Positions 1 through 64,000 of a stretch of DNA of 64,000 nt are shown here, one piece after another. Position 1 is the stretch's first letter, and each line of letters opens with the position of its first letter. The stretch covers positions 43,061 through 107,060 of the forward strand of contig CAIZSE010000160.1 of assembly GCA_903935585.1 (NCBI GenBank), given 5' to 3'. The DNA is from an uncultured Burkholderiales bacterium. GTDB taxonomy: Bacteria; Pseudomonadota; Gammaproteobacteria; Burkholderiales; Burkholderiaceae_C. A program made the position numbers and the translations under genes. Below the pieces are notes generated by a model. It made no database searches. It worked only from the letters and a program-made list of their open reading frames with translations, and had not been told where the DNA came from.

Positions 1-3000
1 ACAGCTGGTGCCATGGTGGTGGGCGGTTTCGCCATCGATCAAATCGACTCGGCCCAGTGGTCCATCAACCGCGCCATCACGCTCAGTGCTGCGCTCAGTG
101 GCGTGACCGTTGACTGGTCGGATGCGCGGCGCTTTTTACTGGGCACGGGCCGGCAATTCGTTCTGGACCAAGTTGGCGAGGTGCTGACGCTGCCCGTGCA
201 GGGGCGCATTGCCCTGGGCGACAACAGCCTGTCCGGCCAACTTCTCTTGACTCACGACCGCGCTGACAACAGCTGGAACCTCAGCGTGGCCAACGCACAG
301 TGGCTGCTGGCGGCTGGGCCAGCCTTTGTGCGGCTCAACCAGGTCAGTGGCCAGCTGCGCATTGACGCCGACCGTCGGCGCAGCGGTGAGTTGCTGGGGC
401 AGGTGTCCATTGGCGGCATCGCCGGTCTGAGCCTGACCGCCACAGCCGCGCGCGTGGCTTTCAATGGTGTGGCTGGCACTTACGCTCTCACGCTGACCAA
501 CGCCACCTTGGGCATTGAGGGCTTCGGTCAGATCAGCGGCAACCTGAGCATCAGCCGCCAGACTACGCCAACTGGCGAGCGCCTGCTTATTGCTGGCACC
601 TCCTTGTCGGCCACGGTGGGGGCAGCAGGCGCGCAGCTGCAGGTCAGCAACGCCCGCATGGGCTTGATTTTGAGCACCGATGCTTTGGGGCAGGGCGGCT
701 ACGCCCTGGTGGCTGAAGGCGGTGTTTCCCTCAGCACCACAGGCGATCTGGTCAGTCTCAGCGCCCTGCAGGCCAGGGTGGAAATCAACCGCCTAGGCAG
801 CAGCCTCAACGAGGTCTTGACCCTGGGCGACGGCTCGAGCGTTGCGCTCGTGTTTGACGACGAGCGGCCCAGAAGCGCGGTGTCCATCATGGGTGCCAAC
901 TTGCAGGTGGGCAGCTGGGGCAGCGTCAGTGGTGACCTGCGCATCGTCAGCCAAATGGTCACCATCGGTGCCATCACGCGTCAGCAGCTGGAAATCGGCG
1001 TCGAAAACCTCAGCGCCGCACTGGCCATGGGTGGGCCCAGCGTCGGCCTCAGCGGTGGCCGTGCCGCCTTGCTGCTGTTCAACGAAACCGTCAACAACCA
1101 AAACCTGTTGCGCTATGCGCTGCAGGCCGAGGGCCAGGCGACGCTGGCCGGTGTCAGCGGCCTGAGCCTCAGCGCCCAGCGCATGCAAGTTGCCATCAAC
1201 CGCAGCGGCGCAGCCATCGAGCGCAGCATCGCCACCCCCGCTGGCTGGCTGCAGATGGCGCAGACCGAGGGTGAGACGCGCTTGCGCGGTTATGCCTCGG
1301 TGGGCGTGGGCAGCTGGTTCAGCGCCGAAGGCGAGGTCTTCCTGGAGTCACGGCAGAACCAGAGCGTGACGCTCAGCGATGGCAGCACGGCCAGCGTGAA
1401 CATGTTGCTGTTGGGCGGCAGCGGTCTGTCGGCAACGGTCAGCGCCGGGGCCAGTCTGGCCCTGGGCGATGTCACCCTGGCCATGGCGATGAGCAGCGAG
1501 ACAGGCAGCGCCACCCGGCGCTGGATCACCTCCAGCGCGACCGTGGGTTCGGCCTCCATCGATGCGCTGGCCCAAGTGCAGATCGAGCTGGGCATGCTCG
1601 ACATCAACCGGCAGCTCAACAGCGATGGCTCGCTGTATTTGTTCAACGACGAGAAGGTCATCAACTGGCGGCCCACCGACACCAGTGCCGGTTTGCCGCT
1701 GGTGATCAACGCCACCAACGCGCTGGTCATCGACTCGCAGGTCTCGCGCTTGGCTGCCGCTGTCAAGGGCCGGCTTGACATCGGTGGGGCCAGCATCGAA
1801 GGCACCTTCCACATCACCGAGGCTTCTACAACGGTCAATGGTCAGGTTTTACCCGCCTGGGCCCTGCTGGCCAGCCAGGCCAGCGTGGCACTGCAGGCCA
1901 ATGGGGCCAGCGCACGCATCGAAAACGTCACTGGCCACCTGTTGATCGCGGCCAACGGCGTCAGTGGCACGCTGTCAGGGGACGGCTCGGTCACAGGCAT
2001 CGATGGCGTCAGCGCCAGCGGCAGCCTGGTGGCCAGTTTTTCTGACAATCGCCTGCAACTGGCAGGCAGCCTGGAGATGGCGGTCACCGGTGTCGGGCAG
2101 CTGTCTGGAAATTTCTCGGTCATCAAGGAACCAAGCGTTTTCTCGGTGCCGGAATTTGAGCGCAAGACCGCCACCGTGAGTGTTGGCGGCACCAGTGAAG
2201 AAACCACCGCGGGTGGGCAGATCACCACGGCGCGCCTGCGCCTGTCGCTCTCAGACGCCAGCGGCAAGTTCACCCGTGAAGGGCTTTACAGCTTGGGCTG
2301 GGGTGGCCAAAACCAGAGCTTTGAAACCCTCAGCGGTGTGGGTGCGGCGGCCCGTCCGGTCACTGACGAAGAGCTCGCCAGTCGCATACAGGCTGCACTG
2401 GAGCGCTTGGCCGTGGTCGGTCAGGGCAATGTGCGCGTTAGTGGCACCCGCAGTACCGGCTTCGAGCTGGAATTCATCGGCGTCCTGGCTGGACAGCATG
2501 TCGCCCTGGCCACAGCCGCCGGTGGCGATGGTTTGTGGCTGGCGCAGCCACCCGATCCGGCCGACCGCGACGACTGGGGTGTGATCGAGGAAACCGGGGC
2601 CATGCAGGTCTCGCGCAGTGAGGTGCAGCAACTCACGCTCAACCGGAGCAGCGGCAGCGGGCAGACTTTCACCCTGGCCCTGGGCGGCGTGGTGACTGCG
2701 CCAATCGCATTCAATGCCGCCGGCACGGCCGTGAACGAGCGCCAGTTGCTCACGCTGACTGCGGCCAACCGCGCCGCTGGACAGTTTTGGCTGGTGCTGG
2801 ATGGGCAGGCCAGCAGCAAGGTGCGTTATTCCGCCGACCCGACCTACCACACGGCTCAGCTGCAATCGGCGCTTGAGGGGCTGGTGGGTGCTGGCAATGT
2901 GACGGTCAGCTACAAGCAGGGTTACACCGGCAACAACAGCATCGACTACCTGATTGAGTTTCGCGGCGCGCGCGCTGGCATGGACTTGTCCAGCCTGCAG

Positions 3001-6000
3001 GCCGTCAGCTCGGCGGGCGACATCGTGCTGCAAGTGGGCACGCTGCGCCAGGGCTCTCCAGGGTATTCGGTGGTGCAGCAGGCACGCGCGATAGAGGCGG
3101 CCCTGCAGGCCAGCCTGGGCACTGGCAGCGTGAGCGTGGCCTACGACCCAGCCTCCAGTCTGGGCAGTTCTCGCTTTCAGATCAGCTTTACTGGCGGCTT
3201 GGCCGGCCGCGACCAGAGCACTTTGCTGACCGCGGTGTCTGGTGCCGGCTTGAGCGCCAGCGTCAGTACCATGCGCAACGGGCAGGCCGCCGTTGGCGCG
3301 GTGCAGACGGTGCGTTTGTACGACGAGGCCGTGGTCGGCACCTTTGAGTTGGGCCTTTGGTTCCAGGGCCGCACCTACACCACCGGCGCGCTGCCCTTCA
3401 ATGCATCGGCCTCCCAAGTGCAGGCGGCTTTGTTGTCTGCACAAAGCAGCACCGGGCAGTCGCTGGCGCAGCTGGGCGTGCAGACCACCGTGCAACTGCT
3501 CACCGAGACCCAGGGCAGCAAGGTTTGGCAGGTGGCCTTTGGCGGCAACGCTGAAAGCGTGGACCTGGACCTGCTGCAAGGGCGCATCACCAGCACCGTG
3601 CCGGCACCTGATGCCAGCCTGTCCATTCAGCGGCAGGCCAGCACCAGCAGCGAGACGCAGCGCCTGAGCCTGGGCAGCCCTGGTGGGCGCGTGCGGCTGT
3701 CCCTCGAAGGGGTCAGTGGCAGCACCGATGTGCTCGACTTGGCCACACTCACCCCCGAGTTGCTGCGCAGCGCACTGGCAAGCCTGAGCGGTATTGGCTC
3801 GGTTGACAAGCTGCAAGTCACTGCGGTGGCGGGCAGCAGCGGCGCCTACGACATTCGCTTTGCGGGCAGCCTGGCCGGGCGTGACATGGCCCGGCTGCTG
3901 GTCAGCCCGGTGCAGACGCTTTCGCTGGCCATGGCCGGCGGCCTGCGCCCCAGCCACTTGCAACTGAACCTGGCAGGCTCGGCAGAGAGTACCCCCGAAT
4001 TCAATATGGCGGGGCTGAGCGACGCGCAGTTGGCGCAGTCGTTGCAACTGCTCATTGGCATGCTGCCCGACCTCAATGCAGGCCAGGTGCGGGTGCAGGC
4101 CCGTGCCGATGCGCCGCTCAGCTTTGACATCAGCTTTGTCAACGCCCTGGCGGGTGCCAGCCTGCCGGCCGTGCAGGCGGTGGTATCGCGCAAGGTAGAG
4201 GTCAGCACCGAGCGCTTACTGATCGGTGCCAGCAGCGTGAACGCGCAAGTCGGTGGTGCGGGCGCAGGTGTGACCGTGCAAAACGGTGAGCTGGCCTTGC
4301 TGGTGCAAAAAAGGCCCGATGCCAGCACTGGTTATGCCCTGCAGATGACGGGGCAGGCGGCACTGAGCGGTTTTGGCGGCAGCGTCAGCCTTTCGGCTGG
4401 CGCGCAGTTACGCGTCAATGCCATGGGCGAGGCGGTGTCGGTCACTGTGCCCACTGGCGTAAACAGCAGTGCAGTCCTCACTTTTGCAGACGGCATGGCC
4501 CGGCAGGAACTGCTGATCACCAACGGTCGCATCGACGTGTCAGGCCTTGGCTATGTGCAGGGCGACCTCAAACTCATCACCACGCGCCTGTTGATCAATG
4601 GCGTGATCACCACCGATCTGAGCATCGGCTTTGAAAATGCTGGCGGCACTTTAACGCTGGGTGGCGCGCAAGCGGCCCTGACCGGTGGCCAAGGCGCGCT
4701 GATGCTGCGCCACGAGGTTGACGCGGGTGGTGTGGTCACGCGGCGCATCGCGCTGCAGGCCGACGGCACCGTGGCCTTGCAGGCCAACGGGGTGAGCCTG
4801 AACTCGGCCATGCGCCTGAGCTACAACCGCTGGGGCGATGCGCTGCAGGCCACCGTGGCCACGCCCACAGGGGATTACCAGCTCGGTCTGCTTGTGGGCG
4901 AAACCCGCCTGGTCGGCCAGACCGAGCTCACGCTGGCCAGCACCTTGGTGGTCAGCGGCAATCTTTCCATCGAAAGCCGCCTTGCCCAGACGGTCACGCT
5001 GAGCAACGGCGTCCAGGTTCAGGTCAACCAGCTCATCATCGGAGGCACCCAGGTCTCAGCGGGCGTGCGCTCAGGTTCGGACACAATCGCTGCCCTTGGC
5101 GGCATCGACATTGCCGCAGTGGTCAGCACCGAGGTGGTGGCCAGTGGCGCGCCGCGAGGCTGGATCACCTCAAGCGCCACGCTGGGCTCGGTCAGTGTGG
5201 CCGGGTACAGCCTGCAAGATCTGCAGACGGCACAGCTGAACATCAACCGTGCCTACGATGCGGTCTCCGGTCGCCTGGTCGATGCGGCCAACCACGCCAC
5301 CCAGGCAGCGCAGGCGGTGATCGACTGGTCCACCAGCGCGCAGACCTTGACGCTGTCGGCCAGCCAATCCGTGGTGCTGGCGCAGGCCCTGCCGCGTTTT
5401 GAGATTCCGGTCAGTGGCACCATCGATATCGGCGGTGCCAAGGTCTCGGGCAATTTCAAAATCACGCTTGATCAAAATGGTGGCGATCGCATCTGGACCA
5501 TCGATGCGCAAGGCGCCAGCGTGGGCTACCGCAGCGGCGGTGCTTATGTCGGCATCGAAAATGCTAGCGGCACCCTGGTGTTTGGGCCGGGCAGCACCCG
5601 CAGCGGGAGCTTGAGCGGCACCGCCGTGATCGAGGGCCTGGGGGGCGTGTCGGTGGCGGGCAGTTTCAGCACCAGCTTCTCGGGCACAGGCCTGAACTTC
5701 AGCGGCACGGCGATGACGCTGACGGTCGCCGGTTTCGGTCAGATCAGCGGCAACCTGAGCGTCAGTCGCACCAGCGGCGGGCAGATCCTGTTGGCCGCTA
5801 CTGGGGTGTCGGCCAGCATAGGGGCTGGCGGCACCGGCATCAGCGTGAGCAACGCCAGCCTGGGGCTTTACATCGCCGGGCTGGCCGAAAATTCGGCTGG
5901 TTACGCGCTGGTGGCCAACGGCAGCGCCAGTCTCGACGGCTTTGCCGGCGTGTCAATGGCGGCCAATGCCCAGGTGCGCATCAACACCCTGGGCCAGACC

Positions 6001-9000
6001 CTGAACACCAACATCGGCGGCGTGGACCTGGTCTTTGCCGAGCGCAGCCGCGTGCAAGAGGTGGCCATTTCCAGTGGCAGCCTCACCGTGGTCGGGTTGG
6101 GCACCCTCAGCGGTGCCCTGGCCATCACCTCGACCACCTGGGTCAACGGCAGCAACCAGACGGTGCAGGATGTGCGCATCGGCCTGAGCGGGGTGTCGGG
6201 CACTTTGACGCTGGGCGCACTATCTGCCACCCTGTCCAGCGGTGCAGGTGCGCTGCTGCTCAAGAAGGTGGGCTCAGCCAACAGCACCCATGCCGTGCAG
6301 ATCGAGGGTGATGTGGTGCTGGCTGGTGCCGGCGTCAACCTCAGCGCCAACCGCATGCGCGTGGCCTACAACCGCCTGGGCAGTGCTGTCGATGGCTTGG
6401 AGGTGAGCACCGGCAGTGGCCATTACACCGTCAATTTGCTCAACAACGAAACCCGGGTCAGCGGCCAGGCCAGTGCCACGGTGGCCGGACTGAGTCTCTC
6501 AGGTGAGGTGTTCCTGGAAGTGCAGACCGGCATCACCCAGACCCTGGCAGATGGCGTCACCGTGACCCTTGATCAGACCCTTCTCGGCGGCACCGGCTTG
6601 TCGCTCAGTTATGCCAGCGGGGGCAGCACGCTGGCGCAGTTTGGCGGCGTAGACCTGGCCCTGGTCTTCTCCCAAAACACCGCCGATGCCAGCCAGCGCT
6701 GGCTGACCGCCCTGGGCAACCTGGGTTCGATCGAGGTCATGGGTCAGTCGCTGGCCGACCTGAGCAGCGCGCAGCTGCGCCTGAATCAGGCCATCGACGC
6801 TGCGGGAAACCTGATCGAGGACAACTCGCGCGCTGTGCTCAACTGGGCCGGCAGTCAAGCCCGCACGATCGCGCTGTCGGCCGTCGACAGTGGCAAGCAA
6901 GCGCTGATTAACATGGCCGATCGGCGCTGGGAAATTCCAGTCGACGGCGCACTCGACTTTGGTGCAGCGCGCCTGGCTGGCCAGTTCAACATCGTGCTCG
7001 ACAAGGATTTGATAACGGGCAATCGCATCTGGGACATCCAGGCCACTGGTGTGGCGGTGACTGTCAGTGCTGCAGACGTCAGCGTGGCCCTGACCCAGGG
7101 CGCGGGCAGTCTCTACCTCAATGGCAACCAGCGCAGTGGCTCGATCAGTGGCCTGGCCAGCATCAGTGGGCTGGCCGGCCTGAGTCTGGAGGGGGCGCTC
7201 AGCGCCAACTTCGACGCCAATGGACTGTTCCTGTCGGGCAACAACGTGGCGGTGACGGTTGAGGGCTTTGGCCGCATGGCGGGCGATTTTGCCGTCAGTA
7301 AGAACGGCAGTGGTGCAACCAGCACTTTGACGGTGGGCCTGAACAACATCAGTGCTGACTTTGGGGGCGTCTCAATCAACGATGGCCAACTCGGTCTGTA
7401 TGCAGGCCGCAACGCTTTGGGCGAAGCCGGGTACGCCCTGGTCGCCCAGGGCATTGCCAGCGTGAGTGGCCTGAGTGGCCTGAGCCTGAATGCCAACGCC
7501 GCGGTGCGCATCAACACACTGGGCGAGGCGCTGTCCCGCACCATCACGGTGGGCTCGGGCAGCGTGGCCGTGGAATTTGCCAACGGTTTGGCGGTGCAGG
7601 AACTGCTGATCCGCGAAGGCACCCTCACCATCGACGGCTTGGGCTCACTCTCCGGCGATCTGGGCATTCGGGCGCAGACCGAGCGCAGCGGCACCACCAC
7701 CACCAGCACGCTGCGCATCGGCTTGTCGGGTTTGAGCGGCAGCCTGACCCCTGGCGGCGTGGGTGCCACGCTCACGGGCGGCAACGGCGCGCTGCTGATC
7801 GAAAAAGTCAGCACCTCGACTGTCACCACCTCACGCTATGCGGTGCAGGTCGGCGGCAGCCTGGCGCTCAGCGGTATTGACGGGGTCACGCTGCAGGCGC
7901 AGGCGCTCAGCGTGGCTTACAACCGGCTGGGTCGGGCGGTGGACAACGAGGTGATCGCCACCGGGTCGGGCGACTACCTGATGAATTTGCTGGACAACGA
8001 GACGCGCATCCGCGGCCAAATGGACGTGTCGGTGGCCGGCGTACTGAGCATCTCGGGTGACATGTTCATCGAAAGCCGCACCGCCGCCAACGCCGCCAAT
8101 GTGGGCCTGAGCGACGGCAGCAGCGTGTCGGTTGACCAGCTCATCTTTGGTGGCGCCGGCATTCAGGCGGCGCTGGGCAACAGCAGTGTCGGTGCCAGCC
8201 TGCGTGACGTGGACGTTGCCGTGGTGCTGAGCACCGAGCGCGGCAGCGGCTCGCCCCGGCGCTGGCTCAGTGCGCAGGCGCTGGTGGGCGGTGCCACCGT
8301 GCAAGGCTATGCGCTGGCGGATCTGCGCTCGGTGCAGTTGCTGGTCAACAGTGAACTGCTCGCGGGTGCGTTGGTGCTCGACGGCACGCGGGCCGTGATC
8401 GACTGGAACGGGCCGGCCAACAGCAGCCAGACCCTGGTGGCGATCTCGTCCAACCAGAATCTGGCCTTCGCGCAGGGGCAGCGGGTCTTTGCCATGGATG
8501 TCGATGCTCGCATGGCCCTGGGGCCTGCCAGCCTGTCGGGCCGCTTCAATATCGCCCTGGACAGTTCAGCCTTGGGCGACAAGGCCTGGCGCATCGATGC
8601 CAGCGGGGTGGACGTGGCCCTTCAGGCCAATGGCGCCAGCGTTGGCCTGCGCAATGGCACTGGGCAACTGTGGCTGGGCAAGGACGCTGACAGCGGACTG
8701 TACGGTGCCAGCCAACGCAGTGGCAGCATCAGCGGCACAGCTTCGGTCACTGGCGTCAGCGACCTGAGCCTGACCGGCACCTTTGCAGCGCGCTTTGACA
8801 GTCAGGGCAACCTGGGGCTGGCCGGTGCCGTCGAGATGGACATGGCCGGCTTCGCCAAGGCCAGTGGGCAGTTTGCGGTCAGCCAGAACGCCTTGCTAAC
8901 GGCCACACCTCAAACCCAAAATGCGAGCCAGAGCGCCGGGGCCAGCCTGAGCGTGAGCGAGACCCAGCGGGGTGGCCAACAAAGTGCCAGCACATTCAGC

Positions 9001-12000
9001 CTGAAGGTGGCTGAGGGCAGCGACAGCAGCTTGCGTGTGCGTGAAGGCCTTTATGGCTTTGGCTGGAATGGGGCCAGCGTCCAGGTGCGGCTGCTGGCCA
9101 GCGATGCAGACGCCGTCTGGGCCAGCAAGCTCCAGTCGGCCATGGTTGCGCTGTTTGGCAGCGGCAACGCCACGGTCTCTGGCAGTGTGTCCAGCGGCTT
9201 TGCCATCACCCTGGCCGGTACCCGCCTGGGTGAGGCAGTCACCGGCCTGAGCCTGGTGCCGCCGGCAGACCCCGGTCTGCGTGATGACTGGGGCAGCAAT
9301 TACCTGGTCGCACAGGCCACGGCCACCACCGGTGCGGTGCACGCGCTCGACTTGATGCCAGCGGGTACGGCAGGCGCCATTCGTTTGGGCTTTGACTTCC
9401 AGGCGGTGAGCAACACAGTCATGCGCCTGACCGGTTACGACAGTGCCAGCGGGCGTTTCCGCGAAGGCCACTACCAACTCAGTTTTGGCGAGCGCACCGC
9501 CAGCGTGAGCAGCCTGAGCGCCAGCGGCACCGCGTTGAGCGATATCGAATTCGTCAGCCGCTTGCGTGTCGGACTCGATAGCCTTTTTGGCACCGGTGCG
9601 GTGCAGGTCAGCGGCACCCGCATTGCGGGCTTTGCCATTGAATTCATCGGTCCGTGGTCCGGCCAAGCCATTGCGGTGGACAGCGTCGCCGGAGGCAGCG
9701 GTCTGTTCATGCGGGCACCGCTTGATCTGGCCGCTGGCCTGTCTGCGCTGGACCAGAGCCAGGTCATCAGCCAGGCGGTTTCTGCCAGCGTGCCCACCGC
9801 TTACACCTTCAATGTGCAAGTGCCTGCGGGGGGGGCCACGGTCAACGCCGACAGCTTCGCGCTGCAGTTCGAGGGCAACCCGCGCAGCGCCAACATTAAA
9901 TTTGTCAATCTACAGGACTCGCAGGGCCGGCACATCATTGACGCGCTGATGGTGCTCACCGGCAGCCGCGCCGCTTACACCACCAAGTTGCTGGTGGCTT
10001 CGGCCGATGGCCAGCCGCAGAAGGTCTACCAGTCGGCCGACCTCACCGTGCGCCAGCTGAGCTCACCCGGCAACAGCCAGCTCTACGAGATCAGCTTTAC
10101 GGGTGCGCTGACGGGCAAGGTGCTGGGCTGGGGTGCCCTGTCGGCGAGCAACACCGGTGCGACTGCGGGCGTGCAGTATCTGCTGGCCGGCAAGTCCGGC
10201 AGCACCGCCACGGCCGCAGGCGCGGTACACGCGCTCGATCGCTTCGATCCGGCGCTGCGCGGCAGCTTCACGCTTGGCCTGACGGTGGCTGGCGTCAGCT
10301 ACACCACCAGCCAGATCGACTTGCAGGCCAGCGCAGCGGCTCTGGAGGCAGCGCTGCTGATGGCCCGCTCTTCGGGCAATGTCAGCTTGGCCAGCACGGG
10401 CGTGAACGTCACCGGCACCCTCAACAGCCAGGGCCAGTGGCAAATCAGCTTTGGTGGCGCGGCAGTGGGCCAGCGTATTGCGCCGCTGACGCGCACTGTC
10501 TTGGCGCAGGCGGCACCATCAGCCACGCTTGCGGTGCAAAGCAGTGGCCTGAGCACGGCAGCAGGTCACTACAGCACCGCCGCCATCGACTTTGCGCAGT
10601 TCAACAACACCAGCACCGGCGGCACAGTCTTGCGCGATGCCCTGCTGGCAGCGCGTACGGCAGACGGCCGGGTGTTTTCCAATGCGGGTGTGACTGTCAG
10701 CACCTCGTATGACAGCGCCGCCCGCCAGTGGCGAGTCAGTTTGGGCGGGGCCGCTGTGGCGCAGCGCTTCGAGCCACTGCAAGGGGAGGTTGTCCCCTTG
10801 GTGGCGGCGCAGGCTTCTTTGGCTCAAGGCGTCACCGGCAGCACCAGCAACGAGGTGCAGCACTTGAGCCTCAACCAGGCCGGTGCCTTCCAGCTCGGTT
10901 TCAACGGTCGCTACACCGCTGTGCTGCAGACTGCGGGCCTGAGTGCAGCCGCCCTGCAGGCTGCCCTGGAATCACTGTCGGGCGTGGGGGCGGGCCAAGT
11001 GCGTGTGAGCGCCGCAGGCGAGGGCCAATGGGACATCGCTTTCCAGGGGGCACTGGCCGGGCGCAATGTGGCTGCGCTTCAGGTGCAGGCCGTGCGCACC
11101 CTCGATCTGGGGTTGGGCGATAGTCAGTGGGCAGATGCGTTGCGGCTGCGCCTGGTCGGTCAAACCGACTGGGCGCGCAGCATCGAGCGCGTCAGCGGCA
11201 CCACCGATGCAGCCTGGCGCAGCCTGTTGCTCAGCGAGCTGCAGACGGCCTTGCAGAGCCTACCCGGCGTGGGCCGTGGCAATTTGCTGTTGCAGGCGGT
11301 TGATGGTTCGTCGGGCCGGTTTTATTTGGTGGCCAGCGCTGGACTGCAAGGCAAGAGCCTGCCCGCCATCGAGGTGCAACTGTTCCGCCCCGTCAGCGAG
11401 CCTGACAACTACCTGCATGTGGGTGTTTCGGGTGCCACCGTGTCGGTGGGCACCGCCAGCGCGGGCCTGCAGATCCAGCAGGCCGAGCTGGGGCTGGTGA
11501 TTTCCCGTAGCACGCCTGCGCAGATCGGCGTGACGGCACCTGCGCCGGGTTACGCCCTGTATGCCGCTGGCCAGGCCAGCCTCAATGGTTTTGCTGGCCA
11601 GGTCAGCCTGCAGGCCGATGCAGTGATTCAGATCAACACGCTGGGGCGCGCGGTCGACCAGAGCGTCAAGACCGGTCTGACCAGCCTCAACCGCAACGTC
11701 ACTTTCAGTGATGGCCTTGTGCGCAAGGAAATCACCATCTTGCAAGGCACGGTCGCGGTGGCCGGTGTGGCCCAGGTTTCAGGTCAGCTCAAGCTGGTCT
11801 CGACCACCCAGACCGTCAGTGGACAAGTGGTTACCGATATCCGCATCGGTGTGGACCAGGCCAGTGGCTCGCTCAGCGCCGGTTCGGCCAGCTTGACACT
11901 GAGCGATGGCACTGGCGCGGTGGTGCTGCGCCACACCAGCAGTGGTGGCACTGTCAGCACACAATACGCGCTGGTGGCCGAAGGTGCGGTGGCCGTGACC

Positions 12001-15000
12001 GGTGTGCCGGGCCTTCAGGTGCAGGCTGACAGTTTGCGCATTGCGGTCAACCGCTGGGGCGCTGACCTCAGTCAGGATGTGGCCACAGCCCGCGGCAGCT
12101 ACCGCATGGAGCTCAAGGACAACGAGACCCGTGCACGCGGACAGATGACCATCGATGTGGCCGGGGCGCTCAAGGCCAGTGGAGAGTTGTTCATCGAGTC
12201 GCGCACCAACCAGAGCGTGCGGCTGAGTGACGCCTCGAACGTCACCGTCAACCAGCTGATCCTCGGCGGTGCGGGCCTGTCGGCACAACTGGGCAACGAC
12301 ACCATCGGTGCCCGCATGCAAGACGCCGCGCTGGCGGTGGTCATTTCGACCGAAGTGGTGAGCGGCGCTCAAACTGCGCGCCGCTGGCTCACCAGCAAGG
12401 CCCAACTGGCCTCGGCCGAACTGGCCGCAGGCGTCACCGCCACCATCACCCAGGGCTCGCTGGACATCAACCGCCAGTTCGCCAGCAGTGGCGGCCTGCT
12501 CGCCCCGGGTGGCGTGGTGATCGACTGGAACGGTGCCGACGACCAGCAGAGCATGGCACTGACCCTGGCACCTGGCCGCAGCGTGCAGCTGGCCGACGGC
12601 CAGCAAGTCTTCCAGTTGGCGCTCACCGGCGAGCTGCTGTTCGGCCCAGCCAGGCTTGGGGGCAGCTTCACGCTTGGCCTGCAGGAAGGCAGTGCCGGCG
12701 CGCAAAGCTGGACGGTCGATGCGCGCAATGCCTATGCCTCCATGACGGCCAGCGGTGCCACGGTGGCTTTGAGTAACGGCAGCGGCCGCATCCTGATCGG
12801 CCCCAACGGCGAAAAGTCGGGCAGCGTCTTGGGCGTGGCCTCGGTGACGGGGGTCGATGGCTTGGGCCTGAAGGGGACGCTCGCCACCCGCTTTGACGCG
12901 GCCGGCAACTTCCAGTTGGCCGGTGCGCTTGAGCTGGACATTTCGGGCTTTGCCAGCCTCAGTGGCGAGTTCGCGGTCACCAAGCAATCCCCGGCCCGCA
13001 TCGAAGTTGAGCCAGCCATCAGCCGGGGTCAGACCGAGGCGGCCGGTAGCGTCAGCGAGCTGGCCATCGGCGGGGTCATGTCGGCCACCCAGTTCCGGCT
13101 GAGCGCGGCGGGTACGGGCATCGACGGCCGCCCCATCTTCCGCGAAGGCCTTTATGTGTTTACTTTTGGCGGTGCCAGCCAAACCGTCAACTCGCTCGAT
13201 GGCTCGGGTCAGGCGCTCGAAGATGCGGCCTTTGCCAGTGTGCTTGGCAGCGGGCTCAACCAGTTGCTGGGTGCCAATGCCGTGACGGTCAGTGGCAGCC
13301 GATCCACTGGGTTCGTGGTCGCGCTGACGGGGAATGGTTACAACGGGCGTCTGGTGACGGGCCTGGGCATGACTGCGCCGGCAGACCCCTCTTACAAAGA
13401 TGACTGGGGCAGTGTCAGCGTGACCGCCTCGGCCACGGCCGCCAGCGCCTCGCGCCACCACCTGCTGCTGGTGCCGCAAGGCAGCAACATCAGCGGTGCC
13501 AAATTCGCCCTGACCCTGAACCAGCCTGGCGGCAGTCGCAGCACAGCCGATATCCGGTACATCGCCGACAAGAACCGCCAGGCGGTGGCCATTCAGGAAG
13601 CGCTGGAGGCGCTGGTCGGTCGCGGCAAGGTGTCGGTGCAGTTTGACAGCAACAGTGCGGGCGTCAGCTCGCAGGCCTATTTCTTCAATTTTGCGCAAGG
13701 CATCACAGTCAACACGCTGACGGCGCAGGCCTTCACCACAGACACCTCGGGGGCGCTGATACCCAATGTGATCCGGGTGAGTGCCCAGACCACGGCCTTG
13801 GCTGCAGGCACTGCGGCCACTGGCACCGTGCAGGCCATTGACCTGCACGACGAATCCCTGCGCGGCAGTTTCACCCTGTCATTCACTGACAACAGCATCA
13901 CCTACAGCACCGCCAACATCGCCTTCAACGCCTCGGCAGCGCAGTTGCGCGCCGCCTTGTTGGCCGCTGTCGGCAATCAGGCCAGCTTTGCTTCGCGCGG
14001 CGGTGATGTGCAAGTCGCCTTTGTCGGCAGCCTGGGCAACCAGCAGTGGCAGGTGGGCTTTACGGGCAGTGCCCTGGGTCGGCAGATTGGGGTCATGAGC
14101 GGTGAAATCACCCAAATCGAGCGGGCACCGGCAGCGCAAATGGCGCGCATCGCCGATGGGGCCACCCGCTCGGAGACCCAGCGAATCACGGCACCTGCAG
14201 GTTCGGGCGTGTTTGCCCTGGCTTATGGTGGCCAGAGCACGGCACCGCTGGCCGCCAGTGTCTCGGCCCTGGCATTGCAGTCGGCGCTGGAGGCCCTCGC
14301 TGGCATTGGTCAGGGCAATGTGCAGGTGACCGACCGTGCAGGCGGCTGGGATGTGGCCTTTGTGGCCGCCCTGGCTGGGCGCGACATGGCGCTTTTGCGC
14401 TTTAGCGAGCTGCAGACGCTGGACTTGCGCCTGGGCGACGGGTTGGCCGATGGGGTGGGCCTGCGCCTGAGTGGGCAAAACAGCTGGGCCCAACAACTCG
14501 ATCTGCGCGGCAAGCTGCCCGGTGAAATCCGTATCCTCCTGCAGGCTGGCCTGGCCAGCATGCCGCAGATTGGGGCCAACAACATCACGGCTCATGCCAG
14601 CGCGCAGGCAGGGGTGTTCCATCTGGTGGCCTCGGGCAGCCTGGCGGGTGGGGCGCTGCCAGGCGTGGTCGCGGGCCTCACGCGCCATGTCGAGCCGGCA
14701 CCGGACTACCTGCTCATTGGCGCGGCCAATGTCAACGGCACCATCGGCGGGCCCAGTGCGGGTGCCCGCTTGAGCAATGGCCAGTTGGCCATGGCCATTT
14801 CGCGCGCGGCCGGGCAAAGCGCTGGTTATGCGCTGCAGGCCTCGGGCAGCGTCAGCTTGCAGGGTTTTGGCAACGCGGTCACGCTCAATGCCACCGGGTC
14901 GGTGGCCGTCAATACCCTCGGCCGTGCGGTCGACCTTCAGGTGCCTACCGGGCTGAGCACGCCCGCAGCCTCTTTGGTCTTTGCCGAGCCGACCCGTATC

Positions 15001-18000
15001 CAGCAGCTGATCGTCAACCAGGGTGACCTCACGGTGCAGGGCCTGGGCACGCTCAGTGGCGCGCTGGCTGTGACGGCCACTTACCACAAGGTCGATGGCA
15101 TTGACACCACCGACGTGCGCATCGGTCTGGGCAATGTGCAGGGCCAGCTCAATGCCGGTGGTTTGCAGGCCAGTCTGAGCAACGGTGCTGGCGCTGTGCT
15201 GCTTCGCAGCCAGGTTGGCATCGGCACCAGCTACGCGGTGCAGGCCGAGGGCAACCTGAGCTTTAACGCCGGCAACGCTGTGACCATCACGGCCGAGCGC
15301 CTGCAGATCACCCTCAACCGCTGGGGCAGCGACCTGGCCGAGACGGTGCGCACCGCAGACGGCCTTTACGAGGTGTCGCTGGTCGACGGCGAGTCGCGCA
15401 TACGCGGTCGCATGGGGGTGGCCGTGGCCGGCGTACTCACAGCCCAGGGCGACCTGTTCCTAGAAACCATAAATAACCAAAGCGCTCGCCTGAGCGACGG
15501 CACGACGCTGGCGGTGGACCAGCTCATCTTGGGGGGGGCCGACCTGGGCATTGCCTTGAGCGCAGGGGGTGGCTTGGGTGCCAGCCTGAGCGAGGTCAAC
15601 CTGTTGGCGGTGGTGGCCACCGAGCGGGGCGGCCAGGGACGCCGCTGGCTGGGTGCCAGCGCCACCGCGGGCCAGGCCAGCGTGGCCGGCTATGCGCTCG
15701 GTCAGATCAGCCAGGCCAGCTTGCAGATCAACCGTGCATTGAGCAGCAGCATCCATGTGGCCGGCACCGCCGATGCTGCAGTGATCGACTGGTCCCAAGC
15801 GAATTTGGTGCGCGACATCCGACCCGACCTGGTGCTGGGCTTTGCGCACTCGGGCCGCAAGATGGACATCCAGGCCCAAGCGCAGTTGCAGCTGGGCGAA
15901 GCGCGCATGGACGGGCAGTTTGGGCTGACGCTGGAGACGCCTGCTGGCGGTGATCGCTGGAAGCTCAGCGCCACCGATGCCAGCCTGGGCCTGGTGGTCG
16001 GCGGAGTCGGTCTGAGGCTCACCGATGTGCAAGGCACGCTGTACCTGTTGGCTGGGGGGGGACGGCAGGGCTCGGTCAGCGGTCAGGCTGAATTGGTGGG
16101 TGTGCCGGGGCTCAGCCTGTCCGGTGACCTGGCCGCCAGTTTTGACGGCAATGGTCGCCTTCAGTTGGCAGGCGCGGCTGAACTGCAGGTGTTGGGCATG
16201 GCCAGCCTCGAAGGTAATTTCCTGATCGACCGCACGGTGGTCGATCAGCGCAGCCAGATTCGTGTGGCCATTGCCGACCTGACCACCGAATTCACGGTGC
16301 CCGGCGGCCTGGGCTCGGCCAAGCTGCAAGATGGCCGCCTGCTGGTGTTGTTGGGCACGGCGGCCGATGGCCAGTCTGGCTATGCCATGCAAGGCTCGGC
16401 CACCGCCATCATTGACACCCCGCTGGTGGACCTGACCGGCCAGGTGCAGGTGCGCGGCAATACCCTGGGCCGAGCCTTCAACCTGAGCCAGAACGTCGGC
16501 GGCACGTCGGTGCAGATGGCGTTGGCGGAGACACCCCAGCGTGCGGCTGTCGACTTTGGTCAGCTCGATGCCTTGCTGACCGACCTGCTGGGTGACGGCA
16601 TGTCTTTTGTTGCCGGGGGGCTGAGCGATCTCAAGACCTCGATTTCGCCGGAGTTCGAGCGCGACGCGCAGGGCAATGCGATGGGCACCGACAACATCAA
16701 CGACCATCCAATGGCCGCCGATTTGCCGCTGATAGGCACCTCGCTGACCCAACTGATGGCGGCTGACCGCATCCTGGCCATCGGTGACTACACACGCCGC
16801 TATATGGGCCAAAGCGGTTCGGACTTGAACAACCTGCCGTCTCCGGTGTACGGCTCTGTCAATCAGCCCAGCCTGCGGGGCTTGCTGAGCTACCTGCAAA
16901 CCCACTGGTTGCCGACCATCGGGGCCAGTGCCGATGCCCTTCAGGTGGTCATGGGCGAGCAGGGCCTGAGCCTGCGCTTTGACCAGAAGCTGCACTTTTC
17001 CACTGGCACCGAAGTGGTCTTTGGCGCCGAGGCAGAGCAGCTTGGCTTGTCCATCGACGGGGCGATCAAGGTCAATATCGGAGTGGAGGTCGATGCGGCC
17101 TTCGACCTGGCCCTGAACTGGGGCGGTACCCGAAGTGGTGCGAGCTTTAACCTGCAGCGCTTCAACGTGCTGGCCAAAGCCAGCGTTGACGACATTGACA
17201 TCACCGCCTCGCTGGGCCCCCTGGCCGCCAGCTTAGGCGACGTCAAGCGCCAGATGGGCAGCTTGCTGCTGGAGATCGGCGGGCAGATGCAAAAAGCCAC
17301 CAATGGCAGCCTGAGCTTTGTCAAGACGGTGGACAAGATCGAGGTGGTCCTGCCGGTGTACGCCCAACTGGGCAGCCTGGACCTGGCCGCGGGCAAGACG
17401 CCGACCATTCGCATCAGCGGCAGCCCCTTTGCTGGCCAGATCACCTGGCGCACGGAGAACTTTGACGCCATCGGCGACTTCAGTCGTTTGTCTGTGGTCG
17501 ACCTGGTGCTCATGTTCCCGGACTTCATCGACGCGCTGGCCACGGTGACGCAGGACGAACGCATCGCCCAGGCGCTGCCTTTCCTGGACGCCGGGCTGGA
17601 CCAGTTGCTGCTGTTTGGCGAAGGCTTCAAGAGCAGCGTTTACGACAAGATCGACTTCTACAAGCCCCGCGTGGACTTGATGAGCTTGTCCTCGGTGACG
17701 GTGGCGCAGGTCACAGCCAGTGACGGCAGCGTCATCAATGCCCTGTTCAATCCGCTGGGCGGCTTCAGCGCTGACTTTTTGGACAAGAAAGAGGTCACGG
17801 TCTACCGCGTGACAGCTGGGGTCACCGAGACCCTGGGAACGTATGCCATTGAGCGGGTGATTGATGGCAAGACCCTGGCCTTGTCTGGGGCACAGATCTC
17901 TGGCGCTGGCTTGCATGCCGTGATCCACGACGAGCGCACGCTGATCACCACCCTGCAGGAATTCATTGCGGCAGTCAACCGCTCGGGTGTTTTGCCCGTC

Positions 18001-21000
18001 GGCATGCAGATCGTGTTTGATCCGGTGCACCGCACCTTTGGTGTTCCGCTGTATTTCCGGGAACAGTTCGACCCCTTCGATGTGCCGCTTGATTTCAATT
18101 TGGGGGTTGAGGGGTTTGCGCTGTCGACCCGCGCCAGCGCCAGCATGAGCGTTTATGTGGAAGGCACCCTGGGCTTTTTTGCCGATCTGGATGGCCGCAC
18201 CCTCATTGGCAACAAAGGCAGTGCAGCGGCGGGCAGCAACCTGTTCTCTGACAGCACCTTCCTGTTTGACAGCACCATGCTGGGCTATGCCATGGAGCTG
18301 GGGGGGGAGAAGTACACCGTGGTGGGCATCGCCAGCGGTGGACGCAGCGTCACGCTGGACCGTCAGGTGCAAGCAGGCGCCCAGCAGTTGGGCTACATCC
18401 TGCGCGAAGACCGCTTCAGCATGGGTATCGAAAATGTCGCCCTGAATGCGGGCATTCAGGCCAGTATTTCCGATCTCGAAGTGGGCCTGCAGCTGGGCTT
18501 TCTCAAGGCCACTGCGGGCGGCCAGGGCTCGGGTTCAGGCCTGCAACTGTCGGCCACTGCAGGCGTGTCACTCGATAAAAATCCTGGCAGTGGCAATGCG
18601 CTGGACAAGCGTTTTGCCTTCAGCGAGATCAGAACATCGAACATCCACTTTAATTTGCAGGGCACGGCCCAGGCCAAACTGCGTGGCCTGCGCGTCGACC
18701 CGGGTGTGGGGGCAGACATCCCGCTGGCCCCGAACATCGAGTTGTCGCTGACGGCACTGGATTTGTTCAACCCGGGTGCAACCCGCACAGTCTTGCAAAA
18801 CCCTTCTTTTGCGGCTGATATCCCAGCCTTGGTTCGCGCCGGCACGGTGGGTGCCAGAGACTTGGTCATCATCATGCCGGACCTTGGGGCGGCGTTCGAC
18901 TTCAAGAACCTGTCGTTCTCCGACATCGTGGATGCCACACGCATGGGCCTGGAACTCGTGCGCGAATCCATTGCCAACCAACCTTTTTACGCGGTGGTGC
19001 TGCCGGTGGTTGGGCGTTCTCTGGCCGATGTGTTTCCGTTCGTCGACGACTTTTTGGCCCGCGTTGAAAGTGTGGCCAACAACCCCGTCGGTGCCATCGG
19101 TCAGGTAGAGGCTATTTTTGAAAGTGCGCTGGGCATCACCGATAACAACAGTCTGCGTGCCGAAGACCAGATCTTTGCGCTTAGCCTCAACGGCGACACG
19201 CTGGATGTTTACCTCAAGCTTGACAAGGTGTTCGAGCAGAAGTTCGGCTTCAGTCTTGACTTGCAGCAGCTGGCTGCGCTGGCAGGCCCCAGCGCGCTCG
19301 CCGGCCTAGACTTTGTGGATGGCTTGGCCGATGTCATCAACCCCGGCGCAGCGGGCAACATCACTTTTGCGGCCATGGCCAAGTTGCAGGTGCAAGCGGG
19401 CATCCGTTTTGGTGGTAACAGCCCTGAGTTCTTTCTTTATGACTACAACGCAAGCCGCTTGCAAACGGTGGCGGTGGCTGCCTTCGGGTCGGCCATTTTC
19501 GCCAATCGCAGCGCCAGTCTGAGCAACGACAACAAGGCCGCCATATTGCGCGACATGCGCCAGGTGATCACTGGTCTTGGCAGCGGTGTCGAGCGTATCA
19601 GCGCCAGCGTCAACACCTACTGGCTCAGCGGCAACGAGGCCGGCAACACCGATGCGGTGCACGGGTCTAATCAGCTGGCCGGTCGCCGCCAGGCGGCGGT
19701 GATGGATCTGCAAAACTGGTTGAGCAGCCAGCTGGGCATCAAGATTGAGTTGTTTGCTGGTGAGCAACAGCAACTCGGCAGTGCCGCAGGCCAGAAGCTT
19801 TTCAGCCAGGTCACAGCCTACAGGGTGGTCAGCGTGCCGCCCGAGCAGGCCCGAGGGACCTACGCCACCATCGGCTTGCGCGTGGCTGGACAGGACCTTT
19901 ACATGGGCTTTGAGGCCGGTCCAGTCAAACTGGGTGTGGTGGGCGGCTGGGCGGCCATCGACCGTGACGGCTTGGCCAGCACCCCAGACTACGCCAGCTT
20001 CACCATCAAGATCGACCAGGTGCGTGGCACGCGGGTGGACGACGGCCGCTTCTACCTGGGCAGCGAGCGCATCAGCGACAACTTCGCCACCGCGCTGGAG
20101 GGTGCTTTTGGCATGAACCTGCCCTTGTCGATGAGCTTTTCCGTGGGCACGTTGTCATTGGGAAATTTCACGGCCTCTACCACCCAGGCCGGGTTGGTGG
20201 GCTTTCTCAATGGCGCCTCCGGTGTGGTGTCCTCTCAAAAACTGCTCAACATCAGCGTGCCCAATGTCCAAAATATCATGGACGACTACCTCAGCGAGTT
20301 CAGCTTGCTGGGCATGCTCAACGACCCGACGCGCATCATCGACGGCGTCGATGGTGCGCTGGGCGTGGTGCAGGACACGTTGGGTGCAGAGTTCACGCGT
20401 GACATTCCGCTGATTGGCACCAAACTTGGTGACGCAGGCAACTTTGTGCGCGATGTGCGCACGGGCCTGTTACAGGATCTGCGGAAAAAACTCTCGGGTG
20501 AGGGTGGTGGCGCTATCGGCATTGTGCGCAGCTCGCTGTGGGACTTGTTTGGTACCGGTGGGCTGAACATCATCCTAGACGGAGACGATGCCGGCACCGA
20601 CATCGGCATCAGTGATGTGCAGGTGGCCTGGTTTGACAAGAATGGTGTCAAGCTCTCCGCTTGGGTGGTCGGCCAGATGCCAGCCGGTGCCGAGGACGCG
20701 ATCCAGTTCAACATGAAGCTGGGCAAGAAACTGGTGGGCGCCAGCGTCGACATTCCGCTGGACTTTAACCTTCCTGGCTTCTCGCTCGACATTGACGGCG
20801 GCTTTGCCTTTGACTTGAGCTGGGCCTTTGACTTTGGTTTTGGGCTGAGCGTGTCCAGCGGCTTTTACCTCAGCACCAACCGGGACACCAAACCCGAATT
20901 GCGCATTGAGGCGCTGGCCTACCTCAGCGGGCAGGGCGGCCAGCCCTTTACGGCGGTCGGTAAGCTGCTGTTCTTTGAGGCGGCTGTCGTCGACATTGGC

Positions 21001-24000
21001 CGGCAGGCTGCCGGCCAAGCCTTTAAGGCCAGCGGTGCCGACGTGCTGCTGGGCGTTGACATGCGCGGCGACAGCAAAGGTCGGCTGAGCATGACCCAGC
21101 TTTTTGGTCAGTCGCCCAGCCAGACCTTTGGCACGGTGTTCAGCGTCAATACCGACATCAATTTGCAAACCACGCTCAGCGTGGCCGGCCCGATCAAAGC
21201 CATGCCCAAGCTGCGCGCCAACCTGGTGATCGACTGGGACTGGCAGTACGGCCAGAAGATGACGGCACCCAAGGTCGACCTGACCAACCTGGCGGTCGAT
21301 GTGGGCAGCCTGGTCAATGACTTCTTGTTGCCGATCGCGAACCAGCTCGGCGGCATGGTCTCGCCCTTCAAGCCCTTTGTGGACATGATGCTCACCCCCA
21401 TCGGTGGCATGGCGTTTACCAAGATCATTGGGATTGAAAACACGCCGCTGGGTCTGCTCAATGGCCTGCTCCGCTTTAAAGGGAAGCCGCAGATTCCGGC
21501 CGACTTCTTCAAAGCGGTTCAGTTCATTTCCACCATGCCCAGCCTGATCAGCAGCTGGGGCAGTTCTGGATGGATCGAGCTGGGCACGCTCAAGGGCTTT
21601 GGTTCTGGCGCGCTCAGTGCCAGCCAGTCGCCCGGTACTTTGCCCGCTGATCTGCAAGCTAAGTTCAATGAGCTCGGTGCCAAGTCGACCGGGGGATCGA
21701 GCAGCGCAACACGCTCGGGCTTCAAGATGCTCGAATACATCAAGAGCATCGACAACTGGAAGTCGATTTTCTCCGGTGGCGATGCGGTGCTGTTCAGCTA
21801 CGAGCTGCCGCTTTTGGGTGTCAAGTTTGATCAGCGCGTGCCCCTGGCCAAGGTGCCGATCGGGCCGGTGCTGTTGGAGCTCACGGCCATGGCCAGGTTC
21901 GAGGCCTTCGCCGACTTGGCTTTCGGTTTTGACACTTTTGGCATCCGTAAAGCGCTGAGCACCAGCAACCCGGTCGATGCCATCGACGGCTTTTTCGTCT
22001 ACGACTTCACCTTGCCGCAGTTCAGAAACGGCAAGATCGTCCCGGGCACGGGTGGACAGGAAAAGGACGAGTTTTACATCAGTGCTTCGGTTGGATTGGA
22101 GCTGGCGGTGCGCCTCGGACCGATTGCTGGTGGTGGCCGCGGCTGGGTCAACTTCTATGCTGGCGTGGACCTGCAGGACATTGCCCGCCAGGTGCTCACC
22201 AAGAACGATGCCGGCTATGTCACCGACGTCAAGTGGGTCAGCGATGGGCGCATCCGCGGCAGTGAAATCGCCACCATGTATAACTACCAAGGTGGGGGCT
22301 TCAAGAACCTGTTCAATGTCCAGATGAACGCGAACTTCACGCTCGACATCTTCGTGGAGTTCTCGATCCGCATTCCGATCATTGGCACCATCCGCTTCAC
22401 CTTCTATGAAGCGACGCTGTTCAAGATCAAACTCTTTGACTACAAGTACGAAGCGCCCAAAGTCCAGCCTGTGCTGGCGGTCAAGTCGGGCGACACCCTG
22501 ACCATCAATGCGGGCAGCCGGGCCAGCTTGCGCAAGTACTTTGACACCACCGACGGCGATGAGAATTTCTCCCTCTCGGGCCAAGGTGGCACGGTCAACA
22601 TTGAATTTGACAGCTGGTACCAGACCTACTCAGGTGTCAAGAATGTGGTGATCAACACCGGTGGCGGCAAGGACGTGATTGACGCCTCGCGTCTGAGTGG
22701 CGTGGTGTTAGATGCCGATGCCGGGGCTGGCGATGACATTCTTATAGGCGGTTACGGTCTGGCCGGCGTTGGTGGCACGCTGCGCGGCGGCTCGGGCAAC
22801 GACAAAATCAGCCTGGCCCAGGGCGTGGGCGATGCCTACACGCTGGAGGGCGGCGACGGCGACGATGCGCTGACTGGCGGCCTGGGCAACGATGTGCTCA
22901 AGGGCGGCGGCGGCAACGACAAGCTCGACGGCGGCGCGGGCAATGACCAGGTGTGGGGCGGCACTGGCAACGACCAGTTGCGCGGCGGGGGCGGCTATGA
23001 CACCTATGTGTTCGAGACCTTGGCCGGGGACGACAGCTTCACCGACCGCGAAGGCAACACTGCGTTGGACTTCTCGCGTGTGGCCAGCGGCGTGACGGTG
23101 AGCATCGGCAAGCGCTCGGTGAGCGCCATCGATTCAGTGGGGCAGGAAATGCGCATTTCCGGCACCACGGTCGACAGCATCTTGCTGGGCCAGTGGACCG
23201 ACACGGTTTATGTGACCGACTTGCCGGCCTGGGCCATTGACATCACCGATCAGGGCGGCAACGACGACTACCGCATTGCCCTAGGCCGCGCGTCGGCCTC
23301 GGGCGGCACTGGCACCATCAACATCATTGACAACGGTGGTTTTGACGAGATCATCCTCGAGCAAACCCGGGCTCGTTCAGGCGACGCCATCGTGCTTGAC
23401 CTCGACCGCGTGGTCAACGGCCGCGAGGTGGTGACTTACAAGAATTCGCAAATCGATCGGCTGACCCTCAAGGGCAAGTCCGCCAACTACACCGCAGAAG
23501 GGCTGATCTCGCTTGGCGGTGATATCCGTTACACCGCAGGTCTGGATGTAGGTGGCGAGAAGATCAGTTACCTCGGCAGCACAGCCTTCCGTGGCATCGC
23601 GCGCACCATCCACATGGAAAGCGACATGGAGGCCGCCAGCATCGTGCTTGAGTCGATCACGCACCTGAATGTTGTGCACGATCTTGTGGCGCTGGGAAAT
23701 GGACACATCGACCTGCGGACCTACGGCGATGGCAGCAATATTGTGTTGCGGGCCGACCTCGTCTCGTCTGCGTCCACCAGCACCAGCGCTCGCGTGCCAC
23801 GCGCCGACCAGGGTTCAGGCTGGATTCGCCTGCAGGCGGCCGATGGCAGCTTGGTCAACGACAACGGCAGCTTTATCCGTGGCGAAGGTGCCTATGTGCT
23901 GATCAAGGCCAAGAACGCCATTGGCACAGTGGTCAAGCCAATCCTTAGCCGCGTGGCTGAGATGACTCTGGCCACTGCCACCCATGGTGTGGGAGACGCC

Positions 24001-27000
24001 ATCATTCGTGAAGACAACGACCTGACCCTGGTGGTCGAAAAACAGCTCATCAGCCCGGAAAATCCCGGGGGATACCGCTTTTTCAGCAACGCCAGCGACC
24101 CCAGTTGGACCGGCCGTTGGGAAAGCACGGTCAACTGGGACATGGCCAGCACAACAGGTGCCGCCGAGTGGCGCGACGATCTCATGCGCAACGCCAACGC
24201 CAATGCTGCAAGTGATCACGCCGTGCGGGTGGTGCAGGGTGATTTGCAGGTTGACCTGCTGCGCACCAATTCGCTGCTGGCGCTGACCAGTGGTGTGATC
24301 GCCACCCTCAAGACAGGCGCGCACATCGCCTTGACTGCCGATGACATGGACTTTGCCAGTGGCATCAACAATGTGCGCGGTACGGGCACGCTCAAGCTGC
24401 GATCCAACCAGAACGTTTGGCAGTACTACCTGGGCACCGCCGCTGAAGACATCAATGGAAGTGACTACCTTGAAGCAGGTGAAACGCAGCGTGGCGTGCA
24501 GGCCATGTACCTGTCGGCGCGTGACTTGTCGGCCTTGCGCGATGGCTTTGCCCGCATCGATATTGGCCGCAGCGACATCGGTAACCTGATGTACCTGGGG
24601 GATGCCAAGCAAACCAGCGCAGTCAAGATGAACCCGAGTCTGGCCCGCGCAGCCACAGCCCAGCGCTCGCAGTTCCTCGACGAGACGCATTTCTTCGCCG
24701 ACGAGATGTACATCGCCGGCGACGTGCAGGCCCCGACCGAGTTGCTCGACTTCAATGCGCGCAAGATGGCCGTGCTGGGCAGCAACATCAAGGCACCCAG
24801 CCAGGTTGGGGACTCGGGCATCACGGCTCGGCAGGTGGTGATGGACATCACCGAACAGCTGGCTGTGGGCGGCTGGATCATCGGCACCGCCACGGGAACG
24901 GCGCAGTCGCCGATGCAGGCGGTGCGCATCAACATCACGGGCGTGCCGGGCAGCGTGATGACCGACTCCCACCAGATGCTCAGCATCATGGGGGCCACCG
25001 GCGGCGCCTTTGCCCTGCAACTCGACCTGGATGGCGTGCGCTATCAGACCGCCGACATTCAGTGGAGCCTGGACCGCAGCGCGCTCAGCGCCCGGGTGCA
25101 GCAGGCCCTGCGCGATGTGATTGACGGGACGGCCGGCACCCGGTCGGAGGTGGTGCCTGGCTCTGGGGTGAGCCTGACCGGAATCAGCGGCGCGCTGATC
25201 ACGGTCAATGATGCCCTGGGCGTTCGCTTTGCAGGCACGCTGGCCAACCGGCTCGACATTGCCCCGATGAGTATGATCAATCGGGGCCTGACTGTGCCGA
25301 ACAACCTCGATACGGGGGTCTTTGACAGCCGGGTGTTCATCTTCACGGGTGCTGCCGCTTCCCCTTATGGTGCGACCAGCTTGTCGATCGAATCGCTTGG
25401 CCGCATCGAGGTGACCGGCGACTACAACACCCTCAATCTGGATTTGAGCGGCAGTCTGGAGCAACGCGGGCGCATCATTCTGGGGGGCGTGGGCAACACG
25501 CTCAACGTGAACACACTGGGCCCGGTCATCCTGCACGAACTGGCCAGTATCCAGGGTGCGCGTGACAACGCCAGTGTCAATCTGTATTCGACCGATGTGC
25601 TGGCCCTGAACATGGGCGCCAATATTCAGGCGGGCACCCAGTACAACGTCGCCAGTGCCACCACCACCATCACCGGTGTCAACGGTTCGGTGTCACTGCG
25701 CTCAGACAAGGAAATGCTGATTGCCGGACTGGTCACTCTCAGCGGGGACCTGAGCGTGCAGGCGGGCAATCAGGCTTACAACGTGGCTCACGACGGCTCT
25801 GATCGCGCGGCCCCCGGCTACAAAGCCCAGTACAGCGTCTACAACAAGAGTGGCTATTTCGGCTCGCTGAATGCAACGCAGTTGCCCTATATCTCCAGTC
25901 ACAGCGGTGGCTATGGCTTGCTGGTCAATGGCAACATTGTCAGCATGGGTGCGGGCAAGGATGTCCTGATCCGTTCTGGCGAGGATCTGATCGTTCAGGG
26001 CGTCATTGATGCCCGTGGCGCTGGCTCCAGTCTCACGCTGCAGTCGGATGAATGGGTCTATGTAGAGGCCAAGCTCAAGGCCACCCTGGCCGTCAGCGTG
26101 CTCGGTGGGTACAGCACCCGCAGCCAGCCGGTCAGTGGTGTCGGTGCCGACAGCCGGGGAACCAGTGTTTACGTGCAGACAACCTCTGAGCTGAGCACCT
26201 CGGAGGCGGGCAGCTCCATCACCGTGCGCGGCAAACAGGATGTGGATATTTTTGGCCTGGTGCTGGCAGGGGGCAGTTACGGTGTAGGCGGTGCGTCCTT
26301 CACCTTGGATGCCTATGGCGACGGCGGCTCTTCGGTGGACATCCAGGCCGATCAGCAGGTCAGGCTGGAGTCTGGCCTGTTGGCCAGCGGCAACGTGCGT
26401 CTGGCCGGGGGGGCGCCGGGCAGTGACGACAACTGGAACGGGCTGACCATGCTCAGCGATGCAGACATGCTGGTCAACAACCGCTTGTCGGTTCTGGTCA
26501 ACTCGGCCGGTGGCATCACGGCCGCTGGACTGGGTGCCAATGGTGCGGGCAGCACCGTCACCGTTCAAGGGGCTGGCCGCATCGAGTTGATGGGCACTTT
26601 GACAGCCGGCGGACGCTTGAATCAGACCATCACCAATGGCAAGCTGGTGGCGCAGTCGGTCACCTGGAGCGGGCGCGAGTCGGACATCCTGATCGAATCG
26701 ACGGGCCGGGCCATCATCGGTGGCACCACCCGCAACCAGGCCGGGGCGGTTGTGCAGGCGGCCGGCTATCTCAACGCCAGCCGCCTTGTCAGTGTGCGTG
26801 GTGGCACCGATGTCAGCGGCACGGGCTTGCTGGTCTTCGGTGCTTCTGAAATTGCGGCCGAGGGCACCTGGGCGTACGACAACGCAGGCAATCGCAGCCG
26901 TTTAAGCTCTGGCAAGACCTACGTCGACGGGTTGATCGACCTCTATGGTGTCAACGATGTGCGCATGGATGGCCTGCTCATGGCCGGTGGGCGCAGCGAG

Positions 27001-30000
27001 ATCGTCACCCGCGCGGGTGAATATGTTGGGCGCAATCTGTTTCGCTACGACACCGACTCCCGGATCAAGATTCGCGCTGACCGGCAGTTGATCATTGGCA
27101 CCGACCTGACGGCCGGCCAGCGCATTGACCTGATGGGTGGCACAGACACCCGCAATGCCAGCGAGAGCCAGCCATTTGCCGGGCAGGGCATGGTGCTTAT
27201 GGGATCGGCCAGCGTGACCACGTTCAGGGACAACAGCGTCATCAACCTCAACGCCCCTGACGAATTGGCCATCTTGGCACCGGCTGATCTGAATGAATTG
27301 CTACTGCCGGACTGGCCCGTTTCGGCCAACGGGGTCTTGAGCAACAACGTTCGTTTCATTGCCGAAATCGACAAGATTGGCTACCGCATTCAGGCCGTCA
27401 TCGACATCACGGCCGCCAGCACGGCGGCTTACACCACCATCACCGAGTTGCAGTCGGCACTGAATGCCGCCTTGCTCAATGCCAGCTGGCGGGTCACCCA
27501 AAGCCAGGGTGGCAGCTTGCCGGCACTGGATACGGTTTACACCGGGCTGGCCACGGTGCCCAACTTCTCGGCCAGTCAGCCGGACATCGCGGTCAAGTTC
27601 CGCGAGGGGCGACTGCGCTTCGTGGGCCCTTATGGCCTGCAGTTACTGGCCAGCACGGTGCACGGTTCAGGCGGAGCAGCGCTGAGCTACACCAGCAGCG
27701 CTCAAGACCTCGGTTTGACTTTTGCAGGATCGGTCACCGCCTACAGCTCAAGCCGGCGCTACTCGGTTGATGCGCCAGGCGTTGGTTCTGTGGTCAACAT
27801 CGGGGTGGCAGCCGGCGAGAACGGTTTGCAGTACATCGCCGGCAAGCTGCGCGCTTACACGGCGATCAACCTGTACAGCAGCCTGGTGGACCTGGACTAC
27901 ACTGGCGTGCTGGAGACCATCAATGGCTCGATCAGCTTCACGGCAGGTGATGAAGGGGTGATCAAGGGCAGCATCATTGCGGGCGGTTCAGGCAGCGATG
28001 TGACGCTCGGATCAGCCCGGTCGTTGACTATTTTGGGCACCATCCAGGCGGCCGATCGCGTGGCACTGCACGGCGGAGATGGCCTACGGATCAGCAGCGG
28101 TTCACTCACCATCACCAACGCCGCCACCCAGCAGCAAAGCGTGCTGTCTGGCTTCTACAGCCTGGTGCTGTTGAACACGGCCAGGATCGTCACGACCGAC
28201 GCCGGGGGCAGCATCACCCTGACAGGCACCAACAATGTGCTGATCGACGGTGCTGTGATCGGACCGCAGAGCAGCGTACCCGTGGTGATCGAGTCCGAGC
28301 TTGGCCTGCTCAACCTCAACCGCAGCAGCGGCCGCATCGACGTGGCAGGCAACCTGACGCTCAAGGGTTATGACGTTTTGCTGGACGGGCCGATCAACAG
28401 CAGCCACGACAACGGTTTGAGCGACGGCAGCTTGGCCAGCTACGAGGTGCAGGTGATTGCCCAGCGCAACGTAACTTTGCGCGGCAACCTCTCGGCGGCC
28501 CAAGATGTGCTCATTCAGGCCGGTGGCATGGCTGAGTTTTACGACAACCTGCTCACCGCCTCGACCTTGAAGCTTGTGGCGGCTGCAGCCTATTTTGGCA
28601 ATCCGGTCAGTGCCGCCTCGGGCACCCAAAAAGGCTCGCGCACCGAGGTGGTCGACAGCTTGCACATCGAGGCCGGTGATTTGGGGGTTCATGCCGCAGC
28701 CATGCTGCTGTCCAAAGGCGAGCAGTCGAGCATCACGCTCAACATGGCCACGGGCCTGTTTGTGGGCACGGTGCATGCCGGGGCCCAGATGGACACGGTC
28801 AATGGCCAGACATCGGCTGTGGCGGTCAACCTGAGCAACGCCAGCTTGAGTGTCTCGGCCACCGACAGCATCCGCCTGGGGATCGGTGCCAACAACAGCA
28901 GCACCCCTCCCACGTTGGAAAACAGCGCCAACCTGCTGGCCACGGGCAGCCTGAACATCAGTGGTGGTTCAGGCCTAAGCCAGCAGAGCATCGGCTTGTG
29001 GATTTCGGGCAACAGCCGGGTGGCCATCGTTGACGACACACGGACCAGTGTCAACCGTGCACTGAGTCTGGGCAGTGCACGCGATCTGCGCATTGACGGT
29101 TTCGTGCAATCTCAGGCCAGCGGCGGCACGGTCACGGTGCAGTCGGGCCGCATGCTGACCATCCAAGGTGTGATTGAAGGGCACGGCAACGTCAGCCTAG
29201 CCGGTGGCCTGACCGACAGCAGCGCCATCTCGGTCGCCAGCAGCGCCCTGAGTTACCGCATGAATGCACAGCGCGGATCGGTTGTAGCTGACACCTACTT
29301 TGTCGACGCCGACGGCCGCTGGATGGATGCCACAGGCCGTCTGGCGCTTGATGTGAACAATGCCGCCGTCACCGACGCCAATGTCCTGACGCCCACCCAG
29401 GTCAGCAGTACAGACAGTGGCGGTGCACCCGTTCGATTGAGCGGCGCCATCATTGACACGGCCGAGGGCGGCACCATCGGCATCAGTGGCAGCGGCATCA
29501 TGCGGCTTGAAGGGGCAATCGGCCAGTTGTACGCCACCAGCACGCCGGGAGTGCTTGCGCCCAAAGTCCATACGGTCACCATCACCGGCAGCACGCAGGG
29601 ACAAACGCAAATTTACGCCGATATCTATGCCCAGCAGCGCATCGCGGTGACTGGCAAGGACATCAACCTGTATGCCAACGCCAGGCTGGATGCCCGCTCT
29701 TCCACTGGCCAGGTGGAGGTGGTGGCCGAGCAGACACTGTTCATCCAGGGCCAAAGTGGTGGGCTCGATGCGGCGGTGATCCGTTCCAACGACTGGATTC
29801 ATTTGCGCGGCAACGAAGTCCATACCAGCGGTTCGCTGTCGGCGCAAAACCGTGTCTGGCTCAATGCTGCCAGCGATGTGTACATCTGGGGCCTGATCGA
29901 CACCCGTGCCGCCGACACAGGCAAGGTGGATGTGCGTGCCGGTCTGGGCAGTGTGCTTTCGAATGCCGGCGCCCGCAGTTCTGAGAGCAACGAGGCCGAA

Positions 30001-33000
30001 CTCAATACCCTTAAGAACAACCTGGGCACCGGCTCTATCTACATGCTCGAGGCCGCCCAGTTGCGCACCCACGGCATTGAGACCATCCGCACGGGCACAC
30101 TCAACTTGCTCGCCGGTGAGGATGTGGTGCTCGATGCTGGTGCGGTGGTCGGGGGTAACCGCATGATCTCGGTGCCGGTGATCAGCACCCAAACCGTGAG
30201 TTACAAGGTGGTCACCGGCTACACCCAAGAGGTGGACCGGGTGATTGATGTGGAGGTGACCAAGCTGGTCCGGACCACGGTCACCGAGGCCGACGGCTTT
30301 GAGCGCATTCGCAACGGCTACAGCTACAACGAAATGAAGGTCACGCTGTCGCAGACGGGTTACTACAACGGCGCCACCAAGACCACCCGCAGCTGGTTTG
30401 TTGAGGGCGTCGACTACAAGAATGCGTCCTCCAGCCAGGGCAGTGGCTCCCTGGTGAACTGGGGTGCCTATGGCTTGAGCGCGCCAGCGCTGGTCAACGG
30501 GCTGCAGCCCACCTTTAGCCAGCTGCCTACAGACGCCCACCGCGATGCAGTGATCGCCACCCTGGGCTTCAAGAAGCTGTACGATTTTTCTGCCAGTGAC
30601 TTTGTGACCAAGCGGGTGATCAATGGCAATCCGACCCAGTCGGCCTGGATTCCGGAGTGGTCGACACTCAGCACCCCGGCGCGTCAGATGGTTAACCTCA
30701 ACGTCAACGGCTGGAACGACAAGTGGGTCAACATGCCGGTGGGGGCTGAAGCCGATGTGCTCAAGGTCATCACTGGCGAGCGTCCTGCCAGCGTGTCCAC
30801 GGTCAACGTGGGCTACTTCTACGATACGGCCAAGGCCATCTACACCCAGGACCGCAGCCGCTTTACCAGTGCGGGCAGTGCGACCACCTATGAGGGCTGG
30901 TGGGGTGATCTGCCCTCCGATGGTGGCACGCCCGGGTACATCATTCCTGGTGGTGTGGGCGTGGGCTCGATTTACAACCGCTCTGAATGGGATTGGTGGA
31001 GGGTGGAACTGCAGGCCGGTCTGCCTTACCAGTTCTATATGGCTGGCAGCGGCACCGCAGGGGGCTGGCTGCACGATCCCTGGCTGTGGCTGATCGACCC
31101 CTGGGGCCGCCAAATCACTGCAGACGACGATTCAGGCGCAGGGCTTGATTCGTTGTTTGGCTTCACACCCAGCTATTCGGGTACCTACTTTCTGGGTGCC
31201 GACAATTACCGCGACGGCTCGACCGGTCATTACCAGCTCTATGCCACCGGTTACCGGGACTTGGACAACTCGCCCGAACGGTTCAGTGTGGCCTATGAGA
31301 GCGCCACCGGCCAGCGCAAGTACGTGCTGGACAACTACACCACGGCCTTGCCCGCCACACTGGCCTATACGCCAGCCTGGTCGCTGCAAAGCGCCAACAC
31401 CGCTAACACTTTGGGCGGCCCGAGCAACATTGCGGCGCCGAGCTTTGTCTCTACTGCAGCTTCTGTCAGCAAGGTGGGCAATGTGCGCAGCTTCACCGGT
31501 ACAGCAGCCCAGGGTTTCGACCCGCGCACCGGTGCCTCCTACCCTTGGTACACCTACGAGACCTACTATGTTGATCGCTACAACTGGACCAGCACCAACA
31601 CGGCGGTGACCGATGCGCGGGCCACCTTGCACTACAACTGGACCAGCAACGTCACCGACCTCTTTGCCAACCAGATCAAGTTCCGAACCTACGAGGTCGA
31701 GACCAAGGTGCCCACGCTGTCCAAGGTCACGCTCTACAAGGATGTGGCGACGACCGAGGACCGCACCGAGACGGTTTCCAAGCGGCTGGACCAAGACGGC
31801 GCAGTCCAGAGTGCGGGTGCGTTTGGCGCTGACAGCATCTCTGCCGGCCATGTCAACATCCTGAGCAAGCGCGATGCGCTGCTGACGGGACGCATCTCGG
31901 CTGGCAATGACGCACTGGTTTTGACGGGCCGTGACCTGGCCATCCAAGGCAAGCTGGTGGCCGATGCCGCACTGCCAGCCCTCAGCGAAATTCGCGCCGG
32001 TGGTCAGGTGCAGCTCAAAGTGGGTCGTGACCTGCGCATGGACAGCGCCGGTGTGGTGACCGCAGGCTACGCACAAAGTGGCCTGGCAGCCACCGCAACG
32101 GCTTTGCCGGGTGCCAGCTCGGACATCACGGCCACCGTGGTGGGCACCATGAGCTTGCAGGGCCTGATGCGCGCCACCGACGATGTGCGTTTGATCGCCG
32201 GTGGGGACCTCAGCGCAGCGGGGGACATCTTCGCGGTTGGTGACTTGAGCCTGGCTGCTGGCCAGACTTCAGGTGGTACAGGCAGCAGTGGCATGGGCAG
32301 TCTGACCACGTGGTTGTCCACCCGCCTGGTCGCTAGCACCGGCAACATCGCCCTGACCGCAGGCGCTGGCCAGGGCGATATCAGCCTTTCGCAAAGCTGG
32401 ATCGAAGCGCAAGCCGTGGGTGCATCCATCACCTTGAGCGCCGCCGGTGGCAGCCTTTTCAACGCCCAGGCCACGGTGGCACCGTCGGCGGTGACCCTCG
32501 ACAGCCAGCGGGGTTCGCCACTGCGCGCTCAAATCGTCAACCTGTCCGCTCGCAACCACATCAGTGGTGATGCGCTGCACCAGGGCGCTTTCCTGGTGCA
32601 GGCCAGCCAACTCAGCGCTGAAAGCACGGTATCCGGTCGCATCGCCCTGATGAGTTTTGGGGATGTGGCCATCAGCAACCTGAGTACGGCCAGCGGCTCG
32701 ATTTCCTTGCTGGGCACCGGCAACCTGGCCATTGCGCAAGCCGTGGCCGGGCCAGTCAATGCGCGCAGTGACATCAGCCTAGTGACCCATGCCGGTAATG
32801 CGTTGGAGGTGGGCGTGCTCAACGGATCGACCCTTACGCTCAAGGCCGGTGCGGTGCGGCAGGTGCCTGACAACGACCGCAAAACCATCACGGCCAATGC
32901 GCTGGTTCTGGAGAGCGCCACCTCGGTTGACTTGCAGCGACTGGATGTGGCGCGGGTCGATGCGCGCGTCACCTCGGGTCGCCTCAATGAAACCCAGGTG

Positions 33001-36000
33001 ATCGACCTGGGCAGCGCCAACGGCGGCAGTTTCACCTTGTCACTGCCCTGGGGATCCGGGACGTATGTGACGCCAACGATTGCCTGGAATGGAACAGGCA
33101 GCACGCTGGCCACCGACATCAAGAGCGCCCTGGTAGCTGCAGTCACCCTGGCCGCTGGAACCCCGCTGTTGACCAGCAACGATATCACCGTGATCACCCT
33201 GGGCAATAACCGCTTTGAAGTGGTGTTTACAGGGGGCCTGGCAGCCACCAATGTGGGCCAGATCGCCCTGGGCAGCTTGGCCAACCTCAGCCAAGGCAGC
33301 AATGCCCGCACCATGACTTATTTCAACGGCTCGGACACCGGCAATCTGAGCCTCCAGTTCATCCGCACAGGAGACATCGCACTCGATCGCCTGTGGACCC
33401 ATGACGGCACCATTGCCGTGCAGGCCCCTGGTACGCTCATGGCCGGTCTGGTCGAGGCCGGGCGCAGCAGTTTGCGCGGGGCTGCCAGTTCGGCCCTTCA
33501 GGATCTGCCCCTGGACATCGATTTGCGCAGCAGCGCCGGTGCCATTCAGGGAATTGGCACGGGGGTGCACGTGGCGGTGGTCAGCCGAGGCACGCAGACG
33601 CTGGTCGGTGGAGCGGCCCGACTGGAGGCGGCCACCGGCATGGGTCTGAACACCGACCTGGCCGAGTTGCGTCTGGTGGCCAGCACCTTGGGGGACATCG
33701 TCATCAGCGACCAAGCCCGAGCCGGACGCGTTTTGTTGCGTCTGAGCGATGTGCAAGCCAGCGCTGGCTCCTTGTTGATCAGCGCAACGGCCTCGATCGA
33801 TGTGCTCAAGGCAAACGCACTGGGCAGCAGTCCCAACGCGTTGAGCCTGCGTTCCAGCGAAGGCGACATCGATGTGCGTTCGGGCACACTTGCTGGCAAC
33901 TTGCCTCGCGTCAAGAGCATGGGCACACTGAGCCTGGATGCGGCACGTGCCTTGTACCTGTCGACGGCTGCTGGCGACTGGGTGGATGCACCACTGTCAG
34001 TGAGCCTGAGCGCCGGCAGCAGCTTTGTGCTGCCTACCCAGCAGGCCTACCAGGCCCTGAGTTTGCAGGCTGTATCGGGCGCGTCGATTGAGGTCAACAG
34101 CGCCTTGCGCATTGCACAGGGTGCGGTCTATGGTGCCTCGGACACCTTCCTCGCTGGCAGCCGTGTGGCGCTGCGTGCCGGTGCTGACATCACCATTGCA
34201 GCGCCGATCAGCACCGCCTTGCTCAACAGCAGCGGTGAAATTGTGGCGGTGGAAAACATCGTCCTGGAGGCTCGCGGCAGCGATGCACGCCAGATCCAGG
34301 TGCGAGACTCGCTCTCAGGCCTTCGGGTGATCGAGACCGCCGATGGGGCCCGGTATTTTGAAGCCAACCCGCCCGCGTCTCTTACCGCCACCGATTACCT
34401 GCCCTCGGGTGAGTACTGGATTGACCAGCGCGTGGTCGGAGACATCATCTACCATGTCTTGGATGCGCTCGACTACCGCGCCAGCGCATCGGGCACTGCG
34501 CTGAAGGTACTCAGCACGAATGTCAACGGCACGGGGACACTGTTCAGCAATTCTGCCACCCCGGTGGCCTACGCGGCCTCCTCGGCTGCTGACATTTCAG
34601 CCGGCAAGATCATCCAGGTCATGAACCGGGGCCAGACTGCGGTCGATCCGGCCATCATCTCTGCACAGCGCGCCAGCCTGAACCTGAGTGAGCTGTCTCT
34701 GGCGGGTACGGTGAGCCTCAAATTGGGTACCCAATCGTCCAGCGCAACGGTGATCAGTGCCGTCATCGCCAGCGTTTCTGACCTGCAACCGCTGGTCAAT
34801 GCGATCAACGCCCAGACGGGGGCTACGGGTGTCACAGCCGCGCTGGTGGGCGGGGCCGTTGCGCTGTCGCGTGCCGATAACCGCAGCATCGCGGTGTCGG
34901 ACTTTGTGCACAGCGCGGGGGGCACCCTGCAAGCCAGCGGCAGCCTGTCGCAGTCTTACACGCTGGCCAATGTCAGCAACGCAGCCGATCGGCAGACGGT
35001 CATGGCGTTCGCCATGCGTCCGCTGACCGAGACCCAATACAGCAGCACCATCAACCTCAATCAGGCCACGGTGCCCTACAAGCTGGTCAGCATCAGCGCC
35101 AACAGCCCGGCGGGCACCCTGCTGGGCAACGTGGTGGTGACGGCCGGCCAAGCACTGGACCTGGACCGGATGACGATCAACGCCACCGGACGGGTGGAGC
35201 TGACCACCACCAGTGGCGCGCAGATCGGCCAGTTGCTGACCCTGGAAAACAGTGCCGGACGCGTCCTGGCATGGCAGGTGCTGGATGCCACCACTGTCAA
35301 CACCGGAGTGAGTTGGAATGCGAACCAGATTCCCTCAGGCAACTGGTCCCTGCGCTCGGTGCTACGCGATGCGGCCGGCAACGCCTCATATTCCAGCGGT
35401 TACCGCAGCATCACGGGCACTGGTGCAGCGCAGACCCCATCCTGGAGTGCCGTAGCGATCAGCAGCAGCGGCACCCTCAACAGCGCTCAGCCGCAGATTG
35501 CAGGGACCGTCAGCGGCACCGCCTTTGCACGCGTAGTGATCTTTGAAGGCAGCACCCAATTGGCCGAGGTGCGATCCAACCAGACAGGGCAATGGAAGGT
35601 CACCCTGCCCGCACTGAGCGAGGGCAATCACAGCCTGGTGGCTCGGGTCCTCAATGAGGACGGCAGCACGGCGCTGAGCTCGGCAACCGCCACCATCCGC
35701 ATTGCCACGGCACTGCCGCAGGCACCCGTTATCACTGCCTACAACGCAGGCGCGGGCACGCTCGGTGGCACGGCCGCTGCACAGACCAGCGTGAAAATCT
35801 ACAAGGCCGGCGTGCTGGCCCAAACCGTGGCGACTGACAGCAATGGCCATTGGAGCAGCACCAACCTGAGCCTGGCCAATGGCGTGCATCTGCTGCAGGC
35901 CTCGGTCACAGTCGATGGGGTGGAAAGCGGCTTGTCGGGCACTTGGCGGCAATCGGTCGGCACCCCTGCGGCCCTGAGCGCCTCCGACCTGACAATCAGC

Positions 36001-39000
36001 AGCCACAGTGGTGATGTGGTGATCAACCGCCAGGGCGAGTTTGCCGGTGTGCTGCTCTCTGGCACCGTGGTCAGTGGTGCCAGTGTGGCCGTCAAGCTCG
36101 CACCAGGCACAACGCGAACCGCCTGGATGGAGGGCGAACAGTGGTTCTACCGGATCGACGCCACCGACGTTGCCGCCATCACGGGCGGCACCCTCGAAGT
36201 GGTGGCCACCAGCAGCTCGGGTGCGAGCTACGGCATCACCAAAAATGTGAGCAAAGATGTCACGGCACCCACCCTCAGTGCCCAGATCTTGTTTGGTGCG
36301 GCCGGTCAATTGGCATCGGACACGCTGATCATCAGTCCGGCCAATCGCAGCAGTGGGGTGAGCCTGGCCTTGACCGCCAACGAAAGCACCGTTTATGTCA
36401 AGCTCGGTGATGGCGACGAGCGTTCGGTTTCCCTCAGCAATGGGGCCGGCACCTACGCATTGACCGATGCAGATTTCGCAGGCTTGGGCAACGGCCAGAC
36501 CACTTTGCGGGTCAGGGCAGTGGATGCGGCAGGCAACCAGACGACCCGGATTTTGGCCGTGGATGTGCGGGCCGTCTCGGATGGCCCGGCCAACATCGCC
36601 AACCTGGTGGGTGACACCGGTCGTCCCGACTTCATCACCAGCGCACGCAGCGGTCTGGTGGCCAACGGCACCATGCCCGCTGGCTCCACGGTGGCCGTCA
36701 GCTACAGCTGGACGCCCACTGGCGGCTCGGCCACCAGCGGGACCATCACGGGCGGGAGCCTGGTGCAAAACACCCTCAGCGGTTTGTGGTCGGCCACACT
36801 GCCCACCCAAACGAGCGATGGCTTGCTCAGCCTTTCGGTGGTGGCGACCAACGTGGCAGGGGTCTCGGCCAGTGCCGCCAGCCAGGATGTGCGCATCGAC
36901 GCCACAGCGCCAGCCGCACCGGTGATCAGCACCGTGGGTGGCCTCAACGGGCGACCCACGGTCAGCGGAACTGCCGAGGCTGACAGCCTGGTCAGCGTCT
37001 ACTCAGGTGTCAACCTGCTCGGCCGCACGGTGGTGGCCGCCGATGGTGCCTGGAGTTTCACACCCGACTATGCTCTGGCACCGGGGGCGCACAGCTTCAC
37101 TGCCAAAGCCAACGATGTGGCGGGCAACTTCAGCACCCCTTCGACTGCGCAGGCGCACACGGTCAATTCGGCTGGCTTGAGCTTCTTGCCAGTGACCGGT
37201 GACAACGCGGTCGATGCCATCGAGCGTGACACGACGCAAAGCCCGACGCTCACGCTGCGTGGCGTGACCACCGCGTCTCAGGTTTGGGTGTCGGTGGATG
37301 GTGGCGCGGCAGACAGCGCGACGGTGGCGCGCACGGTCAGTCAGGTCAATTTTGCCGATCAGACCGGGGTTTATGCGGTCGCGCCCAACATCACATTCAC
37401 GGGGGGCGTGTCCTCGCCCATCACCGTGAGTGGCGTGCTGGACGCCCATGGCACGCTCAGCGTGCCGGCCATCAGCGACAGCTTTACCTCGACGCCCACG
37501 GTAAGTATTGCGCCGGTGTTGGCCAGCCATGCCAGCTTGAATGAGGTCGCCTTGGCGTCCATCCCAACGCCGTTGGGAAGCTTTGCGATCAACCCCACGG
37601 CATACCCGGGCACGGCCAGTGTGCTGGAAATGACCTTGACGGACGCCCAGGCAGATACCGTGACCGGACTCGGCTTCACGGTCGGCGGTGCTGCAGTCAA
37701 CCTCAGTGGGGTCGACTTCACCACGGTCACCACCGGGCAACTCTTAGCCAGTGAACTGGCCAAGAGTTCCTCATTTAGCAGCGCCGTTTACGCGGGCGGC
37801 AAACTGACCCTGACCACCGCGGCAAAGGGGTCGGGCTCAGCCGCCATCGCACTGACCGGCGCAGGCGCGCTGCTCGCCAGCAGCTCAGCAGTGGGCACCG
37901 CCACCGTTGTGCAAGGCACTGACCAGCTGGTTTTGACTTTGACCGGTGTGCAAGCAGCTGGCGTGGCGTCCCTGGGGTTCACGGTCGGCGGTGCCCAAGT
38001 CAGCGATGTGAACCTGTCCGCGGCCAATAACCATGCCAGCCTGGCCAATGCCCTGCAGGGCAGCGCAGCACTGGATGCCATCGTCGTCGGCAATCTGATT
38101 GTTGTGACCGCCTCACAGGCAGCCGCGGCGAGCCTGTCAGGAGGCACGCCTGCTGGTGCCACCCTCCTCACTGCGAACGGGGCCACATCAGCCGTCTTTG
38201 GCGCTCCCTCCCTGTCCATCGCCCCGATCGTGTTGGCCTCCAGTTTGGTGCTGCCGGTAGGCAAGAGCTTTGTGCTGGCCCCAACGGTGAGTCTTGTCAA
38301 TGGGGCTGTCAATGTGGGCAATGGTGCCGGCGCCTCCGCCGTGGCCACGCTGAACGCCGATAAGAGCCAGTTGACCATCACCGTGAGCTTGCCCACCGGC
38401 CACAGCTACCAGGCCGGCGACACGCTGGATCTGACGCTGGACTCGGTCATCACTGCCGCCAGTGCCGCCACCGCGTTGCTCAACACTGCCGAATCGGCCT
38501 GGACTTACGACCTCAGCGCAGCACAGCGCATAGCGTTGGCGGCCAAGGTCGGCACCTTGGGTGAGGTCGACATCGCCGCCGTGGGTAGCGGCTACACCGA
38601 CGGTCTTTTTTCCCTGACGGTTGCTGCCCCTTCAGCGGGAGGCACCCAGGCCGCGGCGACGGCCACCATCGCTGGTGGCTTGGTGACGGCGGTGACCGTC
38701 ACACAGGCCGGCTCGGGTTACACATCTGCGCCCAGCTTGGCCCTTCCCACGGCAGCAGGCAGTGGCAGCGGCGCGGCGCTGGTCGCGCGCTTTGCCACCG
38801 CCACTGTTCGCGTGGACACGCTCAACACCTTCAACAGTGGCAGCCAGATCAGTCGCACCGTGCAAGTGCCGGTGACCGGCAGCACTTTGGTGGGCACACC
38901 GATTGCGCCGCAGATCACTCTGGTGGCTGGCGGCTCCATGGCTGAAAACGCACGCGTCAGCGGCATCGCCGATGGTGGGGCGCTGATCGATGTCTACAAG

Positions 39001-42000
39001 ACCAACATCAGCGTCGCTGCCAACAAGCTGGGCACCACCCAGGCCGATGCGCAGGGCAACTGGTCGTTTGACCTGTCATCCGAGCAGGGCCTGAGCTCCA
39101 ACACCGCGCTGCTGGCCACGGCCAGCAGTACAACGCTCACCAGTGGGGCCTCCAATGCGGTGATCTTTACCGTGGGCGGCCCGACGCTGAGCTTCACGGC
39201 CGTCTCTGGCAACGACAGCATCACCCGCAATGAATCCGGGCAAGGCCTGGTGATCACGGGATCGGCCGGTAGCCGTGTGACAGCGCTCACCCTGAGCGTC
39301 AATGGCAGCACCCCCATTAGCAAGGCCGCCAGCCTCACGCCTTCTCCCACGGGCCAGGACTGGGTGGTGGTGTTGACGCAGGCCGAACTCGTGGCCCTGG
39401 GTGATGCCGGGCTGAGGAACTTCACGCTGACCGCCAGCGATGCCAGCAGCCGCAGCATGGTGCTCACGCGCGCCGTCCAGGTGCAGGTGTTGCAACCCAC
39501 CACTGCCCCTACCATGGGCGCGATTTCACTGACCGGCAACACGGTCGAAGTGGCCGGTACCGCACCAGCGGGCAGCGCCATCTTGCTGTTGGCTCGTTCG
39601 AGCAACGGCAGCGACCTGATCGGGCAGGTGGGCAGCGGCACGGCAGCAGCCGACGGAAGCTGGCAAATCACCACCAGCCCGCTCAAAGCGGGCACCTACG
39701 CGTTCACTGCGGTCCGCGCGGACAGCTACGGCAACATCAGCAGTGAGAGTGGCTTGAGCGCGGTGGCCACGGTCGGAGGCTCGGCTGCGCAGACCCCCCA
39801 AATTCTGGGTCTGGCCAGCGACACCGGTCGCCCCGCTGCAGCGGTCACCAACAGCTTAACGCCAAGCCTGCAGGGCTTGGCCAGCGCAGGGGCGACGGTG
39901 CGCGTTTCGTTCAAAGGGGTGGATGCCAACAACAGCATCACCTTGACCACCCTGGGCGAGGCCGTGGCCAATGGCTCGGGCTTTTGGAGCCTTGACCACA
40001 ATGCCAGTGTCGGGCTGGGCCAGTACACCAGCAGTCTGGCCGCAGGCAGCACCTACACTCTGGTGGCGCAGGATGTCACCGGCACGCTCAGTGATTGGTC
40101 AGATGACTGGGTGCTGAGCGTGGACAACCAGGTCAACCCACCGGCCATCACCACACCGGCCGGTTCGGTTGGAACCGCCCGCCCAACCCTGGCCGGCACA
40201 GCCGATGCCCAGGTACGGGTGCAAATTTTTGACGGCAGCACGCTGATGGGCGAGACCCTGTCCAATGCTGCCGGCAACTGGCTGTTCACAGCCGCTGTCG
40301 ATCTGAGCGATGGCAGCCATGTGCTCAAGGCCAGCGCCATCGATCCGGCTGGCAACACCAGTGCTGATTCCGCCACCGTGACGCTGAACATTTCGACCGG
40401 CACCCCTGGCTTGAGCTGGGGTGTGGTGGCCGGCGATGATGTGATCACAGGCTTGGAGCGCGATGCCGGGGTGACTTTGCGGGGCGGGTCGAGCGATGCG
40501 GTTCAGGTCAAGATCGCATTTGCCGGCGTCAATCGGCAGGCTGTTTTGAATGGCACCAACTGGAGCTACACGCTCAGCAGCGACGACTTCTCAGCCGCCG
40601 GGGTGGGCAGCAATGTGGTCACCGTCACCGCCATCAATGCGCTTGGCGTGGAGCGCTCTGTCACCCGATCGCTGGATTTCAGCGTGGCCAAGTTGGCCGT
40701 GCCCACATCACCCGCTGTGTCCGGCAGCTCGATTGCGGTGTCTCCGGGCGTGGTCGGTGGCGTTTCCAACACGCGTTACCGCGTGGGTGCGGACACCTTG
40801 GTGATCAACTCGGCTGGCAATATCAATGTCATGACGGATGTGCAACGCGCCGAATTGACGACCCTGGCAGCGGGCACCAGCGACTTGAACCTGTCCATCC
40901 AGGAGGCTGACGACCTCGAGTTTGTGGCCTCCCTAGCCGGTGGCAAGTTGCTGGCCACCGCGGGTGGCACCATGACGATTCGCGATGTGCGATTCACCGG
41001 TGCGGCCAGCAACAGCAACCGGATGGACTTTCTGGCGGGGGCAGGTGGCGTCATCATCGACCGCATCGATGCCGGCCACAGCAGTGGTGTGGGCGGTGAG
41101 GTCTACATCCGCACCTCGGGCAATGTGTTTGAGGACACCAGCAGCAGCGCTCTGGACCGTCTGGAGGGAGTGGCCTGGGATGCGGCCATCGACCGCAGCA
41201 AGAGCATCGACATCACGGCCCGCTACTTTGAAACGGTTTCCTTCAATCAGGCCACCGATGCGTCGAGCCTAGCCAACTACAACAACCAGATCCTCTCGGT
41301 CACCGGTCTGGAGCTGTCAGACAACCTGCGTAACAACGCCATCAGCTCCGCCAAGATCGGCTGGGACTCGACTTTCACCTTGTCCGACATGCCCAATCCG
41401 GGCAGCCTGGGTTACCAACTGGGCGGCTACTACGCCACCGCACTCAACAACAGTGGGCAGGCCAACTGGACTGCCAATGACCTGAATGTGGTCGGTGCTT
41501 ACACCACCAGTACCATCAACCTGACGGGCAGGGACTTGGTTAGCAGCGGTACGCTCTCGAGTGCCAGCGCTGTCGTGCTCAGTGCCAGCGATGAATTGCT
41601 GATCGCGACGAGTGCGGTCATCGCTTCGAGAGGCGACAGCACGGTCAGTCTCAGTGGTGGCACGGGGGGCATCCGCATGGCGGCCGATGCCCTGCTTGAC
41701 ACCGAGGGTGCCATTTCCCTGAGTACCTCCGGGGGCGGCGACATGCAGCTCGGACGAATTCAGGGTGGCAGTGGGGGCGCGTCCATCCAATCGGCTGGCG
41801 ATGTTTCTTTGGGTCAAACCAGCCTGGTCAATGCAGGTAACCTGAATGTGACGGCTGCCGGCGCGGTCAGCGGTGATCAGGCGCTCACAGTCAGCGGTGT
41901 CACGACCATCAGCACGGGCACCAGCAGCAGCACAGCGGTCATCACGGCCACACTCAGCGGGGGTGCCATCGGCAGCCTGAGCTTAGCGTCGGCGACTTTG

Positions 42001-45000
42001 CGTCCGGACTGGCTGACCGCAGCCAACACCGATCGCATCACCGTCAGCGTGGCGGCGCCGGCCAGTGGCACGCGCGCCGCGGTCAATCTGGGGTTTGATG
42101 CCAGCGGCAACCCGGTTGCCACCCTCTTCAATGCAGGCTCGGGCTATACCGGTGTACCGGTCATCACGCTCACCTTGGCCGACTCGGTCAGCTTGACCGG
42201 GGCCAATAACTTCAGCGGAACGCTGTCGATCGGCAACGCCGCCAGTGTGGTGGTGCGCGATGTCGATGCACTCAGCCTGGGTACGCTCAATGCCGCTGGC
42301 GCCGTGGCCCTGACAGCCGGCGGAGCCATCACCAGCACCGGCGCGGTGCAAATCGGCGGTGAACTCACGCTGGACACGCGTACCAGCGAAGTGCAGCGCA
42401 TCAGCACGGGCACACACACCGGTGGCACTTACACCCTGACGGTGCAGGTCCCAGTGGCGGGCGCCAGTCAGACCAGCCACACCACCGCAGCTCTGGCCCA
42501 TGACGCCACAGACGCGCAAATACAGTCGGCCCTGACGAGCGCCCTGGTCAGTGTGCAGGGGGCCGTGGTGAGCGTCAGCAGCAAGGATGTTCGCTTCAGC
42601 GGCAGCCTGGGCGGCATCGACCTGTCAAGCATGACCCTGACCAGCAGCCTGAGTGGCGGCAGCGGACAGGGCGTGAGCCAGTTAAGCGCCGGCTCCAGCG
42701 GCAACATCACGCTGGACAACATCAACAACAGCATCGAAGGCGATGTCACGGTGGCCGGTGGTAACGATGTGCGGATCCGCTCCATTGGCGGTTTGCACAT
42801 GGTGTCGGCCCGCATTGGCAACAACCTCTACATCGAGGCCATGGCACCCGTCTCGGGTGAGTCTCAGGGCGTACGCAACAACGATGGCTGGGAAGTACAG
42901 GGTTGGACGCAAATTGAGGCCGCTGGCCAGGACGTGGTCCTCACGGCAGACCACCAATTTGTGGGTGCGGTGAGCATCAATGCCCGCAACGTGATCATCA
43001 ACGACATCGACGACATCGTTCTGGGCCATCTGAACATCACGGGCAGCCTGACGGTCATCGGTGGCGGCAACATCACTTTGGCCGCAGGGGGGGCTGTGGT
43101 GGTGGCTGGCCTGACCACGCTCACGGCGACGCAGGCCATCAACCTCGGTGGGACGGGCAACAATTTCAATGGGCTGGCCATTACCCAGGCGCAAAGCGCT
43201 TTGATCACGGACCTCAGTGGTTTGAACCTGGCTGGCGTCAATGTGGCTGGCAATTTCAGTCTGAGTGCCGCGGGTGACATCACCGACAGTGGTGCCACAG
43301 CCGTGGGTGGCGGCTTGGTCATGGCCGCTGGCGCTGGCAGTGTGACCCTCGACGCAGGGCTGCGAGCCACCGGCAACGCCAGCATCTCCGGTGGTGCCAT
43401 CAGTCTGGGACAAACCACGGCGGGCGGTGACCTCAGTGTCACGGCGGGTGGTGCTGTGCTGCTGGCCAGCGGGGCGGCGGACCTACTTTCCGTGGCGGGC
43501 AACTTCGTGCTGAGCGCGGGTGGGGCGGTCAGTGATACGGGCGCGGTACAAATTTCGGGCACGACGACCGTCAACGCCAGCGCACAGGCGGTGACCCTGG
43601 ACAGCGTGCGAAACGACTTCACAGGCACTTTGAGCCTGACGGCAGGCAGCGCCAGCCTCACCGATGCCAACAGCCTGAGCTTGTCGGCCACCGTGGCTGG
43701 CACCATTGCGCTGAACACTGGCTCGGCCTTGAGCCTGGGGACGACTTTTGCGGCCGACTTGAGCATCACGGCAGGGGGTGTCCTCACCGATACGGGTGCA
43801 CTCACAGTCTCGGGCACCACCACCTTGAGCCTGGGTGGCGCCGATGCCACGCTTGACCATGCCAGCAACAACCTGGGCACATTGGTCGTCAGCAGTGCCC
43901 GCCATCTGAGTTTGACCGATTCGAGCGGCCTGGTGCTGGGTGGCAGCGCCCTCGGTGGTGACCTCGCCTTGCGCCTGGGCGGGGCCCTCACACAGGCGGC
44001 CAGTGCTGACCTCACCGTGGGTGGCAGTACCTCGATCACGACCCACAGTGGCCAAAGCATCACGCTGGACAACATGAACGGTACGCAATCGCGCAACGAT
44101 TTCGTGGGTGCGGTCACCATCGTCAGCGGCAACCATGTCAGCCTGAGTGACCGCAACGCACTGAACCTGGGGGCTTCCAGCATCAGCGGCAACCTCAGTG
44201 TGACCTCTGCCGGATTGCTGTCTGACAGCGGTGCTCTGCTGATTGGCGGCAGTTTGAGCCTTGATGCGGGCAGCAGCGACATCGTGCTGGACAACGACAA
44301 CACCCTGGGCGGCTCGGTCAGCGTGGTCAGTGCCCGCAATCTGAGCCTGAGCGACAGCAATGCCCTGTCGCTGGGTGATGTCACGCTGAGCGGCAATTTG
44401 ATTTTTATGCTGGGCGGCACGCTGTCACAAAGCAGCGGTGTGGCCAGCCTGAAGGTGGCTGGCAGCAGCGAAATCGGTGTGGCCAGCGGCAGCGATGTGT
44501 TGCTGGGCAACAGCATGGCTGGAGGCGCACTCAACCGCTTTGGCGGGACCGTGTCGGTTGACAGCGGCGCGCGCGATGTGAGCTTGAGCAGCGACGTGGC
44601 CCTGGACCTGGGCAACATCACGGCGAGCCGCGACCTCAGCGTTTTGGCCAATGCGGCGGTCAGTGACACTGGCCGACTGAATATTGGCGGTCATTTCAGC
44701 GTGAGCGCTGCCTCGGCAGCAGCCACCCCAGTGGCGCAGAACATCGTCATCGACGGTAATGGCCACGCTGTCAGTGGCACATTCAACGTCAGTGGCGCGC
44801 AAGTCACACTGCGCGAGAACGCTGCCATGCAATTAGGGGTCATCAACGCAAGCGGTAATCTGACCCTCACAGCGGCAGGGGCGATCACTGGCAGCAGCGC
44901 CATCACGGCGGGTGCGGGCACCCGCATCGATGCCGCCGGCTACGCTGTCTCCCTGAGCAATGCGGGCAATAACTTCACCGGAACGGTGACCGTGGTGTCT

Positions 45001-48000
45001 GCCGCCAGCATCACGCTGGCCGATGTTGATGCATTGAGCTTTGCCGGTGCCGCCATCGGTGCCAGTGCCGACCTCAGTCTGACCGCTGGTGGTGTGCTGG
45101 CATTGCTGGGCAACGTCAGCAGTGACCGTGACATGACGCTCAATGCATCGAGCGTTCAGATCGGTCAGACCACCGTAGCAGGCCATCTGATTGCGAGCGC
45201 CAGCAGCGGCGCGATCACCCAAAATGCAGAAACGGCCTTGCGGGTGGGCGGCAGCACCACCCTGAGCGCTCAGACCTTGACCCTGGCCCATGCCAGCAAC
45301 AGCTTTACCGGTGCGGTCTCACTTTCGACCAGCAGCGGCGCTGTGACCGGTCACGTTAGTCTGCGCAGTGCAGGCTCGCTGCAGTTGGGGGCTTCCAGCG
45401 TCCAGGGAAACTTGAGCTTGCAGGCAGATGGTGCCATCACCCAGAGTGGCGCTTTGCAGGTGCAAGGCACGACCAGTGTGGCCGTGGGTGCGACCAACAG
45501 TGTCACGCTGTCCAATGCAGGCAATGATTTGACCGGCGCCCTCAGCGTGGCTTCGGTGCGCAATCTGACATTGAGCGACCTGAATGCCCTCACTCTGGGC
45601 TCAGTCAGTGTCTCGGGCAATCTGAGTCTGACCACGGCCAGCCACATCAGCCAAGTTGCGGGCGCGGCGCTGAGCGTGAGCGGCACCAGCACGCTCAACA
45701 GTTCAATCGTTGGTGACATCGTCCTGTCCGAATCGACCAATTACTTTGGTAACGGGGTGGTCATCGCGCAGGCTCGCAACGTCACGATGGGTGCTGAAGG
45801 CGGCGTACACATCATTTCGGCCAACGTGGCGGCCAACTTGCAGATCACCTCCACATTGGCCAACGACAGCTCGATTGGTGTGAGAAACAGCCAGGTCTGG
45901 GTGATCGGCGGCAACATCACGATCAATGCCACCGGCCAGAATGTGACGCTGACCCAGCCGCATGATTTCCAGGGGGTGTTGAGTATCAACGCCAACAACG
46001 CCACCATCAATGATGTGAACAATCTGGTGCTGGGTACGGTGGTGATGAGCGGTAACCTGCAGGTGTCGGTCGGAGGTCATTTGAGCGTTGCCAATGACGG
46101 CAGTCTCAGCGTCTATGGCAACACCAGTTTGCAAGCGGGTGGCCGCATTGTGCTGGGTGACACCACCATAGGCGCCTTCAATTCGGCAGCCAACCTGAGC
46201 CTGATCGCTGGCGCGGCAGATGGCATCAGCCAGGATGCGGGCAAGCTGCTCAAGGTTTATGGCAGCACTTCACTTGTGGCTGGCAGTGCCGGCATCGTGC
46301 TGGCCAATGCCAATGGCAGCACGGCCTTGAACGACTGGGTGGGGCTGGTGAGCGTGGCCAGCGCAGGCGTGGTCACCTTGCGCGACAGCAACGCGTTGCA
46401 GTTGGCGGGCAGCTCAAGCGATGCCATGAGCCTGACGACTGGCGCTGGCGCTGGCATCAGTCTGGGCACCGTCACCGTGGGCACCTCGGGTGCCGCTGCC
46501 AACCTCAGCTTGAGCAGCGGCTCCGGCATCACGCAGACCAGTGGTTCGGCGCTCACGGTCTATGGCAGCAGCAATTTGAGCGCCTTGACCAACATTACGC
46601 TGGCCAACCGCAATGGAGCGGTTGCGCTCAATGATTTCGTTGGCAGCGTCCATGTGGCTGCTGCGCAAGATGTGCAGCTGGCCGACAAAAACGCCCTGGG
46701 GTTTGCGGCGCAGTCGGTCAGAAGTCTGGATGTGGCGGCAGCGGGCGCGCTTGGTCTGGGGCCGGTGACCGCCAGCGGCTCGTTGTCGGCCAGTGGCAAT
46801 TTCACGCTGACTGGCAACTTAAGCGCCCAGTCGTTGAGCCTGGTCTCAAGTGCTGCGCTCAACATGGCCGGGTACTCCCTGAACGCTACCGACAGCGCGG
46901 GCAGCGTGCTGTTGCGCGCCCAGGGCGACATCACGTTGGGACGCATTCGGGCCCTGAATGGTGATGTCACCATCGACAGCCTGGCCGGCACCGTGCAGGA
47001 CGGTTTGCTGAGTGATGAGCGTAATGTGGCCACGGGTGGCGCTGTGTCGATCAAGGCTGGCAGCACAAGCCTTACCGCCAGCACCATGGCAGTGCGCCTT
47101 TGGAGCAGCCTGGGCACCACGTTTGCAGCGGATGCGCCGGGCACACTGGATGTGATGGCGGCAAGCATCAATGACCTCAGCGCCAATAGCGGTGTGACCG
47201 TTGGCATTGGCAGCGGCAGTGGCAGCATCTTCACCGGTGTGCTGTCGACGGCGGGTGATCTCTCGCTCGATCTGGGCAGTGCCGGCATCACCATGGCCGC
47301 CGGTTCTGCCCTGCGCGCGGGCGGCAACCTGAGCTTGAGCGCCAGCGGCGCGCTCACGCTGGCTGAGTTGAGCGCTGGACAAGTGGTGAGCATCACCACC
47401 AGCGCAGCGATCACTGCGCTGTCGGACGTTGACACCCAGACAGCCGCAAATATCAAGGGAGCGACCGTGTTGCTCAGCGGCGCCGCCATCGGCAGCAGTG
47501 TCCAGGCCTTGCGCATTGATGCGGTGGGCAGCGGCTCGACGGCGGGCGTCATTCGTCTGGTGAACACGCCCAGCACGCCGACAGCCGGTGACGCTTATCT
47601 GGCCATCGTCACTGAGCTCAATGGCAGTGCCCGCCGCACCGTGGAGCTGGGGACCAGCAGCGATGATTGGGCGGTTGGCGGCCTGCTCCAGCTCAGCGCC
47701 AGCACTGCCAACTTGAGCTTCAAGGGCAACATCATCGCAGGCAGTGTGGACATCGAAGCGGCACAGGGTTCGTTGACCATGAGTGACGGCAAGACCTTGC
47801 AATCGACCGGCAACATAGAGTTGGCCGGTGCAGCTGGCGTTGGTCTGTCGCGTGTGGTGGGCAGCAGCACCGATGCGAGCCAGTTGATCTTGGTGCGCAG
47901 TGATGCCGGGTTGATCTCGGACCTGAGCGCAGACGAACTGGCCAACATCAGCACTGCCGGCGACCTGCGCCTGAGTGCGCGCGCCATCGGGGCCAGTGGC

Positions 48001-51000
48001 AGCGCCGACATCGATGTGCTCGCGGCTCGCCTGCACGAAATGACGGCCACCACCGGTGCGGTGTTCCTCGATGCCTTGGGCAGCAGCCAAACCTGGGTCG
48101 GGACGGTCAGCGCCGCCGGTGCATTTGACCTGCGTGTTTCACAGGGCGAGGCCCTGTTGGCCGGTCAGATCAGCGCCGGACTGATCAACCTCGACGTGGC
48201 GGGTCATATTCTGCAGGACGACGGCATGGTGATGGTCACCGCTGGCACTGCCAGCCTGCGCGCCGGTGGCGACATCGCTTTGGCCCGATTGCTCGGCGGC
48301 AACGGCAGCGTGACCTTCAGCGCCATCGGGGCGGTGCTTGATGCATCCACCTCGAGCGCCGCCAACATCGTCATGGGCACGGGCTCCTTGTCCATAGAGG
48401 CGCAGCGCATCGGCGCAATCGACAATGCTTTTGACATCGATGCCGGCAACATCACCCAAATCAAGGCCAACGAAACCTCCACGTCCGCCAGCGCCATCCA
48501 TGTGTCTTCGACCCGCTTTGGTGATGTCACCACGCTTGGGCGTCTTGAGACCGTGGGCCAGGCGCAATGGCTTCAGACCACGGGTCACCTGGCGCTCACC
48601 GGTGCCGTCAGTGCAAGTACGCTGAGCTTGCAAGTCACCGGGGGAGACCTCAGGCAGAGCGCTGGCAGCTTGGTGGTCACCAGTGACTTGGCTTTGCAGG
48701 CCTCTGGAAACATGGTGCTCGCTGGCATGAGCAGTACCCATGGCAATATCGGTTTGGTTGCTGGCGGCGCGATATTGGATGGGACCGCCAGCGCCGAGGC
48801 GGTTCTGCTGACCACGGCCGCGGCCGGCAAGTCGATTTCCTTGCAAGCGGGCAGCGGCATCGGCCTGGACGACCAGAGTGGCGACCTGGAAATCAACACC
48901 GATGCCTTGCTGTTGGCCAGCACCTCGCAGGGCGGTATCTACCTCAACAGCGTGCGCAGCCTCACCGTGCACGAGGTCACAGCCGCCGAGCAGGCCAGCG
49001 TACGCTTGAGCAGAGGCTCCCTGACCCTGACGGGCTCGACATCTGGCCGATCGGTTCAGATCGCGGTGGCAGCCGGGGCATTGTCGATGCAAGCCAATGC
49101 AGTGGTGCTCAGCCAGTCGGGCGTCAGCCTGGCGTCGGCACAGGGCATGGACATCACCCGAGTGCTGGCATCCGGACCGAATGCCCAAGTCAGCCTGAGT
49201 GCTGGTGGACTGTTGCGGGATGCCTCGCTGATCGAGCCAGGCGAGCTGGGTGGTTGGAACATCGAGGCCAATGGCTCTGTGTCGCTCTCGGCCCTGGCCA
49301 TCGGAGAGATCAGTAACAGTTTCGATGTCAAGACGACCGAGCTGAGCGGTAGCGCGAACAGCGCCGGGGCCTGGCTCAATACGGGCCATTACGACCCCGC
49401 TGGCGGCACCATTGCGCTGACGGCCGATGCCATCAGCGGCTCGGGGCACCTGAACATGATCTTGCTGACGGGCGATCTGCTGATCAGCCAGAGTTTCTCA
49501 GCCAGTACGGTGGACTTGCAAGCCCTGAGCGGCAGCATCCAGATGAGCGACGGCGTGGTGTTGAGCGCCGTGGGGAACATGAACCTGGTCTCCGGGGACG
49601 ATATGGTGCTGTCTCGTCTGGTGACCAACACCGGCCGCGTCACTTTGACCGCTGGTGGCAGCATCATCGATGGCTCGAGTTCCGAGTTGGCCAACGTCAC
49701 GGGCACACAATCGGGCGCCAGCTTGGAGATGAACGCAGCCCGCATCGGCAGCGACGTACCGGTGGTGGATGAGCGCCAGTTCATTGACCTGGGCGGTGCC
49801 ACGGGTGGGAGCTTCGTGCTTTCGCTGACAGTGGACGGGGTGATCCGCAGCACCGAGGCCATTGTGTTCAGTACAGGTGTGAGCGACACGCAGACGCTGC
49901 GCGATGCGCGCATCGCGCAGGCACTCTCCGCACTGGGTTTTGCGGGTGCCACCTACAGCGTTGTGTCTGGCGAAGTCACCTTTGGCGGTTCGCTGCAAAA
50001 GCGCGATATGCCCACCCTGTTGCTCGAAGGCTCGGCCTTAACCGGTAACACTTCGCCCCCACTGATTGTGGTGACCCAAGAAGGCGGCGTGCCGGGTGAC
50101 ATCAACCTGAATATCGCGCGTCTGGCCCAGGTCCGGGGCGGGGCGCAAGGGGTGTATCTGCAATCTGAGCGCAGCCTTGAAATGGGCAGCCTGAGCATCA
50201 GCGGCGACCTGGTCGTCGAAGTGGGCAGTGGTGATCTGGTGATCACCGCATCGCAAAGCGCCCGCAACCTGAGTTACCAGGTGCTGGGCGGGCAACTGAC
50301 CATGAACGACGGTGCCGTGGCCACGGCGGCTGGCTCGGCCGACCTGTACGCCTACCGAGACCTGCGCCTGTCGCGCCTGGTCGTGGCTGGCAGCGCCAGT
50401 GGCAGCAGTGGGGATGCGCGGGTGGTCTCGGATTTAGGCAGCATCATCGACAACAGCTCTGGTGAGGGGCTCGACCAGGAAAACATCGTCGTCGCCCAGG
50501 GCAGTCTGACCCAGCTTAAGGGCCAGTCGGTGGGCTCGCGCTTTGTTGGCTCGGAAATTGATGTCGATGCGCAGCGCCTGGGCACCGTGCAGGCCAGTAC
50601 GGGGGGTGCCTTTGTGCAAGTCACCGGCGCTTTGGGCAGCCAGGTGAACATCACCGAGGTGCTGGCCAATGGCAATGGTGCGGATGTCGGCCTGAGCGTG
50701 ACCCTGGGCGGCGCCAGGGTTGATCGCCTGGCTGCCAGCGACCAGATCGGTGTTGCTGTCGAAGGCGCTGGCACCACCCCCCTGACTGTGGCCTTGAGCC
50801 TTGGTGAGGTCAGTGCCGGGGGCGATCTGACCTTGAGCAACAGCCTGGGCGATATCGTGCAAAGTGGCACCTCGACCTTCGTTCGTGCCGATGGCAATGC
50901 GGCCTGGACGCGTTTGAGTGCCGGTGGTGACATCGTGCTGTCTGTCAGTGGCAACGACTTTGCGAACCTGTCCATCACAACGGCCCGCGATGCGCAAGTG

Positions 51001-53676: not shown

Positions 53677-53686
53677 TTTTTTTAAC

Positions 53687-53691
53687 AGGAG
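53687..53691 (+). promoter_or_regulatory. Ribosome binding site of the DUF3467-type gene
   Basis: AGGAG lies 9 bases before the ATG at 53701, within the 24-base gap after the giant gene's stop codon. The short gap leaves little room for a promoter, so the small gene is probably co-transcribed with the giant gene. Confidence 0.75.
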
Positions 53692-53700
53692 TATTTCAAG

Positions 53701-54027
53701 ATGAAAAAATCAACTGAAAACATGGACGATGTTGTCAACCAGGACTCATCCGCTGAAGTCGACAACGAGGCCAGCCGCAATGTTCGGGTCCGTTTTGATG
53801 ACCAGAAAATGACATCACACTATGCCAACGTCGCCAACGTGGGAATGAGCAAGGATGAAGTGACCTTGCTATTTGGTACCAACCAGACATGGGGGGCTGT
53901 GGGCGATGAGATCGTTATCCAGTTGTCCTCGCGCATCATCATGACCCCCTCGGTGGCCAAAAATTTTGTGGCCACTTTGGGGCGTGTGCTGGATGAGTAC
54001 GAGGCCAAAATCGGAAAAATTGTTTAA
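53701..54027 (+). CDS. Small DUF3467-type protein
   Basis: A 108-residue protein without signal peptide or membrane segment, predicted cytoplasmic. The first ~30 residues are acidic and probably flexible. The rest ('VRFDDQKMTSHYANVANVGM', then 'VTLLFGTN', then 'LSSRIIMTPSVAKNFVATL') fits the DUF3467 family: a 'YAN' motif followed by a beta strand ending in FG, an 'SRIIM' strand and a C-terminal helix 'LGRVLDEYEAKIGKIV'. The family is usually about 100 residues and has no established biochemical role that I know of. A strong AGGAG at 9-base spacing supports the ATG. It lies 24 bases after the giant gene and 12 bases before the TolC-type gene, so it may be a chaperone, targeting or assembly factor for giant-protein export. 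That function is inference. Confidence 0.82.
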   Translation: MKKSTENMDDVVNQDSSAEVDNEASRNVRVRFDDQKMTSHYANVANVGMSKDEVTLLFGTNQTWGAVGDEIVIQLSSRIIMTPSVAKNFVATLGRVLDEYEAKIGKIV

Positions 54028-54039
54028 CCGGTAGTCACC

Positions 54040-55650
54040 ATGAAAACACGCAGTCCGGCGATGAAAACCATGGCCATATTGACCCGCAGCGCGCTGCTGA
54101 CAGGCTTGTGCCTGCCATGGCTTGCTGCGGCGCAAGGCACTGCTGGCGGCAGTTCGGCGGTCTTGCCCGTCGTGCAGGCCGGTGAACAAGGTCTGACAGT
54201 CAACGCGTTTGCCAGCATGCTGGTGAGCTCGGATGAGTTGGTGCGGGCTCAGTTGCTTGAAGCGGCCATTGCAGAACAAAGTGTTCGAGGTGCCAAAGCC
54301 GTTTACGAACCTTTTTTCACCACCTCCCTGAACCGGGATGGAAAATTGCTACCCACCACCGCGGAGGAGTATTTTTCACGCGGCGGTGGGGCGAGCGGCA
54401 CATCGAGCCCTGTGCCCTACGAGTCCCAGGTCACACAGTTCAAGACCGCAGTGGCCCTCAAGGGCAGCAGCGGCGCAGACTGGGAGCTGTCTTACAACCT
54501 GGACAGCATTGTGAACTCACTGCAGCCCAAGCTGGGGGGCAATTACATCAGCCCCGAATACCGTGGCTCACTGGGCTTTTCGCTCACGCAGCCGCTGCTG
54601 CGTAACTTTGGCCGTGACGTCACTGAATCAGGCATTCGCATCGCTGAACGCGAGCAGACGATTGCCAGTGAAACGGTGCGGCAGATGACTGCCCAGCGAC
54701 TGAATGAAGGTTTGCAGACTTATCTGTTTGTGCAGCGCGCCCAGCAGCGTGTGCGCTGGCGTCAGCAGGCCCTGAACTTGGCGCTGCAGCTTGAACAAGA
54801 AATTTCCAGGCAACAGTTGGCGGGACTCAAGTCGAACAACGAGCTGACTGAAGTGCGTGCCACATTGGCCCTTAGGCGTGTGCTACTGGCTCAGGCCCAG
54901 CAGGACCTTGAGGAGCAACTCAATTCGCTTCAGGTCTTTTTTTCGGCCAATCCCAACAACATGGTCAACCCTCAAGGCAGCCGCTGGATACCATCCGACG
55001 AACTGAGCTCTCCAGCGCCTGATTACGCCGACAGTCTCAAGATGACGGATGCGCAGACAGCCTTTGCACAGCGGCCCGAGACACGGGTCATCCGTCAGCG
55101 CATTGAGCGCGAAGAGTTTCGGCGGCTGTTTGCCAAAAATCAGACCGAACCGGAGCTCAACCTCAAGCTGCGTTATGGCAAGGAAAGTCTCATGGACAGG
55201 CCGCTGCCGATCAACCAGTACCTGAACGGAACAACCCCTTACAACGCCTGGGGCATCGGGGTGACTTTTCGCATCGGTCTGGACGGCGATGCCCGCAAGG
55301 ACAGCGAATACCAGACAGCGGTGTTGCGCAAAAGTCAGGCCGAATTGTCCCTGGGCGCGACTCAGCAGCGCATTGTCAATGAACTCCAGGGCATGAAAGT
55401 GGTGCTGGAGCGTGCCATGCAGCAGGCTGCCAGGCAGGCCGAGGTCGTCACGGCCCAGAGCGACCTGCTGACAGCCGAGCGAAGGATGATGGCTGAGGGA
55501 CAAAAATCCCTGCTCGATGTGCTGCGACGGGGGATCGAGTTGGCCTTGGCTCAAGAAGCGCTGACCGATGCCATCGCACAAGTGAACCGATCAAGTTATG
55601 TTGCGTCTCAAGTCAATGGTGGCTTGCTGGCACGTTTTAGACTGGAGTAA
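54040..55650 (+). CDS. TolC-type outer-membrane efflux/secretion channel
   Basis: A 536-residue protein, within the size range of the outer-membrane efflux protein family. An N-terminal signal peptide is visible (basic start, 'ALLTGLCLPWLAAAQG'). The ATG at 54061 (residue 8) would give an equally good, shorter signal peptide. Family features include 'LTQPLLRNFG', the long alpha-helical coiled-coil segments of about residues 195-305 and 430-520, the 'QRPETRVIRQRIE' segment after the first half, and near the C-terminus 'AEGQKSLLDVLRRGIELA', which is characteristic of TolC homologues. TolC trimers form an outer-membrane barrel and periplasmic tunnel that docks with HlyD-type adaptors. Here it is encoded directly before such an adaptor and downstream of the giant gene, so its likely cargo is the giant protein. 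No partner ABC transporter is in the window. Confidence 0.92.
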   Translation: MKTRSPAMKTMAILTRSALLTGLCLPWLAAAQGTAGGSSAVLPVVQAGEQGLTVNAFASMLVSSDELVRAQLLEAAIAEQSVRGAKAVYEPFFTTSLNRDGKLLPTTAEEYFSRGGGASGTSSPVPYESQVTQFKTAVALKGSSGADWELSYNLDSIVNSLQPKLGGNYISPEYRGSLGFSLTQPLLRNFGRDVTESGIRIAEREQTIASETVRQMTAQRLNEGLQTYLFVQRAQQRVRWRQQALNLALQLEQEISRQQLAGLKSNNELTEVRATLALRRVLLAQAQQDLEEQLNSLQVFFSANPNNMVNPQGSRWIPSDELSSPAPDYADSLKMTDAQTAFAQRPETRVIRQRIEREEFRRLFAKNQTEPELNLKLRYGKESLMDRPLPINQYLNGTTPYNAWGIGVTFRIGLDGDARKDSEYQTAVLRKSQAELSLGATQQRIVNELQGMKVVLERAMQQAARQAEVVTAQSDLLTAERRMMAEGQKSLLDVLRRGIELALAQEALTDAIAQVNRSSYVASQVNGGLLARFRLE

Positions 55651-55657
55651 GCGAGTC

Positions 55658-56482
55658 ATGAAGCCACAAAACGCGCAGACCTGTGCCCGCCTGATCTTGC
55701 TGCATGTGCTGGCCGTTGGCGGGGTCTTGATGGGTGAGGCTCAGGCAGAAGTCATACGGGGTGTGACCCGGTGTGCGGCAGACCTCCAGTTGTCTTTTGC
55801 ATTGCCTGGACGCATTGCGCAGACGCTGGTCAGGGAGGGTAGTTTTGTAAAAAAAGGAACCGTTCTGATGCAGTTGGACCGGTCTGCAGAAGAAATCGAC
55901 GTCGCGCGCAGGCGTGTTCAATGGCAGGGTCAGGCCGACTTGATGATCGCCCAGGCCCGCATGGAAACAGCCCAAAAGCAGTTGGAGGCAGCACGCTTGA
56001 TCTTTAACGAGAACCGGGGAATCAGCCAGGAAGAGTTACAAAACCGTGAACTCGCCGTGCGTTCTACCCTCGGCGAACTGGAGAGGGTCAGGACACTCAA
56101 GGAGACCGAGCGACTGGATTACCTGGTGGCCACTGAAAACCTTGAACGTCGCACGCTGACCGCCAACACACAGGGCATCGTCACCCGGTTGATCAAGCAG
56201 ACCGGTGAAAGTGCTCAGGCCTACGAGGCCGTGTTGCGCCTGTGCGATCTCAGTCGCATCGAATTCATGGCCCATGTGCCTGCAGAGCTGGTTGGTCGCC
56301 TGCGCGAAGGTCAGTCCATTCAGGTGACGGTGGGGCCGACATCCTTGAACGTGAACGGCAAGGTGAGCTTTGTCTCACCAGTCATCGACCCCGCCAGCGG
56401 ACTGCGTGAAGTCAAGGTGTATTTGATCCAACCGCCAGCGTCGGTGCGGCCAGGGGTAAGCGCTTCGCTGGAATTGAAGTGA
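55658..56482 (+). CDS. HlyD/RND-type periplasmic adaptor (membrane fusion protein), short
   Basis: A 274-residue protein. I chose the ATG at 55658 because it follows the TolC-type stop by 7 bases, has GGAG at 55644-55647 and starts a good signal peptide ('LLHVLAVGGVLMGEAQA', cleavage around residue 30). An upstream in-frame extension would overlap the TolC-type gene. The mature protein has the adaptor layout: a first lipoyl-like half ('FALPGRIAQTLVREGSFVKKGTVLMQLD'-type segment, residues ~45-75), a coiled-coil hairpin (about 83-165), a second half ('LTANTQGIVTRLIKQTGES'), and a beta-barrel ('RIEFMAHVPAELVGRLREG') ending in 'GLREVKVYL' and 'VRPGVSASLELK'. It lacks an obvious membrane anchor. 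It probably bridges the TolC-type channel and the inner-membrane parts encoded just downstream. Confidence 0.9.
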   Translation: MKPQNAQTCARLILLHVLAVGGVLMGEAQAEVIRGVTRCAADLQLSFALPGRIAQTLVREGSFVKKGTVLMQLDRSAEEIDVARRRVQWQGQADLMIAQARMETAQKQLEAARLIFNENRGISQEELQNRELAVRSTLGELERVRTLKETERLDYLVATENLERRTLTANTQGIVTRLIKQTGESAQAYEAVLRLCDLSRIEFMAHVPAELVGRLREGQSIQVTVGPTSLNVNGKVSFVSPVIDPASGLREVKVYLIQPPASVRPGVSASLELK

Positions 56483-56516
56483 GGCAGTTGCTGCCTGCCT
56501 GCGCGGCCCTGTCAGC

Positions 56517-58670
56517 ATGAAACGCACCTTCTTTGACCAGTGGCATCGTATCGCCTCGCTGAGGGTGGGTCTGCGTCCAGGAATCGTGGCCCGTTTGCAC
56601 CACGATTGGCATGAACCCTGGTATGTGCTGCACCAAGCTTCACATGCCGGCTTCTTCAGGCTTTCGCCCGATTCTTACCGCTTTGTGTTGCAGCTGAACC
56701 CCGCTTGCACGGTCGATGAAAGTTGGCGTCAGGCGGTGCAGATCAGCCCCGAGGTAGCGCCAGGCCAGGAAGAAGCCTACGAATTGTTGTCGGCCCTTTA
56801 CCGTAACAACCTGTTGTATGTTGAAGGTGGGGTGGACGAGGACAAACTGGCGCAACGGCACCTGCAAAAAAAGAAAAAGCCGTGGGCTAACCGTTTGTCC
56901 GAGTTGCTGTTCATGCGCGTTCCCTTGTGGGATCCCGAGCCCTGGCTCAAGCGGCACCAGGCATTTTTTGCGAGCGTGTGGCAATGGCCTGCCGCTTGCC
57001 TGGCTGTGGCGGTGATGGCTTGGGCGATTTTGGAGTTCGTGCTGGCCGGACCCCGTGTCTGGAGCCAGGCCCAGGACATTTTGCAACTGAGCAACCTGTT
57101 GCCTTTGTATCTGGCCATCTTCGTCAACCATCTGCTGCATGAGATGGCGCATGCAATAGCCTGCAAGCACTTTGGCGGTCAGGTTCGAACGATGGGCGTG
57201 ATGCTGCTAATGTTCACGCCATTGCCCTATGTGGACTTGTCCTCGAGCTGGACGTTTCGTGACCGCTTCAAGCGCGCTTGGGTGGGTGCTGCCGGCATGG
57301 CAACCGATCTCTTGGTGGGGGCCTTGGCCACCATCGTCTGGGCTTACAGTCCGCCAGGCATGCTCAATGAGTTGGCGTACAACCTCATGTTTTCGACGGC
57401 GGTGTACACCTTTTTGTTCAATATCAACCCCTTGATGCGCTTTGACGGCTATTACGTGCTGTCCGATCTGGTGGGCATTGCCAATTTGCACGAAGCGGCC
57501 AAACAGCAATTCAACCGCTGGTGGTGTCAAAAAGTGCTGGGCCAATTTCCTGACAGTCAGCATGAGTCACTCAGCGCCCGGCGCCAATGGGCGATGATGT
57601 TGTTTTACTTGACGTCCAATGTGTACCGTTTGGCGGTGATGTTGGGCATTGTCCTGTTCGTTGCCGACCAATACTGGGGCTTGGGTCTGGTGGTCGGTTT
57701 GGCTTTGATTTACAGCACTTTTTTGATGCCCATGAAGAACCTTTGGCAACCTTTGCGCAATCCGCTTTTTGTCGATCAGCACAAACGCAAGATCAGGATC
57801 ACGAGTGGGTTGCTCATGTTGCTGATGGCCGCGTTCCTTTGGCTGCCATTGCCTGACAGTCGTGTGCTGCGTGGCGTGGTGGAGGCCAGTCAGAACACCG
57901 TCCTGTATGCGCAAAGCAGCGCCCGTGTCCTTAAAATTCATGTGAAGGCCGGCCAATGGCTTGCCACTGGACAGTTGCTGGTTGAACTTGAAAATCCGGA
58001 GCTGATGGAGGAATTGCAGGCCGTGGCAGCGCAACTGCGACAGACGCAGGCACAAGAGAGCAAGGCCATTTTTGAAGCTTCGGTTGACCTGAGGCCTATT
58101 CAGGACAAATTGAGCACCTTGCTGAAGGCCCAGTTGCATTTGCAAATGCAGGCACAGGCGCTGCGCATCGTGGCCCCCCACGAGGGTGTGTGGAGCAGCC
58201 AGGACATTCAGTACCTGGCAGGAACCTGGCTGGCACGCGGCAAAGAAATCGGCAGGGTCATCGACGAGCGCCAGCACGTTTTTTTGGGTGTTGTGAGGCA
58301 GGAGGTGGCGTTGAATCTGGATGTCCTGAATGCGCAGGATGCGCAGGTCAGGATTGAAGGTGAGCGTGCATTGGCGCACCGTGTCAGCCGTCTGACAGTG
58401 ATGCCCCATTCGCAGAAAAATTTGCCATCTGCCGCTCTGTCGCCCATGGCTGGTGGGGATCAGGCGGTATCGACCAAAGACCAAAGTGGTAGACAAGCGC
58501 TGGAGCAATTTTTTCTGCTCAGAGCCATATTGACGGATGACACGGCACAAAGCCGGGCTTACCGCAACAGCCGCTCAGGCTGGATTCGACTGCAGATGCC
58601 CGCCAGACCCTTGGCACCTCGCGTGCTGGAGGTGGTGCAGCAGTTTTTCCAACGGCGTTACCAGGTTTGA
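56517..58670 (+). CDS. PqqD-like / M50 zinc metalloprotease / HlyD-like membrane fusion protein
   Basis: A 717-residue protein. Residues ~35-115 ('FRLSPDSYRFVLQL', 'LSALYRNNLLYVEG') look like a PqqD/winged-helix peptide-binding domain. Residues ~155-445 hold about seven membrane segments. The M50 (site-2 protease) active-site motif HEMAH is at 208-212, and a second motif, NPLMRFDGYY, starts at 304, with D310 as the expected zinc ligand. After the last membrane segment a HlyD-like barrel-sandwich follows: 'QSSARVLKIHVKAGQWLATG', a short coiled coil, 'IVAPHEGVW' and 'HVFLGVVRQEVAL'. The motifs are intact, so it may cleave a membrane or signal sequence, or the fold may serve as an export scaffold. 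The start ATG lies 34 bases after the adaptor gene; the stop is 2 bases before the preferred start of the SecA-like gene. Proteins of this architecture are found beside peptide and efflux export genes. Confidence 0.87.
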   Translation: MKRTFFDQWHRIASLRVGLRPGIVARLHHDWHEPWYVLHQASHAGFFRLSPDSYRFVLQLNPACTVDESWRQAVQISPEVAPGQEEAYELLSALYRNNLLYVEGGVDEDKLAQRHLQKKKKPWANRLSELLFMRVPLWDPEPWLKRHQAFFASVWQWPAACLAVAVMAWAILEFVLAGPRVWSQAQDILQLSNLLPLYLAIFVNHLLHEMAHAIACKHFGGQVRTMGVMLLMFTPLPYVDLSSSWTFRDRFKRAWVGAAGMATDLLVGALATIVWAYSPPGMLNELAYNLMFSTAVYTFLFNINPLMRFDGYYVLSDLVGIANLHEAAKQQFNRWWCQKVLGQFPDSQHESLSARRQWAMMLFYLTSNVYRLAVMLGIVLFVADQYWGLGLVVGLALIYSTFLMPMKNLWQPLRNPLFVDQHKRKIRITSGLLMLLMAAFLWLPLPDSRVLRGVVEASQNTVLYAQSSARVLKIHVKAGQWLATGQLLVELENPELMEELQAVAAQLRQTQAQESKAIFEASVDLRPIQDKLSTLLKAQLHLQMQAQALRIVAPHEGVWSSQDIQYLAGTWLARGKEIGRVIDERQHVFLGVVRQEVALNLDVLNAQDAQVRIEGERALAHRVSRLTVMPHSQKNLPSAALSPMAGGDQAVSTKDQSGRQALEQFFLLRAILTDDTAQSRAYRNSRSGWIRLQMPARPLAPRVLEVVQQFFQRRYQV

Positions 58671-58672
58671 GC

Positions 58673-60754
58673 ATGTCACTTGAATCCAAGACACTGGAGC
58701 GGCTCTTGGCTAGGGGCCGCCTGAGCCCAGACCTTCCCAGTGCATGGGCCGAAGGAGATGCTTCACAAGCCGAACCTTCTGTCGCCTTGCGGGTGCTGCA
58801 AAGCCACGGGCTGGAGCACAAACCCACTGCGCTCGACCGCGGGGCAAAGTGGGGGCTGGCCTGGCTGGGTCGATGGGTGCGACCACTGGGTCGGTTGGGC
58901 CGGCTCGCGCATGCCGTGCAAATGCAGTCAAGCTTGTGGGCGCAGTGCGACACACATTTGTTCGATCAGGCCATTGTTCAGTGCAAGGCCCGTTGCCGCA
59001 TTGAGCGCGGCAAGCCGGAGCACCGGCAGGTCTCAGAGGCTGAGCGCCAAGCTTTGTCTCTGGTGGCAGAGGCTGTGCGCCGGGTACATGGCTTTTCGCC
59101 CCATGCTGAACAGCTGGTGGGTGCGCTGGCCCTGCTGGAGGGGCGGATGACCGAAATGGCAACAGGGGAGGGCAAAACCCTCACCGCCGCCATGGCCGCC
59201 ATTGTGGCCGCTTGGCGCGGCTTGCCTTGTCATGTGGTGACCTCCAACGATTATTTGGCAGCCAGAGATGCACAGATAGGGCAAGCCTTGTTTGGCCTGT
59301 GCCAAGTTTCGGTGGCCAGTATCACGAGTGACACGCCGCCCCCAGCGCGTTCCGCTGCCTATGGGCATGACATCGTTTACACCACCGCCAAGGATTTGCT
59401 GGCCGACCACCTGCGCGATGGACTGGCCTTGGGGCGGGGGGCTTATCGCACGCGTTTTTCACTCAGTGCGGCGCGACAGGATGGGCGAGCATCGGTGCAA
59501 GGCGTGGTGATGCGTGGCATTTATCAGGTGATTGTCGATGAGGCTGACAGTGTGCTGATCGATGAGGCGGTGACGCCGCTGATCATCTCAGCCCAGCATC
59601 CGGACGCCTTGCTGGAGGAGGCTTCGGTCCAGGCCGTTGAATTGGCGCGCAGCTTGCAGGAAGGGCGAGATTTCAGGCTGCAACGGGCTCTGCGGCACAT
59701 TGAATGGACGCCTGAAGGACGTGCTTTGGTGCAAGAGGTGACACAGGGGTTGCCCGCCTTTTGGCGGCGTCAAGATCGGGCGCAAGAGCTGATTCAGATG
59801 GCGCTTTATGCCATGCACCTGATGGTGCAAGACCAGCACTACGTGGTGGAGCAAGAAAAAATTATTCTGGTCGATGAGCTGACAGGCCGATTGGCCCTGC
59901 AGCGCACTTTGTCGCTGGGCATGCAGCAGGTGCTGGAAGCCAGTTTGAGTATTCCCGTGTCTGCGCCCACGGAGGTTTCGGCGCGATCGAGTTTTCAGCG
60001 ATTTTTCAGGCGCTTTGAACGCTTGGGGGGGATGACCGGCACCGCCCGCGAAGCGCGTCATGAATTTGCCCAGGTTTATGGGCTGAGTCTGGTGGCTGTG
60101 CCGACCCATAAGTCGGTGCAGAGGCAAGTTTTGCCGTTAAGGGTGTATGCGGCTGAACAGGAAAAATTCGAAGCGATTGCGCGTGAATGCGAGGACATCC
60201 TCCAGCAAGGGCGAGCGGTGCTTATCGGGGTTCGCAGCGTGCGCACCAGCTTGGCACTGGCACCTTTCATTACGCAGCGCCTGGGGCAGGCTAACATCCA
60301 GATCCTGCATGCCCTAGAGCATGAAAGGGAGGGTGCCATCGTGGCCCGAGCAGGGCAAGCTGGCATGGTGACGATCGCGACCAACATGGCCGGTCGCGGG
60401 ACCGATATCGCACTTGACCCGCAAGTGCGTCAGCGGGGTGGCTTGCATGTTGTGGTGGCTGAAGTCAACGACTTTGGCCGCATTGATCGCCAGCTTGTTG
60501 GGCGTTGTGCCCGGCAAGGCGATCCGGGTTCGGTGCGCTATTTTGTCTCTGCCCAAGATGAGCTGTTCATGCGCATGCTGCCCAAGGGCGTGTTGCAGCT
60601 CTGGCGACGCAGCCTGTCGGGTCAGCCCGCTTTGCAGCCGATGGTGGCGCACGCCATGATTTTGTGGGCGCAGGGCATGGCACAGCGGATGGCCTTTCGC
60701 CAGCGCCAAATGATTCTGAAGCAGGACATTGAAATTGAAAAGGACGGATTTTGA
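58673..60754 (+). CDS. Shortened SecA-like translocase ATPase
   Basis: A 693-residue protein, compared with about 900 for housekeeping SecA. SecA landmarks are clear: 'PHAEQLVGALALLEGRMTEM' with Walker A GEGKT at 165-169, 'TSNDYLAARDA', Walker B VDEADS at 288-293 followed by 'LIDEAVTPLIIS', 'VDELTGR' at 400-406, 'GGMTGTA', 'TIATNMAGRGTDIAL' and 'GRIDRQLVGRCARQGDPGS'. The two motor domains are therefore complete. The cross-linking domain between 'LIIS' and 'VDELTGR' is short (about 95 residues). The chain ends about where the scaffold helix begins, so the wing domain, two-helix finger and C-terminal zinc tail are absent. Walker A is about 60 residues further from the N-terminus than in E. coli SecA. 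ATG 58673 is preferred over TTG 58667. It is probably the motor of a dedicated export system, not the cell's essential SecA. Confidence 0.93.
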   Translation: MSLESKTLERLLARGRLSPDLPSAWAEGDASQAEPSVALRVLQSHGLEHKPTALDRGAKWGLAWLGRWVRPLGRLGRLAHAVQMQSSLWAQCDTHLFDQAIVQCKARCRIERGKPEHRQVSEAERQALSLVAEAVRRVHGFSPHAEQLVGALALLEGRMTEMATGEGKTLTAAMAAIVAAWRGLPCHVVTSNDYLAARDAQIGQALFGLCQVSVASITSDTPPPARSAAYGHDIVYTTAKDLLADHLRDGLALGRGAYRTRFSLSAARQDGRASVQGVVMRGIYQVIVDEADSVLIDEAVTPLIISAQHPDALLEEASVQAVELARSLQEGRDFRLQRALRHIEWTPEGRALVQEVTQGLPAFWRRQDRAQELIQMALYAMHLMVQDQHYVVEQEKIILVDELTGRLALQRTLSLGMQQVLEASLSIPVSAPTEVSARSSFQRFFRRFERLGGMTGTAREARHEFAQVYGLSLVAVPTHKSVQRQVLPLRVYAAEQEKFEAIARECEDILQQGRAVLIGVRSVRTSLALAPFITQRLGQANIQILHALEHEREGAIVARAGQAGMVTIATNMAGRGTDIALDPQVRQRGGLHVVVAEVNDFGRIDRQLVGRCARQGDPGSVRYFVSAQDELFMRMLPKGVLQLWRRSLSGQPALQPMVAHAMILWAQGMAQRMAFRQRQMILKQDIEIEKDGF
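60740..60744 (+). promoter_or_regulatory. Ribosome binding site supporting a TTG start
   Basis: AAGGA lies 6 bases before TTG 60751, inside the end of the SecA-like gene. The next in-frame ATG (60775) has no such site. The TTG overlaps the TGA stop at 60752-60754, a layout typical of translational coupling. Confidence 0.6.
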
Positions 60755-62607
60755 ACGCTGATAAAGATGCGCTGATGGCTGGGTCCATGCGCCAATGGCT
60801 GGAACAGTTGTCAACTTGGCAAGGTCGTCCGGCTGACTACTGGCCCCACCTTGCACAGATGGCCCGCAGCTTGCTCGGCGCCCATGCCGTTGTGATTGGC
60901 AATTGGCAGCCCACTGACCAAAAGCAAAATCATTGGCAGGTCATGGCGGTTGATCCCATGCCGCCAGAGGCTGCGCAGGCCTTGCGATGGCTGGACGACA
61001 TGCCAGTGTCCCTTTGGCAAGAGGCGCGCCAGCAGAGCGTCGCTATCGGCCCCTCGACCACGGGACAATGGACCGCAGGATTGGCCAGTTTTCGTGTTCA
61101 GTCCAACCGTGAAATCTGCCTGCTGGCTGTGTTGCCCAAAAACTTGTTGGCAAGCGAGCAGGCGGGTCGGCTTCTTTCGGCTTTGGCATGGTCACCCGTC
61201 TTGTTCGAGCGTGACCGTCGGGCAAAGGTCGGCGAGCGCGATGCCACGCGGCTGGCACAAATCCTGGAAACGATCGGTCGCTTGCTGGAAGCCGAGAACC
61301 TGGATCGCGCGGCATTGGTGCTGGCCAATGACATGGCTGAGCGTTTCGCCTGCGAGGCGGTCAGTGTTTGCTGGCGCTCACGAGAGGGTTTGACGCTGCG
61401 CGCCATCAGCCACACCGAAAAAGTTGACCGGCGCAGCGAATTGACCGCCTTGCTTGAAGATGCAGGCGAGGAAGCCCTTCAACAGGCGCAGGAATTGAGT
61501 TGGCCCGGCCAGGACCCGCTGCTTCAGCCGGCCCACCATCGTTATGCGCAGCTGCAGCAACCGGGCTACCTTTATACCTTGCCGTTTGCACAGTCGGCTC
61601 AGGGTGAGGCGGCGCGTCATTGGGGTAGCCTGAGTCTTGAAAGGCAGAAGATGCCATTCACACAAGCCGAGCAGTGGGCCTTGCGCCTGTATGCCGACAT
61701 GGCAATGGGCCCCTTGGTGAGGCTGCACGAGGGCTCACGCGCGCTGCCCGTTCGGTTGTGGCGGGAACTTCAGCGAAGCTTGCCCGCCGTCCTGAAACCC
61801 CAAACCCTGATGGGTCGCAGGCTGGGGCAGGTTCTGGCGGCGGCCATGGTGCTGATCAGCCTGGTGCCGTTGCCTTATTCCGTCACGGCAGGTGCGACGG
61901 TCAAAACAGACACCATGGCTTTCATGGGTGCGCCTTTTGATGGTTTTCTGGAGTCCAGTGAGGTGCAACTGGGTGACCAGGTTCAGCCTGGACAGCCGCT
62001 GTTTGCCATCAGTACGCGAGAGTTGATGCTGGAGCGCGCCAGCATTCAGGCCGAAATATCGCAGCTCAGCCGCGAGGCCGAAAAGCGCAGGGCGGCCAAC
62101 CAATTGCCCGAAATGCAGGTGGCGGAGGCGCAGGTGGCACAAGCCCAAGCTAAGCTGCAGCAGACGCAGCAAAGGGTACAAGCGGCTGCGGTCATATCAC
62201 CTATGAAGGGTGTAGTCATTGAGGGGGAACCGGGCAAAAACCTCGGTGGCGCGGTCCGGCGGGGTGACAACATCATCAAAGTGGCCGCACTTTCGGCCCT
62301 CTATGTTGAAGCGGCCGTGTCAGAGAAAGACCTTAGTCGGATCCTTGTGGGTCAAAGTACCCGCTTGACCTTGCTGGCACAACCTGCAATGACCTATGCG
62401 TTAACCGTCAAACGCATCATTCCGCAAGCATCTGTCATCGAAGGGGAGAACGCTTTTCCGGTAAGGCTGGACTTGGATGCAGCTGCCAGTGCCTGGTGGC
62501 GTCCTGGCATGACAGGCGTCGTCAAGATTTTCGTGGGCTGGCGCCCATTGGCTTGGATTGCGACCCATCGGTTAATCGACTACCTGCGCCTCACGCTTTG
62601 GATTTGA
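60751..62607 (+). CDS. GAF-domain protein fused to a HlyD-like periplasmic adaptor
   Basis: A 618-residue protein. About 370 residues precede a single membrane segment ('LGQVLAAAMVLISLVPLPYSV', residues ~368-388). This cytoplasmic part includes a GAF-like region at about residues 165-325 ('LAQILETIGRLLEAENLDRA', 'ANDMAERFACEAVSVCW', 'WGSLSLERQKMPFTQAE'). After the membrane segment is a HlyD-like adaptor: 'GFLESSEVQLGDQVQPGQPL', a coiled coil at about 430-480, 'AAVISPMKGVVIEGEPGKNL', 'YVEAAVSEKDLSRILVG' and a final 'WWRPGMTGVVKIFVG'. GAF domains bind small ligands or act in signalling, so the protein could couple a cytoplasmic cue to envelope assembly. I prefer the TTG start because of its ribosome binding site and overlap with the SecA-like gene; ATG 60775 is the alternative. 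It ends the six-gene set. Confidence 0.88.
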   Translation: MNADKDALMAGSMRQWLEQLSTWQGRPADYWPHLAQMARSLLGAHAVVIGNWQPTDQKQNHWQVMAVDPMPPEAAQALRWLDDMPVSLWQEARQQSVAIGPSTTGQWTAGLASFRVQSNREICLLAVLPKNLLASEQAGRLLSALAWSPVLFERDRRAKVGERDATRLAQILETIGRLLEAENLDRAALVLANDMAERFACEAVSVCWRSREGLTLRAISHTEKVDRRSELTALLEDAGEEALQQAQELSWPGQDPLLQPAHHRYAQLQQPGYLYTLPFAQSAQGEAARHWGSLSLERQKMPFTQAEQWALRLYADMAMGPLVRLHEGSRALPVRLWRELQRSLPAVLKPQTLMGRRLGQVLAAAMVLISLVPLPYSVTAGATVKTDTMAFMGAPFDGFLESSEVQLGDQVQPGQPLFAISTRELMLERASIQAEISQLSREAEKRRAANQLPEMQVAEAQVAQAQAKLQQTQQRVQAAAVISPMKGVVIEGEPGKNLGGAVRRGDNIIKVAALSALYVEAAVSEKDLSRILVGQSTRLTLLAQPAMTYALTVKRIIPQASVIEGENAFPVRLDLDAAASAWWRPGMTGVVKIFVGWRPLAWIATHRLIDYLRLTLWI

Positions 62608-62996
62608 GGAAAGAGGTATCTTCTTTTACCAGGCCCTTGGAGCGGCCATTGCGGATGGGCGGCCCCTCATGCCCAGCGCACAGGGAGGCGGGGTTTCAAT
62701 CATGTTCAAGTCTTGTAATGGCTTTCGTTTGTGCAAAGAATGATCGAATTTCAGGCATTTCTTGACGATGGCATTCAAGGTTTAAGCGGCGAGGGCTTTA
62801 CAGACGTTTATCGCTCGGACTTTTCCTGTTGGCTCACACAATCTCTTGACGCCCTTGGTTCAATCAATCTGCCTTGTTCTGGATAAAGTCAGCTTGTTGC
62901 AAGTCCCTTGTCCATAATTATGAATTCAGAAGTGAGGCGTTTGGCTGTTGGGGCTGTCCTCAGAAGATTCATTTGGCTGGTATTCAGGAGACTTTC
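62608..62996 (+). other. Intergenic region between export gene set and prpE; nothing convincing
   Basis: The 389 bases contain no gene I can support. A 48-codon open frame (62740-62886) has no ribosome binding site and no recognisable product. There is no strong hairpin followed by a T-run; the best pairing (TGGGC/GCCCA near 62,665-62,684) has a 10-base loop and no T-tract. The second half is AT-richer, as expected of a promoter region. A CATAAT at 62913-62918 could be a -10 box for prpE, but no -35 fits at the right spacing. Confidence 0.5.
62986..62990 (+). promoter_or_regulatory. Ribosome binding site of prpE
   Basis: AGGAG ends 6 bases before the ATG at 62997 and fixes the prpE start. 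Confidence 0.8.
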
Positions 62997-64000
62997 ATGG
63001 GCAGCTTTGCTGACTTTCACGCACGTTCAATCAACGACCGCGACGCTTTCTGGGCCGAGCAGGCCAAGCTGGTGGACTGGAAAGTCCCGCCACAGCAAAT
63101 TTGCGACTACAGCAACCCGCCTTTTGCCAAGTGGTTTGTGGGCGGTCAGACCAACCTGTGCCACAACGCGGTTGACCGCCACTTGGCCGCGAGGGCAGAC
63201 CAGCCTGCCTTGATTTTTGTCTCGACCGAGACCGACCAGGAAAAAACTTACACCTTTCGGGAGTTGCATGCCGAAGTGCAGCGCATGGCCGCGATTTTGA
63301 AAGATCTGGGCGTGGTCAAAGGCGACCGCGTGTTGATTTACATGCCCATGATTGCCGAAGCCGCTTTTGCCATGCTGGCTTGTGTCCGCCTGGGGGCCAT
63401 CCATTCGGTGGTGTTTGGCGGTTTCGCCTCGCATTCACTGGCCACCCGCATCGAAGACGCTTCGCCCAAGGTCATCATCAGCGCCGATGCCGGTTCGCGT
63501 GGTGGCAAGGGCGTGCCCTACAAGCCCCTGCTGGACGAGGCCATCAAATTGTCTGCCCACAAGCCTGCCCATGTGATCATGGTGGACCGAAAGCTGGCCG
63601 CCTACACGCCCGTGGCGGGTCGCGATGTGGATTACGCCACCGAACGTGCCAAGCACATGGATGCTGTGGTGCCTTGCGAGTGGGTGGACGCCACACACCC
63701 CAGCTACACCTTGTACACCTCCGGCACGACCGGCAAACCGAAGGGCGTTCAACGCGACACCGGTGGCTACACCGTGGCCTTGGCTGCCAGCATGCCCAAT
63801 GTCTTTGAGGGCAAACCTGGCGGCACCTTCTTTTGCACCAGCGACATCGGTTGGGTGGTGGGCCACAGTTACATCATCTATGGCCCGCTGATCGGCGGCA
63901 TGGCGACCATTCTTTATGAAGGTTTGCCGATTCGGCCCGATGGCGGCATCTGGTGGAGCCTGGTCGAGAAATACAAAGTCAATGTGATGTTCAGCGCCCC
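62997..64000 (+). CDS. prpE: Propionyl-CoA synthetase (propionate--CoA ligase), 3'-truncated by window end
   Basis: 334 complete codons of an acyl-CoA synthetase of about 630 residues are visible; the gene runs off the window. The N-terminal part ('FHARSINDRDAFWAEQAK', 'YSNPPFAKWFVGGQTNLCHN') matches the acetyl-CoA synthetase N-terminal domain and is closest in wording to PrpE. The AMP-binding signature 'YTSGTTGKPKGV' is at residues 240-251, followed by 'TSDIGWVVGHSYIIYGPLI'. The enzyme activates propionate with ATP and CoA to propionyl-CoA, AMP and pyrophosphate in the cytoplasm, feeding the 2-methylcitrate or methylmalonyl pathway. AGGAG upstream supports the ATG at 62997. Acetyl-CoA synthetase (acs) is the main alternative. 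It is separated by 389 bases from the export genes and is probably a separate unit. Confidence 0.9.
   Translation, partial: MGSFADFHARSINDRDAFWAEQAKLVDWKVPPQQICDYSNPPFAKWFVGGQTNLCHNAVDRHLAARADQPALIFVSTETDQEKTYTFRELHAEVQRMAAILKDLGVVKGDRVLIYMPMIAEAAFAMLACVRLGAIHSVVFGGFASHSLATRIEDASPKVIISADAGSRGGKGVPYKPLLDEAIKLSAHKPAHVIMVDRKLAAYTPVAGRDVDYATERAKHMDAVVPCEWVDATHPSYTLYTSGTTGKPKGVQRDTGGYTVALAASMPNVFEGKPGGTFFCTSDIGWVVGHSYIIYGPLIGGMATILYEGLPIRPDGGIWWSLVEKYKVNVMFSA

Follow-up and report, generated by a model that had tools for sequence, protein, structure and literature searches.

A predicted export module with a shortened SecA-like ATPase encoded next to a giant LEPR-XLL protein in an uncultured Burkholderiales bacterium

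Gene content and organization of the locus

The window, by which we mean the whole 64,000-nucleotide stretch of DNA analyzed here, opens inside a giant gene that starts 1,968 bases before it and codes for a product of 18,547 aa when counted from the first ATG. The giant gene ends at 53676, and an operon of six genes starts at 53701 on the same strand. The features of interest are:

1..53676 (+), giant protein gene, the presumed cargo; its first 656 codons lie upstream of the window (ATG at G000:C160:41093)
22849..22953 (+), RTX calcium-binding repeats inside the giant, the best stretch of two (Pfam HemolysinCabind, 43.8 bits)
40177..40383 (+), Big_13 Ig-like domain inside the giant, the best of 4 stretches (Pfam, 139.9 bits)
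44128..45552 (+), DUF5649 repeats inside the giant; the coordinates span the top stretches from two pieces (Pfam, 208 and 143 bits)
53701..54027 (+), DUF3467 protein of 108 aa (Pfam PF11950, 62.6 bits; cut-off 25)
54040..55650 (+), TolC-type outer-membrane channel (OEP) with a Sec-type N-terminus (Pfam OEP, 64 bits; cut-off 22; hydrophobic stretch 1.79)
55598..56482 (+), short HlyD/RND-type periplasmic adaptor (HlyD_D23, 55.2 bits, cut-off 30; RND_mfp, 101.5 bits, cut-off 94.9)
56517..58670 (+), M50-HlyD fusion with an N-terminal domain, a membrane metalloprotease and the complete fold of a membrane-fusion protein
57138..57152 (+), zinc-site motif HExxH in the M50 portion, at residues 208-212 (H208, E209 and H212 invariant in 20/20 rows)
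58667..60754 (+), secondary SecA_DEAD (SecA-like) ATPase (SecA_DEAD, 248.1 bits, cut-off 24.6; SecA_PP_bind, 66 bits, cut-off 23.5)
59165..59179 (+), Walker A motif GEGKT of the SecA-like ATPase (invariant in 53/53 rows)
60751..62607 (+), GAF-like/HlyD fusion, its two parts separated by a single membrane helix (HlyD_D23, 72.6 bits, cut-off 30; GAF, 20.3 bits, below the cut-off of 22.4)

A re-examination of the open reading frames and their spacing bears out the gene order given by a first-pass annotation of this DNA, namely six genes that follow the giant gene on one strand and either overlap or are separated by gaps of at most 34 bases. Its DUF3467, TolC-type, short HlyD and SecA-like labels all lie above the Pfam cut-offs, whereas the two fusion labels hold in part: the HlyD portions of both are sound, the M50 portion falls just below its cut-off (26.9 against 27.2 bits) yet has an invariant HExxH motif, and the GAF portion is a weak match. 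The hydrophobic stretch of the GAF-like/HlyD protein covers residues 358-376. By Pfam and NCBIfam profiles, the SecA-like protein is the sole ATPase among the six genes. Upstream of the giant gene lie genes for a histidine kinase and a response regulator.

The giant protein and its LEPR-XLL leader

The giant is a member of the LEPR-XLL proteins (NF012209), as its N-terminus, MSRARSLPSAVRLEVLEQRILLSAD, matches NF012209.1 at 26.3 bits, above the curated cut-off of 17; the motif near this N-terminus reads MSRARSLPSAVRLEVLEQRILLSADLPV and is the sole LEPR-XLL match in the genome. The 18,547 residues include no cysteine; the RTX repeats make up one region, and DUF5649 accounts for 19 stretches in all. 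A search with Pfam at E 0.01, run on five pieces spanning the entire giant, gave no TPS/haemagglutination domain, and two-partner secretion was rejected for the want of such a domain at the N-terminus. In the accessible part of the literature, LEPR-XLL serves to label a giant protein from Vibrio of roughly 8,000 aa (PMC10868602) and also a Limnohabitans protein; the accessible portions of the publications that name the motif tie no export machinery or export role to it.

The 14 of 43 LEPR-XLL leaders taken into a hydropathy comparison lack a long hydrophobic core (0.47-1.44, versus 1.79 and 2.51 for two Sec signal peptides of the operon). We propose that the LEPR-XLL tag is likely the export address of the tagged, mostly giant, proteins. 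At the other end of the chain, 18 C-termini were collected and 17 long frames compared (the remaining one, L083, being a short unrelated frame): three of them have LADDx(L/I)D, five have R(I/V)xW, and no motif is common to all. Based on these two subgroups with shared short C-terminal motifs, some giants may carry a C-terminal signal.

A shortened SecA

Both sequence and fold matches align the SecA-like protein with B. subtilis SecA over residues of about 11-607 only. It thus keeps the motor and the preprotein clamp, and lacks the SecA portion beyond about residue 607, which we take to comprise the wing, the two-helix finger and the C-tail. The motor motifs are invariant across the alignment of secondary SecA proteins. 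SecA alone constitutes no pore, and a search of the genome for a second SecY found none, the one SecY being encoded on another contig; with only one SecY in the genome, membership in the SecA2-SecY2 systems was rejected.

Canonical and secondary SecA proteins are separated by bit score both with the window protein as query in 60 relatives (at most 277 versus at least 340) and with a profile in the phylum sample (at most 551 versus at least 636), where a SecA fragment at a contig end in genome G128 (262 bits with the window protein) was counted as secondary by its 50% identity. The phylum search scored a maximum of three candidates per genome, and 84 of the 349 genomes gave no SecA match at the threshold, canonical SecA included (18 genomes were rechecked). 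Outside the phylum, canonical-length SecA proteins reach up to 669 bits; this closes the gap, and secondary SecA proteins there were therefore assigned by the presence of a second SecA in the genome and by their neighbors. Some Planctomycetota SecA proteins of 660-770 aa could be assigned to neither the canonical nor the secondary class.

The M50-HlyD fusion

Beyond the two histidines and the glutamate of the zinc site, further N, P and D residues of the M50 part are likewise invariant in 20/20 rows. Residues 39-396 match the daptide-type M50 metalloproteases (NF041824) at 157 bits, below the cut-off of 300; the two have the HExxH motif in common, and the window protein differs in being fused to a complete membrane-fusion adaptor. 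The PqqD label that had been given to its N-terminus finds no sequence match: PqqD is absent from the 17 families matched by 51 M50-HlyD members, and the isolated 110-residue N-terminus matched no profile. A structure model predicts strands and then helices for residues 16-103, an order of elements compatible with PqqD; the fold search covered other parts of the protein. When the PDB was searched with the M50-HlyD model or profile, only the adaptor part was matched and the N-terminal and membrane parts gave none. We know of no M50 protein that has been shown to act as a protein channel.

Conservation of the module

To the window we added 56 other loci with this type of SecA, some of which are cut by contig ends, for a sample of 57. 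An M50-HlyD gene lies upstream of SecA, on the same strand and within 1 kb, in 56 of these 57 (the remaining one is cut by a contig end). The other partners recur at lower frequencies, with GAF-type/HlyD in 50 loci, HlyD in 47, OEP in 23 and DUF3467 in 22, and the exact six-part set occurs in 6/57, the window counted. A motif scan detected no ABC transporter in any of the 56 fetched SecA loci, and frames of at least 1,250 codons are contained in 34/56 secondary-SecA loci versus 0/19 canonical SecA control loci. The gene clustering is above chance, being conserved across SecA-type loci in contrast to the canonical SecA control loci, by which chance clustering was rejected.

In the drawn SecA tree (59 rows, with L108, a broken frame, and L122, a fragment, left out of the 56 loci), we read the nine copies from the host genus as scattered over six or seven positions, interspersed with copies that come from other families; support is weak for the split that sets the copy of the window apart from the G021 copy. 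Given this scatter, the link between the module and LEPR-XLL seems to have survived repeated transfer. One locus, L011, was likewise left out of the 19 rows of alignment A1.

Co-occurrence with LEPR-XLL proteins

The LEPR-XLL family served as a marker that does not depend on the exporter genes. In the set of 60 relatives, it occurs in 9/10 genomes with a secondary SecA and 0/50 without (Fisher 6.8e-10); in the tenth, G028, the module has beside it a frame of 2,999 codons or more. Across 349 genomes of the phylum, the corresponding figures are 30/36 and 11/313 (2.5e-28), and within the host genus 6/7 and 0/29 (3.6e-6); in all these statistics the genomes are non-independent samples and frames may be cut by contig ends. 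The modules of the six phylum genomes with SecA and no LEPR-XLL lie on contigs of 6 to 28 kb, one of them with a cut giant frame beside it. Pooled, 38 of the 45 genomes with a secondary SecA carry LEPR-XLL and seven have no match. The co-occurrence of this SecA subfamily with giant genes, which the first-pass annotation had proposed as a check, is strong, and the module is not routinely found without such a gene.

Physical linkage is seen for about half of the tagged proteins: SecA genomes hold 55 LEPR-XLL frames, and for 28 the distance to the SecA gene is 25 kb or less, 25 of these sharing its strand; another 24 are on other contigs, and three are on the same contig at more than 60 kb. The M50-HlyD protein is found in 40/41 LEPR-XLL genomes versus 48/308 others (1.0e-26), a count that takes in a second group with lower scores as well as matches that do not lie near the LEPR-XLL gene (e.g., G200 and G111).

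A SecA profile scan of named genomes revealed the module with M50 at no fewer than 13 loci among the 80 matches listed, which are mostly canonical SecA; among these matches, carriers include Phycisphaerae, Opitutaceae, Roseomonas, Rubrivivax, Achromobacter piechaudii and Zoogloea. The analysis was repeated on 32 named genomes, comprising 13 with the SecA and M50 module and 19 chosen via other SecA matches. LEPR-XLL is present in 7/13 of the former and absent from 6/13 (among the matches listed), and is also present in 4/19 of the latter, i.e., Aidingimonas halophila DSM 19219, a Rhodobacteraceae MAG, Poseidonocella sp. HB161398 and Aestuariicella hydrocarbonica JCM 30134, all four of which, initially chosen as controls, have a second SecA (689-783 bits) in addition to the canonical one (534-546 bits). 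Hence, 11/11 LEPR-XLL genomes among the 32 possess a secondary SecA. As judged from these co-occurrences, it is a well-supported prediction that LEPR-XLL proteins have an export system dedicated to them.

A form without the secondary SecA

A secondary SecA is lacking in 11 of the 41 LEPR-XLL genomes of the phylum (counting the G128 fragment as present), indicating that it is not obligatory; a view of SecA as essential to the system was rejected on account of these genomes. Five of the 11 (G141, G386, G250, G096 and G123) have M50-HlyD and adaptor or channel genes near the LEPR-XLL gene, and the stretches fetched from these five hold no ABC motif. The HlyD, M50 and OEP genes of G386 and G141 were confirmed by Pfam, and G386 additionally has DUF3467. 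In the other six genomes, the regions retrieved around LEPR-XLL showed no M50 gene. The M50 proteins of the SecA-less form are 19-24% identical to the M50-HlyD protein of the window. As M50-HlyD is found in 40/41 LEPR-XLL genomes and the secondary SecA is missing from 11, the M50-adaptor protein appears to be the system's constant core.

The two forms differ in the size of the tagged proteins: 32/55 LEPR-XLL frames in SecA genomes reach at least 5,000 aa versus 0/14 in SecA-less genomes (4.3e-5, a figure weakened by contig ends and kinship). The existence of the SecA-less form, along with the restriction of such long frames to SecA genomes, suggests that SecA may be a motor added for very long cargo.

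Proposed mechanism and alternatives

We consider it probable that the six genes specify an exporter dedicated to the adjacent LEPR-XLL protein of 18,547 residues, which it would carry out of the cytoplasm to the cell exterior; the SecA-like protein is the probable inner-membrane motor and M50-HlyD the predicted membrane core. Under this proposal, the basic N-terminal leader, which ends in the LExRxLLSAD-type motif and has no long Sec hydrophobic core, would serve as the address. It would be received by M50-HlyD, perhaps together with the DUF3467 protein, and cleaved in the membrane. The shortened SecA, with its motor and preprotein clamp and without the wing and two-helix finger used with SecY, would then feed the chain by ATP hydrolysis, and the periplasmic parts of M50-HlyD, HlyD and GAF-like/HlyD would connect the membrane part to the TolC-type channel.

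The first-pass annotation had envisaged that the SecA-like motor takes the place of an ABC exporter. This is plausible; it is also unproven and, with 11/41 LEPR-XLL genomes lacking SecA, not universal. The check for an ABC exporter upstream that accompanied that suggestion found none beside the module, the nearest ABC-type match on the contig being a 539-codon frame about 32 kb upstream (C160:7759-9291). ABC proteins resembling those of type I secretion systems (T1SS) are encoded on other contigs of the genome, the best at C172:14161-15822 with 626 bits, below the family cut-off of 693. These proteins, the RTX repeats of the giant and the short C-terminal motifs common to some giants are what a conventional type I system with an ABC motor, encoded at another site, would have in its favor, with the local module left for processing or another role. 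We regard this as very improbable, since the C172 protein is under its cut-off and on a different contig, none of 56 module loci has an ABC motif, the giants have a common N-terminal tag and no single C-terminal signal in the 17 long frames, and LEPR-XLL of the host genus accompanies SecA modules of several separate branches.

Two further readings retain the module as an exporter and assign SecA a different role. It could act at the housekeeping SecYEG to move the giant to the periplasm, where the M50 protein, the adaptors and the TolC-type channel take over. Such a two-step route would account for the retained motor and preprotein clamp and is compatible with the one SecY of the genome, a second not having been found there; the SecA-less forms, too, could rely on the housekeeping SecA. 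We nevertheless judge it unlikely: the wing, two-helix finger and C-tail past residue 607 are missing, the LEPR-XLL leaders (14/43 measured) have no long hydrophobic core, and a loose chain of 18,547 residues in the periplasm is hard to picture. Alternatively, SecA might be an accessory factor for targeting, unfolding or quality control, with M50-HlyD and the adaptors forming a core powered otherwise. The six genes of the window include no other ATPase, M50 lies upstream of SecA within 1 kb at 56/57 loci, and frames of at least 5,000 aa occur only together with SecA in the sample, all of which make an accessory role decidedly improbable, even though M50-HlyD is more widespread among the 41 LEPR-XLL genomes than the secondary SecA (40 versus 30) and SecA-less operons with the other parts are found near LEPR-XLL genes; the M50 proteins of those operons, at 19-24% identity to that of the window, may work differently.

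Relationship to known systems and implications

In type I secretion, which includes HlyB-HlyD-TolC and the exporters of large adhesins, an ABC exporter encoded with the adaptor is the inner-membrane motor and the cargo has an uncleaved C-terminal signal. The module of the window resembles it in the periplasmic adaptor, the TolC-type channel and the RTX repeats of the cargo, but differs in lacking an ABC exporter, in the common N-terminal tag and in the fusion of M50 to an adaptor. Accessory Sec systems employ SecA2 alone or SecA2-SecY2, the latter for giant surface proteins. A second SecA-type ATPase is common to these and to the window, as is a giant cargo in the case of SecA2-SecY2; in contrast, the SecA of the window has no wing, finger or C-tail, is accompanied by no second SecY and is coupled to TolC and HlyD parts.

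The closest precedent is a set of loci with secondary SecA_DEAD proteins lacking all or most of the wing-scaffold, encoded with HlyD, M50, GAF-HlyD and sometimes OEP and without ABC transporters; in the accessible part of that study, SecA is proposed as the supplier of ATPase activity without ABC, and the M50 protein as one that could form a membrane pore (Kamneva, Poudel and Ward 2015, PMC4452313). The window likewise combines a second SecA_DEAD protein without the wing-scaffold with M50, HlyD and GAF-HlyD neighbors and no ABC transporter (M50 and GAF being slightly under their Pfam cut-offs). The first-pass annotation knew of no described Gram-negative system of this composition; because the composition has been in print since 2015, with the ATPase idea included, that claim of novelty falls. 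A term search of the main text of PMC4452313 for giant, LEPR and DUF3467 returned no mention. To the 2015 locus the present analysis adds a link to a cargo, a leader as candidate export address, and a form that lacks the secondary SecA; none of these was found in the literature searched, which left most subscription journals outside.

These observations bear on the export of bacterial proteins 10,000 to 20,000 residues long. Joining the motif, the giants and the orphan module of 2015 provides a cargo along with genetically testable candidates for the signal and the motor, and the SecA-less form offers a natural comparison for the purpose of the motor. More tentatively, we put forward the possibility that LEPR-XLL acts as the address label in a Gram-negative secretion system so far without a name. 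At its core would stand a membrane protease that carries a periplasmic adaptor of its own as a fusion, and this core would have recruited a stripped-down SecA for very long cargo, the chain being driven directly through an M50-adaptor-TolC conduit without SecY or ABC; the system would have spread by horizontal transfer with some of the largest bacterial proteins. If true, such a direct SecA-driven conduit would be a distinct type of secretion.

Composition and C-Termini of the Giant Proteins

The giant LEPR-XLL protein (gene at window 1-53676) contains no cysteine across its 18,547 residues, and its C-terminus (window 53600-53676) displays a short motif, LADDx(L/I)D, which is shared with two relatives (L069 and L109). 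Five other giants (L088, L093, L097, L107 and L121) feature a different short C-terminal motif, R(I/V)xW. The phylum survey also recovered a LEPR-XLL frame that exceeds the window's giant in length, with 19,427 codons (G120:C115:112865).

Related Proteins Elsewhere and Flanking Genes

Besides the SecA-like ATPase of the window, the genome it belongs to yields a single SecA match, 70 residues long and located where a short contig ends (G000:C30:7238-7447); accordingly, the housekeeping secA gene seems to have been cut by the assembly. The same genome codes for a T1SS-like ABC protein within a 1,109-codon open frame (G000:C172:14161-15822), which scores 626 bits, below the cut-off of 693. Across the phylum survey, a second, lower-scoring group of M50-HlyD proteins is present in genomes that lack LEPR-XLL.

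The six-gene module that follows the giant gene is itself followed by one further gene, for which no link to the module is evident:

window 62874-63998, Acetyl-CoA synthetase-type gene, truncated by the contig end

Outside the window, on its upstream side, genes for a histidine kinase and for a response regulator of the OmpR type (G000:C160:38135-40754) directly precede the giant gene and are possible regulators.
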